DNA of 60,773 nucleotides from Candidatus Blautia merdavium (GTDB lineage: Bacteria > Bacillota > Clostridia > Lachnospirales > Lachnospiraceae): assembly GCA_019119975.1 (NCBI GenBank), contig DWVZ01000009.1:1-60773 (forward strand). Direction: 5' to 3'. The position numbers were made by a program, and so were the translations under genes. Numbering within the stretch: position 1 is the stretch's first letter; the number at the start of each line of letters is the position of its first letter. Positions 1 to 60,773 of the stretch are shown here, in pieces. The notes below the pieces were generated by a model, which made no database searches, was not told where the DNA came from, and saw nothing but the letters and a program-made list of their open reading frames with translations.

Positions 1-158
1 AGGTAGACTGCCTTCAGGGCATATTCTCCCCGCACTTCCTTATTTTGCTGCTCCTGGCTGTCTCCGAAAAAGTAATTCCGAGCCGCGGACACACCCACCA
101 GAAGGACTCCGGTGATCGCGAGAACACCCAGGTAAACCGCTGCGTTTCTTTTTTTCAT
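1..158 (-). CDS. Partial CDS (N-terminus only), putative membrane-anchored or secreted protein
   Basis: Reverse complement reads MKKRNAAVYLGVLAITGVLLVGVSAARNYFFGDSQEQQNKEV..., with a GGAGAAATTCCT ribosome-binding region before the ATG; runs off the window edge. Confidence 0.6.
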   Translation of the reverse strand, partial: MKKRNAAVYLGVLAITGVLLVGVSAARNYFFGDSQEQQNKEVRGEYALKAVY

Positions 159-406
159 AGGAATTTCTCCTCGCTCTCTTATGCTCTGTTTTCTTTACTC
201 AGAATAACATACGGCAGACTTCTTCACAATAGAAAATGCAGATAACAGCCGCCTGCATTGCTGCCCGATACAGAAAACTCTATAGAACTTGCGTACCGCT
301 TTTTCTGGCTTCCTATTGCTGATTATCTCCAGAAATGAAAAAAAGATATCTTCTTTTTCAGAAGTATGCTATGATGAGAAAAATACAGGCAGGAGGGGAT
401 CACACA

Positions 407-1312
407 GTGAAAATCGAACATCTGAAATATGCCATCTGCATCTCGGAATGCGGGTCCATCAACAAGGCTGCGGAAAAGTTTTTCCTTTCTCAGCCCAATC
501 TGAGCAATGCCTTAAAATCCCTGGAAGCGGAACTGGGCTTTGAAATTTTTTCCCGTTCCAACCACGGCATCCGCATCACGCCCCAGGGACAGAAATTCCT
601 GGTATATGCCAGAAAAATCACAGAAAACTACGACCTGATCTGCAGCATTCCGTCCCAGACCACCCACAGCCATCTGTCTGTGGCTGCCGGCTATCATTCT
701 GTGATCGAAGAAGCATTTGCCCAGTTTTGCTCCGTCTATTCGGACTGTGATTCCATTCACTTTTCCCTTCACAATATGAGTTTTTCCGACATTTTAGAAA
801 GTGTGTATCAGAATAAAAATGACATGGGAGTCATCCTGGTCTCTCCGGAGCGCCGGGAGACGATTCTGGATTTCCTGAAGAACAGAAACCTTGCCTATGA
901 AACCGTTGCGGATCTGAAGCTTTACATCCAGTGCAGAAAAAATCACCCCCTGCTGAAGGAAGGTGATTTCAGCTTCAAAGACCTGCAGAATTATCCCTTT
1001 ATCGACTATAAGACCAAAACCTTATCCTCCAATACCTTTTTTCAGGATAATGACATCCCTGCACCTGTGAAAACAATTTTTGTAGATGAAAGAGATACCC
1101 GCTGCCGCATCATAGCCACTACAGACGCCTTTTCCATCGGCTGCGGGCTGCATCCCCGGGTACAGAACTATTACGATCTGGTAAATGTCCCTCTCTCCAG
1201 GTACCGGCTGCACATGCTGGTGATCTACAGCCGTTCCTCCGGGCTTACCAAAGAGGGCAAAGCCTTTGTACATCTCCTGAAAAAAGAATTGGACAGCGTC
1301 CACTGTGAGTGA
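407..1312 (+). CDS. LysR-family transcriptional regulator
   Basis: N-terminal HTH IEHLKYAICISECGSINKAAEKFFLSQPNLSNALKSLEAELGFEIFSR; GTG start with AGGAGGGG upstream at 391-398. Confidence 0.9.
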   Translation: MKIEHLKYAICISECGSINKAAEKFFLSQPNLSNALKSLEAELGFEIFSRSNHGIRITPQGQKFLVYARKITENYDLICSIPSQTTHSHLSVAAGYHSVIEEAFAQFCSVYSDCDSIHFSLHNMSFSDILESVYQNKNDMGVILVSPERRETILDFLKNRNLAYETVADLKLYIQCRKNHPLLKEGDFSFKDLQNYPFIDYKTKTLSSNTFFQDNDIPAPVKTIFVDERDTRCRIIATTDAFSIGCGLHPRVQNYYDLVNVPLSRYRLHMLVIYSRSSGLTKEGKAFVHLLKKELDSVHCE

Positions 1313-1337
1313 ACCCTGTCCCTGTACACCCGGGATT

Positions 1338-2771
1338 CTAGGATTCCCGGGCGTTTTCTTTTAATACCTCTAATTTTTCTTTTGCCGGAGGCGGCGTCAA
1401 AAGGCTTACTGCCACAAAGACGATCAAGCCTGTCAGGGCTGCCATGAGATTGGACGGCATTGCCAAAATCCCCTGAGCATGAGAAGATAAATAATATTCT
1501 GAAAACAGCCCCACTCCAATGGATGCCAGTATGGCGCAAAGCGCTCCTGCTGCCGTTCCCCTTTTCCAGAACAAAGCAAAGATCATGGGCACGAAGACCG
1601 CGGTTCCGTAAAAAAGACCGCCTACATACATCAGCTGTACAATGCTGTCCGAGATCAGAGAGATGCCGATGCCAAAGACGCAGATCGCTATGGTAACGAT
1701 CCTGGAAATCTTCAGCACCTGCTGGTCCTCCAGTTTCTTTCCCTTGAGCACATACGGTTCTATGATGTCGTTGACAAACAGCTGGGAGGACGCCATGATC
1801 TTAGAATCTGCGGTGGACATGGTGGCTGCAAAGATCCCGCCCAGAGCGATCCCCGCGATCCCGCCGGGAAGCACGTCTTTGATCAGCGCGGCATACGCCA
1901 TATCCGCATTGTCCAGATCCGGGAAAATCCCATAAGCTAAAACCCCGATAAACGCCACCAAAAGTCCGAAGACTAAATATGTGACACCGGAAAATTTATA
2001 GGCAAACTTGGCTGTGGAGGAATCCTTTGCCGCAAAGATCCTCTGAAGGATATGCTGATTGGTGGCATAGTCAAACATGTATAAAAGCCCCAGAGACAGC
2101 GGCGCCAGAAATCCCTGGGATCCAAGATCCATATACCCCTCGGGAATCTGTCCCATCAGTTCTGTATATCCTCCTGCCGCATGAAGAGCAAAGGGGATCA
2201 CCAGAACCACGGAGAGTACAATGACGATAAACTGGAATACATCTGTATTTACCACTGCTAAAAGCCCTCCGCCTACCGTATATAAGACCACCACAACCAC
2301 GGATGCGATCAGCGCCAGCTCATAATTGATTCCCGATATGGTGGAGATAACAGAAGCTGATATGGTAAACTGGATCCCCAGAGTCGCTCCGATCGCCAGA
2401 AGCTGGGCAATGACCGAGATCAGTCTTGCTGAGGTATGATACCGTTTTCCCAGAAGCTCCGGTATAGACGAAATCGGCAGTGTCCTTAATTTTTTCGCCA
2501 GCACTACGCCTAAGAGGAACATGGGGATCACGGCGCCCCAATTATACCATGCGCCTCCTATTCCCACTGCATAAGCGTACGCCACAGCGCCTACCACAGC
2601 GTTTCCTCCCATATCCGTGGCTGCCATACTGAAGCCTGCCTGGATCTTTCCCAGAGACCGGTTCGCCATCAGAAAATCATCTGCGCTCTGGGTCTTTTTC
2701 GTAGCGCTCCAGCCAATATATAAAACAATCGCAAAAACTGCTGCAATCCCCAAAATATCTAAAATACCCAT
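1338..2771 (-). CDS. Sodium:solute symporter (SSS) family transporter
   Basis: Multi-TM protein, SSS-like N-terminus (YIGWSATKKTQSADDFLMANRSLG) and internal GGIFAATMSTADSKIMASSQ motif. Confidence 0.88.
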   Translation of the reverse strand: MGILDILGIAAVFAIVLYIGWSATKKTQSADDFLMANRSLGKIQAGFSMAATDMGGNAVVGAVAYAYAVGIGGAWYNWGAVIPMFLLGVVLAKKLRTLPISSIPELLGKRYHTSARLISVIAQLLAIGATLGIQFTISASVISTISGINYELALIASVVVVVLYTVGGGLLAVVNTDVFQFIVIVLSVVLVIPFALHAAGGYTELMGQIPEGYMDLGSQGFLAPLSLGLLYMFDYATNQHILQRIFAAKDSSTAKFAYKFSGVTYLVFGLLVAFIGVLAYGIFPDLDNADMAYAALIKDVLPGGIAGIALGGIFAATMSTADSKIMASSQLFVNDIIEPYVLKGKKLEDQQVLKISRIVTIAICVFGIGISLISDSIVQLMYVGGLFYGTAVFVPMIFALFWKRGTAAGALCAILASIGVGLFSEYYLSSHAQGILAMPSNLMAALTGLIVFVAVSLLTPPPAKEKLEVLKENARES

Positions 2772-2774
2772 CCA

Positions 2775-3959
2775 TCAATCCTCCCTGCTGTGTCTGTTCA
2801 GCCAGTCAAGCGCTCCCTGCGCCATGACGGCAGTTCCTCTCCAGAGTATCTCTTCATTTGGCTGAAAATATGCGCTGTGCAGAGGCGGTTCCTTTTCCAT
2901 GCCTGTATGCCCGCACCCCAAATGAAAATAAACTCCTTTTCGCTCCTGAAAAAAATAACAGATATCCTCGCTTGCCATAATGCTGCTCTCAAGCTCCGTA
3001 TATCCCTCCGGAAACAGACTCTTTGCCGTGTCTCTCATCTCATCCGTCATCTGGGAATCATTCACGACACATGCATTGCTGTCCGACACGGAAAGCTCCA
3101 TAGAAATCCCGTACCGCTTCTCCTGTTCCCGGCAGAACCGTTCCAATTCCCCCAATACTTCTTCTCTGATTTTTTTACTGAAAGTCCTTACCGATCCCTG
3201 CAGCGAGGCGGTATCGGACACTGCATTTTCCTTTGTTCCGCTTTTGAATACCCCGGGAGAAACCACTGTGCTGTATTTCTGATACCTCTCACTGATCTCC
3301 CGGATCTTCAGGGCAGTCTCCGCTGCTGTATAAATGGGGTTTACCACACGGACCGTATCGGATATGTGACCTCCTTTCCCCCGGATCTGAATGGCAAAGC
3401 TGTCGCTGCCTGCCATAAGCTTCCCCGGCTTCAGACCGATCTGTCCTTCTCTCAGCTCCGGTATGCTATTGGTCACATGAAGCCCCAGGACAGCCTCCAC
3501 ATAAGGATTATCCAGAGCGCCTTCCTCTATCATTTTCCGGGCGCCCCCGTATCCTTCTTCCCCGGGCTGGAAAAGGCATTTCACCCTTCCTTTGATTTCG
3601 CTTTGATGTCTCATTAAAAGCTGCACCGTTCCCAGCATCATTGCCATATGGGCATCATGCCCGCAGGCGTGCATACAGCCGTTTTCGGATGCAAATTCCA
3701 GACCGGTCATTTCCTGTATGGGAAGGGCGTCCATATCCGTGCGAAGGGCAATGGTTTTTCCTGCCTGTTTCCCTTCGATAATAGTCTCAATGGCAGACAG
3801 CCCTTCGTATACCCGGAATCCGGCTCCCATTTCCTTTAGCTGCCGGCAAAGATATGCCTGGGTTTGGGGAAGCTTCAGACCTGTTTCCGGAATCTGATGA
3901 AGCTGCCTTCGCCAAAAAATAATTTTATCCTTTAATTCAAATGCTTCCTTTTTTATCAT
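2775..3959 (-). CDS. M20-family amidohydrolase / N-acyl amino acid hydrolase
   Basis: RTDMDALPIQE and MHACGHDAHMAMMLG metal-binding motifs, FQPGEEG; start overlaps the end of the upstream HAL-like gene. Confidence 0.88.
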   Translation of the reverse strand: MIKKEAFELKDKIIFWRRQLHQIPETGLKLPQTQAYLCRQLKEMGAGFRVYEGLSAIETIIEGKQAGKTIALRTDMDALPIQEMTGLEFASENGCMHACGHDAHMAMMLGTVQLLMRHQSEIKGRVKCLFQPGEEGYGGARKMIEEGALDNPYVEAVLGLHVTNSIPELREGQIGLKPGKLMAGSDSFAIQIRGKGGHISDTVRVVNPIYTAAETALKIREISERYQKYSTVVSPGVFKSGTKENAVSDTASLQGSVRTFSKKIREEVLGELERFCREQEKRYGISMELSVSDSNACVVNDSQMTDEMRDTAKSLFPEGYTELESSIMASEDICYFFQERKGVYFHLGCGHTGMEKEPPLHSAYFQPNEEILWRGTAVMAQGALDWLNRHSRED

Positions 3960-5463
3960 GCTCTCCCTCATCTGCTATGATCTTTTTCTCCCGGATCAGG
4001 CTGCTGACCTTTTCGATCTCAAAGCCGAGGATCTGATCGTCCTGCTGGATCCTCTTGGTTGCTTCCCGGATCTTTTGGTAAGCATACAGGGTTCCTTTTC
4101 CCCGAACCAGCCCCTCCTGACATTCCGAAGCCTGTGCCGCATACATGGCTTCCATTGCCGTAAGCGTATACAGATTCTCCAGCATTTTCTCTGTCTTCAG
4201 CAGAAGATACGGTGTCATACATCCGTAATCTTCTGACTCATTTGCCGTTGGGAAATAATCCATGGATGCCGGGTTTGCCAGATGCCGGATCTCATTATAA
4301 ACTGCCGCCACTGTCTTCTGCATAGTTCCGTATCCGATCACCGACGGTTCCGGTCTTAAGAATCTGGGCAGACCGCTGAATTCTTCTTTGCACATTCTCA
4401 TGATCCGGTTCGCCGTCAGACCTGCCATATGGCACAGCAGGATATCCATCATTTCCAGCGCCGCCGCCAGACCTGTGACAATGAAGAAATCAGTGGAGAC
4501 AATTTCCCGTTCCTCTGCAAGGACTGCGGGACAGTCCTCCGAAGCATTCAGATAGCCATCTACCACACTTTCCAGATAATGGAGCCCGTCCCGGATACTT
4601 CCCATGACGCCGCAGGTACTTTTAAAGCTCAGCGCTCCGTAAAGGGTTTCATTTCCATTGTGATAGATGCTGCTGCCTTCCAGACACTGATTGACAAAGG
4701 CAAGACTTTCTCTGTGCCCTCTGTGACTGGTGATCTTCAGAGTCCTCTGGTCTATAAACACCGGATTGTAACTCTGGGCTTCCAGTCCCATGGCATAGAC
4801 GGTCTCTGACATTTCGATCAGATCCCTGATCTTCCCGCACAGCAGAGCTGCCTTTCCTACGGAGAACATGTTGCTGCTGACCATGGGAAGCCCGTCTTTT
4901 GGTCCCAGCGTCAGCTTTTTCAGCCCGGCTTTCTTAAGCGCCTCCTGGGCTTTCAGCTTCTGTCCCTGATATTCCACCTCCCCTTCTCCGATCATCGCCA
5001 GTCCCAGAAACGCCATGTTCCCCAGATCTGCCAACCCTACCGAGCCTCTTGCCGGAACCAGCGGGGTAATCTCTTGATTGAGAAATTCCTTCAGCAAAAG
5101 GATCATCTCCGTCTGGACGCCTGCGGTTCCTATAAGGAAGCTGTTGAGCCTGCACAGCATTGCCGCCCGGACCCATGCCTGGTCTGCCAGCGGCAGGATT
5201 GCCACTGAATGGGAGTACAGGATCTGTCGATTGAATTTCTCGAACTCCTCCTGTGTGATCCTCCGATCTTTATTGGCTCCCAGCCCTGTGTTCATACCAT
5301 AGATCTGCTTTTGGCTGTCTGTCAGGAACAGGACTGTTTTCCTAGCTTCCTGCGCCCGTATGAGAGCCTCCTCCTGGATTTCCACCCGGGCGCCGGCATA
5401 TACCACTGCCTCAAGCTCCTGTCTGGTCAGGGATTTTCCGTCTAAAATAACTGTTTCTTTCAA
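3937..5463 (-). CDS. HAL/PAL-superfamily lyase lacking the MIO Ala-Ser-Gly motif (divergent paralog)
   Basis: HAL-fold landmarks YGMNTGLG and PLVPARGSVG...IGEGE, but the MIO site reads GSVG-LAD-LGNM instead of GSVG-ASG-DLAP. Confidence 0.82.
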   Translation of the reverse strand: MKETVILDGKSLTRQELEAVVYAGARVEIQEEALIRAQEARKTVLFLTDSQKQIYGMNTGLGANKDRRITQEEFEKFNRQILYSHSVAILPLADQAWVRAAMLCRLNSFLIGTAGVQTEMILLLKEFLNQEITPLVPARGSVGLADLGNMAFLGLAMIGEGEVEYQGQKLKAQEALKKAGLKKLTLGPKDGLPMVSSNMFSVGKAALLCGKIRDLIEMSETVYAMGLEAQSYNPVFIDQRTLKITSHRGHRESLAFVNQCLEGSSIYHNGNETLYGALSFKSTCGVMGSIRDGLHYLESVVDGYLNASEDCPAVLAEEREIVSTDFFIVTGLAAALEMMDILLCHMAGLTANRIMRMCKEEFSGLPRFLRPEPSVIGYGTMQKTVAAVYNEIRHLANPASMDYFPTANESEDYGCMTPYLLLKTEKMLENLYTLTAMEAMYAAQASECQEGLVRGKGTLYAYQKIREATKRIQQDDQILGFEIEKVSSLIREKKIIADEGEHDKKGSI

Positions 5464-5562
5464 GCTCTTCTCCTTTCTGCAGTCCTGCGTTTTTCTTTAT
5501 TATAAACACTGCCTATTTTTTCATGTACTCTCAGTTTTGTGTAAGGGTATAAGGAATCTTTA

Positions 5563-5578
5563 TAACAACATTGTGTTA
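5563..5578. promoter_or_regulatory. Imperfect inverted repeat TAACA-N6-TGTTA upstream of the HAL-like gene; possible LysR-type operator
   Basis: TAACAACATTGTGTTA about 100 nt upstream of the 5463 start. Confidence 0.3.
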
Positions 5579-5592
5579 AAGAGAAAAAGTAC

Positions 5593-5645
5593 AAAAAAGG
5601 ATCCCGCCGCAGCCGGGTATGATAGCCCTGGCTTTGGCGGAATCC
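5593..5645 (-). terminator. Rho-independent terminator at the end of the long catabolic operon
   Basis: Minus strand GGATTCCGCC ... GGCGGGATCC followed by TTTTTT, just downstream of the fumarase/mesaconase beta gene. Confidence 0.75.
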
Positions 5646-5716
5646 TCCGTCTTTTGCGCTGCACAGGCAGACTGCCTGCCCGCAGCGCAGTTTCTCTTAT
5701 AAATTTTTTCTAACGG

Positions 5717-6253
5717 TTACCCGCACACTTCTTCGTACAGATTCCTTCCCTGGGAATCAATGACTACGATCACCGGGAAGTTCTCCACCTCCAATTTACG
5801 GATGGCTTCTGTGCCCAGATCTTCATAGGCGATCACTTCTGCCTTCTTGATACATTTGGAGAGCAGCGCTCCCGCGCCTCCTACTGCCGCGAAAAAGACA
5901 GCGCCGTTCCTTACAATGGCTTCGGTCACTTCCTGCTTTCTCTTCCCTTTCCCGATCATGCCGGTCAGTCCCAGATCCAGCAGCCTGGGGGCATATTTGT
6001 CCATACGGCTGGCAGTCGTAGGACCTGCGGAGCCGATGGGGCGTCCCTCTCTTGCAGGGGTGGGTCCCATGTAATAGATCACATTCTGATCCAGCTCAAT
6101 GGGAAGCTCTTCTCCCCTCTCCAGCGCCTGGGACATCCGCAGATGCGCCGCATCTCTGGCAGTGTAAATGGTTCCTGTAATATAAACATAGTCTCCGGCG
6201 CGAAGTGTTTTCACCTCTTCTTTGTCCAGAGGCGCTTTCATATATCTGTCCAT
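5717..6253 (-). CDS. Class I fumarase-type hydratase beta subunit; by context a mesaconase subunit
   Basis: GDYVYITGTIYTARDAAH, GPTPAREGRPIGSAGPTTASRMD typical of Fe-S fumarase C-terminal subunits. Confidence 0.88.
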   Translation of the reverse strand: MDRYMKAPLDKEEVKTLRAGDYVYITGTIYTARDAAHLRMSQALERGEELPIELDQNVIYYMGPTPAREGRPIGSAGPTTASRMDKYAPRLLDLGLTGMIGKGKRKQEVTEAIVRNGAVFFAAVGGAGALLSKCIKKAEVIAYEDLGTEAIRKLEVENFPVIVVIDSQGRNLYEEVCG

Positions 6254-6271
6254 CTCTCTTCCTCCTGTATC

Positions 6272-7117
6272 CTATATGGTCCTGGCAATGTGGCGGTTCA
6301 CATGGCAGCAGATATTGACTGCCACAGGAAGCCCGGCAATGTGGGTGGCATAGGTATTGATGTTCACAGCCAGAGCTGTGGTGTCGCCTCCCAGTCCTGC
6401 TGGTCCCAGACCGATCTCATTGATCTTTGCCAGAAGTTCTTCTTCCAGTTCTTTGATATGAGGAAGCTCGGAATGCGTTCCGATCTCTCTGGTCAGGGCT
6501 TTCTTTGCCAGAATAGCTGCTTTTTCAAAGGTGCCGCCGATGCCCACGCCTACCACTACAGGAGGACAGGCGTTTGGTCCTGCTTCTCTGACCGTATTGA
6601 TGATGGCTTCCTTCACGCCTTCCACGCCGTCGGCAGGCTTGAGCATATAGATCTTGCTCATATTCTCACTGCCGAAGCCCTTGGGCGCCACCAGGATCTC
6701 CACCTGGTCGCCCGGCACGATCTCATAATGGATGATCGCCGGCGTATTATCCTTGGTATTGACTCTGAGCAGCGGATCGCCCACTACAGATTTTCTCAAA
6801 TACCCTTCTTCATAACCTCTGCGCACCCCTTCGTTGACTGCGTCTTCCACGCTGCCTCCTTCAAAATGCACATCCTGTCCCACTTTCAGGAAGACCACTG
6901 CCATTCCGGTATCCTGGCAGATGGGGATCATATCCTCCCCTGCGATCTCCAGATTCTCCAGAAGCTGCCCCAGGATCTGTTTTGCCAGGGGTCTGGTCTC
7001 CTTTTCATGGGCGTCTCTCATTGCCTTATCCATATCCGGGGCAAGAAAATGATTTGCCTGAATGCACATTTCCTTGATGTTCTCTGTAAGAAGTTCTACC
7101 TTTACGCTGCGAACCAT
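6272..7117 (-). CDS. Class I fumarase-type hydratase alpha subunit; by context a mesaconase subunit
   Basis: PICQDTGMAVVFLKVG, GPNACPPVVVGVGIGGTFEKA typical of the Fe-S fumarase N-terminal subunit. Confidence 0.9.
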   Translation of the reverse strand: MVRSVKVELLTENIKEMCIQANHFLAPDMDKAMRDAHEKETRPLAKQILGQLLENLEIAGEDMIPICQDTGMAVVFLKVGQDVHFEGGSVEDAVNEGVRRGYEEGYLRKSVVGDPLLRVNTKDNTPAIIHYEIVPGDQVEILVAPKGFGSENMSKIYMLKPADGVEGVKEAIINTVREAGPNACPPVVVGVGIGGTFEKAAILAKKALTREIGTHSELPHIKELEEELLAKINEIGLGPAGLGGDTTALAVNINTYATHIAGLPVAVNICCHVNRHIARTI

Positions 7118-7178
7118 GGTTTATTCCTCCAATTTCTGCTCTTTCTTCTGAACCGTTCCTGCGGGGTTTTCGGGCTTT

Positions 7179-8126
7179 TTACAGCTTTCTGCTGAGTCCC
7201 TTGCTCAGGTCGATCCGGTTAAATTCGTTCAGATCGTAAGTTCCCTGTTTTCCCAGGATTCCCACCAGCATATAGTAGCCGTTCCTGGGATCCTGCGGAT
7301 AATCCTTGACCAGTGTGAAATCCTCGATCTTTCCCGTGCTGGAGATATGCATCCGGGGTCCTAAGCATTCCAGGATATAATCCCCGATCTGCACGTGTGT
7401 CTCATCATAATAGGACACCGGCAGGTCCTGCTGCACCGCTTCTTTCACCTTTTTCTCCAGCTCATAGAGGTCCACATCCGGCTTTTCCTCAAACTCCAGC
7501 ACAAAGCCGTGGCGCACATCCGAACGGGGACCGTCCTGGGCATAGCCCGATCCCATAAAATACACGCACAGGTCTTCCAGAGTATGCGCCATCTTTCTGT
7601 ACTTGACCGATTTGTGCACGATCCTGGCAATATTTTCAGGAAGAGGTCCGAACATATTGGGTCTGGTAATAATGATCTCCTCCCCGATGCCCACCAGCAG
7701 ATCCGCATTTCTGTTCAGGAAAGGATAGATCAGCTCGAAATGCTCCACGATCACCATCTTGCCGTATTTGGCAGCCTCCAGAATGGCTTCTGCCAGCACG
7801 TGCATCTGGGTAAACGCCGATTCAAAGCGGATATCCAGATGATAGGTATGAGGAGAAAACGGATCTGACAGATCCTCCTGCAAAAGGGGAAGGGGACGTA
7901 TATTGACACCCTCATCGTCATTGGTCAGGTCCATCCCCGGAAACATTCCCTTGATCAGAAGGCTCTTGCCTGCCCCCGCGTCCCCGATGATCCCTACGAT
8001 GTGATCAAAGGGGCTTAAATACATCTGACTTAACTGCATCCCCAGGTCTGCCATGCGGCGGTTTCCTCTGGGTGCAAAGTAAAAGCTGTACAGGTTGCTG
8101 TCCTGCATTTGTTTTGAATATGCCAT
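7179..8126 (-). CDS. P-loop NTPase-like protein of unknown function embedded in the glutamate mutase/mesaconase cluster
   Basis: Walker A-like GIIGDAGAGKSLLIKGMF; C-terminal DETHVQIGDYILECLGPRMHISSTGKI recalls an alanyl-tRNA synthetase additional domain. Confidence 0.65.
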   Translation of the reverse strand: MAYSKQMQDSNLYSFYFAPRGNRRMADLGMQLSQMYLSPFDHIVGIIGDAGAGKSLLIKGMFPGMDLTNDDEGVNIRPLPLLQEDLSDPFSPHTYHLDIRFESAFTQMHVLAEAILEAAKYGKMVIVEHFELIYPFLNRNADLLVGIGEEIIITRPNMFGPLPENIARIVHKSVKYRKMAHTLEDLCVYFMGSGYAQDGPRSDVRHGFVLEFEEKPDVDLYELEKKVKEAVQQDLPVSYYDETHVQIGDYILECLGPRMHISSTGKIEDFTLVKDYPQDPRNGYYMLVGILGKQGTYDLNEFNRIDLSKGLSRKL

Positions 8127-8281
8127 ATTTTTCCCTCTGCCGGTACACTGCCTCCGTCTGCCGGATACCGATGCAGACAGCTCAATATACCAGAACAGCC
8201 GGGCTGTTTGTCACAGCCCAGCCCGTTTCCTATGGAAGGGCGTCTGCCCTTCCGTTTTCCAGTATCCAATTTAGAAAAGAA

Positions 8282-9529
8282 TCAGTTCTTTCTTGCCTTT
8301 CTTAAAGCCAGGATCCTTTCCATTTCATTGTAAACAATCATATAGCCTTCGTCAACACCCATACCTGGTTTTGCCAGGATCTGGTCCGGCTTGGTCGCCA
8401 TTGCGCAGTTGACGCATACCTGTGCGGAACGGTCCGTCTCATTGCAGGTGCCGCCCTGGTAAGCGCCGAAGCCTTTTTCCTTGCAGTAGAGCACTGCCTC
8501 AACGATGTTGTTGATGCCGCCTAAGTCCGGTGTCTTGATCTGTGCCATATGTCCGGCTTTGTTGTCCGCGAAATATTTCACGTCTTCCAGAGTATTGCAC
8601 CATTCATCTGCTACCAGCTCTACATCAATGCCTCTTCTGTCCACTTCTTCTCTCAGTCCCTTTAAGCAGAGCATCTGTTTTTCTCTCTCCTCTGCGTCCA
8701 TCGGACCTTCGATCCTTAAGTGGAAGGGCTTTGCAGCCTCCTCAAGCTCAGCCAGGTAATCTGCCATTGCCGGATAATTATCCACGCCGAAGATGGCACC
8801 GATAGTGCCGTATACGTCAATGTGGAATACCGGCATATAGTCTTCGTCATGGCGCAGCTTCAGCACACGGTCTCTTAACCAGCCTACATACTCTTTTAAG
8901 ATTTCTCCGTGCTCTCCCAGCTTGGTCTTTACATTGTTGATCAATGCGTGGGGCATTACGGCAGCGCCTTTTAAGATCATCTTGTCCGCATTGTCATAGC
9001 GGCTGTCTCCGGACTGGGTAAAGACAGGAATCGGTTCTTCCGAAACTGTGGTGCCGTACTCGTCTGCAACGACTTCGCACATCAGTCTCTTGCTGGATTT
9101 TGCCACTGCGTCCAGGATTGCCTGGCTGACGCCGTAGCGGATGGCAGTATGCAGCCTTTTGCCGTCCACCTGCAGATTCTCGATCATTTCGCACAGACCC
9201 TTGAAGCTGTCTGCTTCTTTTCCCACCAGCTCCGGTTTGATGTATTTCTCGATGATCGGAATAAAATCTTCAGCTAAAAACAGCGGATCTCTTCCGCCTG
9301 CTCCGGAATACTGGACAGCCGCGCAGTCGCCCCATGCGATCTGCCCGTCTTCCAGGATCAGCATAACGGAGATGGCTTCTCCTGCCTGTCTTACGGATTT
9401 AAAACCTGGTGTAACGGTTTCCCCAAAATAAGCTGCTCCGTCAGCTACAGCTCCTTTCTTGATCGCTCTTTGATCATCAAAGAAAAATCCTGTCCTAGCC
9501 TTAGAACAAACCACATCTACAATCTTCAT
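8282..9529 (-). CDS. mal: Methylaspartate ammonia-lyase
   Basis: 415 aa enolase-superfamily protein with VELVADEWCNTLEDV and KTPDLGGINNIVEAVLYCKEKG; sits directly after the glutamate mutase genes. Confidence 0.93.
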   Translation of the reverse strand: MKIVDVVCSKARTGFFFDDQRAIKKGAVADGAAYFGETVTPGFKSVRQAGEAISVMLILEDGQIAWGDCAAVQYSGAGGRDPLFLAEDFIPIIEKYIKPELVGKEADSFKGLCEMIENLQVDGKRLHTAIRYGVSQAILDAVAKSSKRLMCEVVADEYGTTVSEEPIPVFTQSGDSRYDNADKMILKGAAVMPHALINNVKTKLGEHGEILKEYVGWLRDRVLKLRHDEDYMPVFHIDVYGTIGAIFGVDNYPAMADYLAELEEAAKPFHLRIEGPMDAEEREKQMLCLKGLREEVDRRGIDVELVADEWCNTLEDVKYFADNKAGHMAQIKTPDLGGINNIVEAVLYCKEKGFGAYQGGTCNETDRSAQVCVNCAMATKPDQILAKPGMGVDEGYMIVYNEMERILALRKARKN

Positions 9530-9661
9530 AACACTCTTCTCCTATTTCCATTTCCGGATCCTCCGGCAGCCCGGCAGGCTTTTGTCCCTGCTGGATGCCG
9601 GAGGGTCTGTGTATTTTATTTTCTTCCGTGCATAAATCCCGGCAGTCTCACCGCCTGTTTA

Positions 9662-11110
9662 TCACTTGGGTTTTCCTACCAGTCTTCCTTTGCTGATGGC
9701 ATAGACATCGTCGATGACCATCTGGAAGGAGGCTTTTCTCTTCTCCATCTTTGCTCTGTGCTCGATCTTGCCCAGGTTGTAATCAATGATTTCCCTCGGA
9801 AGCGGCACATGGGCTGGATTCAGATAACGGACAGCGCCTTCAAAGTCACGTGCTGGAAGCATCTTTCCGTAATTATAACGGCTGGGTGCAAACGGGATAT
9901 CGATAACGCCTGCTTTCACTGCCCGAATCACGCCGATCGCCAGGTCGCCTGTTCCCAGTTCAAAGGTCTTGTCCACAATGGCTCTGGTCTCACCGATAAT
10001 GATGGCTTTCTCCAGTTCCAGCGCGGAACTCTTTAATTCCTGGTCTGCCAGCAGGGAGATCGCCTGTTTGGTACAGCGCAGACCCTGGGCATTGGCTTCC
10101 ATGGTAGGAACACCGATGGCTTCATGAGGGGTCTTTACAATGACTTTGGTAGCCTTTGCCAGTGCTGCTACAGAGCTTCCCCAGGAAATAACGGCAAATG
10201 CTTTTGCTTCATCCTGCGGGAATCCGCCCATCCACTGGTGAAGGACTGTGGTTACTGTCACGTCATCGTATCCGTACATCCTCAGATACTCTTCTGTCAG
10301 CTCTTCTAAGACACGCAGAGCTGCTACGTCCTGTACCAGGTTTCCGCACTGTCCATAGCCTACGGTCACATTTTTCACACCCTGTTCTGCTGCCAGCAGC
10401 GCCTCGATGATGGCAACCGCGTTGGACATGGACGGAGGCACCAGAGTACCGGTCAGAGGTCCGTATGGCTCGCGGTTGATCGAAACCCCTGCCTCCTCAT
10501 AGATACCGGTCAGACGGTCTACATACTGCCAGTCATAGATGGTCCTTTCCAGAGGAACATCCTTGGCATAGGGAATGTTGTAGGAAATACCGCCTCCCTC
10601 ATAGCTGGTAAAGCCGCCTGCATAACAGATTTCTGTCAGCAGTCTGGCATCCGGTGTGCCGTGGCGCACCTGCACCGGCGTATCCAGATTTTCAATGATC
10701 TGACGGCAGCCATAAACGCCGTGGTTAACAGCCGGGAAACCATTCAGCATGGATTTCTGTGTATGGATGGATTCTTTGATTCCTACTTCTGCTTCTTCGT
10801 AGCGGTTCTGACGGGTATAGGAGTCAATGGTGGTAGGAAGCAGGTCCGCTTCACCTTTGTCCTGCAGATACTGAAGCAGCTTAATGTGTTCGTCAATTAA
10901 AGCTACACCGGCTCTGGGCTGGATCAGAGTTCTTCTCTCTTTCTTTGCTGCGGACAGCTTTCTGGAGAAACTCTTGCTCTCCGGCATATTTTTGTGGTAT
11001 GCAACAGCTTCGTCGAAATCAACGTCTTTTCCTGTTGACCACTGTCCCAGAATCTCTTTTCGGATACCATAAAACTCATCGTCCGATAATTTTTTATTCC
11101 TTATGTCCAT
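9662..11110 (-). CDS. Methylaspartate (glutamate) mutase subunit E
   Basis: [74 protein letters not shown]; typical length. Confidence 0.94.
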
Positions 11111-12482
11111 AATAAGCAATCTCCTTCTTCATAATTTCCAGCGCAGCCTGGGGATAATGCTGGGAAAGCAGTCCCATGGCTGCCAGAATATATTTTCTGT
11201 CTATCAGGATCCGTGCATTTTCCGGTCGCAGGGAACCTGGCGTGCTCTCATCAAAAAGCGCATGAGCGGCAATTTCCTCCGTATGTTTGGCATGGATCAG
11301 GGCGCCTCCGGTCACTACTACATTTTTCACCCGGCGCAGGTCCTTGCCGCTTTGCAGAAAGGTCAGCCCGCAGGGGGTATAGACCTGCTCCAGAGTTCCC
11401 GCATGACGTGCCACCGCAGTTTCCACAGCAGCGCAGGCAAGGGCAAAATCCAGCTTTTCCATTTCTTCACAGTCAGGTATGTAATCTGTATGCTCTGCCA
11501 GAAACTGCACCAGTTCCGGGATCTTCTGGCGGTTCAGCCCGGACAGCTTGGCAAGCTTCCGGTCTCCGGCTGCTTCCAGGATTCCTTCCACACTGTAGCG
11601 CATGCCGATATCGCCTTCCACACTTCTCTTGGCGTAGGGTTCCTGAATTCCCTTCATGACCGTCGCCATATTGGCAGGATTTCCTTCTGCAATGGAATAG
11701 ACGTCGGTGGTAGCGCCTCCCAGATCTACACCTACCAGTTCCCCAATACCCTGGCTGTCTTCCCAGCCGTCTGACAAAAGCTCCATGGCGGTCAGCATGG
11801 CGGACGGTGTAGGCATGATGATCCCTGACACCAGGTCAGAAGCCTCTGAAAGCCCTTTTCCCTGCACGATCCTCTTTAAAAAGATTTCCCGGATCTGTTT
11901 CTGGGTCGGCTCAATATTCAGCTCTCCCAGTCTGGGCATCACATTTTCGCAGATAAAAACACTCCGGTCCCCAAGGATCTCGGCACATTCATCTGCCGCG
12001 CAGCGGTTTCCTGCCAGGACAATGGGGCAGTCATAGCTTAATTCCGAAAGCATCCGGGCATTGTACAAAATGCATTCTGCATTGCCGCCGTCGGTTCCCC
12101 CTGTCAGAAGGATAATGTCCGGATGATACGCTTCGATCTCCTTCATATCCCCCTTGGTCAGGTTAAAGGAATAGGTTTTCCACACCTTTGCCCCCGCGCC
12201 CAGAGATGCCTCCCTGGAAGCCTGTGCTGTCAGCTCCGGCACCAGTCCTATGGAAATCATTTTCAGTCCCCCGGCAGCGCTGGAGCAGGCATAACGCTCC
12301 TCAAATTCCAGGCGTCCCGTGGTTTTCTCAAGAATCTTCAGCGCGTTGTGAAGCCCTTCGTTAATATCGGTCTCAACTGTGGTATAGGCTGCCGCTGTGC
12401 CCAGGATGCAGCAGTTTTCCACATCCACGGCAGTCACCTTTGTGTTGGTGCTTCCAAAATCCACTAATAAAACCGGTTTCAT
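11094..12482 (-). CDS. Glutamate mutase accessory protein MutL/GlmL (ASKHA-fold ATPase)
   Basis: [33 protein letters not shown], located between mutase subunits S and E. Confidence 0.92.
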
Positions 12483-12500
12483 ATTCTCACCGCCTCGCTG

Positions 12501-12929
12501 CTATTCCTTTTCAGGAGCCTGGATGCCAAAATCTTCGTACAGAGCTGCAATGGTGGTTTCCGGCGCTGTACCCGGTCCGAACACCCTGTTGAATCCCATG
12601 GCTTTAAAACGTCTCTCCACTTCATCGAACGGCTGCTTTCCTACAACGATGTTGCCGCCTACATATAAGAGGATGTCTTTTAATCCTGCCTCATTGCATT
12701 TATCCCTTAAGCCTCTGCAGTCCAGCTCTCCGTGACCGTAGAGTGAAGAAACTAAGATTGCGTCCGCGCCGGTCTCAATGGCTGCGGAAATATATTCTTC
12801 CTGTGAAACCATAACCCCCAGGTTCGTCACATCGAACCCGGCATCTTCAAAGGCATGCTGGAGAATGCTGATCCCCACCGCATGCACATCGGCGCCGATA
12901 ACACCGATGATCAACTTCTTCTTGTCCAC
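12501..12929 (-). CDS. Methylaspartate (glutamate) mutase subunit S, B12-binding
   Basis: [37 protein letters not shown] cobalamin-binding DxHxxG motif; 142 aa. Confidence 0.94.
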
Positions 12930-12967
12930 TGTAAAACCTCTCCCTTCTTTGTCTGACCTGGTTCTGC

Positions 12968-14377
12968 TCAGACGGTCTTTACATTTTTTATTTCATCCAG
13001 AAGAGTTCCGTCTCTGTATAATACCTTTGCCACAACTTTGTCTCCCATTTCCACAGATCTGGGAACTCCGGAGATCTCTTCTGCGATCTGTTTTAATTCC
13101 TGGATTTCCAGTACCGGAAGCCCGGCTTTTACCAGTTTTTCCTTTAATTCTTTCTGACGGGGATTTACCGCGATGCCTCTCTGGGTCACTACCACGTCCA
13201 CCGTCTCTCCCGGTGTAGATTTGCAGAGCACCTGATCCACGATCAGGGGAAGCCTTGCCCGTATCAGCGGAGCCACGATGATCGCCAGTTTAGAACCAGC
13301 TGCCGTGTCGCTGTGCCCGCCGGAGCCGCCCATGATATAGCCGTTGGAATCCGTATGCACATTTACATTAAAATCTACATCTACCTGGGTCGCCCCCAGG
13401 ATCACCACATCCAGACTGTCTACCGCGGCGCTTTTTGCCGCCGGAGAAGCATAGCGCATGGCAGATATTTCCTGATGCTTGGGATTTTCCCGGATAGACT
13501 CAATGGCTTTTAAATCAAAGCACTGCACATCCAGAATGGTCTCAAAGAAACCTTTGTCTGCCATATCCACCATATATCCGGTGATGCCTCCCATACAGAA
13601 GCTGCCTTTGATGCCGTCTTTCTTCATCATCTCTTCCACATATTTGGCAACTGCCAGGGACGCGCCCCCGGCGCCGGTCTGGAAGGAAAATCCCTCCTTT
13701 AAATATCCGGAATGCTTCACTACCTGGGCTGCTAAGGATGCGATTCGCAGTCCCACCGGATCTCTGGTGATCTTGGTAGTTCCAGATACGATCTTTGCCG
13801 GATCGCCGATCTGGGGAACCTGCACCACATAATCCACATATCCTTCATCAATGGAAGTATCCTTTAAAGGATACGGCACCAGGTTATCTGTGATCACCAC
13901 AGTCTTGGCGGCATGCATGGCATCCGAAAAGGCATATCCTAAAGAACCGCAGGCAGAGGGTCCGTACTTGCCGCTGCAGTTTCCCATCGGATCTGCGCAG
14001 GGCGCTGCCAGGAAAGCAATATCAATCTTGGAGGAACCGTTTTCCATATCTCCTGCCCGTCCTCCGTGGGTCCGAAAGATCACCGGTTTTTCCAGGATGC
14101 CCTCGGAAATGGCTTTTCCCACTCTGCCTCCCATATAGTTGCACTCAATCCCTGTGACCACTTTGTTCCTGATATGCTCAATCAGCGGCTCATGGATATC
14201 GAATATGGAGCTGGCATTGACGGTCAGATCTTTGATCCCCATGGCTGCCGCCTCTGCCAGGACCATGTTCAGCACATAATCTCCGTTTCTCATATGATGG
14301 TGGAACGAGATGGTCATGCCGTCCTTTAATCCTGTTCTCTCAATGGCTTCTCTGACAGAAGCAACTAATTTACTCAT
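12968..14377 (-). CDS. citF: Citrate/citramalate lyase alpha subunit (CitF-like)
   Basis: [37 protein letters not shown]; adjacent citE and citD. Confidence 0.9.
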
Positions 14378-15249
14378 CTGCACCCACCTCCGTAAATCGC
14401 TTTCTCCATTTCCAGGACCTGCTGGGCGCGTTTTACGATGGGAGCATCGATCATCTTTCCTCTGAGAGAAATGACGCCCTTGCCCTGGCGTTTTCCTTCT
14501 TCAATGGCGTCCATTACATCATGGGCGTATTCAATCTCACTTTCCGTAGGGGAGAACACGGCGTTGACCGTATCCACATGTCTGGGAGAAATGACCGCTT
14601 TTCCTGCAAAGCCCAGGCTTTTGGCAAATTCAGTATCCTTCTCCAGTCCCTCCATATCTTCCACATCGGTAAAGGGCGTGTCATAAGCTTCGATGCCGCA
14701 GGCTCTCGCCGCGCAGACCAGTCGGGTCCTTGCATAGAAGATTTCCTGTCCTTCTTTGGTCCGTTTGCAGTGCAGGTCCGCTGTAAAATCTTCCCCGCCC
14801 AGAAACAGCCCGATCACTCGTTTATCCGCGGAGGCGATATCAAATGCCATCTCCACCCCAAGGGCAGTTTCGATCAGCGGAAGGATCTTGACCGTGCCTT
14901 CCTCCATGCCGCAGGATCTCTCCACCTCTGCCATATAGGCGGATACCTGACGGATCATCTCTCCTCCGCTGACTTTGGTGGGCATGATCACATCCGGCTT
15001 CAGCGGAATGACTGCCTTTAAATCCTCTTTCCAGAATGCCGTATCAGTGGGATTGATCCGGACAACGATCTCACAGTTGGGAAAGGTCTGGTATTTCAGA
15101 GTATTGCGCACCAGGATCCGTGCCGCGTCTTTCTCATCGGGAGAGACTGCGTCTTCCAGGTCAAAGATCACCGTATCCGCGCCCAGCGTATCTCCGTTGA
15201 TCAGCATATTCGGAGTGTTTCCCGGCAAAAACAACATGGTACGTCTCAT
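14374..15249 (-). CDS. citE: Citrate/citramalate lyase beta subunit (CitE-like)
   Basis: RTMLFLPGNTPNMLINGDTLGADTVIFDLEDAVSPDEKDAAR; HpcH/HpaI-type aldolase motifs. Confidence 0.92.
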   Translation of the reverse strand: MRRTMLFLPGNTPNMLINGDTLGADTVIFDLEDAVSPDEKDAARILVRNTLKYQTFPNCEIVVRINPTDTAFWKEDLKAVIPLKPDVIMPTKVSGGEMIRQVSAYMAEVERSCGMEEGTVKILPLIETALGVEMAFDIASADKRVIGLFLGGEDFTADLHCKRTKEGQEIFYARTRLVCAARACGIEAYDTPFTDVEDMEGLEKDTEFAKSLGFAGKAVISPRHVDTVNAVFSPTESEIEYAHDVMDAIEEGKRQGKGVISLRGKMIDAPIVKRAQQVLEMEKAIYGGGCR

Positions 15250-15518
15250 GACTCTTCCACTCCCCCTCTTTTCAGTGCCGTTTCCATACGCGCACAGATC
15301 ACGCAGTCCAGGGCACCTTTGTCTTTGATAAATATTTTCCCTGTCGTCACATGAAATTCGTCCAGGGTCTTCATGACAGCAGCGCGGATGGCATTCATAT
15401 ACTGGTTTGCCACTACAGAATCAATCTCCAGGTGAAGTTCTTTCTCATCCGGTTCCACCTGGATGAACAGGTCGCTGGATTCCAGTGTTCCAGCCACCGC
15501 GTTTCTTATGATCTTCAT
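15246..15518 (-). CDS. citD: Citrate/citramalate lyase acyl carrier protein (CitD-like)
   Basis: 90 aa protein, NAVAGTLESSDLFIQVEP including the TLESSD prosthetic-group region; overlaps citE start. Confidence 0.92.
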   Translation of the reverse strand: MKIIRNAVAGTLESSDLFIQVEPDEKELHLEIDSVVANQYMNAIRAAVMKTLDEFHVTTGKIFIKDKGALDCVICARMETALKRGGVEES

Positions 15519-15582
15519 GTTCCTTCTCCTTTATCTGCATCAGCAGCCGCGTTTTCACACGGTCTGCCCTCCTGCCCTGTAT

Positions 15583-16215
15583 TTATTCGGTAACGCTCTT
15601 TGACACATTTGCCTGCGCCAGGATCTTCTGTTCGTAGGCAATGGCTTTCTTCTCCAGAACCGCAGCTTCTTCTGCGATCTCTTTTACAAATCCTTCATCC
15701 TTGATGGATTCCAGATTGATCTTTACATTAAAGAGTGCTCCAAGGACTGCGGTACGTGCCATCATAGTAGCTACCAGAGCGTCTGTCACAGCTGTCTTGT
15801 TTCCTTTTGTGACCATAGCCTCTGCATAGGGAAGCACTTCATAAGCTGCCTTTGCCACAGAAAGGGGAACTGCCACGGCTGCCTTTAAGCCATTCTGCAT
15901 CGCCTCTGTGCGGGCTGCCTTTTCTTCCTCTGTGTCCTTGGGCAGTGTCAGCGCCTGCATATACAGGTCAAAGGATTCGCTGTCCCGTTTGATATCATCC
16001 AGAAGCTGACGGCAGATCTTGTCCATAGGCTCCACTGCCGCTTTCATCTCTTCTTCCACTTCCGCATATTTCTTTTTGCCGATGGTAAGTCCTGCTACCA
16101 TCTCTGTAAGAGCAGCCGCCAGAGCGCCAGCGAGGGCGGAAATACTTCCGCCCCCTGGTACTGGTTCATTAGAGGCTGTCTGCATGGCGAATTGTTCGAT
16201 TGTCATATTTTTCAT
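15583..16215 (-). CDS. Formimino-THF cyclodeaminase (FchA/FTCD C-domain-like)
   Basis: MTIEQFAMQTASNEPVPGGGSISALAGALAAALTEMVAGLTIGKKKYAEVE. Confidence 0.9.
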   Translation of the reverse strand: MKNMTIEQFAMQTASNEPVPGGGSISALAGALAAALTEMVAGLTIGKKKYAEVEEEMKAAVEPMDKICRQLLDDIKRDSESFDLYMQALTLPKDTEEEKAARTEAMQNGLKAAVAVPLSVAKAAYEVLPYAEAMVTKGNKTAVTDALVATMMARTAVLGALFNVKINLESIKDEGFVKEIAEEAAVLEKKAIAYEQKILAQANVSKSVTE

Positions 16216-16243
16216 TGCCGTTACCTCTTTGAAATTATTATTT

Positions 16244-17134
16244 TTACAGTCTGGTCTCCAGAACCTGTTTGGAATCAAATCCTTCAAATCCCAGATAATA
16301 TTCTGCGCAGTCAACGATCGCCTGCAGCGGGATCAGACCTACGACTTCACTTCCAAGGACATTGACACCCCAGCGTCTTGCTTCCATGCGGACGGTTTCA
16401 AATACAGTGTATACGGATGTCTTGGTGTAGTCGGTCAGGTTCATGGATACCTGAGCGATGTTTCTGTCCTCCAGCATAACGCCCATAGCTTTGCAGTAAC
16501 GGAAGCCGCCTTTGATGTGACGGATCCGGTCAGCGATCTTCTGCGCGATCTCTACATTGGAAGTATCCAGGTTGATGTTGTATGCGATCAGAGGCATTCT
16601 GGCTCCGATGGCTGTCACACCGCCTGTAGGATGGATAGTGTCAGGACCAAAGTCCGGTTTCCACATTGGGTCTTTCATCTTTTCTGCCATTCCTTCAAAC
16701 TGTCCCTGGCGAACCTTTGCAAGGTTTTCTCTGTGAGGAGCAGTTGCGGATTTCTCATATAAGAAGAAAGGCTGTCCGAATTTTTCAGAAGCTTCTTTCG
16801 CAACTTCTTTTGCCAGAGCGTCTGCCTCTTCTACTGTGGCGTTGCGGATCGGAATGAAAGGAACTACGTCCACACAGCCCATGCGGGGATGCTGTCCCTG
16901 ATGTTTTGTCATATCGATCAGCTCGACTGCTTTTCCGATGGCTGCAACCATAGCGCCTTTTAATGGTTCCGGCTCACCGATCACAGTAACAACGCTTCTG
17001 TTGTGGTCTTCGTCAGAGGTGTAGTCCAGCAGCTTCACACCTTCGATGCCCCGGAAACAATCAACGATTTTCTCTACTTTTTCTTTGTCTCTGCCTTCGC
17101 TGAAATTAGGCACGCACTCAATAATTTTTTCCAT
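16244..17134 (-). CDS. ftcD: Glutamate formimidoyltransferase
   Basis: KIIECVPNFSEGRDKEKVEKIVD, LDYTSDEDHNRSVVTVIGEP, HPRMGCVDVVPFIP. Confidence 0.94.
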   Translation of the reverse strand: MEKIIECVPNFSEGRDKEKVEKIVDCFRGIEGVKLLDYTSDEDHNRSVVTVIGEPEPLKGAMVAAIGKAVELIDMTKHQGQHPRMGCVDVVPFIPIRNATVEEADALAKEVAKEASEKFGQPFFLYEKSATAPHRENLAKVRQGQFEGMAEKMKDPMWKPDFGPDTIHPTGGVTAIGARMPLIAYNINLDTSNVEIAQKIADRIRHIKGGFRYCKAMGVMLEDRNIAQVSMNLTDYTKTSVYTVFETVRMEARRWGVNVLGSEVVGLIPLQAIVDCAEYYLGFEGFDSKQVLETRL

Positions 17135-17188
17135 GGCTATCATTCTCCTTTATCTTGTATGTATAAAAATTGATTTCCGCGTTTTTGA

Positions 17189-18445
17189 CTATACCCATTC
17201 TTTGTGGTATACGGTTTCCCCATTCTTGATCACGGTCTCCACCAGGTTGATGCCTGTGTGGTAAGGCAGGTAATGAATGGAGGGGAATTTCAGGAACACA
17301 ATGTCCGCCTGTTTTCCCGGCTCCAGGCTTCCCACCCTGTCCGCTCTGTCCACTGCCGCCGCTCCGTTGATGGTGAGAGCTGTGATCACTTCCTCGATGG
17401 ACATATTCATATAAATGCATCCCAGAGCTACCAGAAGGGGGATGGAATTGGTAAAGCAGCTTCCCGGATTTAAGTCGGAAGCCAGCGCTACGGCACATCC
17501 CTCATCGATCATTTTCCGTCCCGGCGCGTATTCCTCTTTTAAGCAGAAGGCAGTTGCCGGAAGAAGGGTGCTGATGACGCCCGCTTCTTTCATCTGGCGG
17601 ATGCCCTCATCAGATGCCTTTAACAGATGGTCCGCAGATACTGCGCCCACCCGGGCAGAAAGCTCCGCGCCGCCCAGCTGATAGATTTCATCTGCATGGA
17701 TCTTCAGTTTGAATCCCATCTTCTTTGCCTCGGTCAGGTAGTATTCGGAATCCTCCACACTGAATACATTTTTCTCTGTGAAGATGTCCGCGAACTCAGC
17801 GAGATCTTCTTCCCTTACCTTGGGCATAACCTCTGTCAGCTGCTTTTCGATAAACTCCCGTTCTTTTCCCTTCCACTGGGGAAGTACGCTGTGGGGTCCC
17901 AGGAAGGTCCGGACTACATCTACCGGATGGATCTCATCTAACTTTTTCATGGCGCGAAGCTGCTTCAGCTCCGTCTCACAGTCCATGCCGTATCCGCTTT
18001 TTCCTTCCACTGTGGTAACGCCGAACTCCAGCATACGGTTCAGACGCTCCCGTCCTGCCTCAACCAGCTCCTCCTCTGTGGCGCTGCGGGTGGGATTGAC
18101 GGTGGCATTGATGCCGCCGCCTCTCTCCATGATGGACATATAGCTGTCCCCGTTTAATCTCCAGGAAAATTCGTCTGCCCGGTAGCCGCCGAATACAAAA
18201 TGGGTATGGGAATCCACAAATCCCGGGAGTACGGTCTTTCCGGAAGCATCCAGAACTTCGTATTCCTCTGCATTGACCTGTTTGTCCAATTCCTCTGTCG
18301 TTCCCACTGCCACGATCTTGTCGTCGTGGATGATCACTGCACCGTCTTTGATCAGCCCGATGTCTGCCATCTCTTTTCCGTGCTTCGGCGCTTTTCCTTT
18401 ACAGGTAACTAATTCGGACGCATGACGTATATATCTTTTTTTCAT
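17189..18445 (-). CDS. hutI: Imidazolonepropionase
   Basis: VLPGFVDSHTHFVFGGYRADEFSWRLNG, SGYGMDCETELKQLRAM, HADEIYQLGGAELSA. Confidence 0.95.
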   Translation of the reverse strand: MKKRYIRHASELVTCKGKAPKHGKEMADIGLIKDGAVIIHDDKIVAVGTTEELDKQVNAEEYEVLDASGKTVLPGFVDSHTHFVFGGYRADEFSWRLNGDSYMSIMERGGGINATVNPTRSATEEELVEAGRERLNRMLEFGVTTVEGKSGYGMDCETELKQLRAMKKLDEIHPVDVVRTFLGPHSVLPQWKGKEREFIEKQLTEVMPKVREEDLAEFADIFTEKNVFSVEDSEYYLTEAKKMGFKLKIHADEIYQLGGAELSARVGAVSADHLLKASDEGIRQMKEAGVISTLLPATAFCLKEEYAPGRKMIDEGCAVALASDLNPGSCFTNSIPLLVALGCIYMNMSIEEVITALTINGAAAVDRADRVGSLEPGKQADIVFLKFPSIHYLPYHTGINLVETVIKNGETVYHKEWV

Positions 18446-18470
18446 ATTCTGCTCCCTGAAAATAAAGTTC

Positions 18471-20516
18471 TTAGTGATGGGTGTGATGATGCTCTTCAGG
18501 AACTACATCCTTGCACACTCTGTCGATCAGTTCATCACTTGCCAGGTAAGGCATGGTGATGTAATCCTCTCCATTTCTGATCTGGTTGTATTCTGCCACG
18601 GTTTCGATGGAATGCTCGCATCTGCCCCAGCTTCTTCTGGATACACCGATCATAGTATCCCACGGAATCGCTGCCATTAAGATCTCATCCACTCTTTCGC
18701 TTCCGTCAAGAACCATACCGAAGCCGCCGTTGATGGATTTGCTGATACCTACGCCGCCGCCGTTGTGAAGGGCAACCAGGCTCATGCCTCTTGCTGCGTT
18801 TCCGGCATAGCAGTGAACTGCCATATCGGCTGTGATATTGGAACCGTCATAGATATTGGAGGTTTCTCTGTATGGAGAATCGGTTCCGCCTGTATCGTGG
18901 TGGTCACGTCCCAGCATAACCGGTCCGATTTCCCCGTTTCTTACCATTTCGTTGAATTTCAGGGCAATGTCTCTTCTTCCCAGAGCATCCTGGTACAGGA
19001 TACGGCACTGTGTGCCAACTACCAGTTTGTTCTTCTCTGCGTCGCGGATCCAGATGTAGTTATCTCTGTCCTGGCTCCTTCTGTTGGGATCGATGATCTC
19101 CATAGCCGCATGGTCTGTCTTTCTTAAGTCTTCCGGTTTACCGCTTAAGCAGCACCATCTGAATGGTCCGTATCCGTAGTCAAACAGTTCCGGTCCTAAA
19201 ATGTCTTCTACATAAGACGGGAAAATAAATCCTTCACTGGTGTCAACGCCGTTTTTCGCAATGTCTTTTGCGCCTGCGTCAAAGACAGCTTTCATAAATG
19301 CGTTGCCGTAATCGAAGAAGTAAGCGCCTCTTTCTACCAGGGTCTTGATCAGGTGATAATGTTTTACCAGAGTCTGGTCAACCAGTTCACAGAATTTATC
19401 CTTATCATTTGCCAGCATCTCGGTTCTTTCTTCAAAGGTCAGTCCCTGCGGGCAGTAGCCGCCGTCATAAGGTACGTGGCAGGAAGTCTGGTCAGACAGA
19501 AGTTCGATCTTGATGTTGTTGTCCACTGCGTACTCCAGAAGGTCTACAATGTTGCCGTGGTAAGCAATGGAGATGGTTTCTTTCTTATCCATGTATTCCT
19601 GTGCCACACGGAAAGCTTCTGCCGCGTCTTCGATCACCAGGCTTACCCAGCCCTGGCTGTGGCGTGTCTCAATCCTGGAAGCGTCTACTTCTGCTACGAT
19701 TCCTACGCCGCCTGCGATCTCAATAGCTTTCGGCTGTGCGCCGCTCATGCCGCCCAGACCGCTGGTTACGAATAAGTGTCCAGCCAGATCGCCGTCCTGA
19801 GGAACGCCTAAGAATTTACGTCCTGCATTTAAGATGGTATTGAAGGTACCATGTACGATACCCTGAGGTCCGATGTACATCCAGCCGCCGGCTGTCATCT
19901 GTCCGTAGGAAGATACGCCCATAGCAGTTGCTTTTGCCCAGTCTTCCGGATTGTCGAACATACCTACCATCAGTCCGTTTGTTACGATGACTCTTGGGCT
20001 GGATTCATGAGATTTGAACAGACCCATTGGATGTCCGCTCATCATGACCAGTGTGTGATGATGGGTGAGTTTTTCCAGATATTTTTTGATCAGCTGGTAC
20101 TGCATCCAGTTCTGGCATACCTGTCCTGTTTCTCCGTAGGTTACCAGTTCATAAGGATAAAGAGCAACTTCATGATCCAGATTGTTGTCGATCATAACCT
20201 GGAAGGCTTTTCCTTCGATGCATTCTCCCTTGTACTCGTCAATGGGTTTTCCGTAGATTCTTTCCTTTGGCATGAAGCGGTATCCGTAAATACGTCCTCT
20301 TGTAAGAAGCTCGTCCAAAAATTCCGGTGCCAGCTGCTCGTGAAGTTCTTCCGGTACATATCTCAAAGCGTTTGCCACAGCAAGCTTGATCTCTCTCTTG
20401 TTCAGTGTCAGCTCTCTTTTCGGCGCTCTTCTGACACCCTCTTTGAAGGTTGGATACTCTGGTAATACAGGATCTAACTTAATCACCATTGCTTTTCCGA
20501 TTTCTGCATTGTTCAT
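18471..20516 (-). CDS. hutU: Urocanate hydratase (681 aa, long anaerobe-type)
   Basis: HLFVTSGLGGMSGAQPKAIEIAGGVGIVAEVD, IAYHGNIVDLLEYAVD, HNGGGVGISKSINGGFGMVLDGS. Confidence 0.94.
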   Translation of the reverse strand: MNNAEIGKAMVIKLDPVLPEYPTFKEGVRRAPKRELTLNKREIKLAVANALRYVPEELHEQLAPEFLDELLTRGRIYGYRFMPKERIYGKPIDEYKGECIEGKAFQVMIDNNLDHEVALYPYELVTYGETGQVCQNWMQYQLIKKYLEKLTHHHTLVMMSGHPMGLFKSHESSPRVIVTNGLMVGMFDNPEDWAKATAMGVSSYGQMTAGGWMYIGPQGIVHGTFNTILNAGRKFLGVPQDGDLAGHLFVTSGLGGMSGAQPKAIEIAGGVGIVAEVDASRIETRHSQGWVSLVIEDAAEAFRVAQEYMDKKETISIAYHGNIVDLLEYAVDNNIKIELLSDQTSCHVPYDGGYCPQGLTFEERTEMLANDKDKFCELVDQTLVKHYHLIKTLVERGAYFFDYGNAFMKAVFDAGAKDIAKNGVDTSEGFIFPSYVEDILGPELFDYGYGPFRWCCLSGKPEDLRKTDHAAMEIIDPNRRSQDRDNYIWIRDAEKNKLVVGTQCRILYQDALGRRDIALKFNEMVRNGEIGPVMLGRDHHDTGGTDSPYRETSNIYDGSNITADMAVHCYAGNAARGMSLVALHNGGGVGISKSINGGFGMVLDGSERVDEILMAAIPWDTMIGVSRRSWGRCEHSIETVAEYNQIRNGEDYITMPYLASDELIDRVCKDVVPEEHHHTHH

Positions 20517-20548
20517 TTCTCATCGTCTCCTTTGCTTTTTTTACGATT

Positions 20549-20562
20549 TTACCATATGGTAA
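20549..20562. promoter_or_regulatory. 14-bp perfect palindrome TTACCATATGGTAA upstream of hutU; candidate operator
   Basis: Exact self-complementarity, 33-46 nt upstream of the hutU start. Confidence 0.45.
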
Positions 20563-20712
20563 GTCTAAAAAACGTCTATTTTACTCGGATGTCTATGAAA
20601 AAAATCATTTTCTTCGTGATTATTGCTTATTTATCCTCCTTAATTTCGGCGTATCAAAGTGAAAATAGACAAAATAAAGTCAAAACCTTTGCCAAACGCC
20701 AAAAAAGAATAA

Positions 20713-20781
20713 AAAAAGAGACCCTCCTGTGGAAATCAAGGCTTTTCAAAGCCCTGGCTCTCCGTCAGACGGTCTCTTTTT
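20713..20781 (-). terminator. Stem-loop terminator downstream of the nitroreductase gene
   Basis: AAAAAGAGACC (20713-20723) and GGTCTCTTTTT (20771-20781) are perfect inverted repeats with A/T tracts. Confidence 0.7.
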
Positions 20782-20844
20782 CCATATTTTATTTCCGCGC
20801 ACACTCCGGCGCTTCCGCTTTCCTCTCGCAGATTTCCGCATCCT

Positions 20845-21420
20845 TCATTCCAGGATCAGATCCTCTGTCCGGATCTTGGGGACATGATGCACCTGCCGGC
20901 TGTCTCTGTAATATTCAATAGCACCGCCCGCAGGTATCTCTTCCAGCACCACGGTCTCTTTGGGATAGCCTAAAGCAATGCAGTAATCAATCTTCCTGTC
21001 TCCGGGAAGAGATAGGATCTCAGAGAGCCGTTCTCTTTTCAGATTTCCCAGAAAGCAGCCGCCCATTCCCATCTCACAGGCTGCCAGCAGTATGGTCTGC
21101 CCGATGATTCCCTCGTCGCACTGGGCATTGGTTTTCTCAGGTGTTGTCAGGAAGATATAAGCGGCAGGTCTTTCTCCCTGTTGGGGACCCTCCCAATCCT
21201 TGAGATAGCCCGCCCAGCCGATGCAGCCAAACACCTTTTCCCTGGTTTCGGGGTCACAGACCAGCTTATACCGGACCGGCTGCAGGTTGGCTGCGGACGG
21301 TGTATTTCTCCCAATGTCGATCAGTTCCACAAGGGTCTCCCTGCTGATTTCCCTGTCTTCGTAAAATCTTCGGTAAGACCGGTTCTTTTTTACTAAAGTT
21401 TCTATCAACTCCATCACCAC
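20845..21420 (-). CDS. Nitroreductase-family protein
   Basis: LVKKNRSYRRFYED, GRNTPSAANLQPVRYKLV, ILLAACEMGMGGCFLGN, IALGYPKE. Confidence 0.9.
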   Translation of the reverse strand: MVMELIETLVKKNRSYRRFYEDREISRETLVELIDIGRNTPSAANLQPVRYKLVCDPETREKVFGCIGWAGYLKDWEGPQQGERPAAYIFLTTPEKTNAQCDEGIIGQTILLAACEMGMGGCFLGNLKRERLSEILSLPGDRKIDYCIALGYPKETVVLEEIPAGGAIEYYRDSRQVHHVPKIRTEDLILE

Positions 21421-21475
21421 TTTTTTTTCTTCTATAACTACTTGATTTTACACGAAACGGACTGTCAGAGCAGCT

Positions 21476-22867
21476 CTAATCCACAATGTTCTGCAGCCAC
21501 ACGCCTTTTTTCACCAGGATAAACCCGATCACGCATTTGATCATATCTGCCAGCTGCACGGCAATGAAAATATACACCACGTACAGGGAAGTAAAGTGTC
21601 CCAGAAGATACGCGATGGGCACACTGACGCAGCAGATGAACACACTGTCAAAGAAAAAGGTGATCACCGTCCTGCCTCCCGAGCGCAGGGTAAAATATGC
21701 CGCGTGGAGAAAGGCGTTCTGGGGCATGAACACTGCCACCACCAGGATGAAATAGGTGGCAAACTCCCTGGACTGGGCATTGGTGTTGTAAAGCCTTGGG
21801 AACAGCGGAGCGATAAACAGCATCAGCACAGCGATCAGGGTACAGCACGCCACGGAAAAAGCGATCATCTTCCGGTCCGTATCCTTTGCCTCCTCCATCT
21901 TTCCCGCGCCCAGCAGCTGCCCTACCACAATGGCGACCGAATCGCCCAGGGCAATAAAGACCACATTAAACAGATTAGAAATGGTGTTGGAGATATTCAT
22001 GCCTGCCACCACATTCATCCCCCGGACTGAATAGCACTGGAGAAGCATCGCCGTTCCGGCAGCCCAGAAGGTCTCATTGAGTAAAAGGGGCGTTCCCTTA
22101 ATGAGAATCCTTTTGGTAAGGGAGAGGGGGATCTTCATAGTCCGGTACAGCCCCCGGATATACGTGTTGATCTCCTTATGCCTGTGGGTCCAGCTAATAA
22201 CAATGACTGCCTCCACATACCGGGACAGAACCGTTGCAGCGGCAGCTCCGGTGACGCCCATTTCAGGAAAACCGAATTTTCCATAGATCAGCAGGTAATT
22301 AAAGATCAGATTGACAAAGACAGCCGCGATCCCCGCTTTCATGGGGACCACTGTCCTGCCGCACTCCCGCAGCGTGCTGGCATAGACCTGCACCAGCATA
22401 AAGGGTGCCAGTCCCACCAGCATCACTGCCAGGTAGTCTTTCCCATACCTTAAGACTGCCGCCGTATCTCCTCCGTCCTGGCTCCCGTTCAGGTACATCT
22501 GGATCAGGGGTTCTCCAAAAAGGAGGAAGATCACCACCGTGATGCCGGTCAGGATCACTGCCAGCCACAGTTTGAAACGGAAGGTATTCGCCACGCCTTC
22601 CTCATCCTTCTGCCCAAAATACTGGGCAGTAAAAATCCCGGCGCCGGATACTCCTCCGAAAATACAAAGGTTATATACAAAGATCAGCTGGTTGACGATT
22701 GCCACGCCAGTCATCTGTTCTGTGCCCACCTGCCCCACCATGATATTGTCCAGCAGGCTGACAAAGTTGGTGATCCCGTTCTGGATCATGATCGGTACTG
22801 CGATCATCAGCACCATTTTGTAAAAGTTTCTGTCTCCGATCAGCTTTTCTCTTAATGTCTTTTTCAT
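21476..22867 (-). CDS. MATE-family efflux transporter
   Basis: IMIQNGITNFVSLLDNIMVGQVGTEQMTGVAIVNQL; 12-TM architecture, 463 aa. Confidence 0.92.
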   Translation of the reverse strand: MKKTLREKLIGDRNFYKMVLMIAVPIMIQNGITNFVSLLDNIMVGQVGTEQMTGVAIVNQLIFVYNLCIFGGVSGAGIFTAQYFGQKDEEGVANTFRFKLWLAVILTGITVVIFLLFGEPLIQMYLNGSQDGGDTAAVLRYGKDYLAVMLVGLAPFMLVQVYASTLRECGRTVVPMKAGIAAVFVNLIFNYLLIYGKFGFPEMGVTGAAAATVLSRYVEAVIVISWTHRHKEINTYIRGLYRTMKIPLSLTKRILIKGTPLLLNETFWAAGTAMLLQCYSVRGMNVVAGMNISNTISNLFNVVFIALGDSVAIVVGQLLGAGKMEEAKDTDRKMIAFSVACCTLIAVLMLFIAPLFPRLYNTNAQSREFATYFILVVAVFMPQNAFLHAAYFTLRSGGRTVITFFFDSVFICCVSVPIAYLLGHFTSLYVVYIFIAVQLADMIKCVIGFILVKKGVWLQNIVD

Positions 22868-22897
22868 GCCTTCTCTCCGATGTTTTTCATTCTTCTT

Positions 22898-25867
22898 CTA
22901 CTTCGTATGCACTTCTTCTATTTCGTATGCGCCCGGTATTTTTTCCAGGCAGGCAGCGGCTTTTTCCCGGTATTGGCGGGGACTCTCTTTGAGCATATCG
23001 CAGAACATCCCGGGGAAACGCTCCTTTAATTCTGCCTGGTTCAGATACAGGAGTCCCAGCGTATAAGGAGATGCCAGCTGTCCGGCGCTTTCCCGGGCTT
23101 CCCACAAAAGTTCCCTCGCCTTTGTCCGGTTTCCTGCTTCTGCTTCCAGGATGCTTACATAGCCTTTATTCATAGATCTGCCCATCAAAGTAAAGGACTC
23201 GTCATAGATCTCCTCTGCCCGGTAAAATTCCTGCCGGCTTTTCTCAGGCTCCCCCAGCGCCAGCCAGGTTCTGGCAATATTGGAATAAACCACCGCATTG
23301 CAGGGACAGTGATTATTTTCACAGACCTCTACTGCCTGCCTGTATAAATCCAGCGCTTCCTCAAAGCGCTTCTGCTTGCGCATTGCCTCGCCCATATAGT
23401 TGTAGCAGGCGGAGATATTCAACGCATAGATCCTGGATTTCAGCGGCGCTCCCTCAAAGTAGGCAAGGGACTTTCGCAGATACTCCATGCTCTTTGCAAA
23501 GTCCCCTGTCATGGAATAATAAAGCCCGTATAACCGGCAGGTGACTGCATACTCCTCCTGATACGGTTCCTTTTGCGCTGTTTCCAGGGATTCTTCCAGA
23601 TACTCCTGCATCCGGTCCAGGTCCCATACATTCATCTGATGATGGATCAGAAGCCTTAAGCAGCGGATCTTGACCAAGGGATCCTGCCCGGCTTTTTCAT
23701 TGGTCAGCAGCGCTTTTTTCACACAGCTGATCCCCTCTTCATAATATCCCTGAGGAATGCAGTACTGGGCTTTGGTCTGCAGCAGCCGGATATACATACA
23801 GGAAAACTCCTGTCCGTCCCCTTCTCTCTGCTCCAGCTCCAGCAGCTCTTCCTCCATTTCCCTGCACTGCTGCAGAAGGAAGCTGTCCTGAAAGGCTTCT
23901 CTGGTACAGGAACTGGAAAAGACGGGATACAGTTCATAAAACTTTCTGACATATTCCTCCGCGGAAAGGATCCTGTATTCCAGCGCTTTTTTCCGGTTTC
24001 CGCAGAGGGTGTAATGATAGATCAGCCGTTCCTGCCTGCCGTATTCATACGAGGGCAGACTTTCAATGTACTGGGCAAGCTTCCTGTGAAAGACACTGTG
24101 CTTGGAGGGCGCCATCTGCTCATGGACAAATTTCTGCATACTTCCATGGCAGAAAAAAAGCCTCACCTCTCCTTTGACCTGTTTTTCGCAGAGAAATCCT
24201 TTTTCCTTCAGCTCTTCCACTGCCTCCACCAGCTCCAGGCTGTCCTTATTTAAGATCTGTTCAAGGGCATCCAGGTCTGCCCATGCCTGACAGGCGGAAA
24301 TCAGTTCCAGCACCTGACGGGGCAGCCTGGCAAGGCCATCCAGCTGTTCCTGTAAAAGCTCCTCAAACCGGGAAGGCTCCTCCTCTCTCAGTTCTCCATT
24401 TGCATACTCTTTCAGCAGCATTTCCAGGAAATAAGCATTTCCTCTGCTCTCCTCATAAATCCGGTCAATAAAAGCCGGATCTGCCGCCTTGTTTCCCAGA
24501 CTTTTCTCTGTAATCCTTCTGACCTGGTCTTTGCTGAAGGGCGATACAAAAATACGCTCCACAAACTTTTCCTTTACCAGCGGAGTCAAGGACCGTTTCA
24601 GCCTGTCATTCCAGCTGTCCGGACAGGTCATGAGGATCATCAGGTTTCTGTTCTGCGCCCGGATCAGACCGGACAGGAACTCCAGACTTATGGGATCCAT
24701 GTACTGAATATTGTCAAAGACCAGTATCATAGGCTTTTGCCGGCTCGCCTGGGCAAAAAAGCGGAGCAGGAGATTTCTGGTAGCCCGGTAGCTGTAAGAA
24801 ATGGTGTAATCTGCCGAAACCGCCTCCTGTCCTCCGCTTCTGAAAAACGGAAACAACCAGTCTGCTGCCTGCAGATACGGTTCCCCGATCTGGAGCTTTC
24901 CATGCTTTACCGCCTCGGCGATCTGCAGCATCACCACGCTCCAGGGCTGCAGGCTCATCTGCTCCTCTGTCTCCATGCAAAGCACCTGAAAGACCATGGT
25001 CCGTTCCCGGGGCACTCTGTCTGTCAGCCGCCTGGTCAGATAGGTTTTTCCTACGCCGCTTTCGCCTGTCAGCAGTATGCTTTTGGCTTTTCCTGTCAGG
25101 AACTGCCTGTATGCCTCGTCCAGCACCTGTCCTTCTCTCTCATGTCCTGTCTCCTCCTGCGCATTTTCAGACTCCATGCTCCACTCCCGGAGAAATCTCT
25201 GGTGCAACTGCCGGATTTCTTTTTGGGGCGCCACCTTCAGCTCCGCATCCAGAAGAGCTGCCAGCTGCTGGTACAGACGAATCCCTTTATAGTACAGCTT
25301 CCTCTCCCCGTAAAACCTCATCATTTCCTCATAGACCTGTTCATCCAGAGGTTCTTCCCGGATGTACTGCTCAAAAAGCTGTTCCGCCTGGCTTACGGAA
25401 AGCTCCCGGCTGCCGCAGAGCTTTTCTTCCAGAAGCCTGAGATACACGTCCCGGACTTCCCTTCTTTTCCAGGTGACCCAGTCTTCATAGGGTTCCGCGT
25501 TTTTCAGGTAAAAACCGCTGAGAAATTCCGCTTCATAAAGTGCGGTATCCTTTTCTTCCAGAAACCGCTCATAGTCTGTGGTAAGTTCCAGCTGGGGATT
25601 CAGGATCAGATTCTGCCTGTCCGGCGAAATGATGCAGTCCTCATGGAATAATTTCCTTATGGTGTACAGGGCATGGCGCAGGTTTTTCTTCGCCGTGGAT
25701 TCATCGCAGGTATCCCATAAAAGGGCGGCGATCCTGTCCCTGGTGGCGTGCTTCTCCACCGCCATATAATACAGGAGGGCTTCCGCCTTCCTGTAAGGAA
25801 AAATTACCAGACTGCCATCCAGATATGTTTTTGGCATCTGCAGTACGCAGACTTCGATTCGTGCCAC
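22898..25867 (-). CDS. Large BTAD/SARP-like regulator with AAA ATPase and TPR regions (989 aa)
   Basis: N-terminal winged-helix/BTAD-like region (LLWDTCDESTAKKNLRHALYTIRKLF), Walker A LTGESGVGKTYLTRRL, C-terminal TPR-like repeats. Confidence 0.82.
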   Translation of the reverse strand: MARIEVCVLQMPKTYLDGSLVIFPYRKAEALLYYMAVEKHATRDRIAALLWDTCDESTAKKNLRHALYTIRKLFHEDCIISPDRQNLILNPQLELTTDYERFLEEKDTALYEAEFLSGFYLKNAEPYEDWVTWKRREVRDVYLRLLEEKLCGSRELSVSQAEQLFEQYIREEPLDEQVYEEMMRFYGERKLYYKGIRLYQQLAALLDAELKVAPQKEIRQLHQRFLREWSMESENAQEETGHEREGQVLDEAYRQFLTGKAKSILLTGESGVGKTYLTRRLTDRVPRERTMVFQVLCMETEEQMSLQPWSVVMLQIAEAVKHGKLQIGEPYLQAADWLFPFFRSGGQEAVSADYTISYSYRATRNLLLRFFAQASRQKPMILVFDNIQYMDPISLEFLSGLIRAQNRNLMILMTCPDSWNDRLKRSLTPLVKEKFVERIFVSPFSKDQVRRITEKSLGNKAADPAFIDRIYEESRGNAYFLEMLLKEYANGELREEEPSRFEELLQEQLDGLARLPRQVLELISACQAWADLDALEQILNKDSLELVEAVEELKEKGFLCEKQVKGEVRLFFCHGSMQKFVHEQMAPSKHSVFHRKLAQYIESLPSYEYGRQERLIYHYTLCGNRKKALEYRILSAEEYVRKFYELYPVFSSSCTREAFQDSFLLQQCREMEEELLELEQREGDGQEFSCMYIRLLQTKAQYCIPQGYYEEGISCVKKALLTNEKAGQDPLVKIRCLRLLIHHQMNVWDLDRMQEYLEESLETAQKEPYQEEYAVTCRLYGLYYSMTGDFAKSMEYLRKSLAYFEGAPLKSRIYALNISACYNYMGEAMRKQKRFEEALDLYRQAVEVCENNHCPCNAVVYSNIARTWLALGEPEKSRQEFYRAEEIYDESFTLMGRSMNKGYVSILEAEAGNRTKARELLWEARESAGQLASPYTLGLLYLNQAELKERFPGMFCDMLKESPRQYREKAAACLEKIPGAYEIEEVHTK

Positions 25868-25888
25868 GCGTTCCTTCCTTTCTGTCTG

Positions 25889-26467
25889 CTACAGGCAGAT
25901 CCGGCAAATGCCGATCCCTGCCTCCTCTTCGCTGCAGCCTGTGATGGTGATCTCTTCTTTCCAGTCCTTTGCCAGCGCAAGCTCTTCCCTGGCTGCCTCG
26001 GTTCCCGACAGACAGATCCTGCCTTCCTTTACATAGACTGCCAGCAGGTTTTCTCCCTGCCCGGGCGTCAGTCTCAGGGTCTCTCCCTGCCGGATACGGG
26101 CAGTCTCCATTTTCCCGTCTGCCCCGTTTTTTAACATCAGGTTAAAATCCACCACTTTTCCAAAGCTGACCGTAGGCACACCGCCGTCAAAGCAGTCTAC
26201 TTCATAAGGTTTCAGCTGCACCCGAGTTTCCTGTCCGTGAACCATCTCCAGGCTTCCCCCGAAAATGCTCAGATAACGCTTCACCCCCGGCAGAGGCGTG
26301 AAGTCAGAACGGTCTGTTTCCACGGTAGCGCTGCTGATGCGGCATTGAAAATTGCCTTCCCTGTACTGCGCGTCTTCCGGATAGATGTATAATTCTGTTG
26401 TGCTCCCTCCGGACCACTGGGAGGTTTTGAAATCATTTGCGTTTCTTACAATGATACTGACACTCAT
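25889..26467 (-). CDS. hutD: HutD-family protein
   Basis: FKTSQWSGGSTTELYIYPEDAQYREGNFQCRISSATVETDRSDFTPLPGVKRYLSIF matches HutD/Ves features. Confidence 0.85.
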   Translation of the reverse strand: MSVSIIVRNANDFKTSQWSGGSTTELYIYPEDAQYREGNFQCRISSATVETDRSDFTPLPGVKRYLSIFGGSLEMVHGQETRVQLKPYEVDCFDGGVPTVSFGKVVDFNLMLKNGADGKMETARIRQGETLRLTPGQGENLLAVYVKEGRICLSGTEAAREELALAKDWKEEITITGCSEEEAGIGICRICL

Positions 26468-26756
26468 TTCTTTTTTCCCCTTTCTTCTTTCCCGGCTCCG
26501 GGTCCTTTGAGAATTCACGCTTCCTGAACAGGCTCCTGAGCAGGACCATATATCCCCAGGAAATCGACAGTGCCGGAAGAGCAGACAGCAAAACTCCCTT
26601 TACCGGAGAGATTTCTGTAAACACTACCGGTCCGAAAAACATAACAAACACCACCACCATCATCAGGATCAGCGTAACCTTCTCCTTCATGGTATTGGGC
26701 GGTGTAAGAAAGATCTTCTGAAGATCCATTTCCAGTCTTTCCGGTTCTTTTTTCAT
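26433..26756 (-). CDS. Small two-TM protein of unknown function
   Basis: Hydrophobic VTLILMMVVVFVMFFGPVVF and GVLLSALPALSISWGYMVLL; RBS AAGGAGG; overlaps the hutD start. Confidence 0.65.
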   Translation of the reverse strand: MKKEPERLEMDLQKIFLTPPNTMKEKVTLILMMVVVFVMFFGPVVFTEISPVKGVLLSALPALSISWGYMVLLRSLFRKREFSKDPEPGKKKGEKRNECQYHCKKRK

Positions 26757-26811
26757 GCTTTTCCTCCTTATCAAACCGTATTTTTTTCATCATACTACAC
26801 ATCTGGACCAG

Positions 26812-26831
26812 GGTCAAACATACATTTGACC
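26812..26831. promoter_or_regulatory. Inverted repeat GGTCAAA-N6-TTTGACC overlapping a minus-strand promoter (TTTGAC-18-TATGAT)
   Basis: Perfect 7-bp arms with 6-nt spacer directly upstream of the small TM/hutD/BTAD/MATE operon. Confidence 0.5.
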
Positions 26832-26895
26832 TGCGCAGACATTTTACGCAGACAGATGCCTGTACAGCTGACCTGTTCTCCAGTTTTCAGACGAA

Positions 26896-26930
26896 AAAGA
26901 GGACAGAACCCCAAAAGCTCTGTCCCCTTT
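26896..26930 (-). terminator. Terminator-like hairpin downstream of the BCCT transporter gene
   Basis: AAAGAGGACAGA / TCTGTCC(C)CTTT arms. Confidence 0.5.
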
Positions 26931-26971
26931 CTCCATACTTGCGCTTGTACAGCGATCCGTTTTTTCTTTTT

Positions 26972-28576
26972 TTAAGCCTTTGCTTCCTCTAACACTTCTG
27001 GTTCCACATCCATTACATCGTCCACATCTTCAATGATCTTGTCTAAGAAGAACACTTTAAAGGTGGAAGCCAGCTGCAGGATAAAGATCGGAAGCACGCA
27101 GAAGCCGCCTACGCCTGAAAGATATTTTACGCCTTCCACGCCCTGCTGTCCGCCTCCGAAGATGACCATGACAACAGCGATGATGCCGATGGCAAGTCCC
27201 CATACTACCTTCTGCCAGTTGGCTGGCTCTTCATCATAGCTGGAGCCTTCTGTACAGATCTGGGAAATGGTGGTCGCCATGGTATCTGCCGTGGTGGAGA
27301 ACGCCGCCATCATGGTGATCATAACCAGCGGAATGATCACGAAGCTGATGGGCACCTGCTTCAGCAGCTCCCAAAGTCCGGATACTGCAATGCCGTTGGT
27401 AATGGCGCCTACGATATCTGATTTGCCGATGTCCTGCCAGTTCAGCGCGGTTCCGCTCCATACAGCAAACCATACCACACCGAATACAGATGGCATGATC
27501 CAGTTTACGATCATAAACTGGCGGATGGTGCGTCCATAGGAGATCATAGCAAAGAAGATCGCCATCAGAGGCGCGTAAGCAATCCAGCACGCCCAGTCAA
27601 ACATGGTCCACCAGGTTACCAGCGCTTCGCCTCCCACAATGTATGGATCCAGTCCCCAGCTCCAGAAATGATCGAACCAGTAGCCAAGCCCTACATTCAT
27701 CATGTTCAGGATATAAACCGTCGGTCCCGCGATCAGCAGGAAGATCAGCAGGATATAAAAGATCTTGGAAGTTCCGTTTGCCAGCCATTTGATCCCCTTG
27801 TCCAGACCAGCCACAGACGCAAGAATAAAGGTTGCCGTGATGATCAGGAATAAGATGATCCATACCACAGGTCCCTGCTTGATCCCGTAAGCTGCCTCCA
27901 GACCGGTTCCCACCAAGGCAAGTCCCATGCCCAGGTTGCTGGAAAGTCCCAGTGCCAGCGCTACGATGGAGATCACGTCAATGATACTCCTCCACACTCC
28001 GTGCTTCACTCCCTGTCCGAAAAGCGGGGTCAGGGAAGCTGCTACAGATAATTCTTCTTTCTTGTTGAAATAGATGTACGCCATGGCGCATCCTACGATA
28101 GAATACATGGCATACGGCACGAATGTCCAGTTATAGAAGACACGTCCCATGCCGAACTGCGCTGCCTCTGCCGTCATGGCAGCGATCCCGGTCTGCTCCA
28201 GCTCTCCGTAAATATTGCCGTAATAGATCATAACTTCATTGGCTCCGTATACGATACAGCCGGTAGCGATGCCGCCGGTCAGCGTCATAGCAAACCAGGA
28301 ACCAAAGGAATGCTTCGATTTGGCATTTCTGCCTCCGAAGCGGACGTTGCCCAGCTTGGAAAACGTCAGGATCGCAACGATCACCAGACAAAAGACTGCT
28401 ACCAGCTGGTAAAGCCATCCAAAGCTCTTTAAGGACCAGCTGAAGATTGCGGAGCAGCTGGCTGTCAGCCACTCATTTCTCAGGATTCCCAGAAGCGCGC
28501 CGCCGCCGATGATGATAAACGCCGGGATAAATACGCCCCACCGGATTCCTTTTGGTTTTTTGTTTTCTCCACTCAT
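26972..28576 (-). CDS. BCCT-family (betaine/carnitine/choline) transporter
   Basis: WWTMFDWACWIAYAPLMAIFFAMISYGRTIRQF matches the BCCT Trp-rich signature; start MSGENKKPKG with AAAGGAGGG upstream. Confidence 0.9.
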   Translation of the reverse strand: MSGENKKPKGIRWGVFIPAFIIIGGGALLGILRNEWLTASCSAIFSWSLKSFGWLYQLVAVFCLVIVAILTFSKLGNVRFGGRNAKSKHSFGSWFAMTLTGGIATGCIVYGANEVMIYYGNIYGELEQTGIAAMTAEAAQFGMGRVFYNWTFVPYAMYSIVGCAMAYIYFNKKEELSVAASLTPLFGQGVKHGVWRSIIDVISIVALALGLSSNLGMGLALVGTGLEAAYGIKQGPVVWIILFLIITATFILASVAGLDKGIKWLANGTSKIFYILLIFLLIAGPTVYILNMMNVGLGYWFDHFWSWGLDPYIVGGEALVTWWTMFDWACWIAYAPLMAIFFAMISYGRTIRQFMIVNWIMPSVFGVVWFAVWSGTALNWQDIGKSDIVGAITNGIAVSGLWELLKQVPISFVIIPLVMITMMAAFSTTADTMATTISQICTEGSSYDEEPANWQKVVWGLAIGIIAVVMVIFGGGQQGVEGVKYLSGVGGFCVLPIFILQLASTFKVFFLDKIIEDVDDVMDVEPEVLEEAKA

Positions 28577-28659
28577 TCGTAAACCCTCCTTTGTATGCTG
28601 TGGATCCCCTGATGGGTCCTTTTTTATCTGAAATGCCTTTCCGGCATTCAAGATCACAG

Positions 28660-30153
28660 TCAGACTTCCAGGCTTTTCAGGAAGTCATAGGTTTTCTGGA
28701 TATCTTCTGACATATTTCTGTCATTGTCCAGATAGGGAACCACATTTCTGTAAGCGTCAAAAAAGTCTCTGGTCCCCTCGCCCAGCACAGGATGGTCTCT
28801 CAGATCCACTGCCTGCGCGGCGTGCATCAGCTCAATAGCTGCCATATAGTACAGATTATCCACGATCTTCCTCATATTCATGGCAGCCATGGCAGAATTG
28901 CTTGCTGTATCTTCGATATGCCCTGCCATGCTGAGGAAATCCATGGAACAGGGATTGGCGTACATACGGTTCTCCGCATCCAGCACCGATACGGTTTTCT
29001 GTATGGTGCCGTAGGCGATCACAGACCCTTCCTGAGGTGTCAGGAACCTGTTCAGTTTGGAGAATCCCGGATCGCCGATCCTTAAAATCTGCTGTGCGAT
29101 CATCTTGGACATATGTCCTAAGCCGATGGCAGTCATCTCCACTGCCAGCACCCAGGACAGAGGTTCAAAGTTGGGGCTTCCGCACATACGGTCCTCCTGG
29201 GGGAGCAGACAGGGATTGTCATCTGTGGCATTGAGCTCGATGGTCAGCTGCTTTTTCAGGTATTCCAGTGCATCCATCACAGCTCCCGTAATGGCGCTCT
29301 GGCACCGGAAACTTAAGGGATCCTGAAGCGCTCTGCCTTCCCAGGGGCGTTCCAGATAGCTGCCTTTTAAAAGCCTTCTGCACTCTCTGGCAGATTCTGC
29401 CTGACCCGCATAGCCTCTGACTGCATTGACGCTTTCATCCATAGGATCCAGCACGCCGTTCAACCCCTCCAGAGCCAGGCAGAAGACCCTCCGGTAACGC
29501 TCTATGAATTCTTCTACCTCGATGATGCCTACCGCGGCAAAGGCGGCTCCCTGGGCATTGGAAGAAGCGATGCCCAGTCCGTCTTTCGGTCCCATGCGCA
29601 GAGGTTCCAGCCCTGCCTTAGAAAGCGCCGACAGACTGTCCATGCGCTCCTCGCCGTACCAGGCTTCTCCCTCTCCGATGGCAGTCAGCCCGATAGCCGT
29701 CAAAGTGGCAATGTCCGCCTCCCCTACGGAACCTCGGGACTTCATCACCGGGGTGATACCCCTGTTTAAAAATTCCGCATAATACTGGGCGATCTCTTTT
29801 GCCACTCCTGTATTTCCGCACAGGAATCCGTTCAAGCGGATCGCCATGGTAGCCCGCACCTCCGGAATGGTGCACTCCGGTCCCACACCGATCATGTGGC
29901 TGCGCAGAAGATTTTTATTGTAGGCATCGTAGCGGTCCGCGTATACTACCTTATCCTTATTCCAGCCTACGCCTGTATTGAGTCCGTAGACTGCCACACC
30001 CCGCTTATCCAGTTCAAAGATCAGGTCTCTTGCAGCCTGCAGCCGCTCCATTGCTTCGGGGGCAATCTCCACTTTTACATTTTCATAAGCAATCTCTCTG
30101 ACCTGCGCAATGGTCAGGTTCTTGCCTGTAAGAACGATTGTTTTCTCCGCCAT
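28660..30153 (-). CDS. HAL/PAL-superfamily lyase lacking the MIO Ala-Ser-Gly motif
   Basis: YGLNTGVGWNKD, LQDPLSFRCQSAITG, ELNATDDNPCLL are HAL-like, but the MIO site reads GSVG-EAD-IATL; 13 nt downstream of the Mo-subunit gene. Confidence 0.85.
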   Translation of the reverse strand: MAEKTIVLTGKNLTIAQVREIAYENVKVEIAPEAMERLQAARDLIFELDKRGVAVYGLNTGVGWNKDKVVYADRYDAYNKNLLRSHMIGVGPECTIPEVRATMAIRLNGFLCGNTGVAKEIAQYYAEFLNRGITPVMKSRGSVGEADIATLTAIGLTAIGEGEAWYGEERMDSLSALSKAGLEPLRMGPKDGLGIASSNAQGAAFAAVGIIEVEEFIERYRRVFCLALEGLNGVLDPMDESVNAVRGYAGQAESARECRRLLKGSYLERPWEGRALQDPLSFRCQSAITGAVMDALEYLKKQLTIELNATDDNPCLLPQEDRMCGSPNFEPLSWVLAVEMTAIGLGHMSKMIAQQILRIGDPGFSKLNRFLTPQEGSVIAYGTIQKTVSVLDAENRMYANPCSMDFLSMAGHIEDTASNSAMAAMNMRKIVDNLYYMAAIELMHAAQAVDLRDHPVLGEGTRDFFDAYRNVVPYLDNDRNMSEDIQKTYDFLKSLEV

Positions 30154-30165
30154 TTCGGCACCTCC

Positions 30166-32421
30166 TTACCTTCCCCTTGTATGTTCCTTGTTTTCCAGCC
30201 AGGCAACCACCTTTTCTGGCGTGATGGGATAGTGGGCGAACCGGCTTCCGATGGCAAAGTTAATGGCGTTTGCCACTGCCGGCGCCGGCGCCACTGCCAC
30301 CACCTCACCCAGGCTTTTTGCCCCATAGGGTCCGTCTGAATGATGGTTTTCAATGAACACAGACCGGACTTTCGGCATATCCGGCGCATTAATCATGTGA
30401 TATTTGGAAAAGTTTCTGGATCTCACATCTCCTTTTCCGTTATAGGCGATTTCCTCGAACAATGCCTGTCCAAGGCTCATCTGAGCTCCGCCCTCCACCT
30501 GTCCTTCAGAAAGCGTATAATTCATGCACTGTCCTACATCATGGACGCACACCAGATCCAGCACCTGGGTCTGACCGGTATAAAGATCTACTTTCACCTC
30601 TGCAAAAGCGGCGCAGTATACGCCCGGATTGCTGTCAGGTTCATACTCCACCTCTGCGTGGAGGTACCTGGAAAACTTTTTCTCATATTGCTTTGAGATT
30701 TCTCCGTAAGTATGGACTTCTTCTCCGTCTGCTCCCGGATATCTCATGGTTCCGTCCTCTGCCCGGATCCTGTCTTTCTCCCAACCGTATAAGGATACAC
30801 AGGCTTTTTTTATTTTCTCCAGCAGAGCTTCTCCTGCCTCCTGGACTGCCCTTCCGCACACAAAGGTCACACGGCTTGCCTGGGTCCCTGCCGAATCGTA
30901 GGGACTTTGGAAGGTGTCCGCCTCATAGACCCGGATGCGGTACACATCCATATGCAGGGCTTCTGCCCCGATCTGCTGCATAGTCATCACCGTTCCGCAG
31001 CCCTGGTCATGGACGGCGATGCGGAATTCCGCGGTTCCGTCCGGATGAAGCTGCGCATGGACATTGGTAAAATCCGGATAGCCGCCCTTATAACCATTTC
31101 CGTGTGTGGCGCATGCCATGCCTACTCCGTATGCATACCGGCGGGTATTCTTTTCCCGGACATGAGCTCTTCTTTCTTCCCAGCCGAATTCTTCCATGCC
31201 TTTTAGGATGCATTCCCGGATACGGGCATCTCCCAGATTGGTTCCTCCTGTAGGGTCGTCATCCCCCGGCTGCACCACATTTTTCAGGCGCAGCTGGCAG
31301 GGATCCATGCCCAGCCGGTCTGCGATCTGATCCAGGTTCACCTCAGTCACCGCATGTGCCTGGGGAGAACCATACCCCCGGCAGGAGCCTCCCGGCGTGG
31401 TATTGGTATAATAAGTCCTTGCCCTTACAGTCTGGTTTTCCACTCGGTAAAGGCGGAACAGCTTCTTGCTGAACGCCATGGCAATGGCTGAGGCATTGGT
31501 GTAATAAGCGCCCCCGTCAAAATCACAGTCTATGTACCGTCCCACGATCTTCCCGTCTTTTGTGACAGCGGTCTTTACTGTCATATCGCCGGGATTTCTC
31601 CTTCTGGTCGCCATGATGTCTGCCGGGCGGTCCATATACAGCATTACCGGTCTTTTCAGGGTCCATGCGGCAAAAGCACAGGCGCTTTCCACCACCGTAA
31701 GCCCTTTTCCTCCGAAAGACCCTCCCATAACAGCTTTGATGACCCGGACCTTCGTATAGGGAAGATCCAAAAGACTGCACACATGATTGCGGATCATAAA
31801 TACCGTCTGGCAGGGCGTCCAGATGACCAGATTCCCCGTCTCATCAATGGCAGAAAGGGATATGTGGGGCTCAATGGGCGCATGGTGGATCGCCTGGGTA
31901 CTTCCCGCAGTTTCCTCCACGATCAGCTGGTCCAGAGGAAGGCTGTCAAAATCCCCGCATTTGCTTTCCTTTTCAAATGCCAGATTTTCTCTGCTTTTTC
32001 TGGCAGCCTCGATTCCAATGACCGGCTCTTCCTCCCGGTAGGTGATCTCTACCAGGGAGGCGGCTTCCTCCACGGCTTCCTTCGTCTCTCCTACCACCAG
32101 CGCCAGATGATCGCCCACATACCTGGCTTTTTCACTTAAAATATACATATCCTCCAAAGCGCCGATCCCGGCGGTCCAGTTGTGGGGATTGTATTTTTTC
32201 TTGGGCACGTCTTTATGGGTATAGACTGCATGGATCCCGGGAACCTGCTCTGCTTTTTCTGTGCTGACGGAAATTTCTGCCAGCGCCTTTTCGCTGAGCA
32301 CCAGCTTTGCATACAGCATTCCTTCCAGCTTGCGGTCGCAGGTATACTGGGTCTTTCCCCGTGCTTTATCATAGACGTCTTCCCGGATCAGGCGTTTTCC
32401 CACATAGTTCAGTTCTTTCAT
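30166..32421 (-). CDS. Xanthine dehydrogenase-family molybdenum-binding subunit
   Basis: RLIREDVYDKARGKTQYTCD, MGGSFGGKG, TPGGSCRGYGSPQ, GPYGAKSLGEVVAVAPAPAVANAI. Confidence 0.93.
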   Translation of the reverse strand: MKELNYVGKRLIREDVYDKARGKTQYTCDRKLEGMLYAKLVLSEKALAEISVSTEKAEQVPGIHAVYTHKDVPKKKYNPHNWTAGIGALEDMYILSEKARYVGDHLALVVGETKEAVEEAASLVEITYREEEPVIGIEAARKSRENLAFEKESKCGDFDSLPLDQLIVEETAGSTQAIHHAPIEPHISLSAIDETGNLVIWTPCQTVFMIRNHVCSLLDLPYTKVRVIKAVMGGSFGGKGLTVVESACAFAAWTLKRPVMLYMDRPADIMATRRRNPGDMTVKTAVTKDGKIVGRYIDCDFDGGAYYTNASAIAMAFSKKLFRLYRVENQTVRARTYYTNTTPGGSCRGYGSPQAHAVTEVNLDQIADRLGMDPCQLRLKNVVQPGDDDPTGGTNLGDARIRECILKGMEEFGWEERRAHVREKNTRRYAYGVGMACATHGNGYKGGYPDFTNVHAQLHPDGTAEFRIAVHDQGCGTVMTMQQIGAEALHMDVYRIRVYEADTFQSPYDSAGTQASRVTFVCGRAVQEAGEALLEKIKKACVSLYGWEKDRIRAEDGTMRYPGADGEEVHTYGEISKQYEKKFSRYLHAEVEYEPDSNPGVYCAAFAEVKVDLYTGQTQVLDLVCVHDVGQCMNYTLSEGQVEGGAQMSLGQALFEEIAYNGKGDVRSRNFSKYHMINAPDMPKVRSVFIENHHSDGPYGAKSLGEVVAVAPAPAVANAINFAIGSRFAHYPITPEKVVAWLENKEHTRGR

Positions 32422-33278
32422 CTCTCCACCTCCCCGGCGTCTGCTCTCAGGTCTTCCAGAATATCGTCCATCAGTCCCAATGCCGCTGATTTTTTATAGT
32501 GCTTGGATGCCCTGGTGGGAATATTGGCTTCGATCTGTCCATAGACCGCTTCTTTCAGTTTCTCCATGCAGATGTCTGCAGGAGATTCCCCTTCCAGAGC
32601 TTCCTCGATCAGCGGCGCTCTCGATGCCTTGGCGCCTACGGCTCCCAGGTACACGGTTGCCTGCTGCATTTTCCCATCTATAAGCTCTGTTTTGACGCAT
32701 CCATTGATCTTGGAAATGGTCACTGCCTTCCTGGAACCTACTTTTGCGAAACCGGACCGGGCAGTTCCCTTTTTTACCACAAACTGCAGCAGCATTTCCC
32801 TGTCCTTCAGCAGATTCTTTTCCAGACCTTCAATGAGATCGTCCACCGGCGCGATCCTTTTCGATCCTTTTTCATTGTATACAACTGCCTCGGCGCCGTA
32901 AGCCAGCAGCACCGGGGTAGTGTCCGAGCTCTGGGATGCATTTGCCACGTTTCCTCCTACTGTGGCACGGTTGCGGATCTGGGTGGATCCCACCATGGAC
33001 GCCGCCTTTGCCAGAGCAGGGATATACTTCCTGATCACCGGGCTTTTCTCCAGCTGGGTCATGGTCACTGCCGCTCCGATCAGGATCTCATTCTGGGTTT
33101 CTTCAATCTTTTTTAACTCTTCCAGATGGGTCAGGTCAATAAGGGAATAATGGAATTTCTTCCTGGCTCTTAAATGGATCACCAGATCTGTACCGCCTGC
33201 GCACAGATAAGTATTCTCATCCTTTTCCTTTAATGCGTCTGCCAGCTCCTCCAGATTTCTGGGCATAAAAAAATTCAC
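32418..33278 (-). CDS. Xanthine dehydrogenase-family FAD-binding subunit
   Basis: FFMPRNLEELADALKEKDENTYLCAGGTDLVIHLRARK, RNRATVGGNVANASQSSDTTPVLLA; GTG start preceded by GGGGGAGG. Confidence 0.92.
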   Translation of the reverse strand: MNFFMPRNLEELADALKEKDENTYLCAGGTDLVIHLRARKKFHYSLIDLTHLEELKKIEETQNEILIGAAVTMTQLEKSPVIRKYIPALAKAASMVGSTQIRNRATVGGNVANASQSSDTTPVLLAYGAEAVVYNEKGSKRIAPVDDLIEGLEKNLLKDREMLLQFVVKKGTARSGFAKVGSRKAVTISKINGCVKTELIDGKMQQATVYLGAVGAKASRAPLIEEALEGESPADICMEKLKEAVYGQIEANIPTRASKHYKKSAALGLMDDILEDLRADAGEVER

Positions 33279-33739
33279 TGTACCTCCCCCTTTACTGCAC
33301 ATTCCACTGCTTGGATAATTTTTTCATATCCCGTACAGCGGCATAAATTTCCTTCGATGGCTCTCTTGATCTGTTCCCTGTCAGGGTTTGGATTTTCTAA
33401 AAGAAGCGCCCTGCAGGAAAGGATCATCCCCGGTGTACAGAACCCGCACTGGATCGCCCCGTTCTGGATAAAAGCTTTCTGAAGGATATCAAGTTCTCCG
33501 TTCTTTTCCAGTCCCTCTATGGTAAGGATCTCACGGTCCATCACCTGTCCTGCGTAGATGGTGCAGCTGGTGACAGCCTGACCATCCAGGATTACCGTAC
33601 AGGCTCCGCACTCTCCTTCACTGCAGCCCTCCTTAACCCCGGTAAGTCCCAGGTCGTCCCGCAGGAAATCCAGCAGTCTTTTTCCCGGATCAGTCTCTTT
33701 TTCTATCCTTTCTCCGTTCACTGTACATGATAAAAGCAT
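33275..33739 (-). CDS. 2Fe-2S subunit of xanthine dehydrogenase-family enzyme
   Basis: CSEGECGACTV, CGFCTPGM, CRCTGY cysteine motifs. Confidence 0.95.
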   Translation of the reverse strand: MLLSCTVNGERIEKETDPGKRLLDFLRDDLGLTGVKEGCSEGECGACTVILDGQAVTSCTIYAGQVMDREILTIEGLEKNGELDILQKAFIQNGAIQCGFCTPGMILSCRALLLENPNPDREQIKRAIEGNLCRCTGYEKIIQAVECAVKGEVQ

Positions 33740-33925
33740 ATCTCACACCCTCTCTTGTTTCTTTGCCAACAGTGATTATCAAAAGTATACAGGTCCGCCG
33801 TTTAAAAAACGTTGAAAATCCAGAAACTTGACAAAAAGAGCTTTTCCAGGTATCTTTCTTCCTTGTGCCTTTTGGCAGGATTTGTTAAAATAGCGGTAAA
33901 TCTATGAAACCAGGAGATTTTTATC

Positions 33926-34984
33926 ATGAATGCAGAAGATTTTTACTTAGAGGAAGGCTTTCCCTTCCGCGGAAGAAAGCTGGAGCAGCTTAAGCATTTT
34001 TTAGAAAAAAGCGGTCTGACTTACGATCCCTTGGTCCAGTATTCCGTGCTGCTGAAAACCAGGGAGGGCGCCATTGCCGGCTGCGGCTCCCGCCATGAAA
34101 ATACGTTAAAATGCATTGCCGTTGATGAGCGCTTTCAGGGAGAAGGATATCTTTCTATCCTTATGACTGCCCTGTCCAAAAACGCTTACCAACAGGGCAT
34201 CTCTCATTTATTTCTTTTTACCAAGCCCGCAAATCTGGTGATGTTTTCCGATATGGGCTTCTATCCAATCACCTCCACGGAGGATATGCTGCTGATGGAA
34301 AACAGAAAGAACGGCATCCGGGAATACCTTGCCCGGGAGGCTGCCACTCTTCTTCCTGAGGAGAAAAAGACTGCTGGCGCCATTGTCATGAACGCGAATC
34401 CCTTTACTAACGGACACCGGTATCTGGCAGAAACAGCCGCCGCCCAGTGCGATCTTCTCCATATTTTCGTGCTCTCGGAGGATGCTTCCGAATTCCCTGC
34501 CGGCATCCGGCTGGAGCTGGTAAGAAAAGGCTGTGCTGATCTGGAAAATGTATTCATTCACGGAAGCTCTGATTACCTGATCTCCCATGCCACCTTTCCG
34601 GATTATTTTCTGAAAGATAAAGCAGACGCCACGGACAAAGCCGTTCTTCTTGATCTGAAGATTTTCGGGGAATACTTTAAAGATGCTTTTCATCTGACCA
34701 GGCGGTTTGTGGGAGAGGAGCCTTTCTCCCGGATCACCCGGATATACAATGAGCAGATGAAAGAAATCCTGCCCCAATACGGCATAGAAGTCACAGAGAT
34801 CCCCAGATGCACGGCGCCGGACGGCACTGTCATAAGCGCCACTCAGGTGCGCAGGCTGTTTCTATCCGGGCGCACGGAAGAACTAAAGCCTTTTGTGCCG
34901 AAGACCACTTATGCTTTCCTCACCTCTTCGGAAGGACAGGCATTGAAAAAACAACTGCTGGAAGAAAAGGACACACGGTCATGA
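33926..34984 (+). CDS. citC: [Citrate (pro-3S)-lyase] ligase, CitC-like
   Basis: GAIVMNANPFTNGHRYLAETAAAQCDLLHIFVLSED nucleotidyltransferase motif with an N-terminal GNAT-like domain. Confidence 0.93.
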   Translation: MNAEDFYLEEGFPFRGRKLEQLKHFLEKSGLTYDPLVQYSVLLKTREGAIAGCGSRHENTLKCIAVDERFQGEGYLSILMTALSKNAYQQGISHLFLFTKPANLVMFSDMGFYPITSTEDMLLMENRKNGIREYLAREAATLLPEEKKTAGAIVMNANPFTNGHRYLAETAAAQCDLLHIFVLSEDASEFPAGIRLELVRKGCADLENVFIHGSSDYLISHATFPDYFLKDKADATDKAVLLDLKIFGEYFKDAFHLTRRFVGEEPFSRITRIYNEQMKEILPQYGIEVTEIPRCTAPDGTVISATQVRRLFLSGRTEELKPFVPKTTYAFLTSSEGQALKKQLLEEKDTRS

Positions 34985-36447
34985 ACCTGAATTACTGGAG
35001 CGGCGGATCCCCTGTCTCCATGGGAGAAATCCTGGACGCAAGGGAATCCCGCGCCGCCATACAAAAAGAAATGCTGAAAAGAAATCCCGGCTGTCTGGTC
35101 TGCCTTACCCTGAACATTCCGGGACCTGTGAAAACCTTTCCCTTTGTCCGCTGGCTCTACGAAGTGGGAAAAGGAAAACTGCTGGAAACCGCAGAGCTGC
35201 TCTCCCCTTCTTGTAAACATGCAGCAGACCAAAAACTGCCCGGCTGCATGCAAGAGTTCCGGGAAGTAAAGGAAAATACCGGATATGAATGTTTTGCCTC
35301 CCTGGACCTGGATCCTCAGGCTGTCAAAGCTGCCCTGACTCATTTAGAGGAGACCCACCCTGTGGGCAGGCTGTTTGACTTCGATGTGCTGCGCCCGGAC
35401 GGCACCAAAGTCTCCAGGCAGGAACTGGGTTATCCCCAGCGGACCTGCCTTTTATGCGGCTCACCTGCCTTCCTCTGCGGGCGCTCCCGCAGGCACTCTG
35501 CCCGGGAACTTCTGGAGAGGGAGCTTTTCCTGATGGAACGCTTTTTCACAGAACGGATGTCTGTCCATCTGGGACTGCTGATGCAGAAAGCCCTGCTCTA
35601 TGAGGTCAACACCTTCTTAAAGCCCGGGCTGGTGGACCATGTACACAACGGCGCCCACCAGGATATGTGCGCTGCCACCTTTGTAAAAAGCGCCTATGCC
35701 CTGACCCCTTACTTCACAGACAGCGCCCGTCTGGGTCTGACCTGGAAGGGAAATCCCGATGATCTGCCCGGACTGTTTGCTGCCCTTCGGCGGCGGGGAA
35801 TCCAGGCAGAAGCAGAAATGTTCTCTGCCACCGGAGGAGTCAACACCCACAAAGGCGTGATCTTTTCCGGAGGCATCCTCTGCTGCGCCCTGGGCTGCCT
35901 GCTCTCCCGGGAAAATCTGCTGACTTCCAAAGGCACTCTGGAGGACTTTTCCCGCCTTCCCGCCATGGTCAAAAGCCTGCTGGCAGACCAGTGGGCAAAC
36001 CCTCTGCCGGCTGCGGCAGCTCCTGACTCAAAAGCCTCCTGTACCCACGGGGAAGCCCTTTATCTAAGTCATGGCATAGGCGGCATCCGCAGGGAAGCTG
36101 CCGCAGGATTTCCTTCTGTTTTTGAAAAGGGATTTCCTCTGTTTGTCTCTTGCCTGAAACAGGATTTTTCCTTAAACCAGGCAGGCTGCCTGACTCTTTT
36201 ATCTTACATTTCCTTTCTGGAGGACACGAACCTTTATACCCGGGCAGGGTATGAAAAAGGCAGGGATATCCAGCGGCAGCTGGCTACCTTTCTCTCCTCC
36301 CGGGGACCGAAAGAGCAGCTTCAGATCCTGCCGGAACTGGACGCCTATTTCACAGAACATCACATCAGTCCCGGCGGAAGCGCCGATATGCTGGCACTGA
36401 CTTATTTTCTCTATTTCCTGTCAGAAAAGCCCTGCTGCTTCTTTTAA
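34981..36447 (+). CDS. Fused CitX-CitG: holo-ACP synthase plus triphosphoribosyl-dephospho-CoA synthase
   Basis: N-terminal CitX-like region (GEILDARESRAAIQKEML; RLFDFDV) and C-terminal CitG-like region (KPGLVDHVHNGAHQDM; GGVNTHKGVIFSGGILCCALG). ATGA overlap with citC. Confidence 0.9.
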   Translation: MNLNYWSGGSPVSMGEILDARESRAAIQKEMLKRNPGCLVCLTLNIPGPVKTFPFVRWLYEVGKGKLLETAELLSPSCKHAADQKLPGCMQEFREVKENTGYECFASLDLDPQAVKAALTHLEETHPVGRLFDFDVLRPDGTKVSRQELGYPQRTCLLCGSPAFLCGRSRRHSARELLERELFLMERFFTERMSVHLGLLMQKALLYEVNTFLKPGLVDHVHNGAHQDMCAATFVKSAYALTPYFTDSARLGLTWKGNPDDLPGLFAALRRRGIQAEAEMFSATGGVNTHKGVIFSGGILCCALGCLLSRENLLTSKGTLEDFSRLPAMVKSLLADQWANPLPAAAAPDSKASCTHGEALYLSHGIGGIRREAAAGFPSVFEKGFPLFVSCLKQDFSLNQAGCLTLLSYISFLEDTNLYTRAGYEKGRDIQRQLATFLSSRGPKEQLQILPELDAYFTEHHISPGGSADMLALTYFLYFLSEKPCCFF

Positions 36448-36504
36448 AGCCAGGGCTTTCTGCCGCCGGATCCGCAAAGTTCTGACCTGCAGATATCTGC
36501 CCAT

Positions 36505-36556
36505 GAGAAAAAGGGAAGCGGCACAGTATCCTCACTGTGCCGCCTCCCTTTTTCTC
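36505..36556. terminator. Bidirectional terminator between citXG and the DUF445 gene
   Basis: GAGAAAAAGGG..GCGGCACAGT / ACTGTGCCGC..CCCTTTTTCTC long hairpin. Confidence 0.8.
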
Positions 36557-36599
36557 ATTTCAGAGGCTTTTTCAGTACGCCGAAGCCTCTGTATCTGTA

Positions 36600-37499
36600 T
36601 CAAAACAGCAGGTTCAAAAGCCCGATCAGAAATCCGATCAGCGCTCCCAGATTCACCACTGCATTTAATTCTTTTTTCATTACACCCAGCAGCAAATGCT
36701 CCACTTCCAGCACATCCATCTGGTTTACTTTCTCTTCCACCACCTGCTCCACATGGAATTTTCCGGCAATCTCTTCGGCATGATGGGTAACAAAGGTGAC
36801 ATAGGCATCTTCCACCAGTTCCCGTATCTTCTCATCTTTCAGGGGAACGGAATCCATCAGCTCTGCCACCGGCTTATTCTCCGCGGCAGCGATCTCGCCT
36901 ACTACCAGGGGACGGATCTTCTCCCGTCCGTTTTCCCGGATATATTCTCCTACTTTATTTCCTATGGGAACTGCAATGGAGCGGATCAGGTCGTCGTTTA
37001 AGAACATGGAGACCATGCTCCCGCTGAATTTTTCCCGGACTTCCTTTGCGCCTTCCTCGGCAATGATGGTTCCCACATCCAGGTCTTCCAGACCTTTCCC
37101 GATCTTCTCTGTGACGAACTCCTCCAGATGTTCCTTCACAGAATCATAATCTTCCCGATCCACATAATGTCCCAGAAATTCCTCCAGGGTATCTTCCCTG
37201 TCCTGGATGTCGCGGATCCGTCCTGCCACTGCCTCCACCACGGTTTCCTTTGTCTCCTGCGCAAGGAGCATGCCGCAGATATCCTCCTTAGTAAGAAGAT
37301 GCTCTCCCACGGCTTCCCCAAGGGCACGGGCGATCCTGCTCTGTCCTCTGGGAATGATCCCTGGTGTAAAGGGCAGTGTCCTGTCCCCGATTTTGACGGG
37401 TTTCAGAGGGCGGAACAGCATTTTTACGGCAATATAATTGGTACAGTAGCCGATCACCGCCCCGATGACCGGTCCTGCCAGTATCTCGATCATACTCAT
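36600..37499 (-). CDS. DUF445-family membrane-associated protein
   Basis: GPVIGAVIGYCTNYIAVKMLFRPLKPVKI...LPFTPGIIPRGQSRIARALGEAVGEHLLT. Confidence 0.82.
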   Translation of the reverse strand: MSMIEILAGPVIGAVIGYCTNYIAVKMLFRPLKPVKIGDRTLPFTPGIIPRGQSRIARALGEAVGEHLLTKEDICGMLLAQETKETVVEAVAGRIRDIQDREDTLEEFLGHYVDREDYDSVKEHLEEFVTEKIGKGLEDLDVGTIIAEEGAKEVREKFSGSMVSMFLNDDLIRSIAVPIGNKVGEYIRENGREKIRPLVVGEIAAAENKPVAELMDSVPLKDEKIRELVEDAYVTFVTHHAEEIAGKFHVEQVVEEKVNQMDVLEVEHLLLGVMKKELNAVVNLGALIGFLIGLLNLLF

Positions 37500-37510
37500 A
37501 AGTATCCCTT

Positions 37511-38050
37511 TTATCCTCTTCCAAAAAGTTTTTCTCTGATCTGTCCCCACATACGGATGAGGAAATATTCATACGCTCTGTCAAACACAAACAGCGCCGC
37601 CTGACCTCCCAGCCAAAATACCAGCAGCATCCTGCCGGAAATCTCTCCGGCAAAGAGCAGCCCCGGAAACAATATCAGCGCAGGAAGATACATCAGGTTG
37701 AACACCACGAATTTTCCTATATGAAAGATCAGCTTTCTTCCTTTCAGTCTGTCATGTCTTCCCAGGTACTGCCACAGTCCTTCCACTGCCAGCACATAGA
37801 CGCCCATCATCCCATAGGTGATACAGTATAATTTCTGAGGAGCCAGGATAAATCCCAGCAAAAGACATCCCACAAAAAAAGCAAATCCATACCTGAGATT
37901 AAATTCCCGGATAATAATGCCCACAAAAAATGCCGCAGCCGCCAGGAAAAACAAGGTGTTAAAATCCAGGACTCCGCTGAGTATGATCAGCACCACAGCC
38001 AGAGCCATCAAAAGCCCGGAGACTGCCAGTTTCTTTGTATTTACATGCAT
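37511..38050 (-). CDS. Multi-TM protein of unknown function
   Basis: Strongly hydrophobic ORF overlapping the J-domain gene; same-strand cluster. Confidence 0.65.
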
Positions 38051-38676
38051 GAGCAAAGATCTCCTCCCATACACTCACATAAGCTGTCTGCACACCACAG
38101 ATCACAGCAGAGATTTCCCGTGCCGCAGGTACTTCCTGTCCCGCCGCCGTAGGGATATCCGCCGCCCTGATAGCGGTTGCTGTTCCACTGGAGCCGGTTC
38201 ACCAGATTGGCATATTCCGGATTGCCCGGATCCATGCTCTGCGCCTGCCGCGCCATATTTAAAGCATTGACATTGTTGCCCATTCCAGCATTGGCACAGG
38301 CGCTGAGATAATACCACTGTGCGCTGCGGTTGGAGATCCTGCTGAGCACATTCAGCGCCTGCTGGTACTGGCGTCCGTTGATATAATTGGCAGCTGCCTG
38401 CAGCTCCAGATCGCTGGAACCGCCGGACTGGTAAGAGCCCTGGCTGGTACTCTGGTAACCGCCGTATCCACTCTGGTATCCTCCGTCTCTTTCCTTCATG
38501 ATCTGGTCATAAGCTTCCTGTACTTCTTTAAATTTTTCTTCCGCAAGGTCTGCCAGTGGGTTGTCTACATAGGAATCCGGATGATATTTCCTGCTCAGAT
38601 CCCTGTATGCGCGTTTGATCTCATCATTGGAAGCATTGGGGGACACCCCTAAGACTTCATATGGATTATTTACCAT
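38041..38676 (-). CDS. J-domain protein with TPR-like region and Cys-rich C-terminus
   Basis: [32 protein letters not shown]-terminus [28 protein letters not shown]. Confidence 0.88.
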
Positions 38677-39523
38677 GATTTTCCTTATTCTCCTGTCTTT
38701 CTTTTTGTACTTTCTCGTATTTCGCCCATACGCCTCTGTAGAGAATGTTTCTCAGTATCTCTGCGTCCAGAAGGCAGGGCAGCTTCTCAAATGCCGCCGT
38801 GGCTTCCGCCATCATCATAAGCAGTATCTGTCTTACTTCTTCTTCATATTCTTCTTCCTTTTGGCAGCGTCTTCGCACTGCTTTTAAAGGATTATAGGAA
38901 CCGGTTTTGCTGTCCTTTGGCAGATCCTCCCAGGCGTCTATAATATAGATAAATTTGCCCAGATAAAACCCGAATGTTCTCAGAGTTTCCTCCCACATAT
39001 CTGCCCGGTATACAAACAGTTCCTCCATCAGCCTGCCGAAAATCCCTGCTGCCAGATCAATGTCTTCCTCTCCCTTTTCCTCGCAGGCTGCCAAAAGCTT
39101 CAGCTGCTTTTGTATGACCTTTGCCTGCCTGGGATATTCCCGGCAGATATCCTTTGCTTTCCTGCCGAACAGGCGCATGCCTGCCAGACCGGACACGCTT
39201 TTGTCATCCTTCCAGTCGTCTTCAAAGTTAAAATATGCCAGCAGGATGTTCATCTTTGCCCCGTACCGGGAAAATTCATTCTGCAGCATGGGGATCTTTT
39301 TCACCGGGTGCAGCGGACAATGGGACTGCAGCTGTTCTGTATCCTTTTCATACAGTGAGGTAAGAAAAAGTACCAGGAAAGTCATGTCGTAGGTCAGGGT
39401 CATCCGCCCCCGGAATCCATACTCTTCTTTCAGGGTGCGGCACAGTCCGCAGTAGTATGCTTTGTACCGGCTGAATTCCTTTACCTTTAATTCCGGTTTG
39501 TCGATCATGATGTATCCAAACAT
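38666..39523 (-). CDS. DUF5685-like protein of unknown function
   Basis: [36 protein letters not shown]...; Asp-rich NFEDDWKDD and [20 protein letters not shown]. Confidence 0.65.
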
Positions 39524-39564
39524 GGCTTCTGCACCTTCCTTCTTCTCAGACCTCATGTTTTTCT

Positions 39565-39688
39565 ATTATACCATGGTCACGAACCTCATGCTGCGCCCTT
39601 GTCTTGCATTCGCTAAGTGTCCAGGTATATGTTCTCACTAAATTCGTACGGCGCCCTTGGCTTGTACTCATCAAGTGTTCACATTATA
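39565..39688 (-). repeat. 124-nt structured repeat element, copy 1
   Basis: Reverse complement matches 45855-45978 over all 124 nt with 8 differences and no gaps; contains two 42-nt hairpin-like units. Confidence 0.92.
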
Positions 39689-39734
39689 CTATACCTTTTC
39701 TTAAATTACCAGAGCCTGTTTTGCTTTCCTTCCA

Positions 39735-39787
39735 TTGACTCCTGTGTCTTTTTCCGCTATACTGCTTGGTAAATGAAATTTTACCAA
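39735..39787 (+). promoter_or_regulatory. Promoter with palindromic operator-like site for the alarmone synthetase gene
   Basis: TTGACT-17-TATACT (39735-39763), then TTGGTAAA-N6-TTTACCAA (39766-39787) at the expected transcription start. Confidence 0.65.
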
Positions 39788-39816
39788 AGCATAGGACAAA
39801 AGAAAGAGGTGCCATT

Positions 39817-40518
39817 TTGAAACCAACAGATAAGACCATCATGCAGGAAGCTTCCGTTTCAGAACAAACGGAAATCCTGTATCCTGAAAGATTTATCAAA
39901 AATACCAGCTACTATAATTCCCTGATCATGATGTACCGCTGTGTGATCCGTGAGATCCGCACCAAGCTGGAAGTCCTGGATGATGAATTTTCCGTTAAAT
40001 ACAACCGCAATCCGATCTCTTCCATTAAAAGCCGCATCAAAACCCCTCTCAGCATTTACAATAAGCTGCAGAAGCTTGGATACGAATTTACAGAGCAGAA
40101 TATCCGGGAACAGCTCAATGACGTTGCCGGGATCCGGGTCATCTGTTCCTTCATTGATGATATCTACAGTGTGGCACAGCTTCTGGCAGATCAGGATGAT
40201 ATCACGGTCCTGCGGATCAAAGATTATATTAAAAATCCCAAACCCAACGGCTACCGCAGCTATCACATGATCGTGGAGATTCCGGTTTTCTTTGCCGAAG
40301 GGAAAACTCCTATGCGGGCGGAGATCCAGATCCGCACCATTGCCATGGATTTCTGGGCAAGCCTGGAACATCAGCTCCGCTATAAAAAAGACCTGGAAAA
40401 CAGTGACCAGTACGCCAGGATCAGCCGGGAGCTGTCCGACTGCGCCAGCACCATCTCTGCCATGGATCTGCAGATGCAGAACATCAAAAATCTGATCGGT
40501 GAGTTCAGCGGGCAGTAA
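39817..40518 (+). CDS. RelA/SpoT-like small alarmone synthetase (GTP pyrophosphokinase family)
   Basis: IKSRIKTPLSIYNKLQKLGYEF, LNDVAGIRVICSFIDDIY, KPNGYRSYHMIVEIPVFF, AEIQIRTIAMDFWASLEHQLRYK. TTG start with AAGAGGTG RBS. Confidence 0.9.
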   Translation: MKPTDKTIMQEASVSEQTEILYPERFIKNTSYYNSLIMMYRCVIREIRTKLEVLDDEFSVKYNRNPISSIKSRIKTPLSIYNKLQKLGYEFTEQNIREQLNDVAGIRVICSFIDDIYSVAQLLADQDDITVLRIKDYIKNPKPNGYRSYHMIVEIPVFFAEGKTPMRAEIQIRTIAMDFWASLEHQLRYKKDLENSDQYARISRELSDCASTISAMDLQMQNIKNLIGEFSGQ

Positions 40519-40530
40519 GGCTGTCTGCAA

Positions 40531-40564
40531 ACAGGGGAAGACAGTATTTTCTGTCCTCCCCTGT
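40531..40564 (+). terminator. Rho-independent terminator after the alarmone synthetase gene
   Basis: ACAGGGGAAGACAG tattt CTGTCCTCCCCTGT followed by ATTTTT. Confidence 0.8.
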
Positions 40565-40632
40565 ATTTTTCCTTTATTTTAGCTTGGCTGCGCTGTCTCA
40601 TGCGCCGCCTGCCGCCTCTATGCTCTCAGGCT

Positions 40633-41241
40633 TTATGCCCCGATAAATGCCGCTAACAGGGCTTCACACGCTTTATAATACTCCTGCAGCTCGGGATCCT
40701 GAGACTGTTTGGTATCAGGATTTAAGATTCTCATTCCTACTACCATATCCTGTACAGACGCCGGGCTTCCCGCCTCCTCAAATCCTTTGCACTGGGCTAC
40801 CGGTGTATAAGCACTGTCCTCTGTAGAAAGGACTCCTGAGTCCTTATATCGTTCCAGACTGGCATCACTGAAGAAATAAATGATGCTGTCCGCTTCCTGC
40901 ATATCTACTGTCAGCTTGGTCTGGTTTGCCATCAGGATCTGCGGATCCTCATCTTCCTTTGGGATATAATAATCTGACACCTGGATGAGTATCTCTCCGT
41001 CTCCGTTCAGGTCTTCCCCGTGTTCTTTAAACCAGGTCTGAAGGCTGTTCTTGTCCTCTTCATATAGCGCCATGTCCCCTACCACCGCAATGGTATAATC
41101 ATATTCCGGCTTGGTAAGCATATCGTGGATGAAAACCACCAGGGCAAAGAGGAAAAATCCTCCCAGGAGCACATGATACTTATAATAATACCAGAAATTC
41201 TCCCATTTTTTCTTCTTGTTGTCGCTGATCTGTACTTTCAT
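40633..41241 (-). CDS. Single-TM anchored protein of unknown function
   Basis: WYYYKYHVLLGGFFLFALVVFIHDML near the N-terminus, extracytoplasmic domain. Confidence 0.65.
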   Translation of the reverse strand: MKVQISDNKKKKWENFWYYYKYHVLLGGFFLFALVVFIHDMLTKPEYDYTIAVVGDMALYEEDKNSLQTWFKEHGEDLNGDGEILIQVSDYYIPKEDEDPQILMANQTKLTVDMQEADSIIYFFSDASLERYKDSGVLSTEDSAYTPVAQCKGFEEAGSPASVQDMVVGMRILNPDTKQSQDPELQEYYKACEALLAAFIGA

Positions 41242-41404
41242 TTTGCTCTTTCGTCCTTTTCTATTGTTTCCTGGTAAGCATTTTATCACTTTCCCTTTGC
41301 TAAAAAAAGACTTTCCCCGAAAATTTATGAGATTTTTAGAATCTTATGAAACCCTGCTGTCTTTCCCCTGATTTCCAGGACATATGCTCTTTGCTTTCCT
41401 CTTT

Positions 41405-42319
41405 TTAAAGCAGCGCGTCTACTTCTTCCCTCTGAGGCAGAGAACTCTGCGCGCCATTTCTGGTCACTGCGATAGAGGACGCCAGGTTGGCAAATGCAAT
41501 GGCATTGGATACTGTCTTTCCCTCTGCCAGAGCCGTGACAAAAGCGCCGTTAAAGCAGTCGCCTGCTGCCGTTGTATCCACCGCTTTTACCTTTCTCGCC
41601 GGATAGCTTTTCTCCTCGCCTTCTGCGGCAAAGTAAACCCCTTTTTCTCCCAGCGTCACCAGTACATTTTTCACTCCTTTTTTCAGAAGACAGGCTGCTC
41701 CTTCACGGACCGTCTCCTCATTGATACAGGACAGCCCGGCAAGACTGGCAAGCTCAGTTTCATTGGGCGTCAGATAATCGATGCACCTTAATATTTCCTC
41801 CGGGATCTCCCTGGGGGCAGGCGCCGGATTCAGAATCACCGTCTTCCCTTTTTCTTTTGCCTTTCGTATGCCGTAATATACCGCTTCACAAGGAATTTCC
41901 ATCTGAAATACGAAGTAATCAAATTCCTCAAACATCTGTTCCATGCTCTTTAAATAGGCTTCATCACATGCCTGGTTGGCGCCTGCCACTACGATAATAT
42001 TGTTGTCTCCTGTACTGTCCACAGAGATTACAGCCGTGCCGGTGGGCAGTTCCTCTGTCTGTTTTATTCCAGAGATATCCACCTGGTTCTTCTTTAGATT
42101 TTCCAGCTGGGTTTTTCCAAAAACATCCTGTCCCACACAGCCCAGCATGGCAGTTTTTGCGCCCAGTTTTCCCAGCGCACATGCCTGATTGGCGCCTTTT
42201 CCCCCGGGTACATACGCCAGGCTTTTTCCCAGCACCGTCTCTCCTTTTTCGGGCATCTTGTCCATATGAATGACCAGGTCCATGTTCAGGCTTCCGATCA
42301 CCAAAACTTTCTTCTCCAT
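41405..42319 (-). CDS. rbsK: PfkB-family carbohydrate kinase, ribokinase-like
   Basis: GSLNMDLVIHMDKMPEKGETVLGKSLAYVPGGKGANQACALGKLGA, VDTTAAGDCFNGAFV. Confidence 0.9.
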   Translation of the reverse strand: MEKKVLVIGSLNMDLVIHMDKMPEKGETVLGKSLAYVPGGKGANQACALGKLGAKTAMLGCVGQDVFGKTQLENLKKNQVDISGIKQTEELPTGTAVISVDSTGDNNIIVVAGANQACDEAYLKSMEQMFEEFDYFVFQMEIPCEAVYYGIRKAKEKGKTVILNPAPAPREIPEEILRCIDYLTPNETELASLAGLSCINEETVREGAACLLKKGVKNVLVTLGEKGVYFAAEGEEKSYPARKVKAVDTTAAGDCFNGAFVTALAEGKTVSNAIAFANLASSIAVTRNGAQSSLPQREEVDALL

Positions 42320-42494
42320 TCTCAGCCTCCTGACTCTATTTATGAAATTATTTTCTTAAAACTTCTTCTTATGCAAATATTGTATTCTCCGTTCAAAACT
42401 TTGTCAACGAAAGTACCTGATCTCCTTTTGTCCCCGCACACATCCGCACCCTCCTGCATATCCTGAAAGAGAACCCTTTTTGCAAGGAGCTTTT

Positions 42495-43274
42495 ATGGCA
42501 TATCAGATAGTCATCGACGCAGGCCACGGGGGAACAGACCCGGGCGCAGTCTATGAAGGCAGACAGGAGAAAGACGATGCTCTGCGCCTCGCCATGGCAG
42601 TGGGCGATATCCTGTCCCAAAACGGCGTGGACGTTACCTATACCCGGACAACAGACGTCTATCAGACCCCTTTTGAGAAAGCACAGATCGCAAACGATGC
42701 AGATGCGGATTTCTTTATCTCCTTCCACAGAAATTCCAGTCCCAGGGAGAACCAGTACAGCGGCGTGGAAACCCTGGTCTATGATAAATCCGGCACGAAG
42801 CTGGATATGGCAGAAAATATCAACGGCGCCCTGGGCGAGCTGGGCTTTCGTGATCTGGGTGTCCAGGCTCGTCCCGGACTGGTGGTCCTGCGCAGGACCA
42901 AAATGCCTGCTCTGCTGATCGAGACGGGATTTATCAACACAGAACAGGACAACGAGCTGTTTGACCAGCAGTTTGAAGAGATTGCCCAGGCAATCGCCTA
43001 TGCCATCTTAGGTACTCTGGACGAAAATGAGGTCCAGTCAGAAGCCAGTGAAGAAGAACCGCTCTACCGGGTCCAGGTAGGCAGTTTCCGTGAGAGAGAG
43101 TACGCGGATCAGCTGCTCTATGAGCTGCAGGATCAGGGCTTTCCTGCCTTTCTGCTGAATCAGAACGGCTACTTCCGGGTCCAGGTAGGCGCTTTTAAGC
43201 AGCTTTCCAATGCCGTTAAAATGGAGCAGGCGCTCCGCCGCGCCGGATACAGCACCTGGATCACACAAGAATAA
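42495..43274 (+). CDS. N-acetylmuramoyl-L-alanine amidase with C-terminal SPOR domain
   Basis: IVIDAGHGGTDPGAVYEGRQEKDD, ETGFINTEQDNELF; SPOR-like YRVQVGSFREREYADQLLYELQDQGFPAFL. Confidence 0.92.
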   Translation: MAYQIVIDAGHGGTDPGAVYEGRQEKDDALRLAMAVGDILSQNGVDVTYTRTTDVYQTPFEKAQIANDADADFFISFHRNSSPRENQYSGVETLVYDKSGTKLDMAENINGALGELGFRDLGVQARPGLVVLRRTKMPALLIETGFINTEQDNELFDQQFEEIAQAIAYAILGTLDENEVQSEASEEEPLYRVQVGSFREREYADQLLYELQDQGFPAFLLNQNGYFRVQVGAFKQLSNAVKMEQALRRAGYSTWITQE

Positions 43275-43334
43275 GAAAAGCAGCCGGCTGCCGGAAGATA
43301 CCTGCGGGTATGCTCGGCAGTCTGCTGCTTTTCT
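43274..43334. terminator. Long hairpin terminator between the amidase and mgsA genes
   Basis: AGAAAAGCAGC / GCTGCTTTTCT arms with nested CTGCCG/CGGCAG. Confidence 0.7.
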
Positions 43335-43397
43335 CTGGTTTCTTGTTTCTTTTGTTTTGCGTTTCTTTGGTTTTTCGTTTCTTTGGATTCTCTGGTT

Positions 43398-43868
43398 TTA
43401 CATAGACTCTGCTCTGTCTTCTACGTTCTTCCTGAAATTGATCACTTCATGGTCGTATTCACTGTCCATATATACGGAGCGGATCATGAAGTCCGCAGTG
43501 GCTTTATTGATCGCCATGGGAATATCGTATACCTGGGCAATCCTCATCAGCGCCTTGACATCCGGATCATGAGGCTGCGCAGTCAGCGGATCAGAGAAGA
43601 AAATAATAAAGTCAATGACCCCCTCCACAATCTTTGCGCCGATCTGCTGGTCGCCTCCTAAAGGACCGCTGTTGTATCCTTTGATCTGAAGTCCCGCCTT
43701 ATCCGCTATAAGCCTGGACGTGGTACCGGTACCGTAAAGGCTGTGATGCTTTAAAATCTCGTAATTGTCTTTGCACCACTGGATCAGCTTGGGTTTCTCA
43801 TTGTCATGGGCAATCAGTGCGATATTTTTCTTCTTTCCAATGGTAAATGTTACATATTCATTGTTCAT
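43398..43868 (-). CDS. mgsA: Methylglyoxal synthase
   Basis: NIALIAHDNEKPKLIQWCKDN, GTGTTSRLIADKAGL, SGPLGGDQQIGAKI, DPLTAQPHDPDVKALMR. Confidence 0.94.
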   Translation of the reverse strand: MNNEYVTFTIGKKKNIALIAHDNEKPKLIQWCKDNYEILKHHSLYGTGTTSRLIADKAGLQIKGYNSGPLGGDQQIGAKIVEGVIDFIIFFSDPLTAQPHDPDVKALMRIAQVYDIPMAINKATADFMIRSVYMDSEYDHEVINFRKNVEDRAESM

Positions 43869-44009
43869 CTTTGTCTCTCCCGTCTTTCTGATGATTAAAA
43901 ACCTATTAATATCCGCCTTTTAAGCTGACTACATTTTATCATAATTCCCTTGTCCTCACAACGGGAAACTGCTACAATAAAAGGCAAAAGAATGACAGGA
44001 GCCGGTATT

Positions 44010-44933
44010 ATGTATTATTTCATCATAAATCCCAATTCCCGCTCCGGCGAGGGATTCCATACCTGGAAGACCGCCGAAGAGCTGCTGAGAGAAAGAGCAG
44101 TGGAATACGAAGCTTACTTCACAGAAGGCACCGGACACGCATCCCGGCTTGCCCGGCAGATCGCTGCCCTCTCCCTTCCCTGTACCTTAACTGTGGTAGG
44201 AGGAGACGGCACGCTAAACGAGGTGGCAAACGGACTGGCGGATACCGAATACTCCCACATCACTCTGGGCTATATCCCCACCGGTTCCGGCAATGATTTT
44301 GCCCGGGGGCTGGGGCTGTCCTGTGATGTAAAAACCTGCATAGACAGCATCCTTTCTCCCAGAGAAATCGTTTCCGTAGATCTGGGACTGTCCAGGACCA
44401 GGGAGGCTTCCCGCTATTTTCTGGTCAGCAGCGGTATCGGCTACGACGCCGATATCTGCAGAAATGTCACGGCATCACCTCTGAAAAAGCTTTTCAACCG
44501 GCTGCATCTTGGCAAACTCACCTACGTAGCCATTGCACTGGGACTGCTGTTTCGCTACGATCCCTGTCCTGTCTGCGTCCGGCTGGATAAGAAGAAGACA
44601 TTCTCCATCCCCAGATATTTTTTCATTACAGGCATGATACAGAAATATGAGGGCGGAGGCGTAAAGTTCTGTCCCTATGCCAGATACGACGACGGTCTTC
44701 TGGACTTCTGCATCGCAGGAAATCTGGCAAAAGCTAAGATTCTGTTCCTTTTTCCTACTGCTTTTGCGGGAAAGCATACCGACTTCAGCGGGGTTCATAT
44801 CCTGCGGGGAAAACGGCTGGATATTATAAGCCAGGCGCCTCTCCCCATTCACTGTGACGGAGAAAACATGGGCTGTTCCAGTCATCTGACCCTTTATGCT
44901 TCTGACAAAAAGCTCCCCGTGATCCTTCGGTAA
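44010..44933 (+). CDS. Diacylglycerol kinase-family lipid kinase (YegS/DagK-like)
   Basis: YYFIINPNSRSGEG, VVGGDGTLNEVANGL, LGYIPTGSGNDFARGLGL. Confidence 0.92.
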   Translation: MYYFIINPNSRSGEGFHTWKTAEELLRERAVEYEAYFTEGTGHASRLARQIAALSLPCTLTVVGGDGTLNEVANGLADTEYSHITLGYIPTGSGNDFARGLGLSCDVKTCIDSILSPREIVSVDLGLSRTREASRYFLVSSGIGYDADICRNVTASPLKKLFNRLHLGKLTYVAIALGLLFRYDPCPVCVRLDKKKTFSIPRYFFITGMIQKYEGGGVKFCPYARYDDGLLDFCIAGNLAKAKILFLFPTAFAGKHTDFSGVHILRGKRLDIISQAPLPIHCDGENMGCSSHLTLYASDKKLPVILR

Positions 44934-44966
44934 CTAGCTGCTTTTCGCTGTAAATGGAGGTTGCTT

Positions 44967-45806
44967 ATGAAAACACTTTTGTTGATCTTATTCCTGTTCC
45001 TGCTGCTTTTCTGCCTTTACTTTTACTGCATCATGCCCAGGTTTTCCAGGAAGAAGCAGGTACATAAATTTATGCATCATCTGTTTGCGCACCGGGGATT
45101 CTTCACCCCGGACCAGAAGGTTCCTGAAAATTCCATGGCGGCATTTCTCCTGGCAGTGCGCCATGGATACGGCATTGAGCTGGATATCCAGCTGACTAAG
45201 GATCAGCAGGTTGTGGTCTTTCATGACCATACTCTGACCCGCATGTGCGGCATCGACCTTCCGGTCTGTGAACTGACCTATGAGGAACTGCAGAAATTTC
45301 CCCTTGCCAACACCCAGGAACGGATCCCGCTTTTCAAGGATGTGCTGAAAGCCGTAGACGGGAAGGTACCTCTTCTGGTGGAGATCAAGCTTCCCACTTA
45401 CCGTACCCTGACCTGTGAGCTGGCAGACCGGCTGCTTCAGGAATATTCCGGCAGCTACTGCATAGAATCTTTTAACCCCCTTGCGCTTTTATGGTACCGC
45501 AGGCACAGAAAGGATGTGGTCCGGGGACAGCTTTCTGCCAATCTGACACGGCCGGTGGCAGAGGGCGGCTATGTGCTGTGCTTCCTGGTACAGCATCTGC
45601 TTTTGAATTTCATCGGCAGACCGGATTTTATTGCCTACTGTTACAAAGATTCCCAGAATGTCAGCTTCCTTTTGAATAAATGTCTGTACAGAACGCCGGT
45701 CTTTGCCTGGACAGTCCGCTCCCAGGAAGCCTTTGAGAAATACCGGGGCAAATTCGACTCCGTCATCTTTGACAGTTTTGTCCCAACTCATAAACATAGT
45801 ATTTAA
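44967..45806 (+). CDS. Glycerophosphodiester phosphodiesterase family protein, N-terminal TM anchor
   Basis: FAHRGFFTPDQKVPENSMAAFLLAVRHGYGIELDIQLTKDQQVVVFHDHTLTRM. Confidence 0.92.
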   Translation: MKTLLLILFLFLLLFCLYFYCIMPRFSRKKQVHKFMHHLFAHRGFFTPDQKVPENSMAAFLLAVRHGYGIELDIQLTKDQQVVVFHDHTLTRMCGIDLPVCELTYEELQKFPLANTQERIPLFKDVLKAVDGKVPLLVEIKLPTYRTLTCELADRLLQEYSGSYCIESFNPLALLWYRRHRKDVVRGQLSANLTRPVAEGGYVLCFLVQHLLLNFIGRPDFIAYCYKDSQNVSFLLNKCLYRTPVFAWTVRSQEAFEKYRGKFDSVIFDSFVPTHKHSI

Positions 45807-45831
45807 AATTATTAAACATCTGTAAAGAGCA

Positions 45832-45860
45832 TTGTTATAAAAAAAACACTGTGTTATAAT
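45832..45860 (+). promoter_or_regulatory. Sigma-A-like promoter reading into repeat copy 2
   Basis: TTGTTA (45832-45837), 17-nt spacer, TATAAT (45855-45860). Confidence 0.65.
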
Positions 45861-45978
45861 GTGAACACTTGATGAGCACAAGCCAAGGGCGCCGTGCGAA
45901 TTTAGTGAAAACATATACCTGGATACTTAGCGAATGCAAGCCAAAGGCGCCGCATGAGGTTAGTGACCATGGTATAAT
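45855..45978 (+). repeat. 124-nt structured repeat element, copy 2
   Basis: Ungapped 116/124 identity to the reverse complement of 39565-39688; two 42-nt units with period 58; ends in extended -10 TGGTATAAT. Confidence 0.92.
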
Positions 45979-46035
45979 GAACCAGCAAAAGAAAAACTTT
46001 TTCATAAAAAACAGGTAAGACGGACTAATATAGAA

Positions 46036-46707
46036 ATGAGAGATGAGTTTATGGAGTTCATGAAAAAGTATAAACACGCCTGGGTGATCCCCGTGTACGG
46101 CATCCTGTATCTGTTGGCTTTCCAGTATGTGGAGCACAGAAAGGTACGTCCTTATATCATCCATATGAAGATTGACGATGCTATTCCCTTCTGTGAATAT
46201 TTCGTTATCCCTTACTTTTTATGGTTTGCCTACATTGCCGTCACAGTCTTTTACTTTACTTTTATCAATAAGAATAAAAAAGAATACTGGCAGCTGGTCT
46301 GTTCCCTGGGCATCGGCATGACGCTCTTTATTGTGGTATCGCTGCTTTTTCCCAACGGGCAGGATCTGCGTCCCTCCCTTTCCAATACCCAGAACAGTAT
46401 TTTTATCGAAATGGTACGATACTTATATCGCTTGGACACACCTACCAATATTTTTCCCAGCATTCATGTATTCAATTCGGTCAGCTGCTGTCTGGCAGTT
46501 TTCCATCATAAGCCCTTCCGGAAGCATAAGGTATTCCTGGGCGGTACGGCAGTCCTGACTGCCCTGATCGTCCTTTCCACCATCTTCCTGAAGCAGCATA
46601 CTCTGATCGATATGGCGGCTGCTTTTGCACTGAATGCGGTTTGTTACCAGCTGCTCTATAAGACACGGTCTGTAAAGGAAAAACAGCCCGCACGGGCGCG
46701 GGCATAA
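46036..46707 (+). CDS. PAP2-like membrane phosphatase family protein
   Basis: FPSIHVFNSVSCCLAVFHHK and STIFLKQHTLIDMAAAFAL in a multi-TM protein. Confidence 0.75.
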   Translation: MRDEFMEFMKKYKHAWVIPVYGILYLLAFQYVEHRKVRPYIIHMKIDDAIPFCEYFVIPYFLWFAYIAVTVFYFTFINKNKKEYWQLVCSLGIGMTLFIVVSLLFPNGQDLRPSLSNTQNSIFIEMVRYLYRLDTPTNIFPSIHVFNSVSCCLAVFHHKPFRKHKVFLGGTAVLTALIVLSTIFLKQHTLIDMAAAFALNAVCYQLLYKTRSVKEKQPARARA

Positions 46708-46757
46708 AAAAGATGCTGAATTGAAAGCTGCTTTCAATCCGGCATCTTTTTCTTTAC
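46707..46757. terminator. Bidirectional terminator between the PAP2 and glycosyltransferase genes
   Basis: AAAAAGATGC..AATTGAAAGC / GCTTTCAATT-like ..GGCATCTTTTT hairpin. Confidence 0.75.
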
Positions 46758-46768
46758 TCTGATCTGGA

Positions 46769-47785
46769 TCAGTTAAATCCATAAAACTTCTGGGCGACTC
46801 TGTAGATCGCCACAGAGATGTCCCTGCCTTTGTCCCCCGGCAGATTGACTGCCCGTCCCAGGATTCCCAGCCTTAATTTTCTGTACACATGAATGTCCGA
46901 CTCTTTCAGATATTTCCATAGATCTTTCTTTTTCTCCAGATTTTCCTCCGTGCCTGAGCGCAGGAGCATAATGGAGGAAACTGTAGTGATAATATCCAGA
47001 TACCGGAGCATATACTGTTTCATATGTTTATCGGGAAGCTTCCTCCCTGCAATGGCGTCGATCATCAGCCGGTTGACTAAAAGCTGCTGGTCGATCCGTT
47101 TGATCATAATCTGTTCATTGACCGACTGGTCTTCTCTTCCGATAAAATACCGGTAAAAATTCACATCCATATAATACATGGTCCGCACAGAAGGCAGCGG
47201 CTGGTACACAAAGAGATTATCCACATAGAATGTATGCTTGGGAAGCTGAAGCCCGCATTCCCGCAGCAATCCGGTCCTGTAGATCACAGAATGCATGAGG
47301 ATATATTTTCCCACCGGCATTTTGCTGATCTCCTGCCAGGTAAAGATCTTGCCTTCCGGCAGATAGCGCTTATAGCGCATGACCTTTTTCCGCTTCGCCC
47401 CGGACTTTTCGTATACAAAATTGCTGATCATCATATCCAGCGTATCCGGACCTCCTGCGATCTCTCTGAGCTTTTCCAGGATTGCCAGATAGGCGTCTTT
47501 ATTTACCCAGTCGTCGCTGTCCACCACTTTAAAGTACAGTCCCTGGGCATTGCGGATCCCTGCGTTGACCGCTTCTCCGTGGCCGCCGTTCTCCTGGTGG
47601 ATGGCTTTTACGATCCCCGGAAATTTCTCTGCATATTCGTCCGCGATCTTTGCCGTATCGTCCTTGGAACCATCGTCCACGATCAGAATCTCTACCAGGT
47701 CTCCCCCTTCCAGAAGAGAATCCACACAATTTCTCATGTACGCCTGTGAATTATAACAGGGAACTGCGATTGATAACAGTTTCAT
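46769..47785 (-). CDS. Glycosyltransferase family 2
   Basis: LSIAVPCYNSQAYMRNCVDSLLEG, EILIVDDGSKDDTAKIADEYA, VVDSDDWV. Confidence 0.93.
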   Translation of the reverse strand: MKLLSIAVPCYNSQAYMRNCVDSLLEGGDLVEILIVDDGSKDDTAKIADEYAEKFPGIVKAIHQENGGHGEAVNAGIRNAQGLYFKVVDSDDWVNKDAYLAILEKLREIAGGPDTLDMMISNFVYEKSGAKRKKVMRYKRYLPEGKIFTWQEISKMPVGKYILMHSVIYRTGLLRECGLQLPKHTFYVDNLFVYQPLPSVRTMYYMDVNFYRYFIGREDQSVNEQIMIKRIDQQLLVNRLMIDAIAGRKLPDKHMKQYMLRYLDIITTVSSIMLLRSGTEENLEKKKDLWKYLKESDIHVYRKLRLGILGRAVNLPGDKGRDISVAIYRVAQKFYGFN

Positions 47786-48838
47786 CTAAAAGTCCTCCTC
47801 AATATATTTTCTGTAGGCGGCAAATGCGGAGGGAATGGGATATTTCCCTTTTGATTCCTTTTTATCCACAAATACCAGCTTTCCTTTTTCTTTTTCCCCT
47901 GTCGACGCTACTTTTATGAAATAGCCCTTCATATGCCACTCCACATGAGAGAAGATATGCTTTGCCTCCCCTGCTTCTTTGATATACAAAGGCAGGAGCC
48001 CCAGCCCCTTTATATACTCCAGGATTTCTTCTCTGGATACATATCCCTCCCGGTTAGGCAGCTCATACAGTCCTGCCAGCAGTCCTCTGGGCGGACGCCT
48101 GCATATGGCAAATTCCCGTCCGTTCTGGATGACGAGGACTGTCTTTTCTTCAATCCTTCTCTGCTTTTTTGCCGCTTTTTTCGGATAGTCCAGCTCGGTT
48201 CCTTTCTGGTGGGCGCCGCACAGATGATTTAGCGGACAGTCGTTACATTTAGGCGCTCCGTTGGGAACGCAGACGGTTGCTCCCAGTTCCATTAACGCCT
48301 GATTGAAATCTCCCGGCTCGTCTGGCGGCATGATCCTGCGCAGGTTCCCCTCCACCTTTTTCCTGGTGGACTGCTTTAAGATATCGTCCTCATCTTCCGT
48401 AAGCCTGGCAAGGACCCGGAATACATTGCCGTCCACTGCCGGTTCCGGTATGCCGTAGGCAATGGATGCCACGGCTCCCGCGGTATAGCTCCCAATACCC
48501 GGAAGGGCTAAAAGCTTCTGGTAGTCCCGGGGCAGCTGCCCGCCGTATTCCTCCGCCACCTGCTTTGCCGCCTTCTGCATATTCTTGACCCGGTTGTAAT
48601 ATCCTAATCCTTCCCACAGCTTTAAAAGCCGGTCCTCCTGGCAGGCTGCCAGTGCGGCAATATCGGGAAGCTCCCGGATAAATCTGGCATAATATTCTTT
48701 CACTGCCTCCACCCGGGTCTGCTGGAGCATGATCTCCGAGATCCAGACATGATAGGGCGAAGGGTCCTCCCTCCAGGGAAGCGCTCTCCTGTTTTCTCTG
48801 TACCAGGAAAGCAGCGGTTCTACAATCTGTTCTATCAT
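47786..48838 (-). CDS. mutY: A/G-specific adenine glycosylase
   Basis: RALPWREDPSPYHVWISEIMLQQTRVEAVKEYY, LPGIGSYTAGAVASIAYG, Fe-S cysteines CNDCPLNHLC. Confidence 0.95.
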   Translation of the reverse strand: MIEQIVEPLLSWYRENRRALPWREDPSPYHVWISEIMLQQTRVEAVKEYYARFIRELPDIAALAACQEDRLLKLWEGLGYYNRVKNMQKAAKQVAEEYGGQLPRDYQKLLALPGIGSYTAGAVASIAYGIPEPAVDGNVFRVLARLTEDEDDILKQSTRKKVEGNLRRIMPPDEPGDFNQALMELGATVCVPNGAPKCNDCPLNHLCGAHQKGTELDYPKKAAKKQRRIEEKTVLVIQNGREFAICRRPPRGLLAGLYELPNREGYVSREEILEYIKGLGLLPLYIKEAGEAKHIFSHVEWHMKGYFIKVASTGEKEKGKLVFVDKKESKGKYPIPSAFAAYRKYIEEDF

Positions 48839-49536
48839 ACAGGCTCCTTTTCTGAATCCAAATGCACCGCAACAGGTTTTCTCAGTTTCAGCAAATCTTT
48901 TCTCACGGTGCAGTCATAGGCGAGAATTCTGACTCCCTGACTTTGGGCTTCCTTCAGCGCCTGCCGAAATTCCGGCTGGGCTGCATCGTTGGGCTCGAAA
49001 TATCTGACGTTTTCCATCTGTATCACAAACATAATATACGCCTCATATCCTTCCTCTATGCATCTGCACAGTTCCCGGATATGCTTCACGCCTCTTTCGG
49101 TAGGCGCGTCCGGGAAACGGACCACGCCATCCTCCTCCAGGGTCACGCCTTTGACCTCCATAAAGATTTTTTGCTGCCCATTCTCGATGTACAGGTCAAA
49201 TCTGGAATTTCCGTATTTTACTTCTCTTCGGATCTTTGCCTTTTCGCCGAAAAATCCGCTTTCCTTTAGCCATTCCTCCGCTGCGCTGTTGGGAATCTGG
49301 GAATCCATGTTGATCAGCCGCTCTCCCTTCTGCACTGCGATCAGATCGTATTTTGTCTTTCTGTTGGGATTGCCGCTTTTCTCTAAAAACACAGAAACGC
49401 CGGGAACCAATAATTCCCGGCACCTTCCTGTATTCTTTACATGACAGATTTCCTCTTCTCCGTTTATCTCTACCTGAGCGATAAAGCGGTTAGGACGCGC
49501 TTTGAAGATTCCCTCTTCTATCTGCTGGTATTTCAT
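48835..49536 (-). CDS. sfsA: SfsA-family protein
   Basis: FKARPNRFIAQVEINGEEEICHVKNTGRCRELLVPG, EVKGVTLEEDGVVRFPDAPTERGVKHIREL. Confidence 0.93.
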   Translation of the reverse strand: MKYQQIEEGIFKARPNRFIAQVEINGEEEICHVKNTGRCRELLVPGVSVFLEKSGNPNRKTKYDLIAVQKGERLINMDSQIPNSAAEEWLKESGFFGEKAKIRREVKYGNSRFDLYIENGQQKIFMEVKGVTLEEDGVVRFPDAPTERGVKHIRELCRCIEEGYEAYIMFVIQMENVRYFEPNDAAQPEFRQALKEAQSQGVRILAYDCTVRKDLLKLRKPVAVHLDSEKEPV

Positions 49537-49537
49537 G

Positions 49538-50371
49538 TCAGTCTCCTGTCTGTCCTTCTGTCAGTCCTTCATACACTTCTTTGATACTGTCAAAAATATA
49601 TGTGGGCTTGATGTCGCCCTGCCGGATATCCTCCATGGTCGCCTCTCCTGACAGCACGCAGATGGTATCCACGCCGGAGCGCTCTCCTGTCTTGATATCC
49701 GTATACAGCCGGTCGCCTATGATCACTGTTTCTTCCTGCTTTTTATTCAGCTTTTTCAATACACAGTTTACCATAACAGGCTCCGGTTTTCCAATAAAAA
49801 ATGGTTCTTTTCCCGTGGCATTTTTCAGCATTATGCTCATGGAACCGCAGTCGGGGATGTATCCGAAGCTTACCGGACAAACCAGATCCGGATTGGTGGC
49901 AAGATAAGGCAGATCCTTTCCCAGCATGATGCAGGTATCCCGGATCTTCTCTGACGTATTCTCTGTGTCAAAGCCTATGAGCACCACCTGGGCAGAGTCA
50001 TCCGCCCGGGTCACCGTCGAAATACCCGCTTCCTCTAATTCCTTTACCAGAGAGCGGGTTCCCATGCAGTAAACCTTCTTTCCGAGATAATGCTCCTTTA
50101 TGTATGCGGCTGTCGCCTGACTGGAGGTATAGAAATTCTCATACCCGGCGTCGATCCCCATCGCCCGCACCTTTTTCACATAATCCTCCACCGATCTGGA
50201 AGAGTTGTTGGTGATAAACACATACTGTGCTCCCCGCCGTTTCAGCTCTTCCAGAAAATCAAGAGTTCCGTCAAAAATCTGGTCCTCATTGTAAATGGTC
50301 CCGTCCATATCCAGAAGGTATAATGTCTTTTCCTTCAGCTGCTCTGCATTTTTGCCCTGTTTGTCCAGCAT
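49538..50371 (-). CDS. HAD-IIA family hydrolase (NagD-like)
   Basis: LYLLDMDGTIYNEDQIFDG, VFITNNSSRSVEDYVKK, IGDRLYTDIKTGERSGVDTICVLSGEAT. Confidence 0.92.
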   Translation of the reverse strand: MLDKQGKNAEQLKEKTLYLLDMDGTIYNEDQIFDGTLDFLEELKRRGAQYVFITNNSSRSVEDYVKKVRAMGIDAGYENFYTSSQATAAYIKEHYLGKKVYCMGTRSLVKELEEAGISTVTRADDSAQVVLIGFDTENTSEKIRDTCIMLGKDLPYLATNPDLVCPVSFGYIPDCGSMSIMLKNATGKEPFFIGKPEPVMVNCVLKKLNKKQEETVIIGDRLYTDIKTGERSGVDTICVLSGEATMEDIRQGDIKPTYIFDSIKEVYEGLTEGQTGD

Positions 50372-50382
50372 ATTGATCTCCT

Positions 50383-50757
50383 TTAACTGGTTTTTGCGCG
50401 GACATTCCTTGTGGCGATCATATCGACGCCGGTATTGCAGACGTTTTTCAGTACGACCTCTCCGATCTGTACCGGCGCCTGAAGCTCTACTGCCTTCAGC
50501 GCCCTGGAGCATTCCGCGATTTTCCCTTTTGGTATATCAGAAGCCGTCTTGACAGAAACCACCGGCAGGATTCCTCCTTTTACCCGCACACTGGAGGTCA
50601 CGATGCGGGTGGGATCGGTCACTTCCTTTTCTCCGTACGCCTTTCCCTTGGGACAGGTATTTCCTTCTACCTTTACCACTTCTTTTCCTTCTAAGGTCAC
50701 CGTCAGACCGCAGCCTAACGGACAGCTGATACAGGTTAATTCTTTTACTTCTGTCAT
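50383..50757 (-). CDS. DUF1667 Cys-motif protein of a glycerol-3-phosphate dehydrogenase-type cluster
   Basis: CISCPLGCGLTVTLEGKEVVKVEGNTCPKGKAYGEKEVTDPTRIVTSSVRV. Confidence 0.88.
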   Translation of the reverse strand: MTEVKELTCISCPLGCGLTVTLEGKEVVKVEGNTCPKGKAYGEKEVTDPTRIVTSSVRVKGGILPVVSVKTASDIPKGKIAECSRALKAVELQAPVQIGEVVLKNVCNTGVDMIATRNVRAKTS

Positions 50758-52040
50758 GATGCTTCCTCCACTTTCATTACAATTTTATCCAAACCTTCCT
50801 CTGCTGTCAAATCTTGTTTTTTCAGCACAACTTGTTCCATCTCTCCGGGGGCAAGTTTTTTCTTTTTCTTATGCAGGATCCTTTTCTCTCCGCAGTAGAC
50901 GCTGATATAGGCGTCCCGGTAAACTGCTCCTACGCGGAAACGGACGGTGAGAGTGTCCTCCATATGACCGGTGCGGATGATCTGAGGCACGCTGTAGCGG
51001 ATGCCTCCTTCGGTCTGGATGCGGATGGTCTGCTCCTCCTCGTTGCTTTCCCCGCTGTTCCAGTTTCTGATGTATTCTGCCGCATGGCTTCCTGCTCTGG
51101 CAGCTTCCTCAGATACATAGTCCACCAGGTCATGGACATGGAGCACATTGCCGCAGGCAAAGACGCCTTCCACATTGGTCTCCAGGCTTTCATTGACTAC
51201 TGGTCCGGAAGTAACTCTGGAAAGCTCTACCCCCATCTTTCCGGAAAGCTCATTTTCCGGGATCAGACCGCAGGACAACAGCAGGGTATCACAGGAATAA
51301 AACTCCTCGGTTCCGGGAATGGGTTTTCTGTTTTCGTCTACTTCTGCCAGGGTGATTCCCGTAACCCGCTCTTTTCCCTGGATGTCTACAACGGTGTGGC
51401 TTAATTTCAGGGGGATGTCGAAGTCATTGAGACACTGGACAATATTTCTCTGAAGTCCGCCGGAATACGGAAGCAGCTCTGCCACCACCTTGACCTTGGC
51501 GCCCTCCAGGGTCATTCGTCTCGCCATGATCAGTCCGATGTCTCCGGAGCCCAGGATCACCACTTCTTTGCCCGGCATATAGCCTTCCATGTTGACCAGT
51601 CTCTGGGCTGTTCCGGCTGTGTAAATGCCTGCCGGACGGTAGCCCGGGATATTGAGCGCTCCCCTTGGACGCTCCCGGCATCCCATTGCCAGGACTACTG
51701 CCTTGGTCTTCAGGAACATCAGTCCGTCTTCCCGGTTCATGGCTGTGATTGTTTTCTCCCTGCCTTCCTGGCTGATATCCAGGACCATGGTATTTAATTT
51801 GTACGGGATCTCCAGTTTTTCCGCTTCCTCAATGAAGCGGTACGCATATTCCGGTCCGGTCAGCTCTTCTTTAAAGGTATGCAGTCCGAAACCATTGTGG
51901 ATGCACTGGTTCAGGATCCCGCCCAGTTCGTGGTCTCTCTCCAGGATCAGCAGATTGTCAATGCCTTCTTTCTTTGCGGAAATCGCCGCTGCCAGCCCTG
52001 CCGGACCGCCGCCTACTATAATCAAATCATATTCTCTCAT
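50754..52040 (-). CDS. NAD(P)/FAD-dependent oxidoreductase of the same cluster
   Basis: YDLIIVGGGPAGLAAAISAKKEGIDNLLILERDHELGGILNQCIHNGFGL, GVFACGNVLHVHDLVDYV. Confidence 0.92.
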   Translation of the reverse strand: MREYDLIIVGGGPAGLAAAISAKKEGIDNLLILERDHELGGILNQCIHNGFGLHTFKEELTGPEYAYRFIEEAEKLEIPYKLNTMVLDISQEGREKTITAMNREDGLMFLKTKAVVLAMGCRERPRGALNIPGYRPAGIYTAGTAQRLVNMEGYMPGKEVVILGSGDIGLIMARRMTLEGAKVKVVAELLPYSGGLQRNIVQCLNDFDIPLKLSHTVVDIQGKERVTGITLAEVDENRKPIPGTEEFYSCDTLLLSCGLIPENELSGKMGVELSRVTSGPVVNESLETNVEGVFACGNVLHVHDLVDYVSEEAARAGSHAAEYIRNWNSGESNEEEQTIRIQTEGGIRYSVPQIIRTGHMEDTLTVRFRVGAVYRDAYISVYCGEKRILHKKKKKLAPGEMEQVVLKKQDLTAEEGLDKIVMKVEEAS

Positions 52041-52055
52041 ATCCTCTATCCCCTT

Positions 52056-53492
52056 TTATAAATCTTCCTTCATCACACCGGTCAGCAGTCTGGAATCCCC
52101 TCCTGCTTTTGTCAGCTCCAGCGGATCCTTCTTAAGCTCCCTGGCAAGGATCTCCATGGTCCTGGGGGAGCAGAAGCCTGCCTGGCATCTTCCCATGCCT
52201 GCCCTGGTCCTTCTCTTGACTCCGTCCAGGGATCTGGCTCCCAGAGGTCTGCGGATGGCATTTAAGATCTCGCCTTCCGTCACGGTCTCACATCTGCAGA
52301 TCACGTTGCCGTAGGCAGGATCCTGAGCGATCAGCGCCTGGATCTCTTCTGGTGTGGATTCTGCCACACAGGGAATGTCACGGCGCCGGGACTGGAAGTC
52401 CTCTTTCTTCTGCGCGTGCAGCTTTTCCGCGATCATGCCTGCCAGATACTCGCCAATGGCAGGCGCGCTGGAAAGTCCGGGAGATTCGATGCCTGCCGCG
52501 TTAAAGAAGCCTTCTGCACCCTCTGCTTCTCCCAGCACGAAATCCTCTTCCTTCTCTGTGGCACGCAGTCCGGCAAAGGAGGTGATCACCATGGAAAGGG
52601 GAACCGCCGGAGCACTGAGCTTTGCCATGGCTGCCGCCTTGTCAAGCCCCTGCCTGGTGGTATTCACACCTTCCTTGTCTTCTATGTCGTCTGCAGTAGG
52701 ACCTACCAGCAGATTTCCGTGGACCGTAGGTGTGATCAAAACACCTTTTCCCATCTTGGTGGGCAGCTGGAAAATGGTATGGGAAACAAAGTCTCCCGCC
52801 TTTTTATCCAGCAGGTAATATTCACCCTTTCTGGGCGTGATGGACAGCTTCCTGCTGCTGACCAGATTGTTCCACTGGTCCGCATATACCCCTGCTGCAT
52901 TCACCATGCATCTGGTCTCATAGACTTTATCCTCCGTCTGAATGCGGTATCCGTTTTCTGTCTTTTCTATGGTTTTCACCTGTGTATCAAAGGCAAATTC
53001 CACGCCGTTTACACTGGCATTTTCTGCCATGGCAATGGTCAGCTTAAAGGGACATACAATTCCTCCTGTGGGGGCGTAGAGGGCTGCTTTTACTTCTTCT
53101 GTCAGATTCGGCTCCATCTGGCGCACTTCTTCCCCTTTCAAAATACGAAGTCCCGGAACCTGGTTCTTCTCCCCTTTTTCCTTTAATGCCTCCAGCTTGG
53201 GAAGGTCCTGTTCATCAAAGCAGAGCACCAGCGAACCATTCTGCTTGTACGGGAAATCCAGTTCCTCTGACAGTTCCTGGATCAGGCGGTTGCCCCGGAC
53301 ATTCATCTTTGCCTTCATGCTGCCCGGCACTGCGTCAAATCCGGCATGGACAATGGCGCTGTTGGCTTTTGATGTCCCGCAGCATACGTCTTCCTCCTTT
53401 TCCAGCACCACTGTTTTCAGCTGATATCTGGACAATTCCCTGGCTACTGCGCTCCCGGTCACTCCGGCTCCGATAATTACTACATCATACAT
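52056..53492 (-). CDS. FAD-dependent glycerol-3-phosphate dehydrogenase-like oxidoreductase (GlpA-like, BFD-like [2Fe-2S] C-terminus)
   Basis: YDVVIIGAGVTGSAVARELSRYQLKTVVLEKEEDVCCGTSKANSAIVHAGFD; C-terminal CRCETVTEGEI...GRCQAGFC. Confidence 0.92.
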   Translation of the reverse strand: MYDVVIIGAGVTGSAVARELSRYQLKTVVLEKEEDVCCGTSKANSAIVHAGFDAVPGSMKAKMNVRGNRLIQELSEELDFPYKQNGSLVLCFDEQDLPKLEALKEKGEKNQVPGLRILKGEEVRQMEPNLTEEVKAALYAPTGGIVCPFKLTIAMAENASVNGVEFAFDTQVKTIEKTENGYRIQTEDKVYETRCMVNAAGVYADQWNNLVSSRKLSITPRKGEYYLLDKKAGDFVSHTIFQLPTKMGKGVLITPTVHGNLLVGPTADDIEDKEGVNTTRQGLDKAAAMAKLSAPAVPLSMVITSFAGLRATEKEEDFVLGEAEGAEGFFNAAGIESPGLSSAPAIGEYLAGMIAEKLHAQKKEDFQSRRRDIPCVAESTPEEIQALIAQDPAYGNVICRCETVTEGEILNAIRRPLGARSLDGVKRRTRAGMGRCQAGFCSPRTMEILARELKKDPLELTKAGGDSRLLTGVMKEDL

Positions 53493-53646
53493 GTCTGTTC
53501 CTCCTCTTTCTGTTCATGACAAAAGTTTCCCAGGTAAACTCCTCAGAATCCTTTTCTTTATATAAAAAAAGACAATGCGAATCGTACATGGGATTTCCAT
53601 GCAGTTCCGCTCTGTCTCTGTTCTCCGGCGTATCTATTCTGTTTTT

Positions 53647-54213
53647 TTACATAAACCACACCTTTTGATTGGTGGTAGAAATGGATACCGCGCCTGCGCC
53701 AAGCGCTGCCATGATATCCTCTTTATCCGTGATCAGCCCTCCGGCGATCATCGGTACTTTCGATGCTGCGCAGATCCTCTTTGTAATCTTCGGCATCACC
53801 CCCGGCAGGATCTCGATCATATCCGGATGTGCATTCTCTATCTGCTTTTCAATCGTAGCAAAAGCAATGGAATCGATGACAAAGAACCGCATAATAGCAA
53901 ACAGCCCTTCTTCCTTTGCCTCTCTGATAATATTGGGTCGGGTGGAAATGATTCCGTCTGCATGGGTCACAGAGCGGATGTACGTAACTGAAATCTCCCT
54001 GCTGCTAAGTCCCGCGATCAGGTCGATATGGATGATCACAGTCTTTCCCGCCTGTTTCAGTCTTGTCACAATGTTTCCAATATTACAGATATCTCCGTAC
54101 AGCACAAAGACGATCTGTATCTCGGAATCCAGCACCTTTTTTAATCCCGCCTCGTCTTTGATGGCTGCGATTACCGGACAGTCTTCAAATTCCTCCAGTA
54201 TTTTACGGTTCAT
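53647..54213 (-). CDS. glpP: Glycerol-3-phosphate responsive antiterminator
   Basis: CPVIAAIKDEAGLKKVLDSEIQIVFVLYGDI, IEILPGVMPKITKRICAASKVPMIAGGLITDKEDIMAALGAGAVSIST. Confidence 0.94.
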   Translation of the reverse strand: MNRKILEEFEDCPVIAAIKDEAGLKKVLDSEIQIVFVLYGDICNIGNIVTRLKQAGKTVIIHIDLIAGLSSREISVTYIRSVTHADGIISTRPNIIREAKEEGLFAIMRFFVIDSIAFATIEKQIENAHPDMIEILPGVMPKITKRICAASKVPMIAGGLITDKEDIMAALGAGAVSISTTNQKVWFM

Positions 54214-54252
54214 GCTCCTCTTCCTCCGGTCTCTCCTGCCCTGTTTATCGTG

Positions 54253-54344
54253 AAAAAAGACAAGAGCAGAAAACCGTCCCTGCGGCTTCTTGTTCTTGTC
54301 TCTGTCTCTTGTTTTATTATACATCAATTACTTTCCTGTTGCAA
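54253..54344 (-). promoter_or_regulatory. glpP promoter plus leader terminator/attenuator
   Basis: Minus strand TTGCAA-17-TATAAT (54344-54316), then AGACAAGA...TCTTGTCT hairpin (54301-54258) with TTTTTT, all upstream of the glpP ATG at 54213. Confidence 0.65.
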
Positions 54345-54377
54345 GAAAAAAGTCAGAAAATGAAAGCAAAAGACTGG

Positions 54378-57149
54378 TTAAGTTTTGGTAAAATCTGTCC
54401 GTCCTGTTACCCTTTCCAGCAATTCTCCAAAGCTGTCCACGGTCTCATACAGAACCGTTCCCCCGCTGACTGCCTGAAAATGTTTCTTTGCGCAGTAAGC
54501 TCTGGTTTCCCAGAGACTGCCCTGTCCCCGGACGCTTCTGCTTCCTTTCAGCTCCGCTGCCGCGCAGAGATATCCCCGGTCCTGTGTCCGGAAAACCACC
54601 GCCCAGCCCGGCGTACAGCGCCCCACCGGAGTGGAAATGAAAAAGCCCTCAGGAAGCTTCACATAGAGCGCCACCTGGTCATGCGCTTCCAGTTCTCTGG
54701 CAAAAGCAAGCTCCTTTGCAGACTCATACAGCACATAGTCAAAGAGATGTTTCTGTGCTTCTATGGCATTGACCCCAGGCTTTCCCCGCAGAACTGCTCC
54801 TGTAAAAAGACTGGTATCGTACTGTTCTCCCCGGGGCTGATACACAATGTGTTCGATAATGGCTGCGGCTTCCTGTTCCCGGATCAGTCCTGCCGCCTTC
54901 TGGATAAACTCCTCCGGATGATCAGCAAACTGTTCAAAGACTTCCCTGCGGATCCCGGTAAGGATGTCAATGATTACTTTCCTGGTAAGCCTGGTCTCCT
55001 CTGCCAGTTTCCCCACCAAATCATACCTGATTCCTTCACCGGATGCCGCTTTTGCTCCTTTCGAGGGCTCCGCTTCCTGACTTTTTTCCAAAGCCTGCGT
55101 CCGGTTCTTCCTCTGGGGCTGTCCCGGCTCTAAGATCCCCTGCTCCACCACAAAAGAAAGCCGGGGAATATGAAGCTTCGCATCCAGCGCCTGCACCGAT
55201 CTTCTGACCAGTTCTTCGGAGTCAATATCGGTCCGGTAAACCGACCTGCCTCTGATCCCTGCCCACAGAGTCTGAAATTCCGGTGTCCGAAGCTTCTCGG
55301 GGTCACAGGACAGCTGTATAGAACTTCTTCTGGCATTTTCCAGCCGGATAACCTGTTCCTCCTGCCCGCCGTCACTGTCTTCTTTCATTTCCTTCTGCAG
55401 AGCCCTGGCAAACTGGTCGTAGCTTTCACTGGCGATCACGGTCAGCAGATTCACCTTCTGGACCTCCCTGCCCAGCCTTCCGGCATCCATCCGTTCTCCC
55501 TTTTCATTGACGCACAGACGCATCCCCCTGCCGATTTCCTGCCGTTTGCGGATCTGGCTGGTACTCTGCTTTAAGGTACAGATCTGAAAGACATTGGGAT
55601 TGTCCCAGCCCTCTCTAAGGGCAGAATGGGAGAACAGGAACCTGACCGGAGATCTGACCGGATCCTGTTCCAGGAGCAGCTCCTTTTTCTTCATGATCAG
55701 ATCATAGGCATCCGCATCCTCCGAGATTTTCTCCTTTCCGGCGCCCTTGCTGTTGACCATTCTGCCCTTCTTATCAATGGAGAAATAGCCGGCATGGGTA
55801 TTATGAACCGAAATGGAGCGAAGGTATTCTCCATAGTCTTCCTCTCCCGGATCCAGTTCCAAATGCCGCAGGATCTCTGCATACTCCTGCTCAAATATCT
55901 GGGCATATCTTCCGTTGACCGGCTGTCCCAGAGCATCGTACTTTCTGTAATGCTCCACTTCATCAATGAAAAAAAGGGACAGGACCTTGATCCCCCGGGC
56001 AAAGAGCTGCCTCTCCTTTTCCAGGTGGGACAGGATCGTCTCCCGGATCTGGATACGGCGCAGCTGCTCTTCACTGGTTTTTCCTGCTGCCTCTCCTGCA
56101 TACAGCCGAATCCCGTTAAAGAATTCAATGGAATCATCCCGTCCGTCCACGGCTTTTACGATAAAGCGGTCCCGGTACTCTTCCAGCCTGCCGGAATGCT
56201 CATACAGGTCATAGCCAATTCCCACCGTTCTGGTGATCTTCTGTATGCCCTGGGGACCTCTGCGGTCAAACTGGAGCACTGCCCTGGGATCCGATCTGGA
56301 CAGCCGGATCCCCTCCAGATACAGGTATCCTTCTGATGCCCCAGTTCCTGATTCTGAGATTCCTTTTACCTGGATTTTCTTCACCAGCTGCCGCTCATAT
56401 GCCTCCGCCGCGTCCAGGCGGTAGACCATGTTATAAATGCTGTCTTTTCTGTGGGTGGCAGAATAGCGGAGGGTGAAAAGAGGATGAAATTCCCTCATAT
56501 TTTTCCTGGTCTGCTTCCCCTCCACAGACTGGGGTTCATCCAGGATCAGAATGGGATTGGTCTGCGCGATCACATCTATGGGACGGCGGGAGTGGAACTC
56601 ATCAGATTCCATGGTGATCCTGCGGGCATTCTTACCCTTGGCATTAAACGCCTGGGCATTGAGGATCATCACCTGCAGGGAAGGATCTGAGGCAAACTTC
56701 TCAATCTCCGCCAGCCTGCCGGAATCATAAAGGAAAAATCTTACCTTCTTTTCATATTCCCGGGCAAAGTGTTCCTGGGTCACCTGAAAGGATTTGTATA
56801 CCCCTTCCCGCACGGCAACGCTCGGCACCACAATGATAAATTTGCTCCATCCATAATGCTGATTCAGTTCATAGATCGTCTTCAGATAAGTATAGGTCTT
56901 CCCCACCCCGGTCTCCATCTCGACGGTCAGGTTATAATGTCCCTCCAGCTTTTCCGAAGGCTTGATTCCATTCTCCCGCTGGATCTTCTGTATCTGCTCC
57001 AGGATCCGCCCATCGCTCAGCCAGGGAGCCACCGGCTGGTTGCCCAGTCTCTGCCTGACAGGATCCGCGTAAGGCTGTCCCGCAAAGACTTCTACCACTG
57101 CCTTTGCCGCGTCCTCCTGGAATTTCTGCCGTTTGAATTGTAATTTCAT
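54378..57149 (-). CDS. Type III restriction enzyme Res subunit (helicase/nuclease)
   Basis: METGVGKTYTYLKTIYEL Walker A, ILILDEPQSVEG; C-terminal TPVGRCTPGWAVVF...AELKG; adjacent mod gene. Confidence 0.9.
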   Translation of the reverse strand: MKLQFKRQKFQEDAAKAVVEVFAGQPYADPVRQRLGNQPVAPWLSDGRILEQIQKIQRENGIKPSEKLEGHYNLTVEMETGVGKTYTYLKTIYELNQHYGWSKFIIVVPSVAVREGVYKSFQVTQEHFAREYEKKVRFFLYDSGRLAEIEKFASDPSLQVMILNAQAFNAKGKNARRITMESDEFHSRRPIDVIAQTNPILILDEPQSVEGKQTRKNMREFHPLFTLRYSATHRKDSIYNMVYRLDAAEAYERQLVKKIQVKGISESGTGASEGYLYLEGIRLSRSDPRAVLQFDRRGPQGIQKITRTVGIGYDLYEHSGRLEEYRDRFIVKAVDGRDDSIEFFNGIRLYAGEAAGKTSEEQLRRIQIRETILSHLEKERQLFARGIKVLSLFFIDEVEHYRKYDALGQPVNGRYAQIFEQEYAEILRHLELDPGEEDYGEYLRSISVHNTHAGYFSIDKKGRMVNSKGAGKEKISEDADAYDLIMKKKELLLEQDPVRSPVRFLFSHSALREGWDNPNVFQICTLKQSTSQIRKRQEIGRGMRLCVNEKGERMDAGRLGREVQKVNLLTVIASESYDQFARALQKEMKEDSDGGQEEQVIRLENARRSSIQLSCDPEKLRTPEFQTLWAGIRGRSVYRTDIDSEELVRRSVQALDAKLHIPRLSFVVEQGILEPGQPQRKNRTQALEKSQEAEPSKGAKAASGEGIRYDLVGKLAEETRLTRKVIIDILTGIRREVFEQFADHPEEFIQKAAGLIREQEAAAIIEHIVYQPRGEQYDTSLFTGAVLRGKPGVNAIEAQKHLFDYVLYESAKELAFARELEAHDQVALYVKLPEGFFISTPVGRCTPGWAVVFRTQDRGYLCAAAELKGSRSVRGQGSLWETRAYCAKKHFQAVSGGTVLYETVDSFGELLERVTGRTDFTKT

Positions 57150-57158
57150 TGTGTCACC

Positions 57159-58997
57159 TCAGATCACCTTTACTTTTGCTCCCGGCGCCAGCAGGCGGAA
57201 GATTTCTCCCACATTGATCTTCTCAGAGCTGTCGGCAAAGCCGCTGTCCCGAAATACCGCGCACCGGGGCTGCCCTGCGGCAATCTTCCGGATCACGCTT
57301 TCCGGTATCTTCTGCGCAAAGCACACCGCCAGCTCCCCCTGTCCGCAGGTATACACGCGGCAGCCTTCTATTTCTTCTGCCGTGTAGGTCATGGAAAGGG
57401 GATAGCCCCATTCCAGCAGACAGCCGAAGAGAAGGTCCAGATCCGACCGGTCCTCTTTAATATTGGATTCCAGAAGCGCCAGCATTTCCTGATGATAATC
57501 CTCTGGTCTGCGGTACACATCCTTCCAGTTGGAATCCCCCACAGAAAACCCTCGGAATCCTGTATCAGCAGTCTTTCCCTCCTGCCTCAGTCTGTCCCCG
57601 CACCGGCGGATGCGCTCCTGGGAAAGCTGGCACAGATTGTCATATTCTTTGTGCTGTATCTTTTCCGGCAGCTGCACCAGGATAAATTTTCTCTTTCCCC
57701 CGTCCCGGGCATTGGCTTCCATCACTGCCTGCGCCGTGGTCCCGCTTCCGGCGAAGAAATCCAGCACCAGATCCTCGCCGCCTGTGGCATACTGCACCAG
57801 TTTCTCGATAAACGCCGCAGGCTTGGGATAACTGAACCCGCTGTCGCCCAGCAGCTCTTTCAGCTCCACGGTAGCAGCCTGGTTCATATAGGGATTCTCT
57901 GTGCCAAAGAGACTGTGCACCGGCTCCCACTGGCTTGCCGCGTCCTTTTTATACCGCTTAAATACAAAGCCTCTCTCCGACTCCCCATATCCCTTTTTAA
58001 ATTTGATTTTCCCCTGTTGGATATAGTTTTCCATGGTTGTCCGGGAAAATGCCCAGTATCTCCCTGCCGGGGGATAATCGGTCCTGTGGGTATAGGGATT
58101 ATCGATTCCGAAATAGGTGGAAGGTCCCCCGGAGCGGGCGCTGGGATCTCCGGCGCACCAGTCCCCGTTCGGATCTTCGTCTGGATTGGCATAATTGTGA
58201 AAGGCTTTTTCTTCCCCATGGAGACGGACCCGGGAGGCATTTTTTCCATAGATCAGCAGCACCTCATGCTGCATATTAAACCCGTTTCCCTGATCTGCTG
58301 TCATGGATTTGGTCTTGCGGATCACCTGCCCGATATAGTTGGATTCCCCGAAAATCTCGTCGCAGATCTTCATCAGATTCGCCTGCTCATTGTCATCCAT
58401 GGAGATAAAGATCACCCCGTCCTCTGACAATAGATTTCTCGCCAGCAGCAGTCTGGAATAGATCATAGAACACCAGTCGGAGTGGAAACGTCCGTTGGAT
58501 TCTGTATTTTTAAACAGCTTCTCTCCCCTGGAATTATACATGCCCAGTCCGCTTTCATATTCCTCTTCCGACATGGCAAAATTATCTTTATAGATAAAAT
58601 CCTTCCCTGTATTATAAGGAGGATCAATATAGATCATCTTAATCTTTCCAAGGTAACTCTCCTGCATCAGCTTTAAAACTGTCAGGTTATCTCCTTCGAT
58701 GAAAAGATTGCCCGTGGTATCCCAGTCCCTGCTCCTTTCCGGCTGGGGGCGCAGCGTGTCCGAAGAAGACGTATAGGCGTCCATAAGCGCCTGCTTCTTT
58801 CCCGGCCATGAGAATTCATACCGTTCGCTGCCGGCTGTGTCTTCCTCTCCCAACAAAAGCTTCAGCATCTGAAAATCCACAGTCCTTTCTGTCTTATTAC
58901 CGATTCTGCTTTCTTTTACACAGGCTGGGAAGAGCTGCTGTAATTTCTCAATATTTCTTTCCCAGCCGGGGCTTGTTTCAAATCGCATTTTTTCCAT
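57159..58997 (-). CDS. Type III R-M DNA methyltransferase Mod subunit (beta-class order)
   Basis: MIYIDPPYNTGKDFIYKDNF then DLVLDFFAGSGTTAQAVMEAN. Confidence 0.94.
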   Translation of the reverse strand: MEKMRFETSPGWERNIEKLQQLFPACVKESRIGNKTERTVDFQMLKLLLGEEDTAGSERYEFSWPGKKQALMDAYTSSSDTLRPQPERSRDWDTTGNLFIEGDNLTVLKLMQESYLGKIKMIYIDPPYNTGKDFIYKDNFAMSEEEYESGLGMYNSRGEKLFKNTESNGRFHSDWCSMIYSRLLLARNLLSEDGVIFISMDDNEQANLMKICDEIFGESNYIGQVIRKTKSMTADQGNGFNMQHEVLLIYGKNASRVRLHGEEKAFHNYANPDEDPNGDWCAGDPSARSGGPSTYFGIDNPYTHRTDYPPAGRYWAFSRTTMENYIQQGKIKFKKGYGESERGFVFKRYKKDAASQWEPVHSLFGTENPYMNQAATVELKELLGDSGFSYPKPAAFIEKLVQYATGGEDLVLDFFAGSGTTAQAVMEANARDGGKRKFILVQLPEKIQHKEYDNLCQLSQERIRRCGDRLRQEGKTADTGFRGFSVGDSNWKDVYRRPEDYHQEMLALLESNIKEDRSDLDLLFGCLLEWGYPLSMTYTAEEIEGCRVYTCGQGELAVCFAQKIPESVIRKIAAGQPRCAVFRDSGFADSSEKINVGEIFRLLAPGAKVKVI

Positions 58998-59084
58998 TTG
59001 TGTCTTCCTTTTGTGTCTTTCTTTATCCTAGTCGCTTCTATGGCATTGAAATATCGAGAAATTTCCTATGGCATTCTTTTGCCG

Positions 59085-59585
59085 TCAGAAAATTTCTGAA
59101 GAATAGATCTGAAATTCCAATGCCGCTGCTATCATCCTTTTGAAATCTCCTATCTTTTCATAGCTGTAGATTTTAAACTTATTTGTATAACGGGTCGTTC
59201 CCTTTTCCTTCTCCTCGTAATCAGTCCTTAAATCCAGGTGCTGCTGCTCTTCCAGCTTCCAGTCGCTGTGCCACGCCGCCGCAATCCCCGTTTCTGTGGA
59301 ATCGCACTGAAGAGAAATCTGAATGGAAGGCTTTCTGATCTTTCGTTCAAACTGTCCCAGCGTGGGATATTGAAATATACAATTTGCAAAATACCGGTCT
59401 CTGTATTCCCAGTCATATCCGATTTTCCTTTTGTGCAGGTGATCCAGAAATACGCCGTCGTTGTCATAAGTCTTCACCGGATTGGGACGCATCTCTATGT
59501 ATCTGTAATCCGGAAAGCGATTAAATAATTCTGCAAAGTCATTCATCGTCTGGTCGTGTTTGCTATACAGGGTTGGTCTGTACAT
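59085..59585 (-). CDS. Hypothetical protein adjacent to the type III R-M genes
   Basis: 166 aa ORF, compositionally normal; no family recognised. Confidence 0.55.
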   Translation of the reverse strand: MYRPTLYSKHDQTMNDFAELFNRFPDYRYIEMRPNPVKTYDNDGVFLDHLHKRKIGYDWEYRDRYFANCIFQYPTLGQFERKIRKPSIQISLQCDSTETGIAAAWHSDWKLEEQQHLDLRTDYEEKEKGTTRYTNKFKIYSYEKIGDFKRMIAAALEFQIYSSEIF

Positions 59586-59837
59586 ACAAATTCCTCCCTT
59601 CTAAGTCAAAGGTGCCTGTCGTTTTTTGCTGCATTGTGTATATTATAATATAAGTTCTGGTGGAAAGTAAATGACAAAGGGATTTTCTATCACTTCTCTG
59701 TCTCTTTGCACCCAAATCTTCCGGAACGCTGTTGTAAACCACAGGAAATATGATAAAATTCTATAGTAAAATATAGTAAAAGGAATGAACCCCAAAGAAA
59801 CCAGGAGAAAAAAAGATTCCGCCAAGGAGGTAACGAT

Positions 59838-60635
59838 ATGCCAATCTTAAAAGGATTAGAATGGACCTTTGATACAAAAGCCCCTCTCTATGCCAAACTG
59901 CGCCCAGGCTATGTGCCTGAACTGTATGAAAAGATTTTCCAATATAAAACCATCCATGCATCCAGCCATGTTGTAGAAATAGGCATCGGAGGCGGACAGG
60001 CTACCCTGCCTTTCTTACAGACAGGCTGCCAGCTTACTGCTGTAGAATACGGCAGCAATTTTTCTGATCTGTGCAGGGAAAAGTACAAAGAATTTCCTGG
60101 GTTTTCTGTCATCACAGGCAAGTTTGAAGATGTGGATTTTGAAGCTGACAGCTGCGACCTGGTCTTTTCCGCATCGGCATTTCACTGGATCCCGGAGGAG
60201 GCTGGCTGCCGTAAGGTCTTCTCCATGCTGAAAAGCGGCGGCGTTTTTGCAAGATTTGCCAATCGCCCCTACCCGGATAAGAGCAATCCGGAGCTATCCG
60301 ATGCTATTCAAAAATTATACGAAACCTATTATTACAAATTTCACAAAAGAAAACCGGAAACTCCCCAAGAATACACAGCTGAAAATGCCCGGGCAGCCGC
60401 TGAGATTCCTCTCAAATATGGATTTCAGGACATCGAATATGCCCTGTTCCACCGGATCCGGACCTTTTCCCCAAGCCAGTACACCGCTTTGCTGGAGACT
60501 TATTCCGATCATATGATTATAGAAGAAAGCATCCGAAAAGAATTCTTTTCCAAAATCCAGGAAGCCATCCACCAGCACGGCGGGAAAATCCATATCTATG
60601 ATACCATGGATCTGCAGCTGGCAAGAAAGCCATAG
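59838..60635 (+). CDS. Class I SAM-dependent methyltransferase
   Basis: HVVEIGIGGGQATLPFLQTGCQLTAVEYG, DLVFSASAFHWIPEEAGCRKVFSMLKSGGVFARFANRPYP; RBS AAGGAGG. Confidence 0.9.
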   Translation: MPILKGLEWTFDTKAPLYAKLRPGYVPELYEKIFQYKTIHASSHVVEIGIGGGQATLPFLQTGCQLTAVEYGSNFSDLCREKYKEFPGFSVITGKFEDVDFEADSCDLVFSASAFHWIPEEAGCRKVFSMLKSGGVFARFANRPYPDKSNPELSDAIQKLYETYYYKFHKRKPETPQEYTAENARAAAEIPLKYGFQDIEYALFHRIRTFSPSQYTALLETYSDHMIIEESIRKEFFSKIQEAIHQHGGKIHIYDTMDLQLARKP

Positions 60636-60644
60636 ACTTTGAAG

Positions 60645-60719
60645 CAAAATGGCTTTGCGGCACTGCAGCCAATCAAATTCTGACTGATTGACATCACACT
60701 TCGGAAAGCCGTTTTGCAT
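60645..60719. terminator. Long nested hairpin downstream of the methyltransferase gene
   Basis: GCAAAATGGCTTT / AAAGCCGTTTTGC arms (one G-T pair) with inner CAATCA/TGATTG; no obvious poly-T on the plus strand. Confidence 0.45.
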
Positions 60720-60773
60720 CTGTTTTTATTCTATCTGAACGATACGATGCTTCAGCGTATACCAGACCCCGGC

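Follow-up and report, generated by a model that had tools for sequence, protein, structure and literature searches.

Ergothionase is the enzyme that removes trimethylamine from the dietary antioxidant ergothioneine, and thiourocanate hydratase acts on its product. The family has been described before: ergothionases lacking MIO and a pathway for ergothioneine in the gut have already been published. PMC13405746 states that MIO is absent from ergothionase. That paper cites Zhou et al. 2025 for the degradation of ergothioneine by Clostridium symbiosum, and Feng et al. 2025 for a thiourocanate desulfhydrase that frees H2S in anaerobic gut bacteria. The same 2026 paper, using BLAST with a Burkholderia query, described ergothionase as limited to a small number of genera and not common among gut bacteria (PMC13405746).

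The lyase gene HAL1 and its MIO site

The gene considered here, HAL1, lies in the window (the whole stretch of DNA analysed, 60,773 nucleotides) as follows:

28660..30153, minus strand: intact ORF of 497 aa for HAL1, a MIO-less lyase and predicted ergothionase (ergothioneine trimethylamine-lyase)
29713..29721, minus strand: codons for Glu-Ala-Asp, which the alignment places where MIO lyases have Ala-Ser-Gly

In the alignment, the MIO-forming Ala-Ser-Gly is absent from HAL1 (GSVGEAD), and the loop reads GSVGEADIATL, compared with GSVGASGDLAPL of the MIO lyases. The codons GAG (29719-29721), GCG (29716-29718) and GAC (29713-29715) correspond to residues 145-147, so that the Glu-Ala-Asp replacement claimed in the earlier note has exact coordinates in an intact reading frame. 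The note had also described the loop as one residue shorter than the canonical one, with which the single gap against canonical HutH at this site (GEA-D against GASGD) agrees, and had reported a replaced NGT segment beside preserved landmarks; the alignment gives SSNA at the NGT position, with QDPLSFRCQ and NATDDNP retained. In addition, the position of HutH Tyr280 is occupied by Leu. Since the same substitution at the MIO site is conserved in dozens of HAL1 relatives in the alignment, it is not a chance change. The expectation that automatic annotation would call the gene hutH did not hold: HAL1 scores 345.4 bits with TIGR01225 (cut-off 539) and 355.5 bits with PRK09367 (cut-off 524), and in the Pfam scan only the general family PF00221 fits. 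Because these scores fall well under the hutH/HAL cut-offs, the NCBI pipeline should not give it that name.

In the PDB search, the best solved relative of HAL1 is the Treponema denticola ergothionase 6s7j (49% identity, E 3.4e-154), which is matched over the full length with 517 bits, against 241 bits for the best HAL. An AlphaFold model, for which 40 natural homologues served as input, reaches a mean pLDDT of 91.7, and its top PDB matches are the 6s7j chains (TM 0.96, rmsd 1.4); P. putida HAL gives TM 0.93 and rmsd 2.1. The two TM values differ little, since the fold is common to the whole set of proteins. Sequence discriminates ergothionase from HAL better than fold does. All 56 of the 56 columns that are invariant among 40 HAL1 relatives are also present in 6s7j, including Trp64 (GVGWNKD), Lys386 (GTIQK) and Glu414 (IED). 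In the tree, which was made by a quick method with SH-aLRT as its only support, HAL1 and 6s7j stand in one clade of 35 (SH-aLRT 100) and canonical HutH stands outside; a placement inside MIO-containing HutH, which the earlier note had named as the outcome that would speak against it, was checked in this way, and HAL1 groups with 6s7j instead.

An ordinary histidine ammonia-lyase that works despite its altered loop would share the fold and would suit the HutU, HutI and HutD in the pathway neighbourhood. It is nevertheless extremely improbable and was rejected: the Ala-Ser-Gly and the tyrosine are missing, the scores lie under the hutH cut-offs, HAL1 clusters with 6s7j and not with HutH, and a separate canonical HutH with Ala-Ser-Gly, above the hutH cut-off, is encoded elsewhere in the same genome (locus L007). 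HAL1 is thus predicted to be an ergothionase. Sequence, fold, phylogeny and gene context agree with the note's proposal of a lyase that needs no MIO and acts on a trimethylated histidine, ergothioneine for instance. The note had overlooked the XDH-type Mo enzyme upstream, the second MIO-less HAL of the window and the fact that enzymes of this kind were already in the literature. As the best explanation of the whole, we put the probability that the gene is an ergothionase at roughly 0.87. Sequence, fold, clade, conserved residues and gene linkage were observed directly, and from them we infer the substrate, the roles of the residues, the reactions of the importer and the Mo enzyme, and co-transcription.

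HAL1 is present in 6 of 20 Blautia genomes. Its named relatives are all from this genus: an uncultured Blautia (94% identity), Candidatus Blautia avicola (85%) and B. parvula (82%). The distribution of HAL1 is patchy, because no orthologue outside the genus was found among 299 genomes drawn evenly over the family, where, the window's own genome apart, only canonical HutH-like matches of about 30% identity appeared; the scan of viral contigs likewise gave no HAL1 relative.

Operon context and the predicted fate of thiourocanate

HAL1 belongs to a gene series in the order 2Fe-2S, FAD and Mo subunits, lyase, BCCT, small hydrophobic protein, HutD-like protein and SARP-type regulator. These genes and those of the predicted downstream route are:

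33275..33739, minus strand: 2Fe-2S subunit of a Mo-hydroxylase, first operon gene (NCBIfam XdhC-type, below cut-off)
32418..33302, minus strand: FAD-binding subunit of the Mo-hydroxylase (NCBIfam XdhB, below cut-off)
30166..32421, minus strand: large Mo-binding subunit of the XDH family and candidate for a thiourocanate desulfhydrase (matches to NCBIfam XDH models, below cut-off)
26972..28657, minus strand: BCCT-family transporter, candidate ergothioneine importer (E 1e-85 to 1e-90 with the BCCT models, under their curated cut-offs)
26433..26774, minus strand: small hydrophobic protein, about 113 aa (in tblastn, it is conserved behind the BCCT gene both in Blautia and in C. symbiosum)
25889..26518, minus strand: HutD-like protein (Pfam HutD PF05962, E 4e-25)
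22898..25867, minus strand: SARP/BTAD + AAA + TPR regulator (Pfam BTAD, AAA_16, TPR)
18471..20516, minus strand: urocanate hydratase HutU of 681 aa, predicted to act downstream (TIGR01228, 436.6 bits, cut-off 375)
15583..18445, minus strand: HutI, FTCD-like and FchA-like genes of the histidine-to-glutamate route (named from the translated sequence alone)

As far as the BCCT transporter, the operon genes overlap or are separated by short gaps (the 2Fe-2S gene overlaps the following gene by 28 bases and the FAD gene by 4 bases). The partner genes fit the XDH family in having 2Fe-2S, FAD and Mo subunits together with a catalytic-type Glu, which is retained in the Mo subunit in the motif KSLGE (KSxGE type). 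That the next gene is a BCCT transporter, as had been noted earlier, is borne out by the model matches, although they lie under the curated cut-offs. It is probably an importer of ergothioneine; in Corynebacterium glutamicum, deletion of betP marginally raised ergothioneine production (PMC12689799), which lends weak support to a BCCT carrier in this role. The small hydrophobic protein, for which no Pfam match was found, is possibly a partner of the BCCT transporter, and it also adjoins HAL3/BCCT clusters (L098, L150). Homologues of the SARP-type regulator lie beside many HAL1 loci, and the regulator likely controls the cassette. Further downstream, the window HutU is of the ordinary type, far under the thiourocanate hydratase cut-off; HutI and FchA homologues also occur near some HAL1 relatives, and a methylaspartate route for glutamate is present in the window (genes named from sequence). 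Between its methylaspartate ammonia-lyase-like and fumarase/mesaconase-like genes, there is a 315-aa ORF (7179-8126, minus strand) with a P-loop-like GDAGAGKS, and no Pfam match was found for it.

On this basis, the following course may be proposed. The BCCT carrier would import ergothioneine, and the lyase would abstract the beta proton and expel trimethylamine to give thiourocanate. The MIO electrophile would be unneeded because trimethylamine is a good enough leaving group. Instead, we propose a pocket lined with the conserved residues Trp64, Glu145/Asp147, Lys386 and Glu414, of which Trp64 is the putative contact of the trimethylammonium group. The three-subunit Mo-hydroxylase of the same operon would then remove sulphur as H2S, converting thiourocanate to urocanate, which the downstream hut and glutamate-fermentation genes would consume.

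The neighbourhoods of other ergothionase-type genes were taken as evidence on the substrate. One genome per species was scanned for two short peptides, which gave 261 relatives, and 80 loci were kept; the GVGWNKD signature occurs in 70 of them. Among these 70, an XDH-type Mo enzyme alone is found at 46, a HutU-like protein of the thiourocanate hydratase kind alone at 14, both at none and neither at 10. The exclusion has a Fisher p of 3e-6 with Pseudochrobactrum collapsed, the loci being phylogenetically non-independent and some of them short. In anaerobes the gene stands with the three-subunit XDH-type enzyme and often with BCCT (near 39 of the 46 XDH-linked relatives); in aerobes it stands with thiourocanate hydratase, and 7 of the 7 HutU-like neighbours tested exceed the curated cut-off for that enzyme. 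Within Blautia, thiourocanate hydratase above cut-off was found in none of the 20 genomes, and a Mo subunit orthologue (at least 71% identity) is present in 6/6 genomes with HAL1 and 0/14 without it, although all 20 have at least one other XDH-type protein of at most 35% identity. Read most simply, this would mean that in anaerobes the Mo enzyme stands in for thiourocanate hydratase, the removal of sulphur feeding urocanate to the hut route. It would thus probably desulfurise thiourocanate to urocanate, and this candidate is likely to be the published thiourocanate desulfhydrase.

The same associations bear on the substrate of HAL1, which is most likely ergothioneine. The lyase might instead work by the same mechanism mainly on hercynine or another aromatic betaine, with ergothioneine as a secondary substrate; the coexistence of several ergothionase-type paralogues in other Blautia and in C. 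symbiosum suggests such a split of substrates, and the Thr59-Gly60 region of HAL1 reads YGLNTG where 6s7j has YGLNRG. However, many members of the clade have Thr (23 rows) or Val (16 rows) at this YGLN-x-G position, compared with 41 rows that have Arg, and the Val form (Pseudochrobactrum) occurs near thiourocanate hydratase. Moreover, a lyase acting on hercynine would make urocanate in one step, and nothing would be left for the linked Mo enzyme to do. This alternative is unlikely. The clade is linked to a means of handling thiourocanate, namely the XDH cassette (in its presumed role) or, in aerobic relatives, the hydratase; since neither is needed for the breakdown of hercynine, ergothioneine is favoured over it. 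The substrate might also be a modified ergothioneine, either oxidised or substituted (sulfonate, S-methyl, selenoneine), and not ergothioneine itself, given that a bacterial ergothioneine sulfonate pathway has been published (cited as reference 43 in PMC13405746) and that NCBIfam includes an S-methyl thiourocanate hydratase model. But the neighbours of the clade exceed the cut-off of thiourocanate hydratase and miss the S-methyl type, which leaves this reading with a very slight chance.

Further HAL-family genes

The genome has five HAL-family genes, four without the Ala-Ser-Gly triad and one with it. The MIO-less ones other than HAL1 are:

3937-5463, minus strand: HAL2, second MIO-less HAL-family gene, GSVGLAD at the MIO site
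L006:4968-6548 and L006:6614-8128 (contig C82, same genome): tandem of HAL3 and HAL4, GSVGYL at the MIO loop

HAL2 is highly divergent: it retains GTMQK and lacks Trp64 and QDPLSFR (YGALSFK instead), and searches of 19 other Blautia and of about 390 class-level genomes gave no orthologue. Its neighbours are an M20 amidohydrolase, an SSS symporter and a LysR-like regulator. The HAL3/HAL4 tandem adjoins a BCCT transporter and a sigma-54-type activator, and in other anaerobes HAL3-type genes occur near those for ergothionase. For HAL4, the PDB search gave a HAL as the closest solved protein. Both proteins may be misnamed, because they lie only slightly above the NCBI PRK09367 histidine ammonia-lyase cut-off. 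One guess is that HAL3/HAL4 could be a hercynine lyase. More broadly, it is tentatively speculated that MIO-free HAL-fold lyases serve different modified histidines, with HAL1 for ergothioneine, HAL3/HAL4 for hercynine or an aromatic betaine and the orphan HAL2 for another substrate; MIO would then have been lost more than once, and these genes would mark undescribed trimethylamine-releasing enzymes. HAL2, HAL3 and HAL4 are more novel leads than HAL1.

Related genes were seen elsewhere. Other Blautia have a second ergothionase-type paralogue at 44-50% identity. In L035, L036 and L038 (49-50%), it is arranged divergently with another XDH-type enzyme, whose genes follow the order S-L-M, and this paralogue was not found in the genome of the window. 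Near the ergothionase cassettes of a Clostridium sp. and Acidaminobacter (L075:8809-11301 and L083:13242-15673), there are paired short and very divergent HAL-like proteins with about 27% identity to HutH, one of each pair having GSTGLSD at the MIO site.

Significance and comparison with known systems

By these results, gut Blautia and many other anaerobes are predicted to have ergothionase together with a probable importer and genes for the handling of sulphur. The 70 GVGWNKD loci include Blautia, C. symbiosum, Peptoniphilus and Acidaminococcus, and the occurrence of the signature in so many loci, gut anaerobes among them, suggests that GVGWNKD is a better marker of ergothionase and that the count in PMC13405746 is too low. 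Moreover, since the Mo enzyme and thiourocanate hydratase alternate strictly, desulfurisation in anaerobes can be put directly to the test.

Canonical HutH (P. putida 1b8f, and the copy in the same genome) has the PF00221 fold in common with HAL1 at about 30% identity, but it has the MIO Ala-Ser-Gly, Tyr280 and NGT, all three of which HAL1 lacks. The T. denticola ergothionase (6s7j, 6s7q; Maurer et al. 2019) is much closer, with 49% identity and the same fold (TM 0.96), and both proteins have a MIO-less GE(A/G)D loop, GVGWNKD, QDPLSFR, GTIQK and IED; they differ in YGLNRG and SSIGEGD of the Treponema enzyme, compared with YGLNTG and GSVGEAD of HAL1. The homologue in C. symbiosum ATCC 14940 (L046) has 71% identity and lies in the same cassette of XDH, HAL, BCCT, small protein and regulator, except that its regulator gene is on the opposite strand. 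Finally, as PMC13405746 cites it, the gut pathway of Feng et al. 2025 resembles the chain predicted here, in which anaerobic gut bacteria would convert ergothioneine to thiourocanate and then release H2S.

Follow-up and report, generated by a model that had tools for sequence, protein, structure and literature searches.

What is the structured 124-nt repeat that lies just upstream of a DUF5685-like gene in Candidatus Blautia merdavium, and does it belong to that gene? The window, by which we mean the whole 60,773-nt stretch of contig DWVZ01000009.1 that was analyzed, carries two copies on opposite strands (Table 1). An earlier, sequence-only reading had located both copies and proposed that each contains two related units of 42 nt, spaced 58 nt from start to start, that form tandem hairpins. 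Its sequence, strands and coordinates are correct: the copies are 94% identical over 124 nt, with 8 differences and 0 gaps; covariance-model matches recover both units in each copy; and RNA folding returns precisely the proposed hairpins (-33.4 kcal/mol, z -2.8 versus dinucleotide shuffles, for copy 1; -40.0 kcal/mol, z -4.0, for copy 2). The difference singled out as covarying, GTAC/GTAC in copy 1 versus GCAC/GTGC in copy 2, is real and compensatory. The gene beside copy 1 was also named correctly, as its PF18937 match attests; a start at 39526 appears more likely for it, as that ATG is conserved in congeners.

Table 1 Features of the two copies and their neighbors in the window
Feature	Position	Strand	Evidence
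Copy 1, 124 nt: 118-nt element (39571-39688) plus host -10 hexamer (39565-39570)	39565..39688	-	Site empty in G013
Copy 1 left end: element-borne TATAAT behind host TAG, putative new -10 box	39683..39688	-	Left hexamer TATAAT in 14/15 copies, right varies
Copy 1 hairpin H1 core, 42 nt	39636..39677	-	cmsearch R1, 62.7 bits
Copy 1 hairpin H2 core, 42 nt, apex partly decayed	39578..39619	-	cmsearch R1, 45.7 bits
Original -10 TATAAT of the DUF5685-gene promoter, now after element-borne CCATGG	39565..39570	-	G013 empty site: single GTATAAT
DUF5685 gene	38666..39556	-	PF18937, 3.3e-111
Copy 2, 124 nt: 118-nt element (45855-45972) plus host -10 hexamer (45973-45978)	45855..45978	+	
Host -35-like TTGTTA (45832-45837) and 17-nt spacer ending TGT, 5' of element-borne TATAAT	45832..45854	+	-35 enrichment over 15 loci
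Copy 2 hairpin H1 core	45866..45907	+	cmsearch, 62.1 bits
Copy 2 hairpin H2 core; basal stem ATACCTGG/CCATGGTAT draws on the element's right end	45924..45965	+	cmsearch, 65.7 bits; fold
PAP2-like protein gene downstream of copy 2	46036..46707	+	PF14378, 7.1e-7

Dispersed copies and empty sites

The window's own genome (G000; 3.35 Mb in 235 contigs) contains about 17 near-complete 124-bp copies, 86 to 100% identical, and about ten fragments; the element was found at at least 16 places. Covariance-model scores in this genome reach 69.8 bits (E = 5.6e-13 per genome), which argues that the repeat is not a product of chance. Where copies adjoin, as in the tandem on C219 and the full and partial copies on C233 and C150, they overlap by a common TATAAT, and the true unit is therefore 118 nt. 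On four other contigs (C46, C129, C149 and C235; loci L018, L021, L026 and L020), copies have internal deletions and keep both ends, e.g., TATAATGGGAACACTTGATTAGTGACCATGGTATCAT. A search of 19 congeners at E 0.001 did not recover the 124-nt unit; it gave only 42-nt units or single stretches reaching ~105 nt at 70%. Phage, viral, and plasmid collections gave no match to the element, and IMG/VR gave no exact match to the hairpin pattern. The comparison with Rfam that had been suggested, which might have revealed a known RNA family, did not do so: Rfam 15 had no match in the window at the gathering threshold and, for the surroundings of copy 2, no credible match even when E was relaxed to 10.

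The promoter occupied by copy 1 lacks the element in G013, the nearest congener found, and the difference is exactly 118 bp (...AAAGGTATAGTATAATAGAAAAACATGAG... in G013 versus ...AAGGTATAGTATAATGTGAACACTT...CCATGGTATAATAGAAAAACATGAG... in G000). The L011 site is also empty in G013. At L013, the empty site ATGATACAAT agrees with the right junction in G000, TACAAT; at L016, the empty site is TGTGTTACAAT and the right hexamer in G000 is TAGAAT. A regulatory RNA dedicated to the DUF5685 gene, which the placement and orientation of copy 1 had implied, is thus unsupported, because the congener lacks the element there and the copies in G000 precede at least 16 unrelated genes.

Position of the element within the promoter

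Of 15 copies, 14 have TATAAT as the left hexamer (L011 has TATATT), whereas the right hexamer varies among TATAAT, TAGGAT, TATCAT, TATATT, TACAAT, TATACT, CATAAT and TAGAAT, matching TATAAT at 4 to 6 of its 6 positions. Since the left hexamer is nearly constant and the variable right one matches the empty sites in G013, the former is element-borne and the latter is the original -10. The 124-nt extent described earlier stands as the extent of the repeat, but its outer TATAATs differ in origin. The element itself, TATAATG...CCATGG, is inserted between a TGN motif and the -10 hexamer. TG occupies the extended -10 position, two bases 5' of the left junction, in 12 of 15 loci; -35-like hexamers 15 to 19 nt from the left junction exceed those of shuffled flanks (0.0005; 15 loci); and a same-strand ORF begins 8 to 172 nt downstream in 16 of the 16 loci tested. 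Because the left end gives TATAAT behind the host TGN and the right end gives TGG before the old -10, both junctions resemble extended -10 boxes. The hairpin pair also lies between TATAAT-like boxes, as in G000, in Blautia schinkii (L279, L318) and Clostridium fessum (L316). The junctions fit a TA duplication nearly everywhere and fit zero duplication about equally well; the two are indistinguishable because target and element end have TA in common.

We conclude, with a probability of roughly 0.8, that the repeat is a 118-nt non-coding, non-autonomous mobile element with two same-strand hairpins that inserts gene-facing between TGN and -10 and would thereby double the promoter and be transcribed as a leader. 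The dispersal, empty sites, exact junctions, orientation, and conserved structure were seen directly. The structured, covarying twin-hairpin element of the sequence-only reading is strongly upheld, having withstood all three of the refuting conditions set for it, but its reach is wider: the structure would be the cargo of a mobile insertion at the -10 box, and the hairpin module extends over the whole family, mostly at sites that follow stop codons of strongly expressed operons. The targets would be mostly extended -10, sigma-A-type promoters, with the element always oriented towards the gene. Its TATAAT, together with the host -35 and TGN, would compose a working-looking promoter, and its CCATGG would provide a new TGG for the host's original -10 hexamer; the promoter would be doubled rather than destroyed if both junctions are active. 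Transcription from the left junction would probably start near the first hairpin and give the gene a twin-hairpin 5' leader. The orientation bias is no proof of an RNA function, because an asymmetric target alone could produce it. Movement may depend on a trans-acting enzyme that acts on the common ends (TATAAT...CATGG).

An element whose ends make up both halves of an extended -10 promoter would have a simple way into a promoter without killing it, and a way of being transcribed by it. If active, such elements could rewire the 5' leaders of many genes together, create strain-to-strain expression differences, and serve as a natural tool for insertion into promoters.

Structure and distribution of the hairpin module

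A search of the genome and its relatives with a covariance model, suggested earlier as a check, revealed further copies. The model (R1), built from 20 units, detects the module at E 0.01 in at least 87 of 200 genera of the same GTDB family; such counts are lower bounds because at most 32 candidates were scored per genome. Outside the family but within the order, only two genomes had matches, both marginal. Among the matches listed, a pattern scan of GTDB added Anaerovibrio and Selenomonas; the named species among them were Blautia schinkii, B. glucerasea, Eubacterium ramulus, Clostridium symbiosum, Faecalicatena contorta, and C. fessum. The module is repeated in Anaerovibrio and Selenomonas, which are Negativicutes, beyond the main family (L281, L311, L280, L320, L331, L333).

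Covariation extends well past the single pair first noticed. Among 130 distinct 42-nt copies, 93.5% of cells are paired, both partners vary in 13 of the 14 pairs, and the observed score is reached by none of 500 shuffles; this alignment was fitted to the model, and an unfitted 20-sequence alignment agrees. In a strand comparison, the alignment contains 35 G.U and 26 A.C cells, a difference too slight to indicate the strand. The positions that vary least of all are unpaired: a U.U mismatch (U5 and U48, in 130 and 129 of 130 copies) and a GA/GA internal loop (G9A10 and G43A44, in 127 to 129). Invariance of this kind would be required by a bound partner or by recognition in the course of movement, and the mismatches point to a protein or RNA partner. 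We regard the repeats as a real, new family of small mobile repeats whose promoter target is unusual and exact and whose covarying hairpin module is widely shared. The elements are spread over a dominant gut-bacterial family and absent from every RNA library searched; we found no earlier description in Lachnospiraceae in the open-access literature.

Hairpin pairs behind stop codons

In other genera, the hairpin pair lies on the sense strand directly 3' of stop codons in operons for ribosomal proteins, chaperones, and glycolysis, in gaps that we take, from the protein ends, to be rpsN-rpsH, rpsH-rplF, rpsM-rpsK, ssb-rpsR, grpE-dnaK, dnaK-dnaJ, and pgk-tpiA. Because the same pair occurs at stop codons there, the hairpins alone do not account for targeting of the -10 box. 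Among 80 clusters, 38 start within 20 nt after an ORF stop in sense (27 of these at 7 to 9 nt), against 6 in the mirrored antisense control and 3.5% at random positions. This test considered ORFs of at least 70 codons, and its sense count omits rpsN sites because the rpsN protein is shorter than 70 aa; it was used in place of an ORF-orientation table, which is noisy, with antisense ORFs overlapping real genes. Hairpin pairs also occur in sense immediately after tRNA genes (L123, L145, L149, L161, L168).

These sites speak for a selected cis-acting RNA, in which the pair would be a functional leader or intercistronic RNA (acting in processing, stability, or protein binding) spread by its usefulness. 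The kinds of operon that host the pair, its strand preference, and the near-invariance of the unpaired U.U and GA/GA positions would all fit, and so would the compensatory H2 basal stem: in 15 operon-site sequences, whose arms were joined by hand, 98.9% of cells are paired and 8 of 12 pairs are doubly changed, with 0 of 500 shuffles reaching the covariation score. However, presence at the same site varies among congeners. At rpsH-rplF, four genomes (G012, G019, G002, G006) have a plain TAA stop and no element, and G008 and G014 have TAG followed by the hairpin pair; at rpsN-rpsH, G005 retains only a remnant. In addition, the downstream genes in G000 have no common function, and movement that needs the structure would conserve it too. 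We consider a selected cis-acting RNA possible but less likely than not.

Relationship to known mobile repeats

Dispersal, conserved secondary structure, and signs of mobility are also features of the bcr1 repeats of Bacillus cereus, whose likeness to the present element is one of general description only. Correia/NEMIS, RUP, ERIC, and CIR repeats (PMC2229807) and pneumococcal BOX, RUP, and SPRITE repeats (PMC3049150) are likewise non-coding, 100 to 200 bp long, dispersed, strongly folded, and intergenic; repeats of these types are presumably also moved in trans, and some bear promoters. CIR folds as two independent hairpins, like the present element (PMC2229807). Unlike these repeats, the present element has no terminal inverted repeats, a single exact insertion point in the -10 region, two directly repeated homologous hairpins, and invariant U.U and GA/GA mismatches. 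We place it with the MITE/REP/BOX-like repeats, and it departs from the definition of every named family tested.

An ordinary MITE of the Correia, RUP, or ERIC type, moved by a DDE transposase with TA target duplication, would account for a dispersed, non-coding, highly structured element of under 200 bp with clean empty sites, and the TAs at the junctions (TA/TAATGTG...CCATGG/TA) would fit a duplication like that of the bacterial elements in PMC2229807. Targeting of sigma-A promoters in a fixed orientation has a precedent in the transposons TnGBS, ISLre2, and ISKra4, which land 15 to 17 bp upstream of the -35 (PMC3942029). Those transposons, however, are autonomous and have inverted repeats, whereas the ends of the present element, TATAATGTGAACAC... 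and ...GTGACCATGG, are not inverted repeats, and its fixed point is just 5' of the -10 hexamer. With the TA duplication itself ambiguous, a DDE-mobilized MITE seems rather unlikely.

A REP-like route, in which the hairpins are moved as single-stranded DNA by a Y1 (HUH) transposase of the IS200/IS605 or RAYT kind, was the first guess because two imperfect same-strand hairpins lie close to both ends, inverted repeats are absent, and GTAG REPs have a similar apical loop and TAG stops. GTAG REPs and BIMEs with RAYT are likewise short, imperfect, paired hairpins with an AA/GC-like internal loop that stand behind coding regions and often supply the TAG stop (PMC3733652). Among the 38 stops beside hairpins, 23 are TAG, 9 TGA, and 6 TAA, compared with 89, 118, and 250 of all 457 stops in the same loci. 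The present element nevertheless differs in its longer, multi-part stem and direct-orientation pairs, and it lacks the GTAG tag: the -10 type begins TATAATG, and in the operon type there is often just (N)TAG or TGA. Nor is there a RAYT association in these genomes. Y1_Tnp has no match in G000, so no such transposase can be tied to the element; it occurs in 54 of 87 hairpin-positive and 61 of 113 hairpin-negative genomes and hence is not associated with the hairpin; and no credible hairpin adjoins any of 60 Y1/RAYT loci. On these grounds, we rejected Y1/RAYT (IS200/IS605) enzymes as the mover and hold this route to be improbable.

That GC-rich hairpins near genes are an intrinsic terminator, an attenuator, or a chance repeat is hardly credible, since the empty sites refute it, neither hairpin is followed by a U-run, the mismatches are conserved, and the insertion boundaries are exact. 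Type III toxin-antitoxin RNA repeats were also rejected: no ToxN/CptN/TenpN-like toxin gene neighbors the copies, and domain matches identify the genes near the copies in the window as DUF5685, RelA_SpoT, GDPD, and PAP2.

A different structured element in sister species

At two first-element sites of G000 (L010, L015), the corresponding promoter in G013 holds a different, strongly folded element of ~129 nt plus the hexamer, which also reads TATAAT...CATGG/TATAAT. This second element is multi-hairpin, unrelated in sequence to the first, and without an Rfam match; it too lies at -10 boxes and has matching ends. There are six full copies in G013 (L431, L432, L439, L443, L446, L449) and others in G008 (L433, L436), G004 (L434, L437, L445), and G014 (L438, L440, L444, L447), two of the G014 copies having one TATAAT in common; a sequence search found none in G000. 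Five of the six G013 copies stand at promoters orthologous to first-element sites of G000 (L005, L006, L010, L015, and the remnant L026). That unrelated cores with common ends occupy shared promoters could reflect a single machinery, cassette exchange, or a very strong site preference. Tentatively, and with fairly low confidence, we propose that a dedicated machinery may insert short, structured, RNA-like cassettes that have ends in common (TATAAT ... ATTATACCNGG or ATATACCTGG ... C(A/G)TGG) into the -10 boxes of a fixed promoter set and remove them again; at a given promoter, the cores would then be unrelated between sister species, and each cassette would form the gene's 5' leader and leave the promoter unbroken.

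In the right flanks of L005, L008, L431, L439, L443, L434, L438, and L445, a full element is followed by a second copy cut to its left end; such copies might have arisen when a circular template was read through. One element is nested within another in G011. Near a copy of the second element, L433 (54-374, +) matches the cspA thermoregulator at 57.8 bits, below the gathering threshold of 78.

Two further observations concern the hairpin module. In the rpsN-rpsH gap of the sister species G008 and G014 (L208, L209), where the region is 93% identical, the apical hairpin sequences are wholly different and the arms are kept. In a third setting, the 42-nt hairpin lies inside longer, lineage-specific palindromic repeats, often between convergent genes (L133, L157, L160, and L165 in G072; L126, L146, L162, and L173 in G125; L136, L137, and L143 in G021; L119, L139, and L141 in G081).
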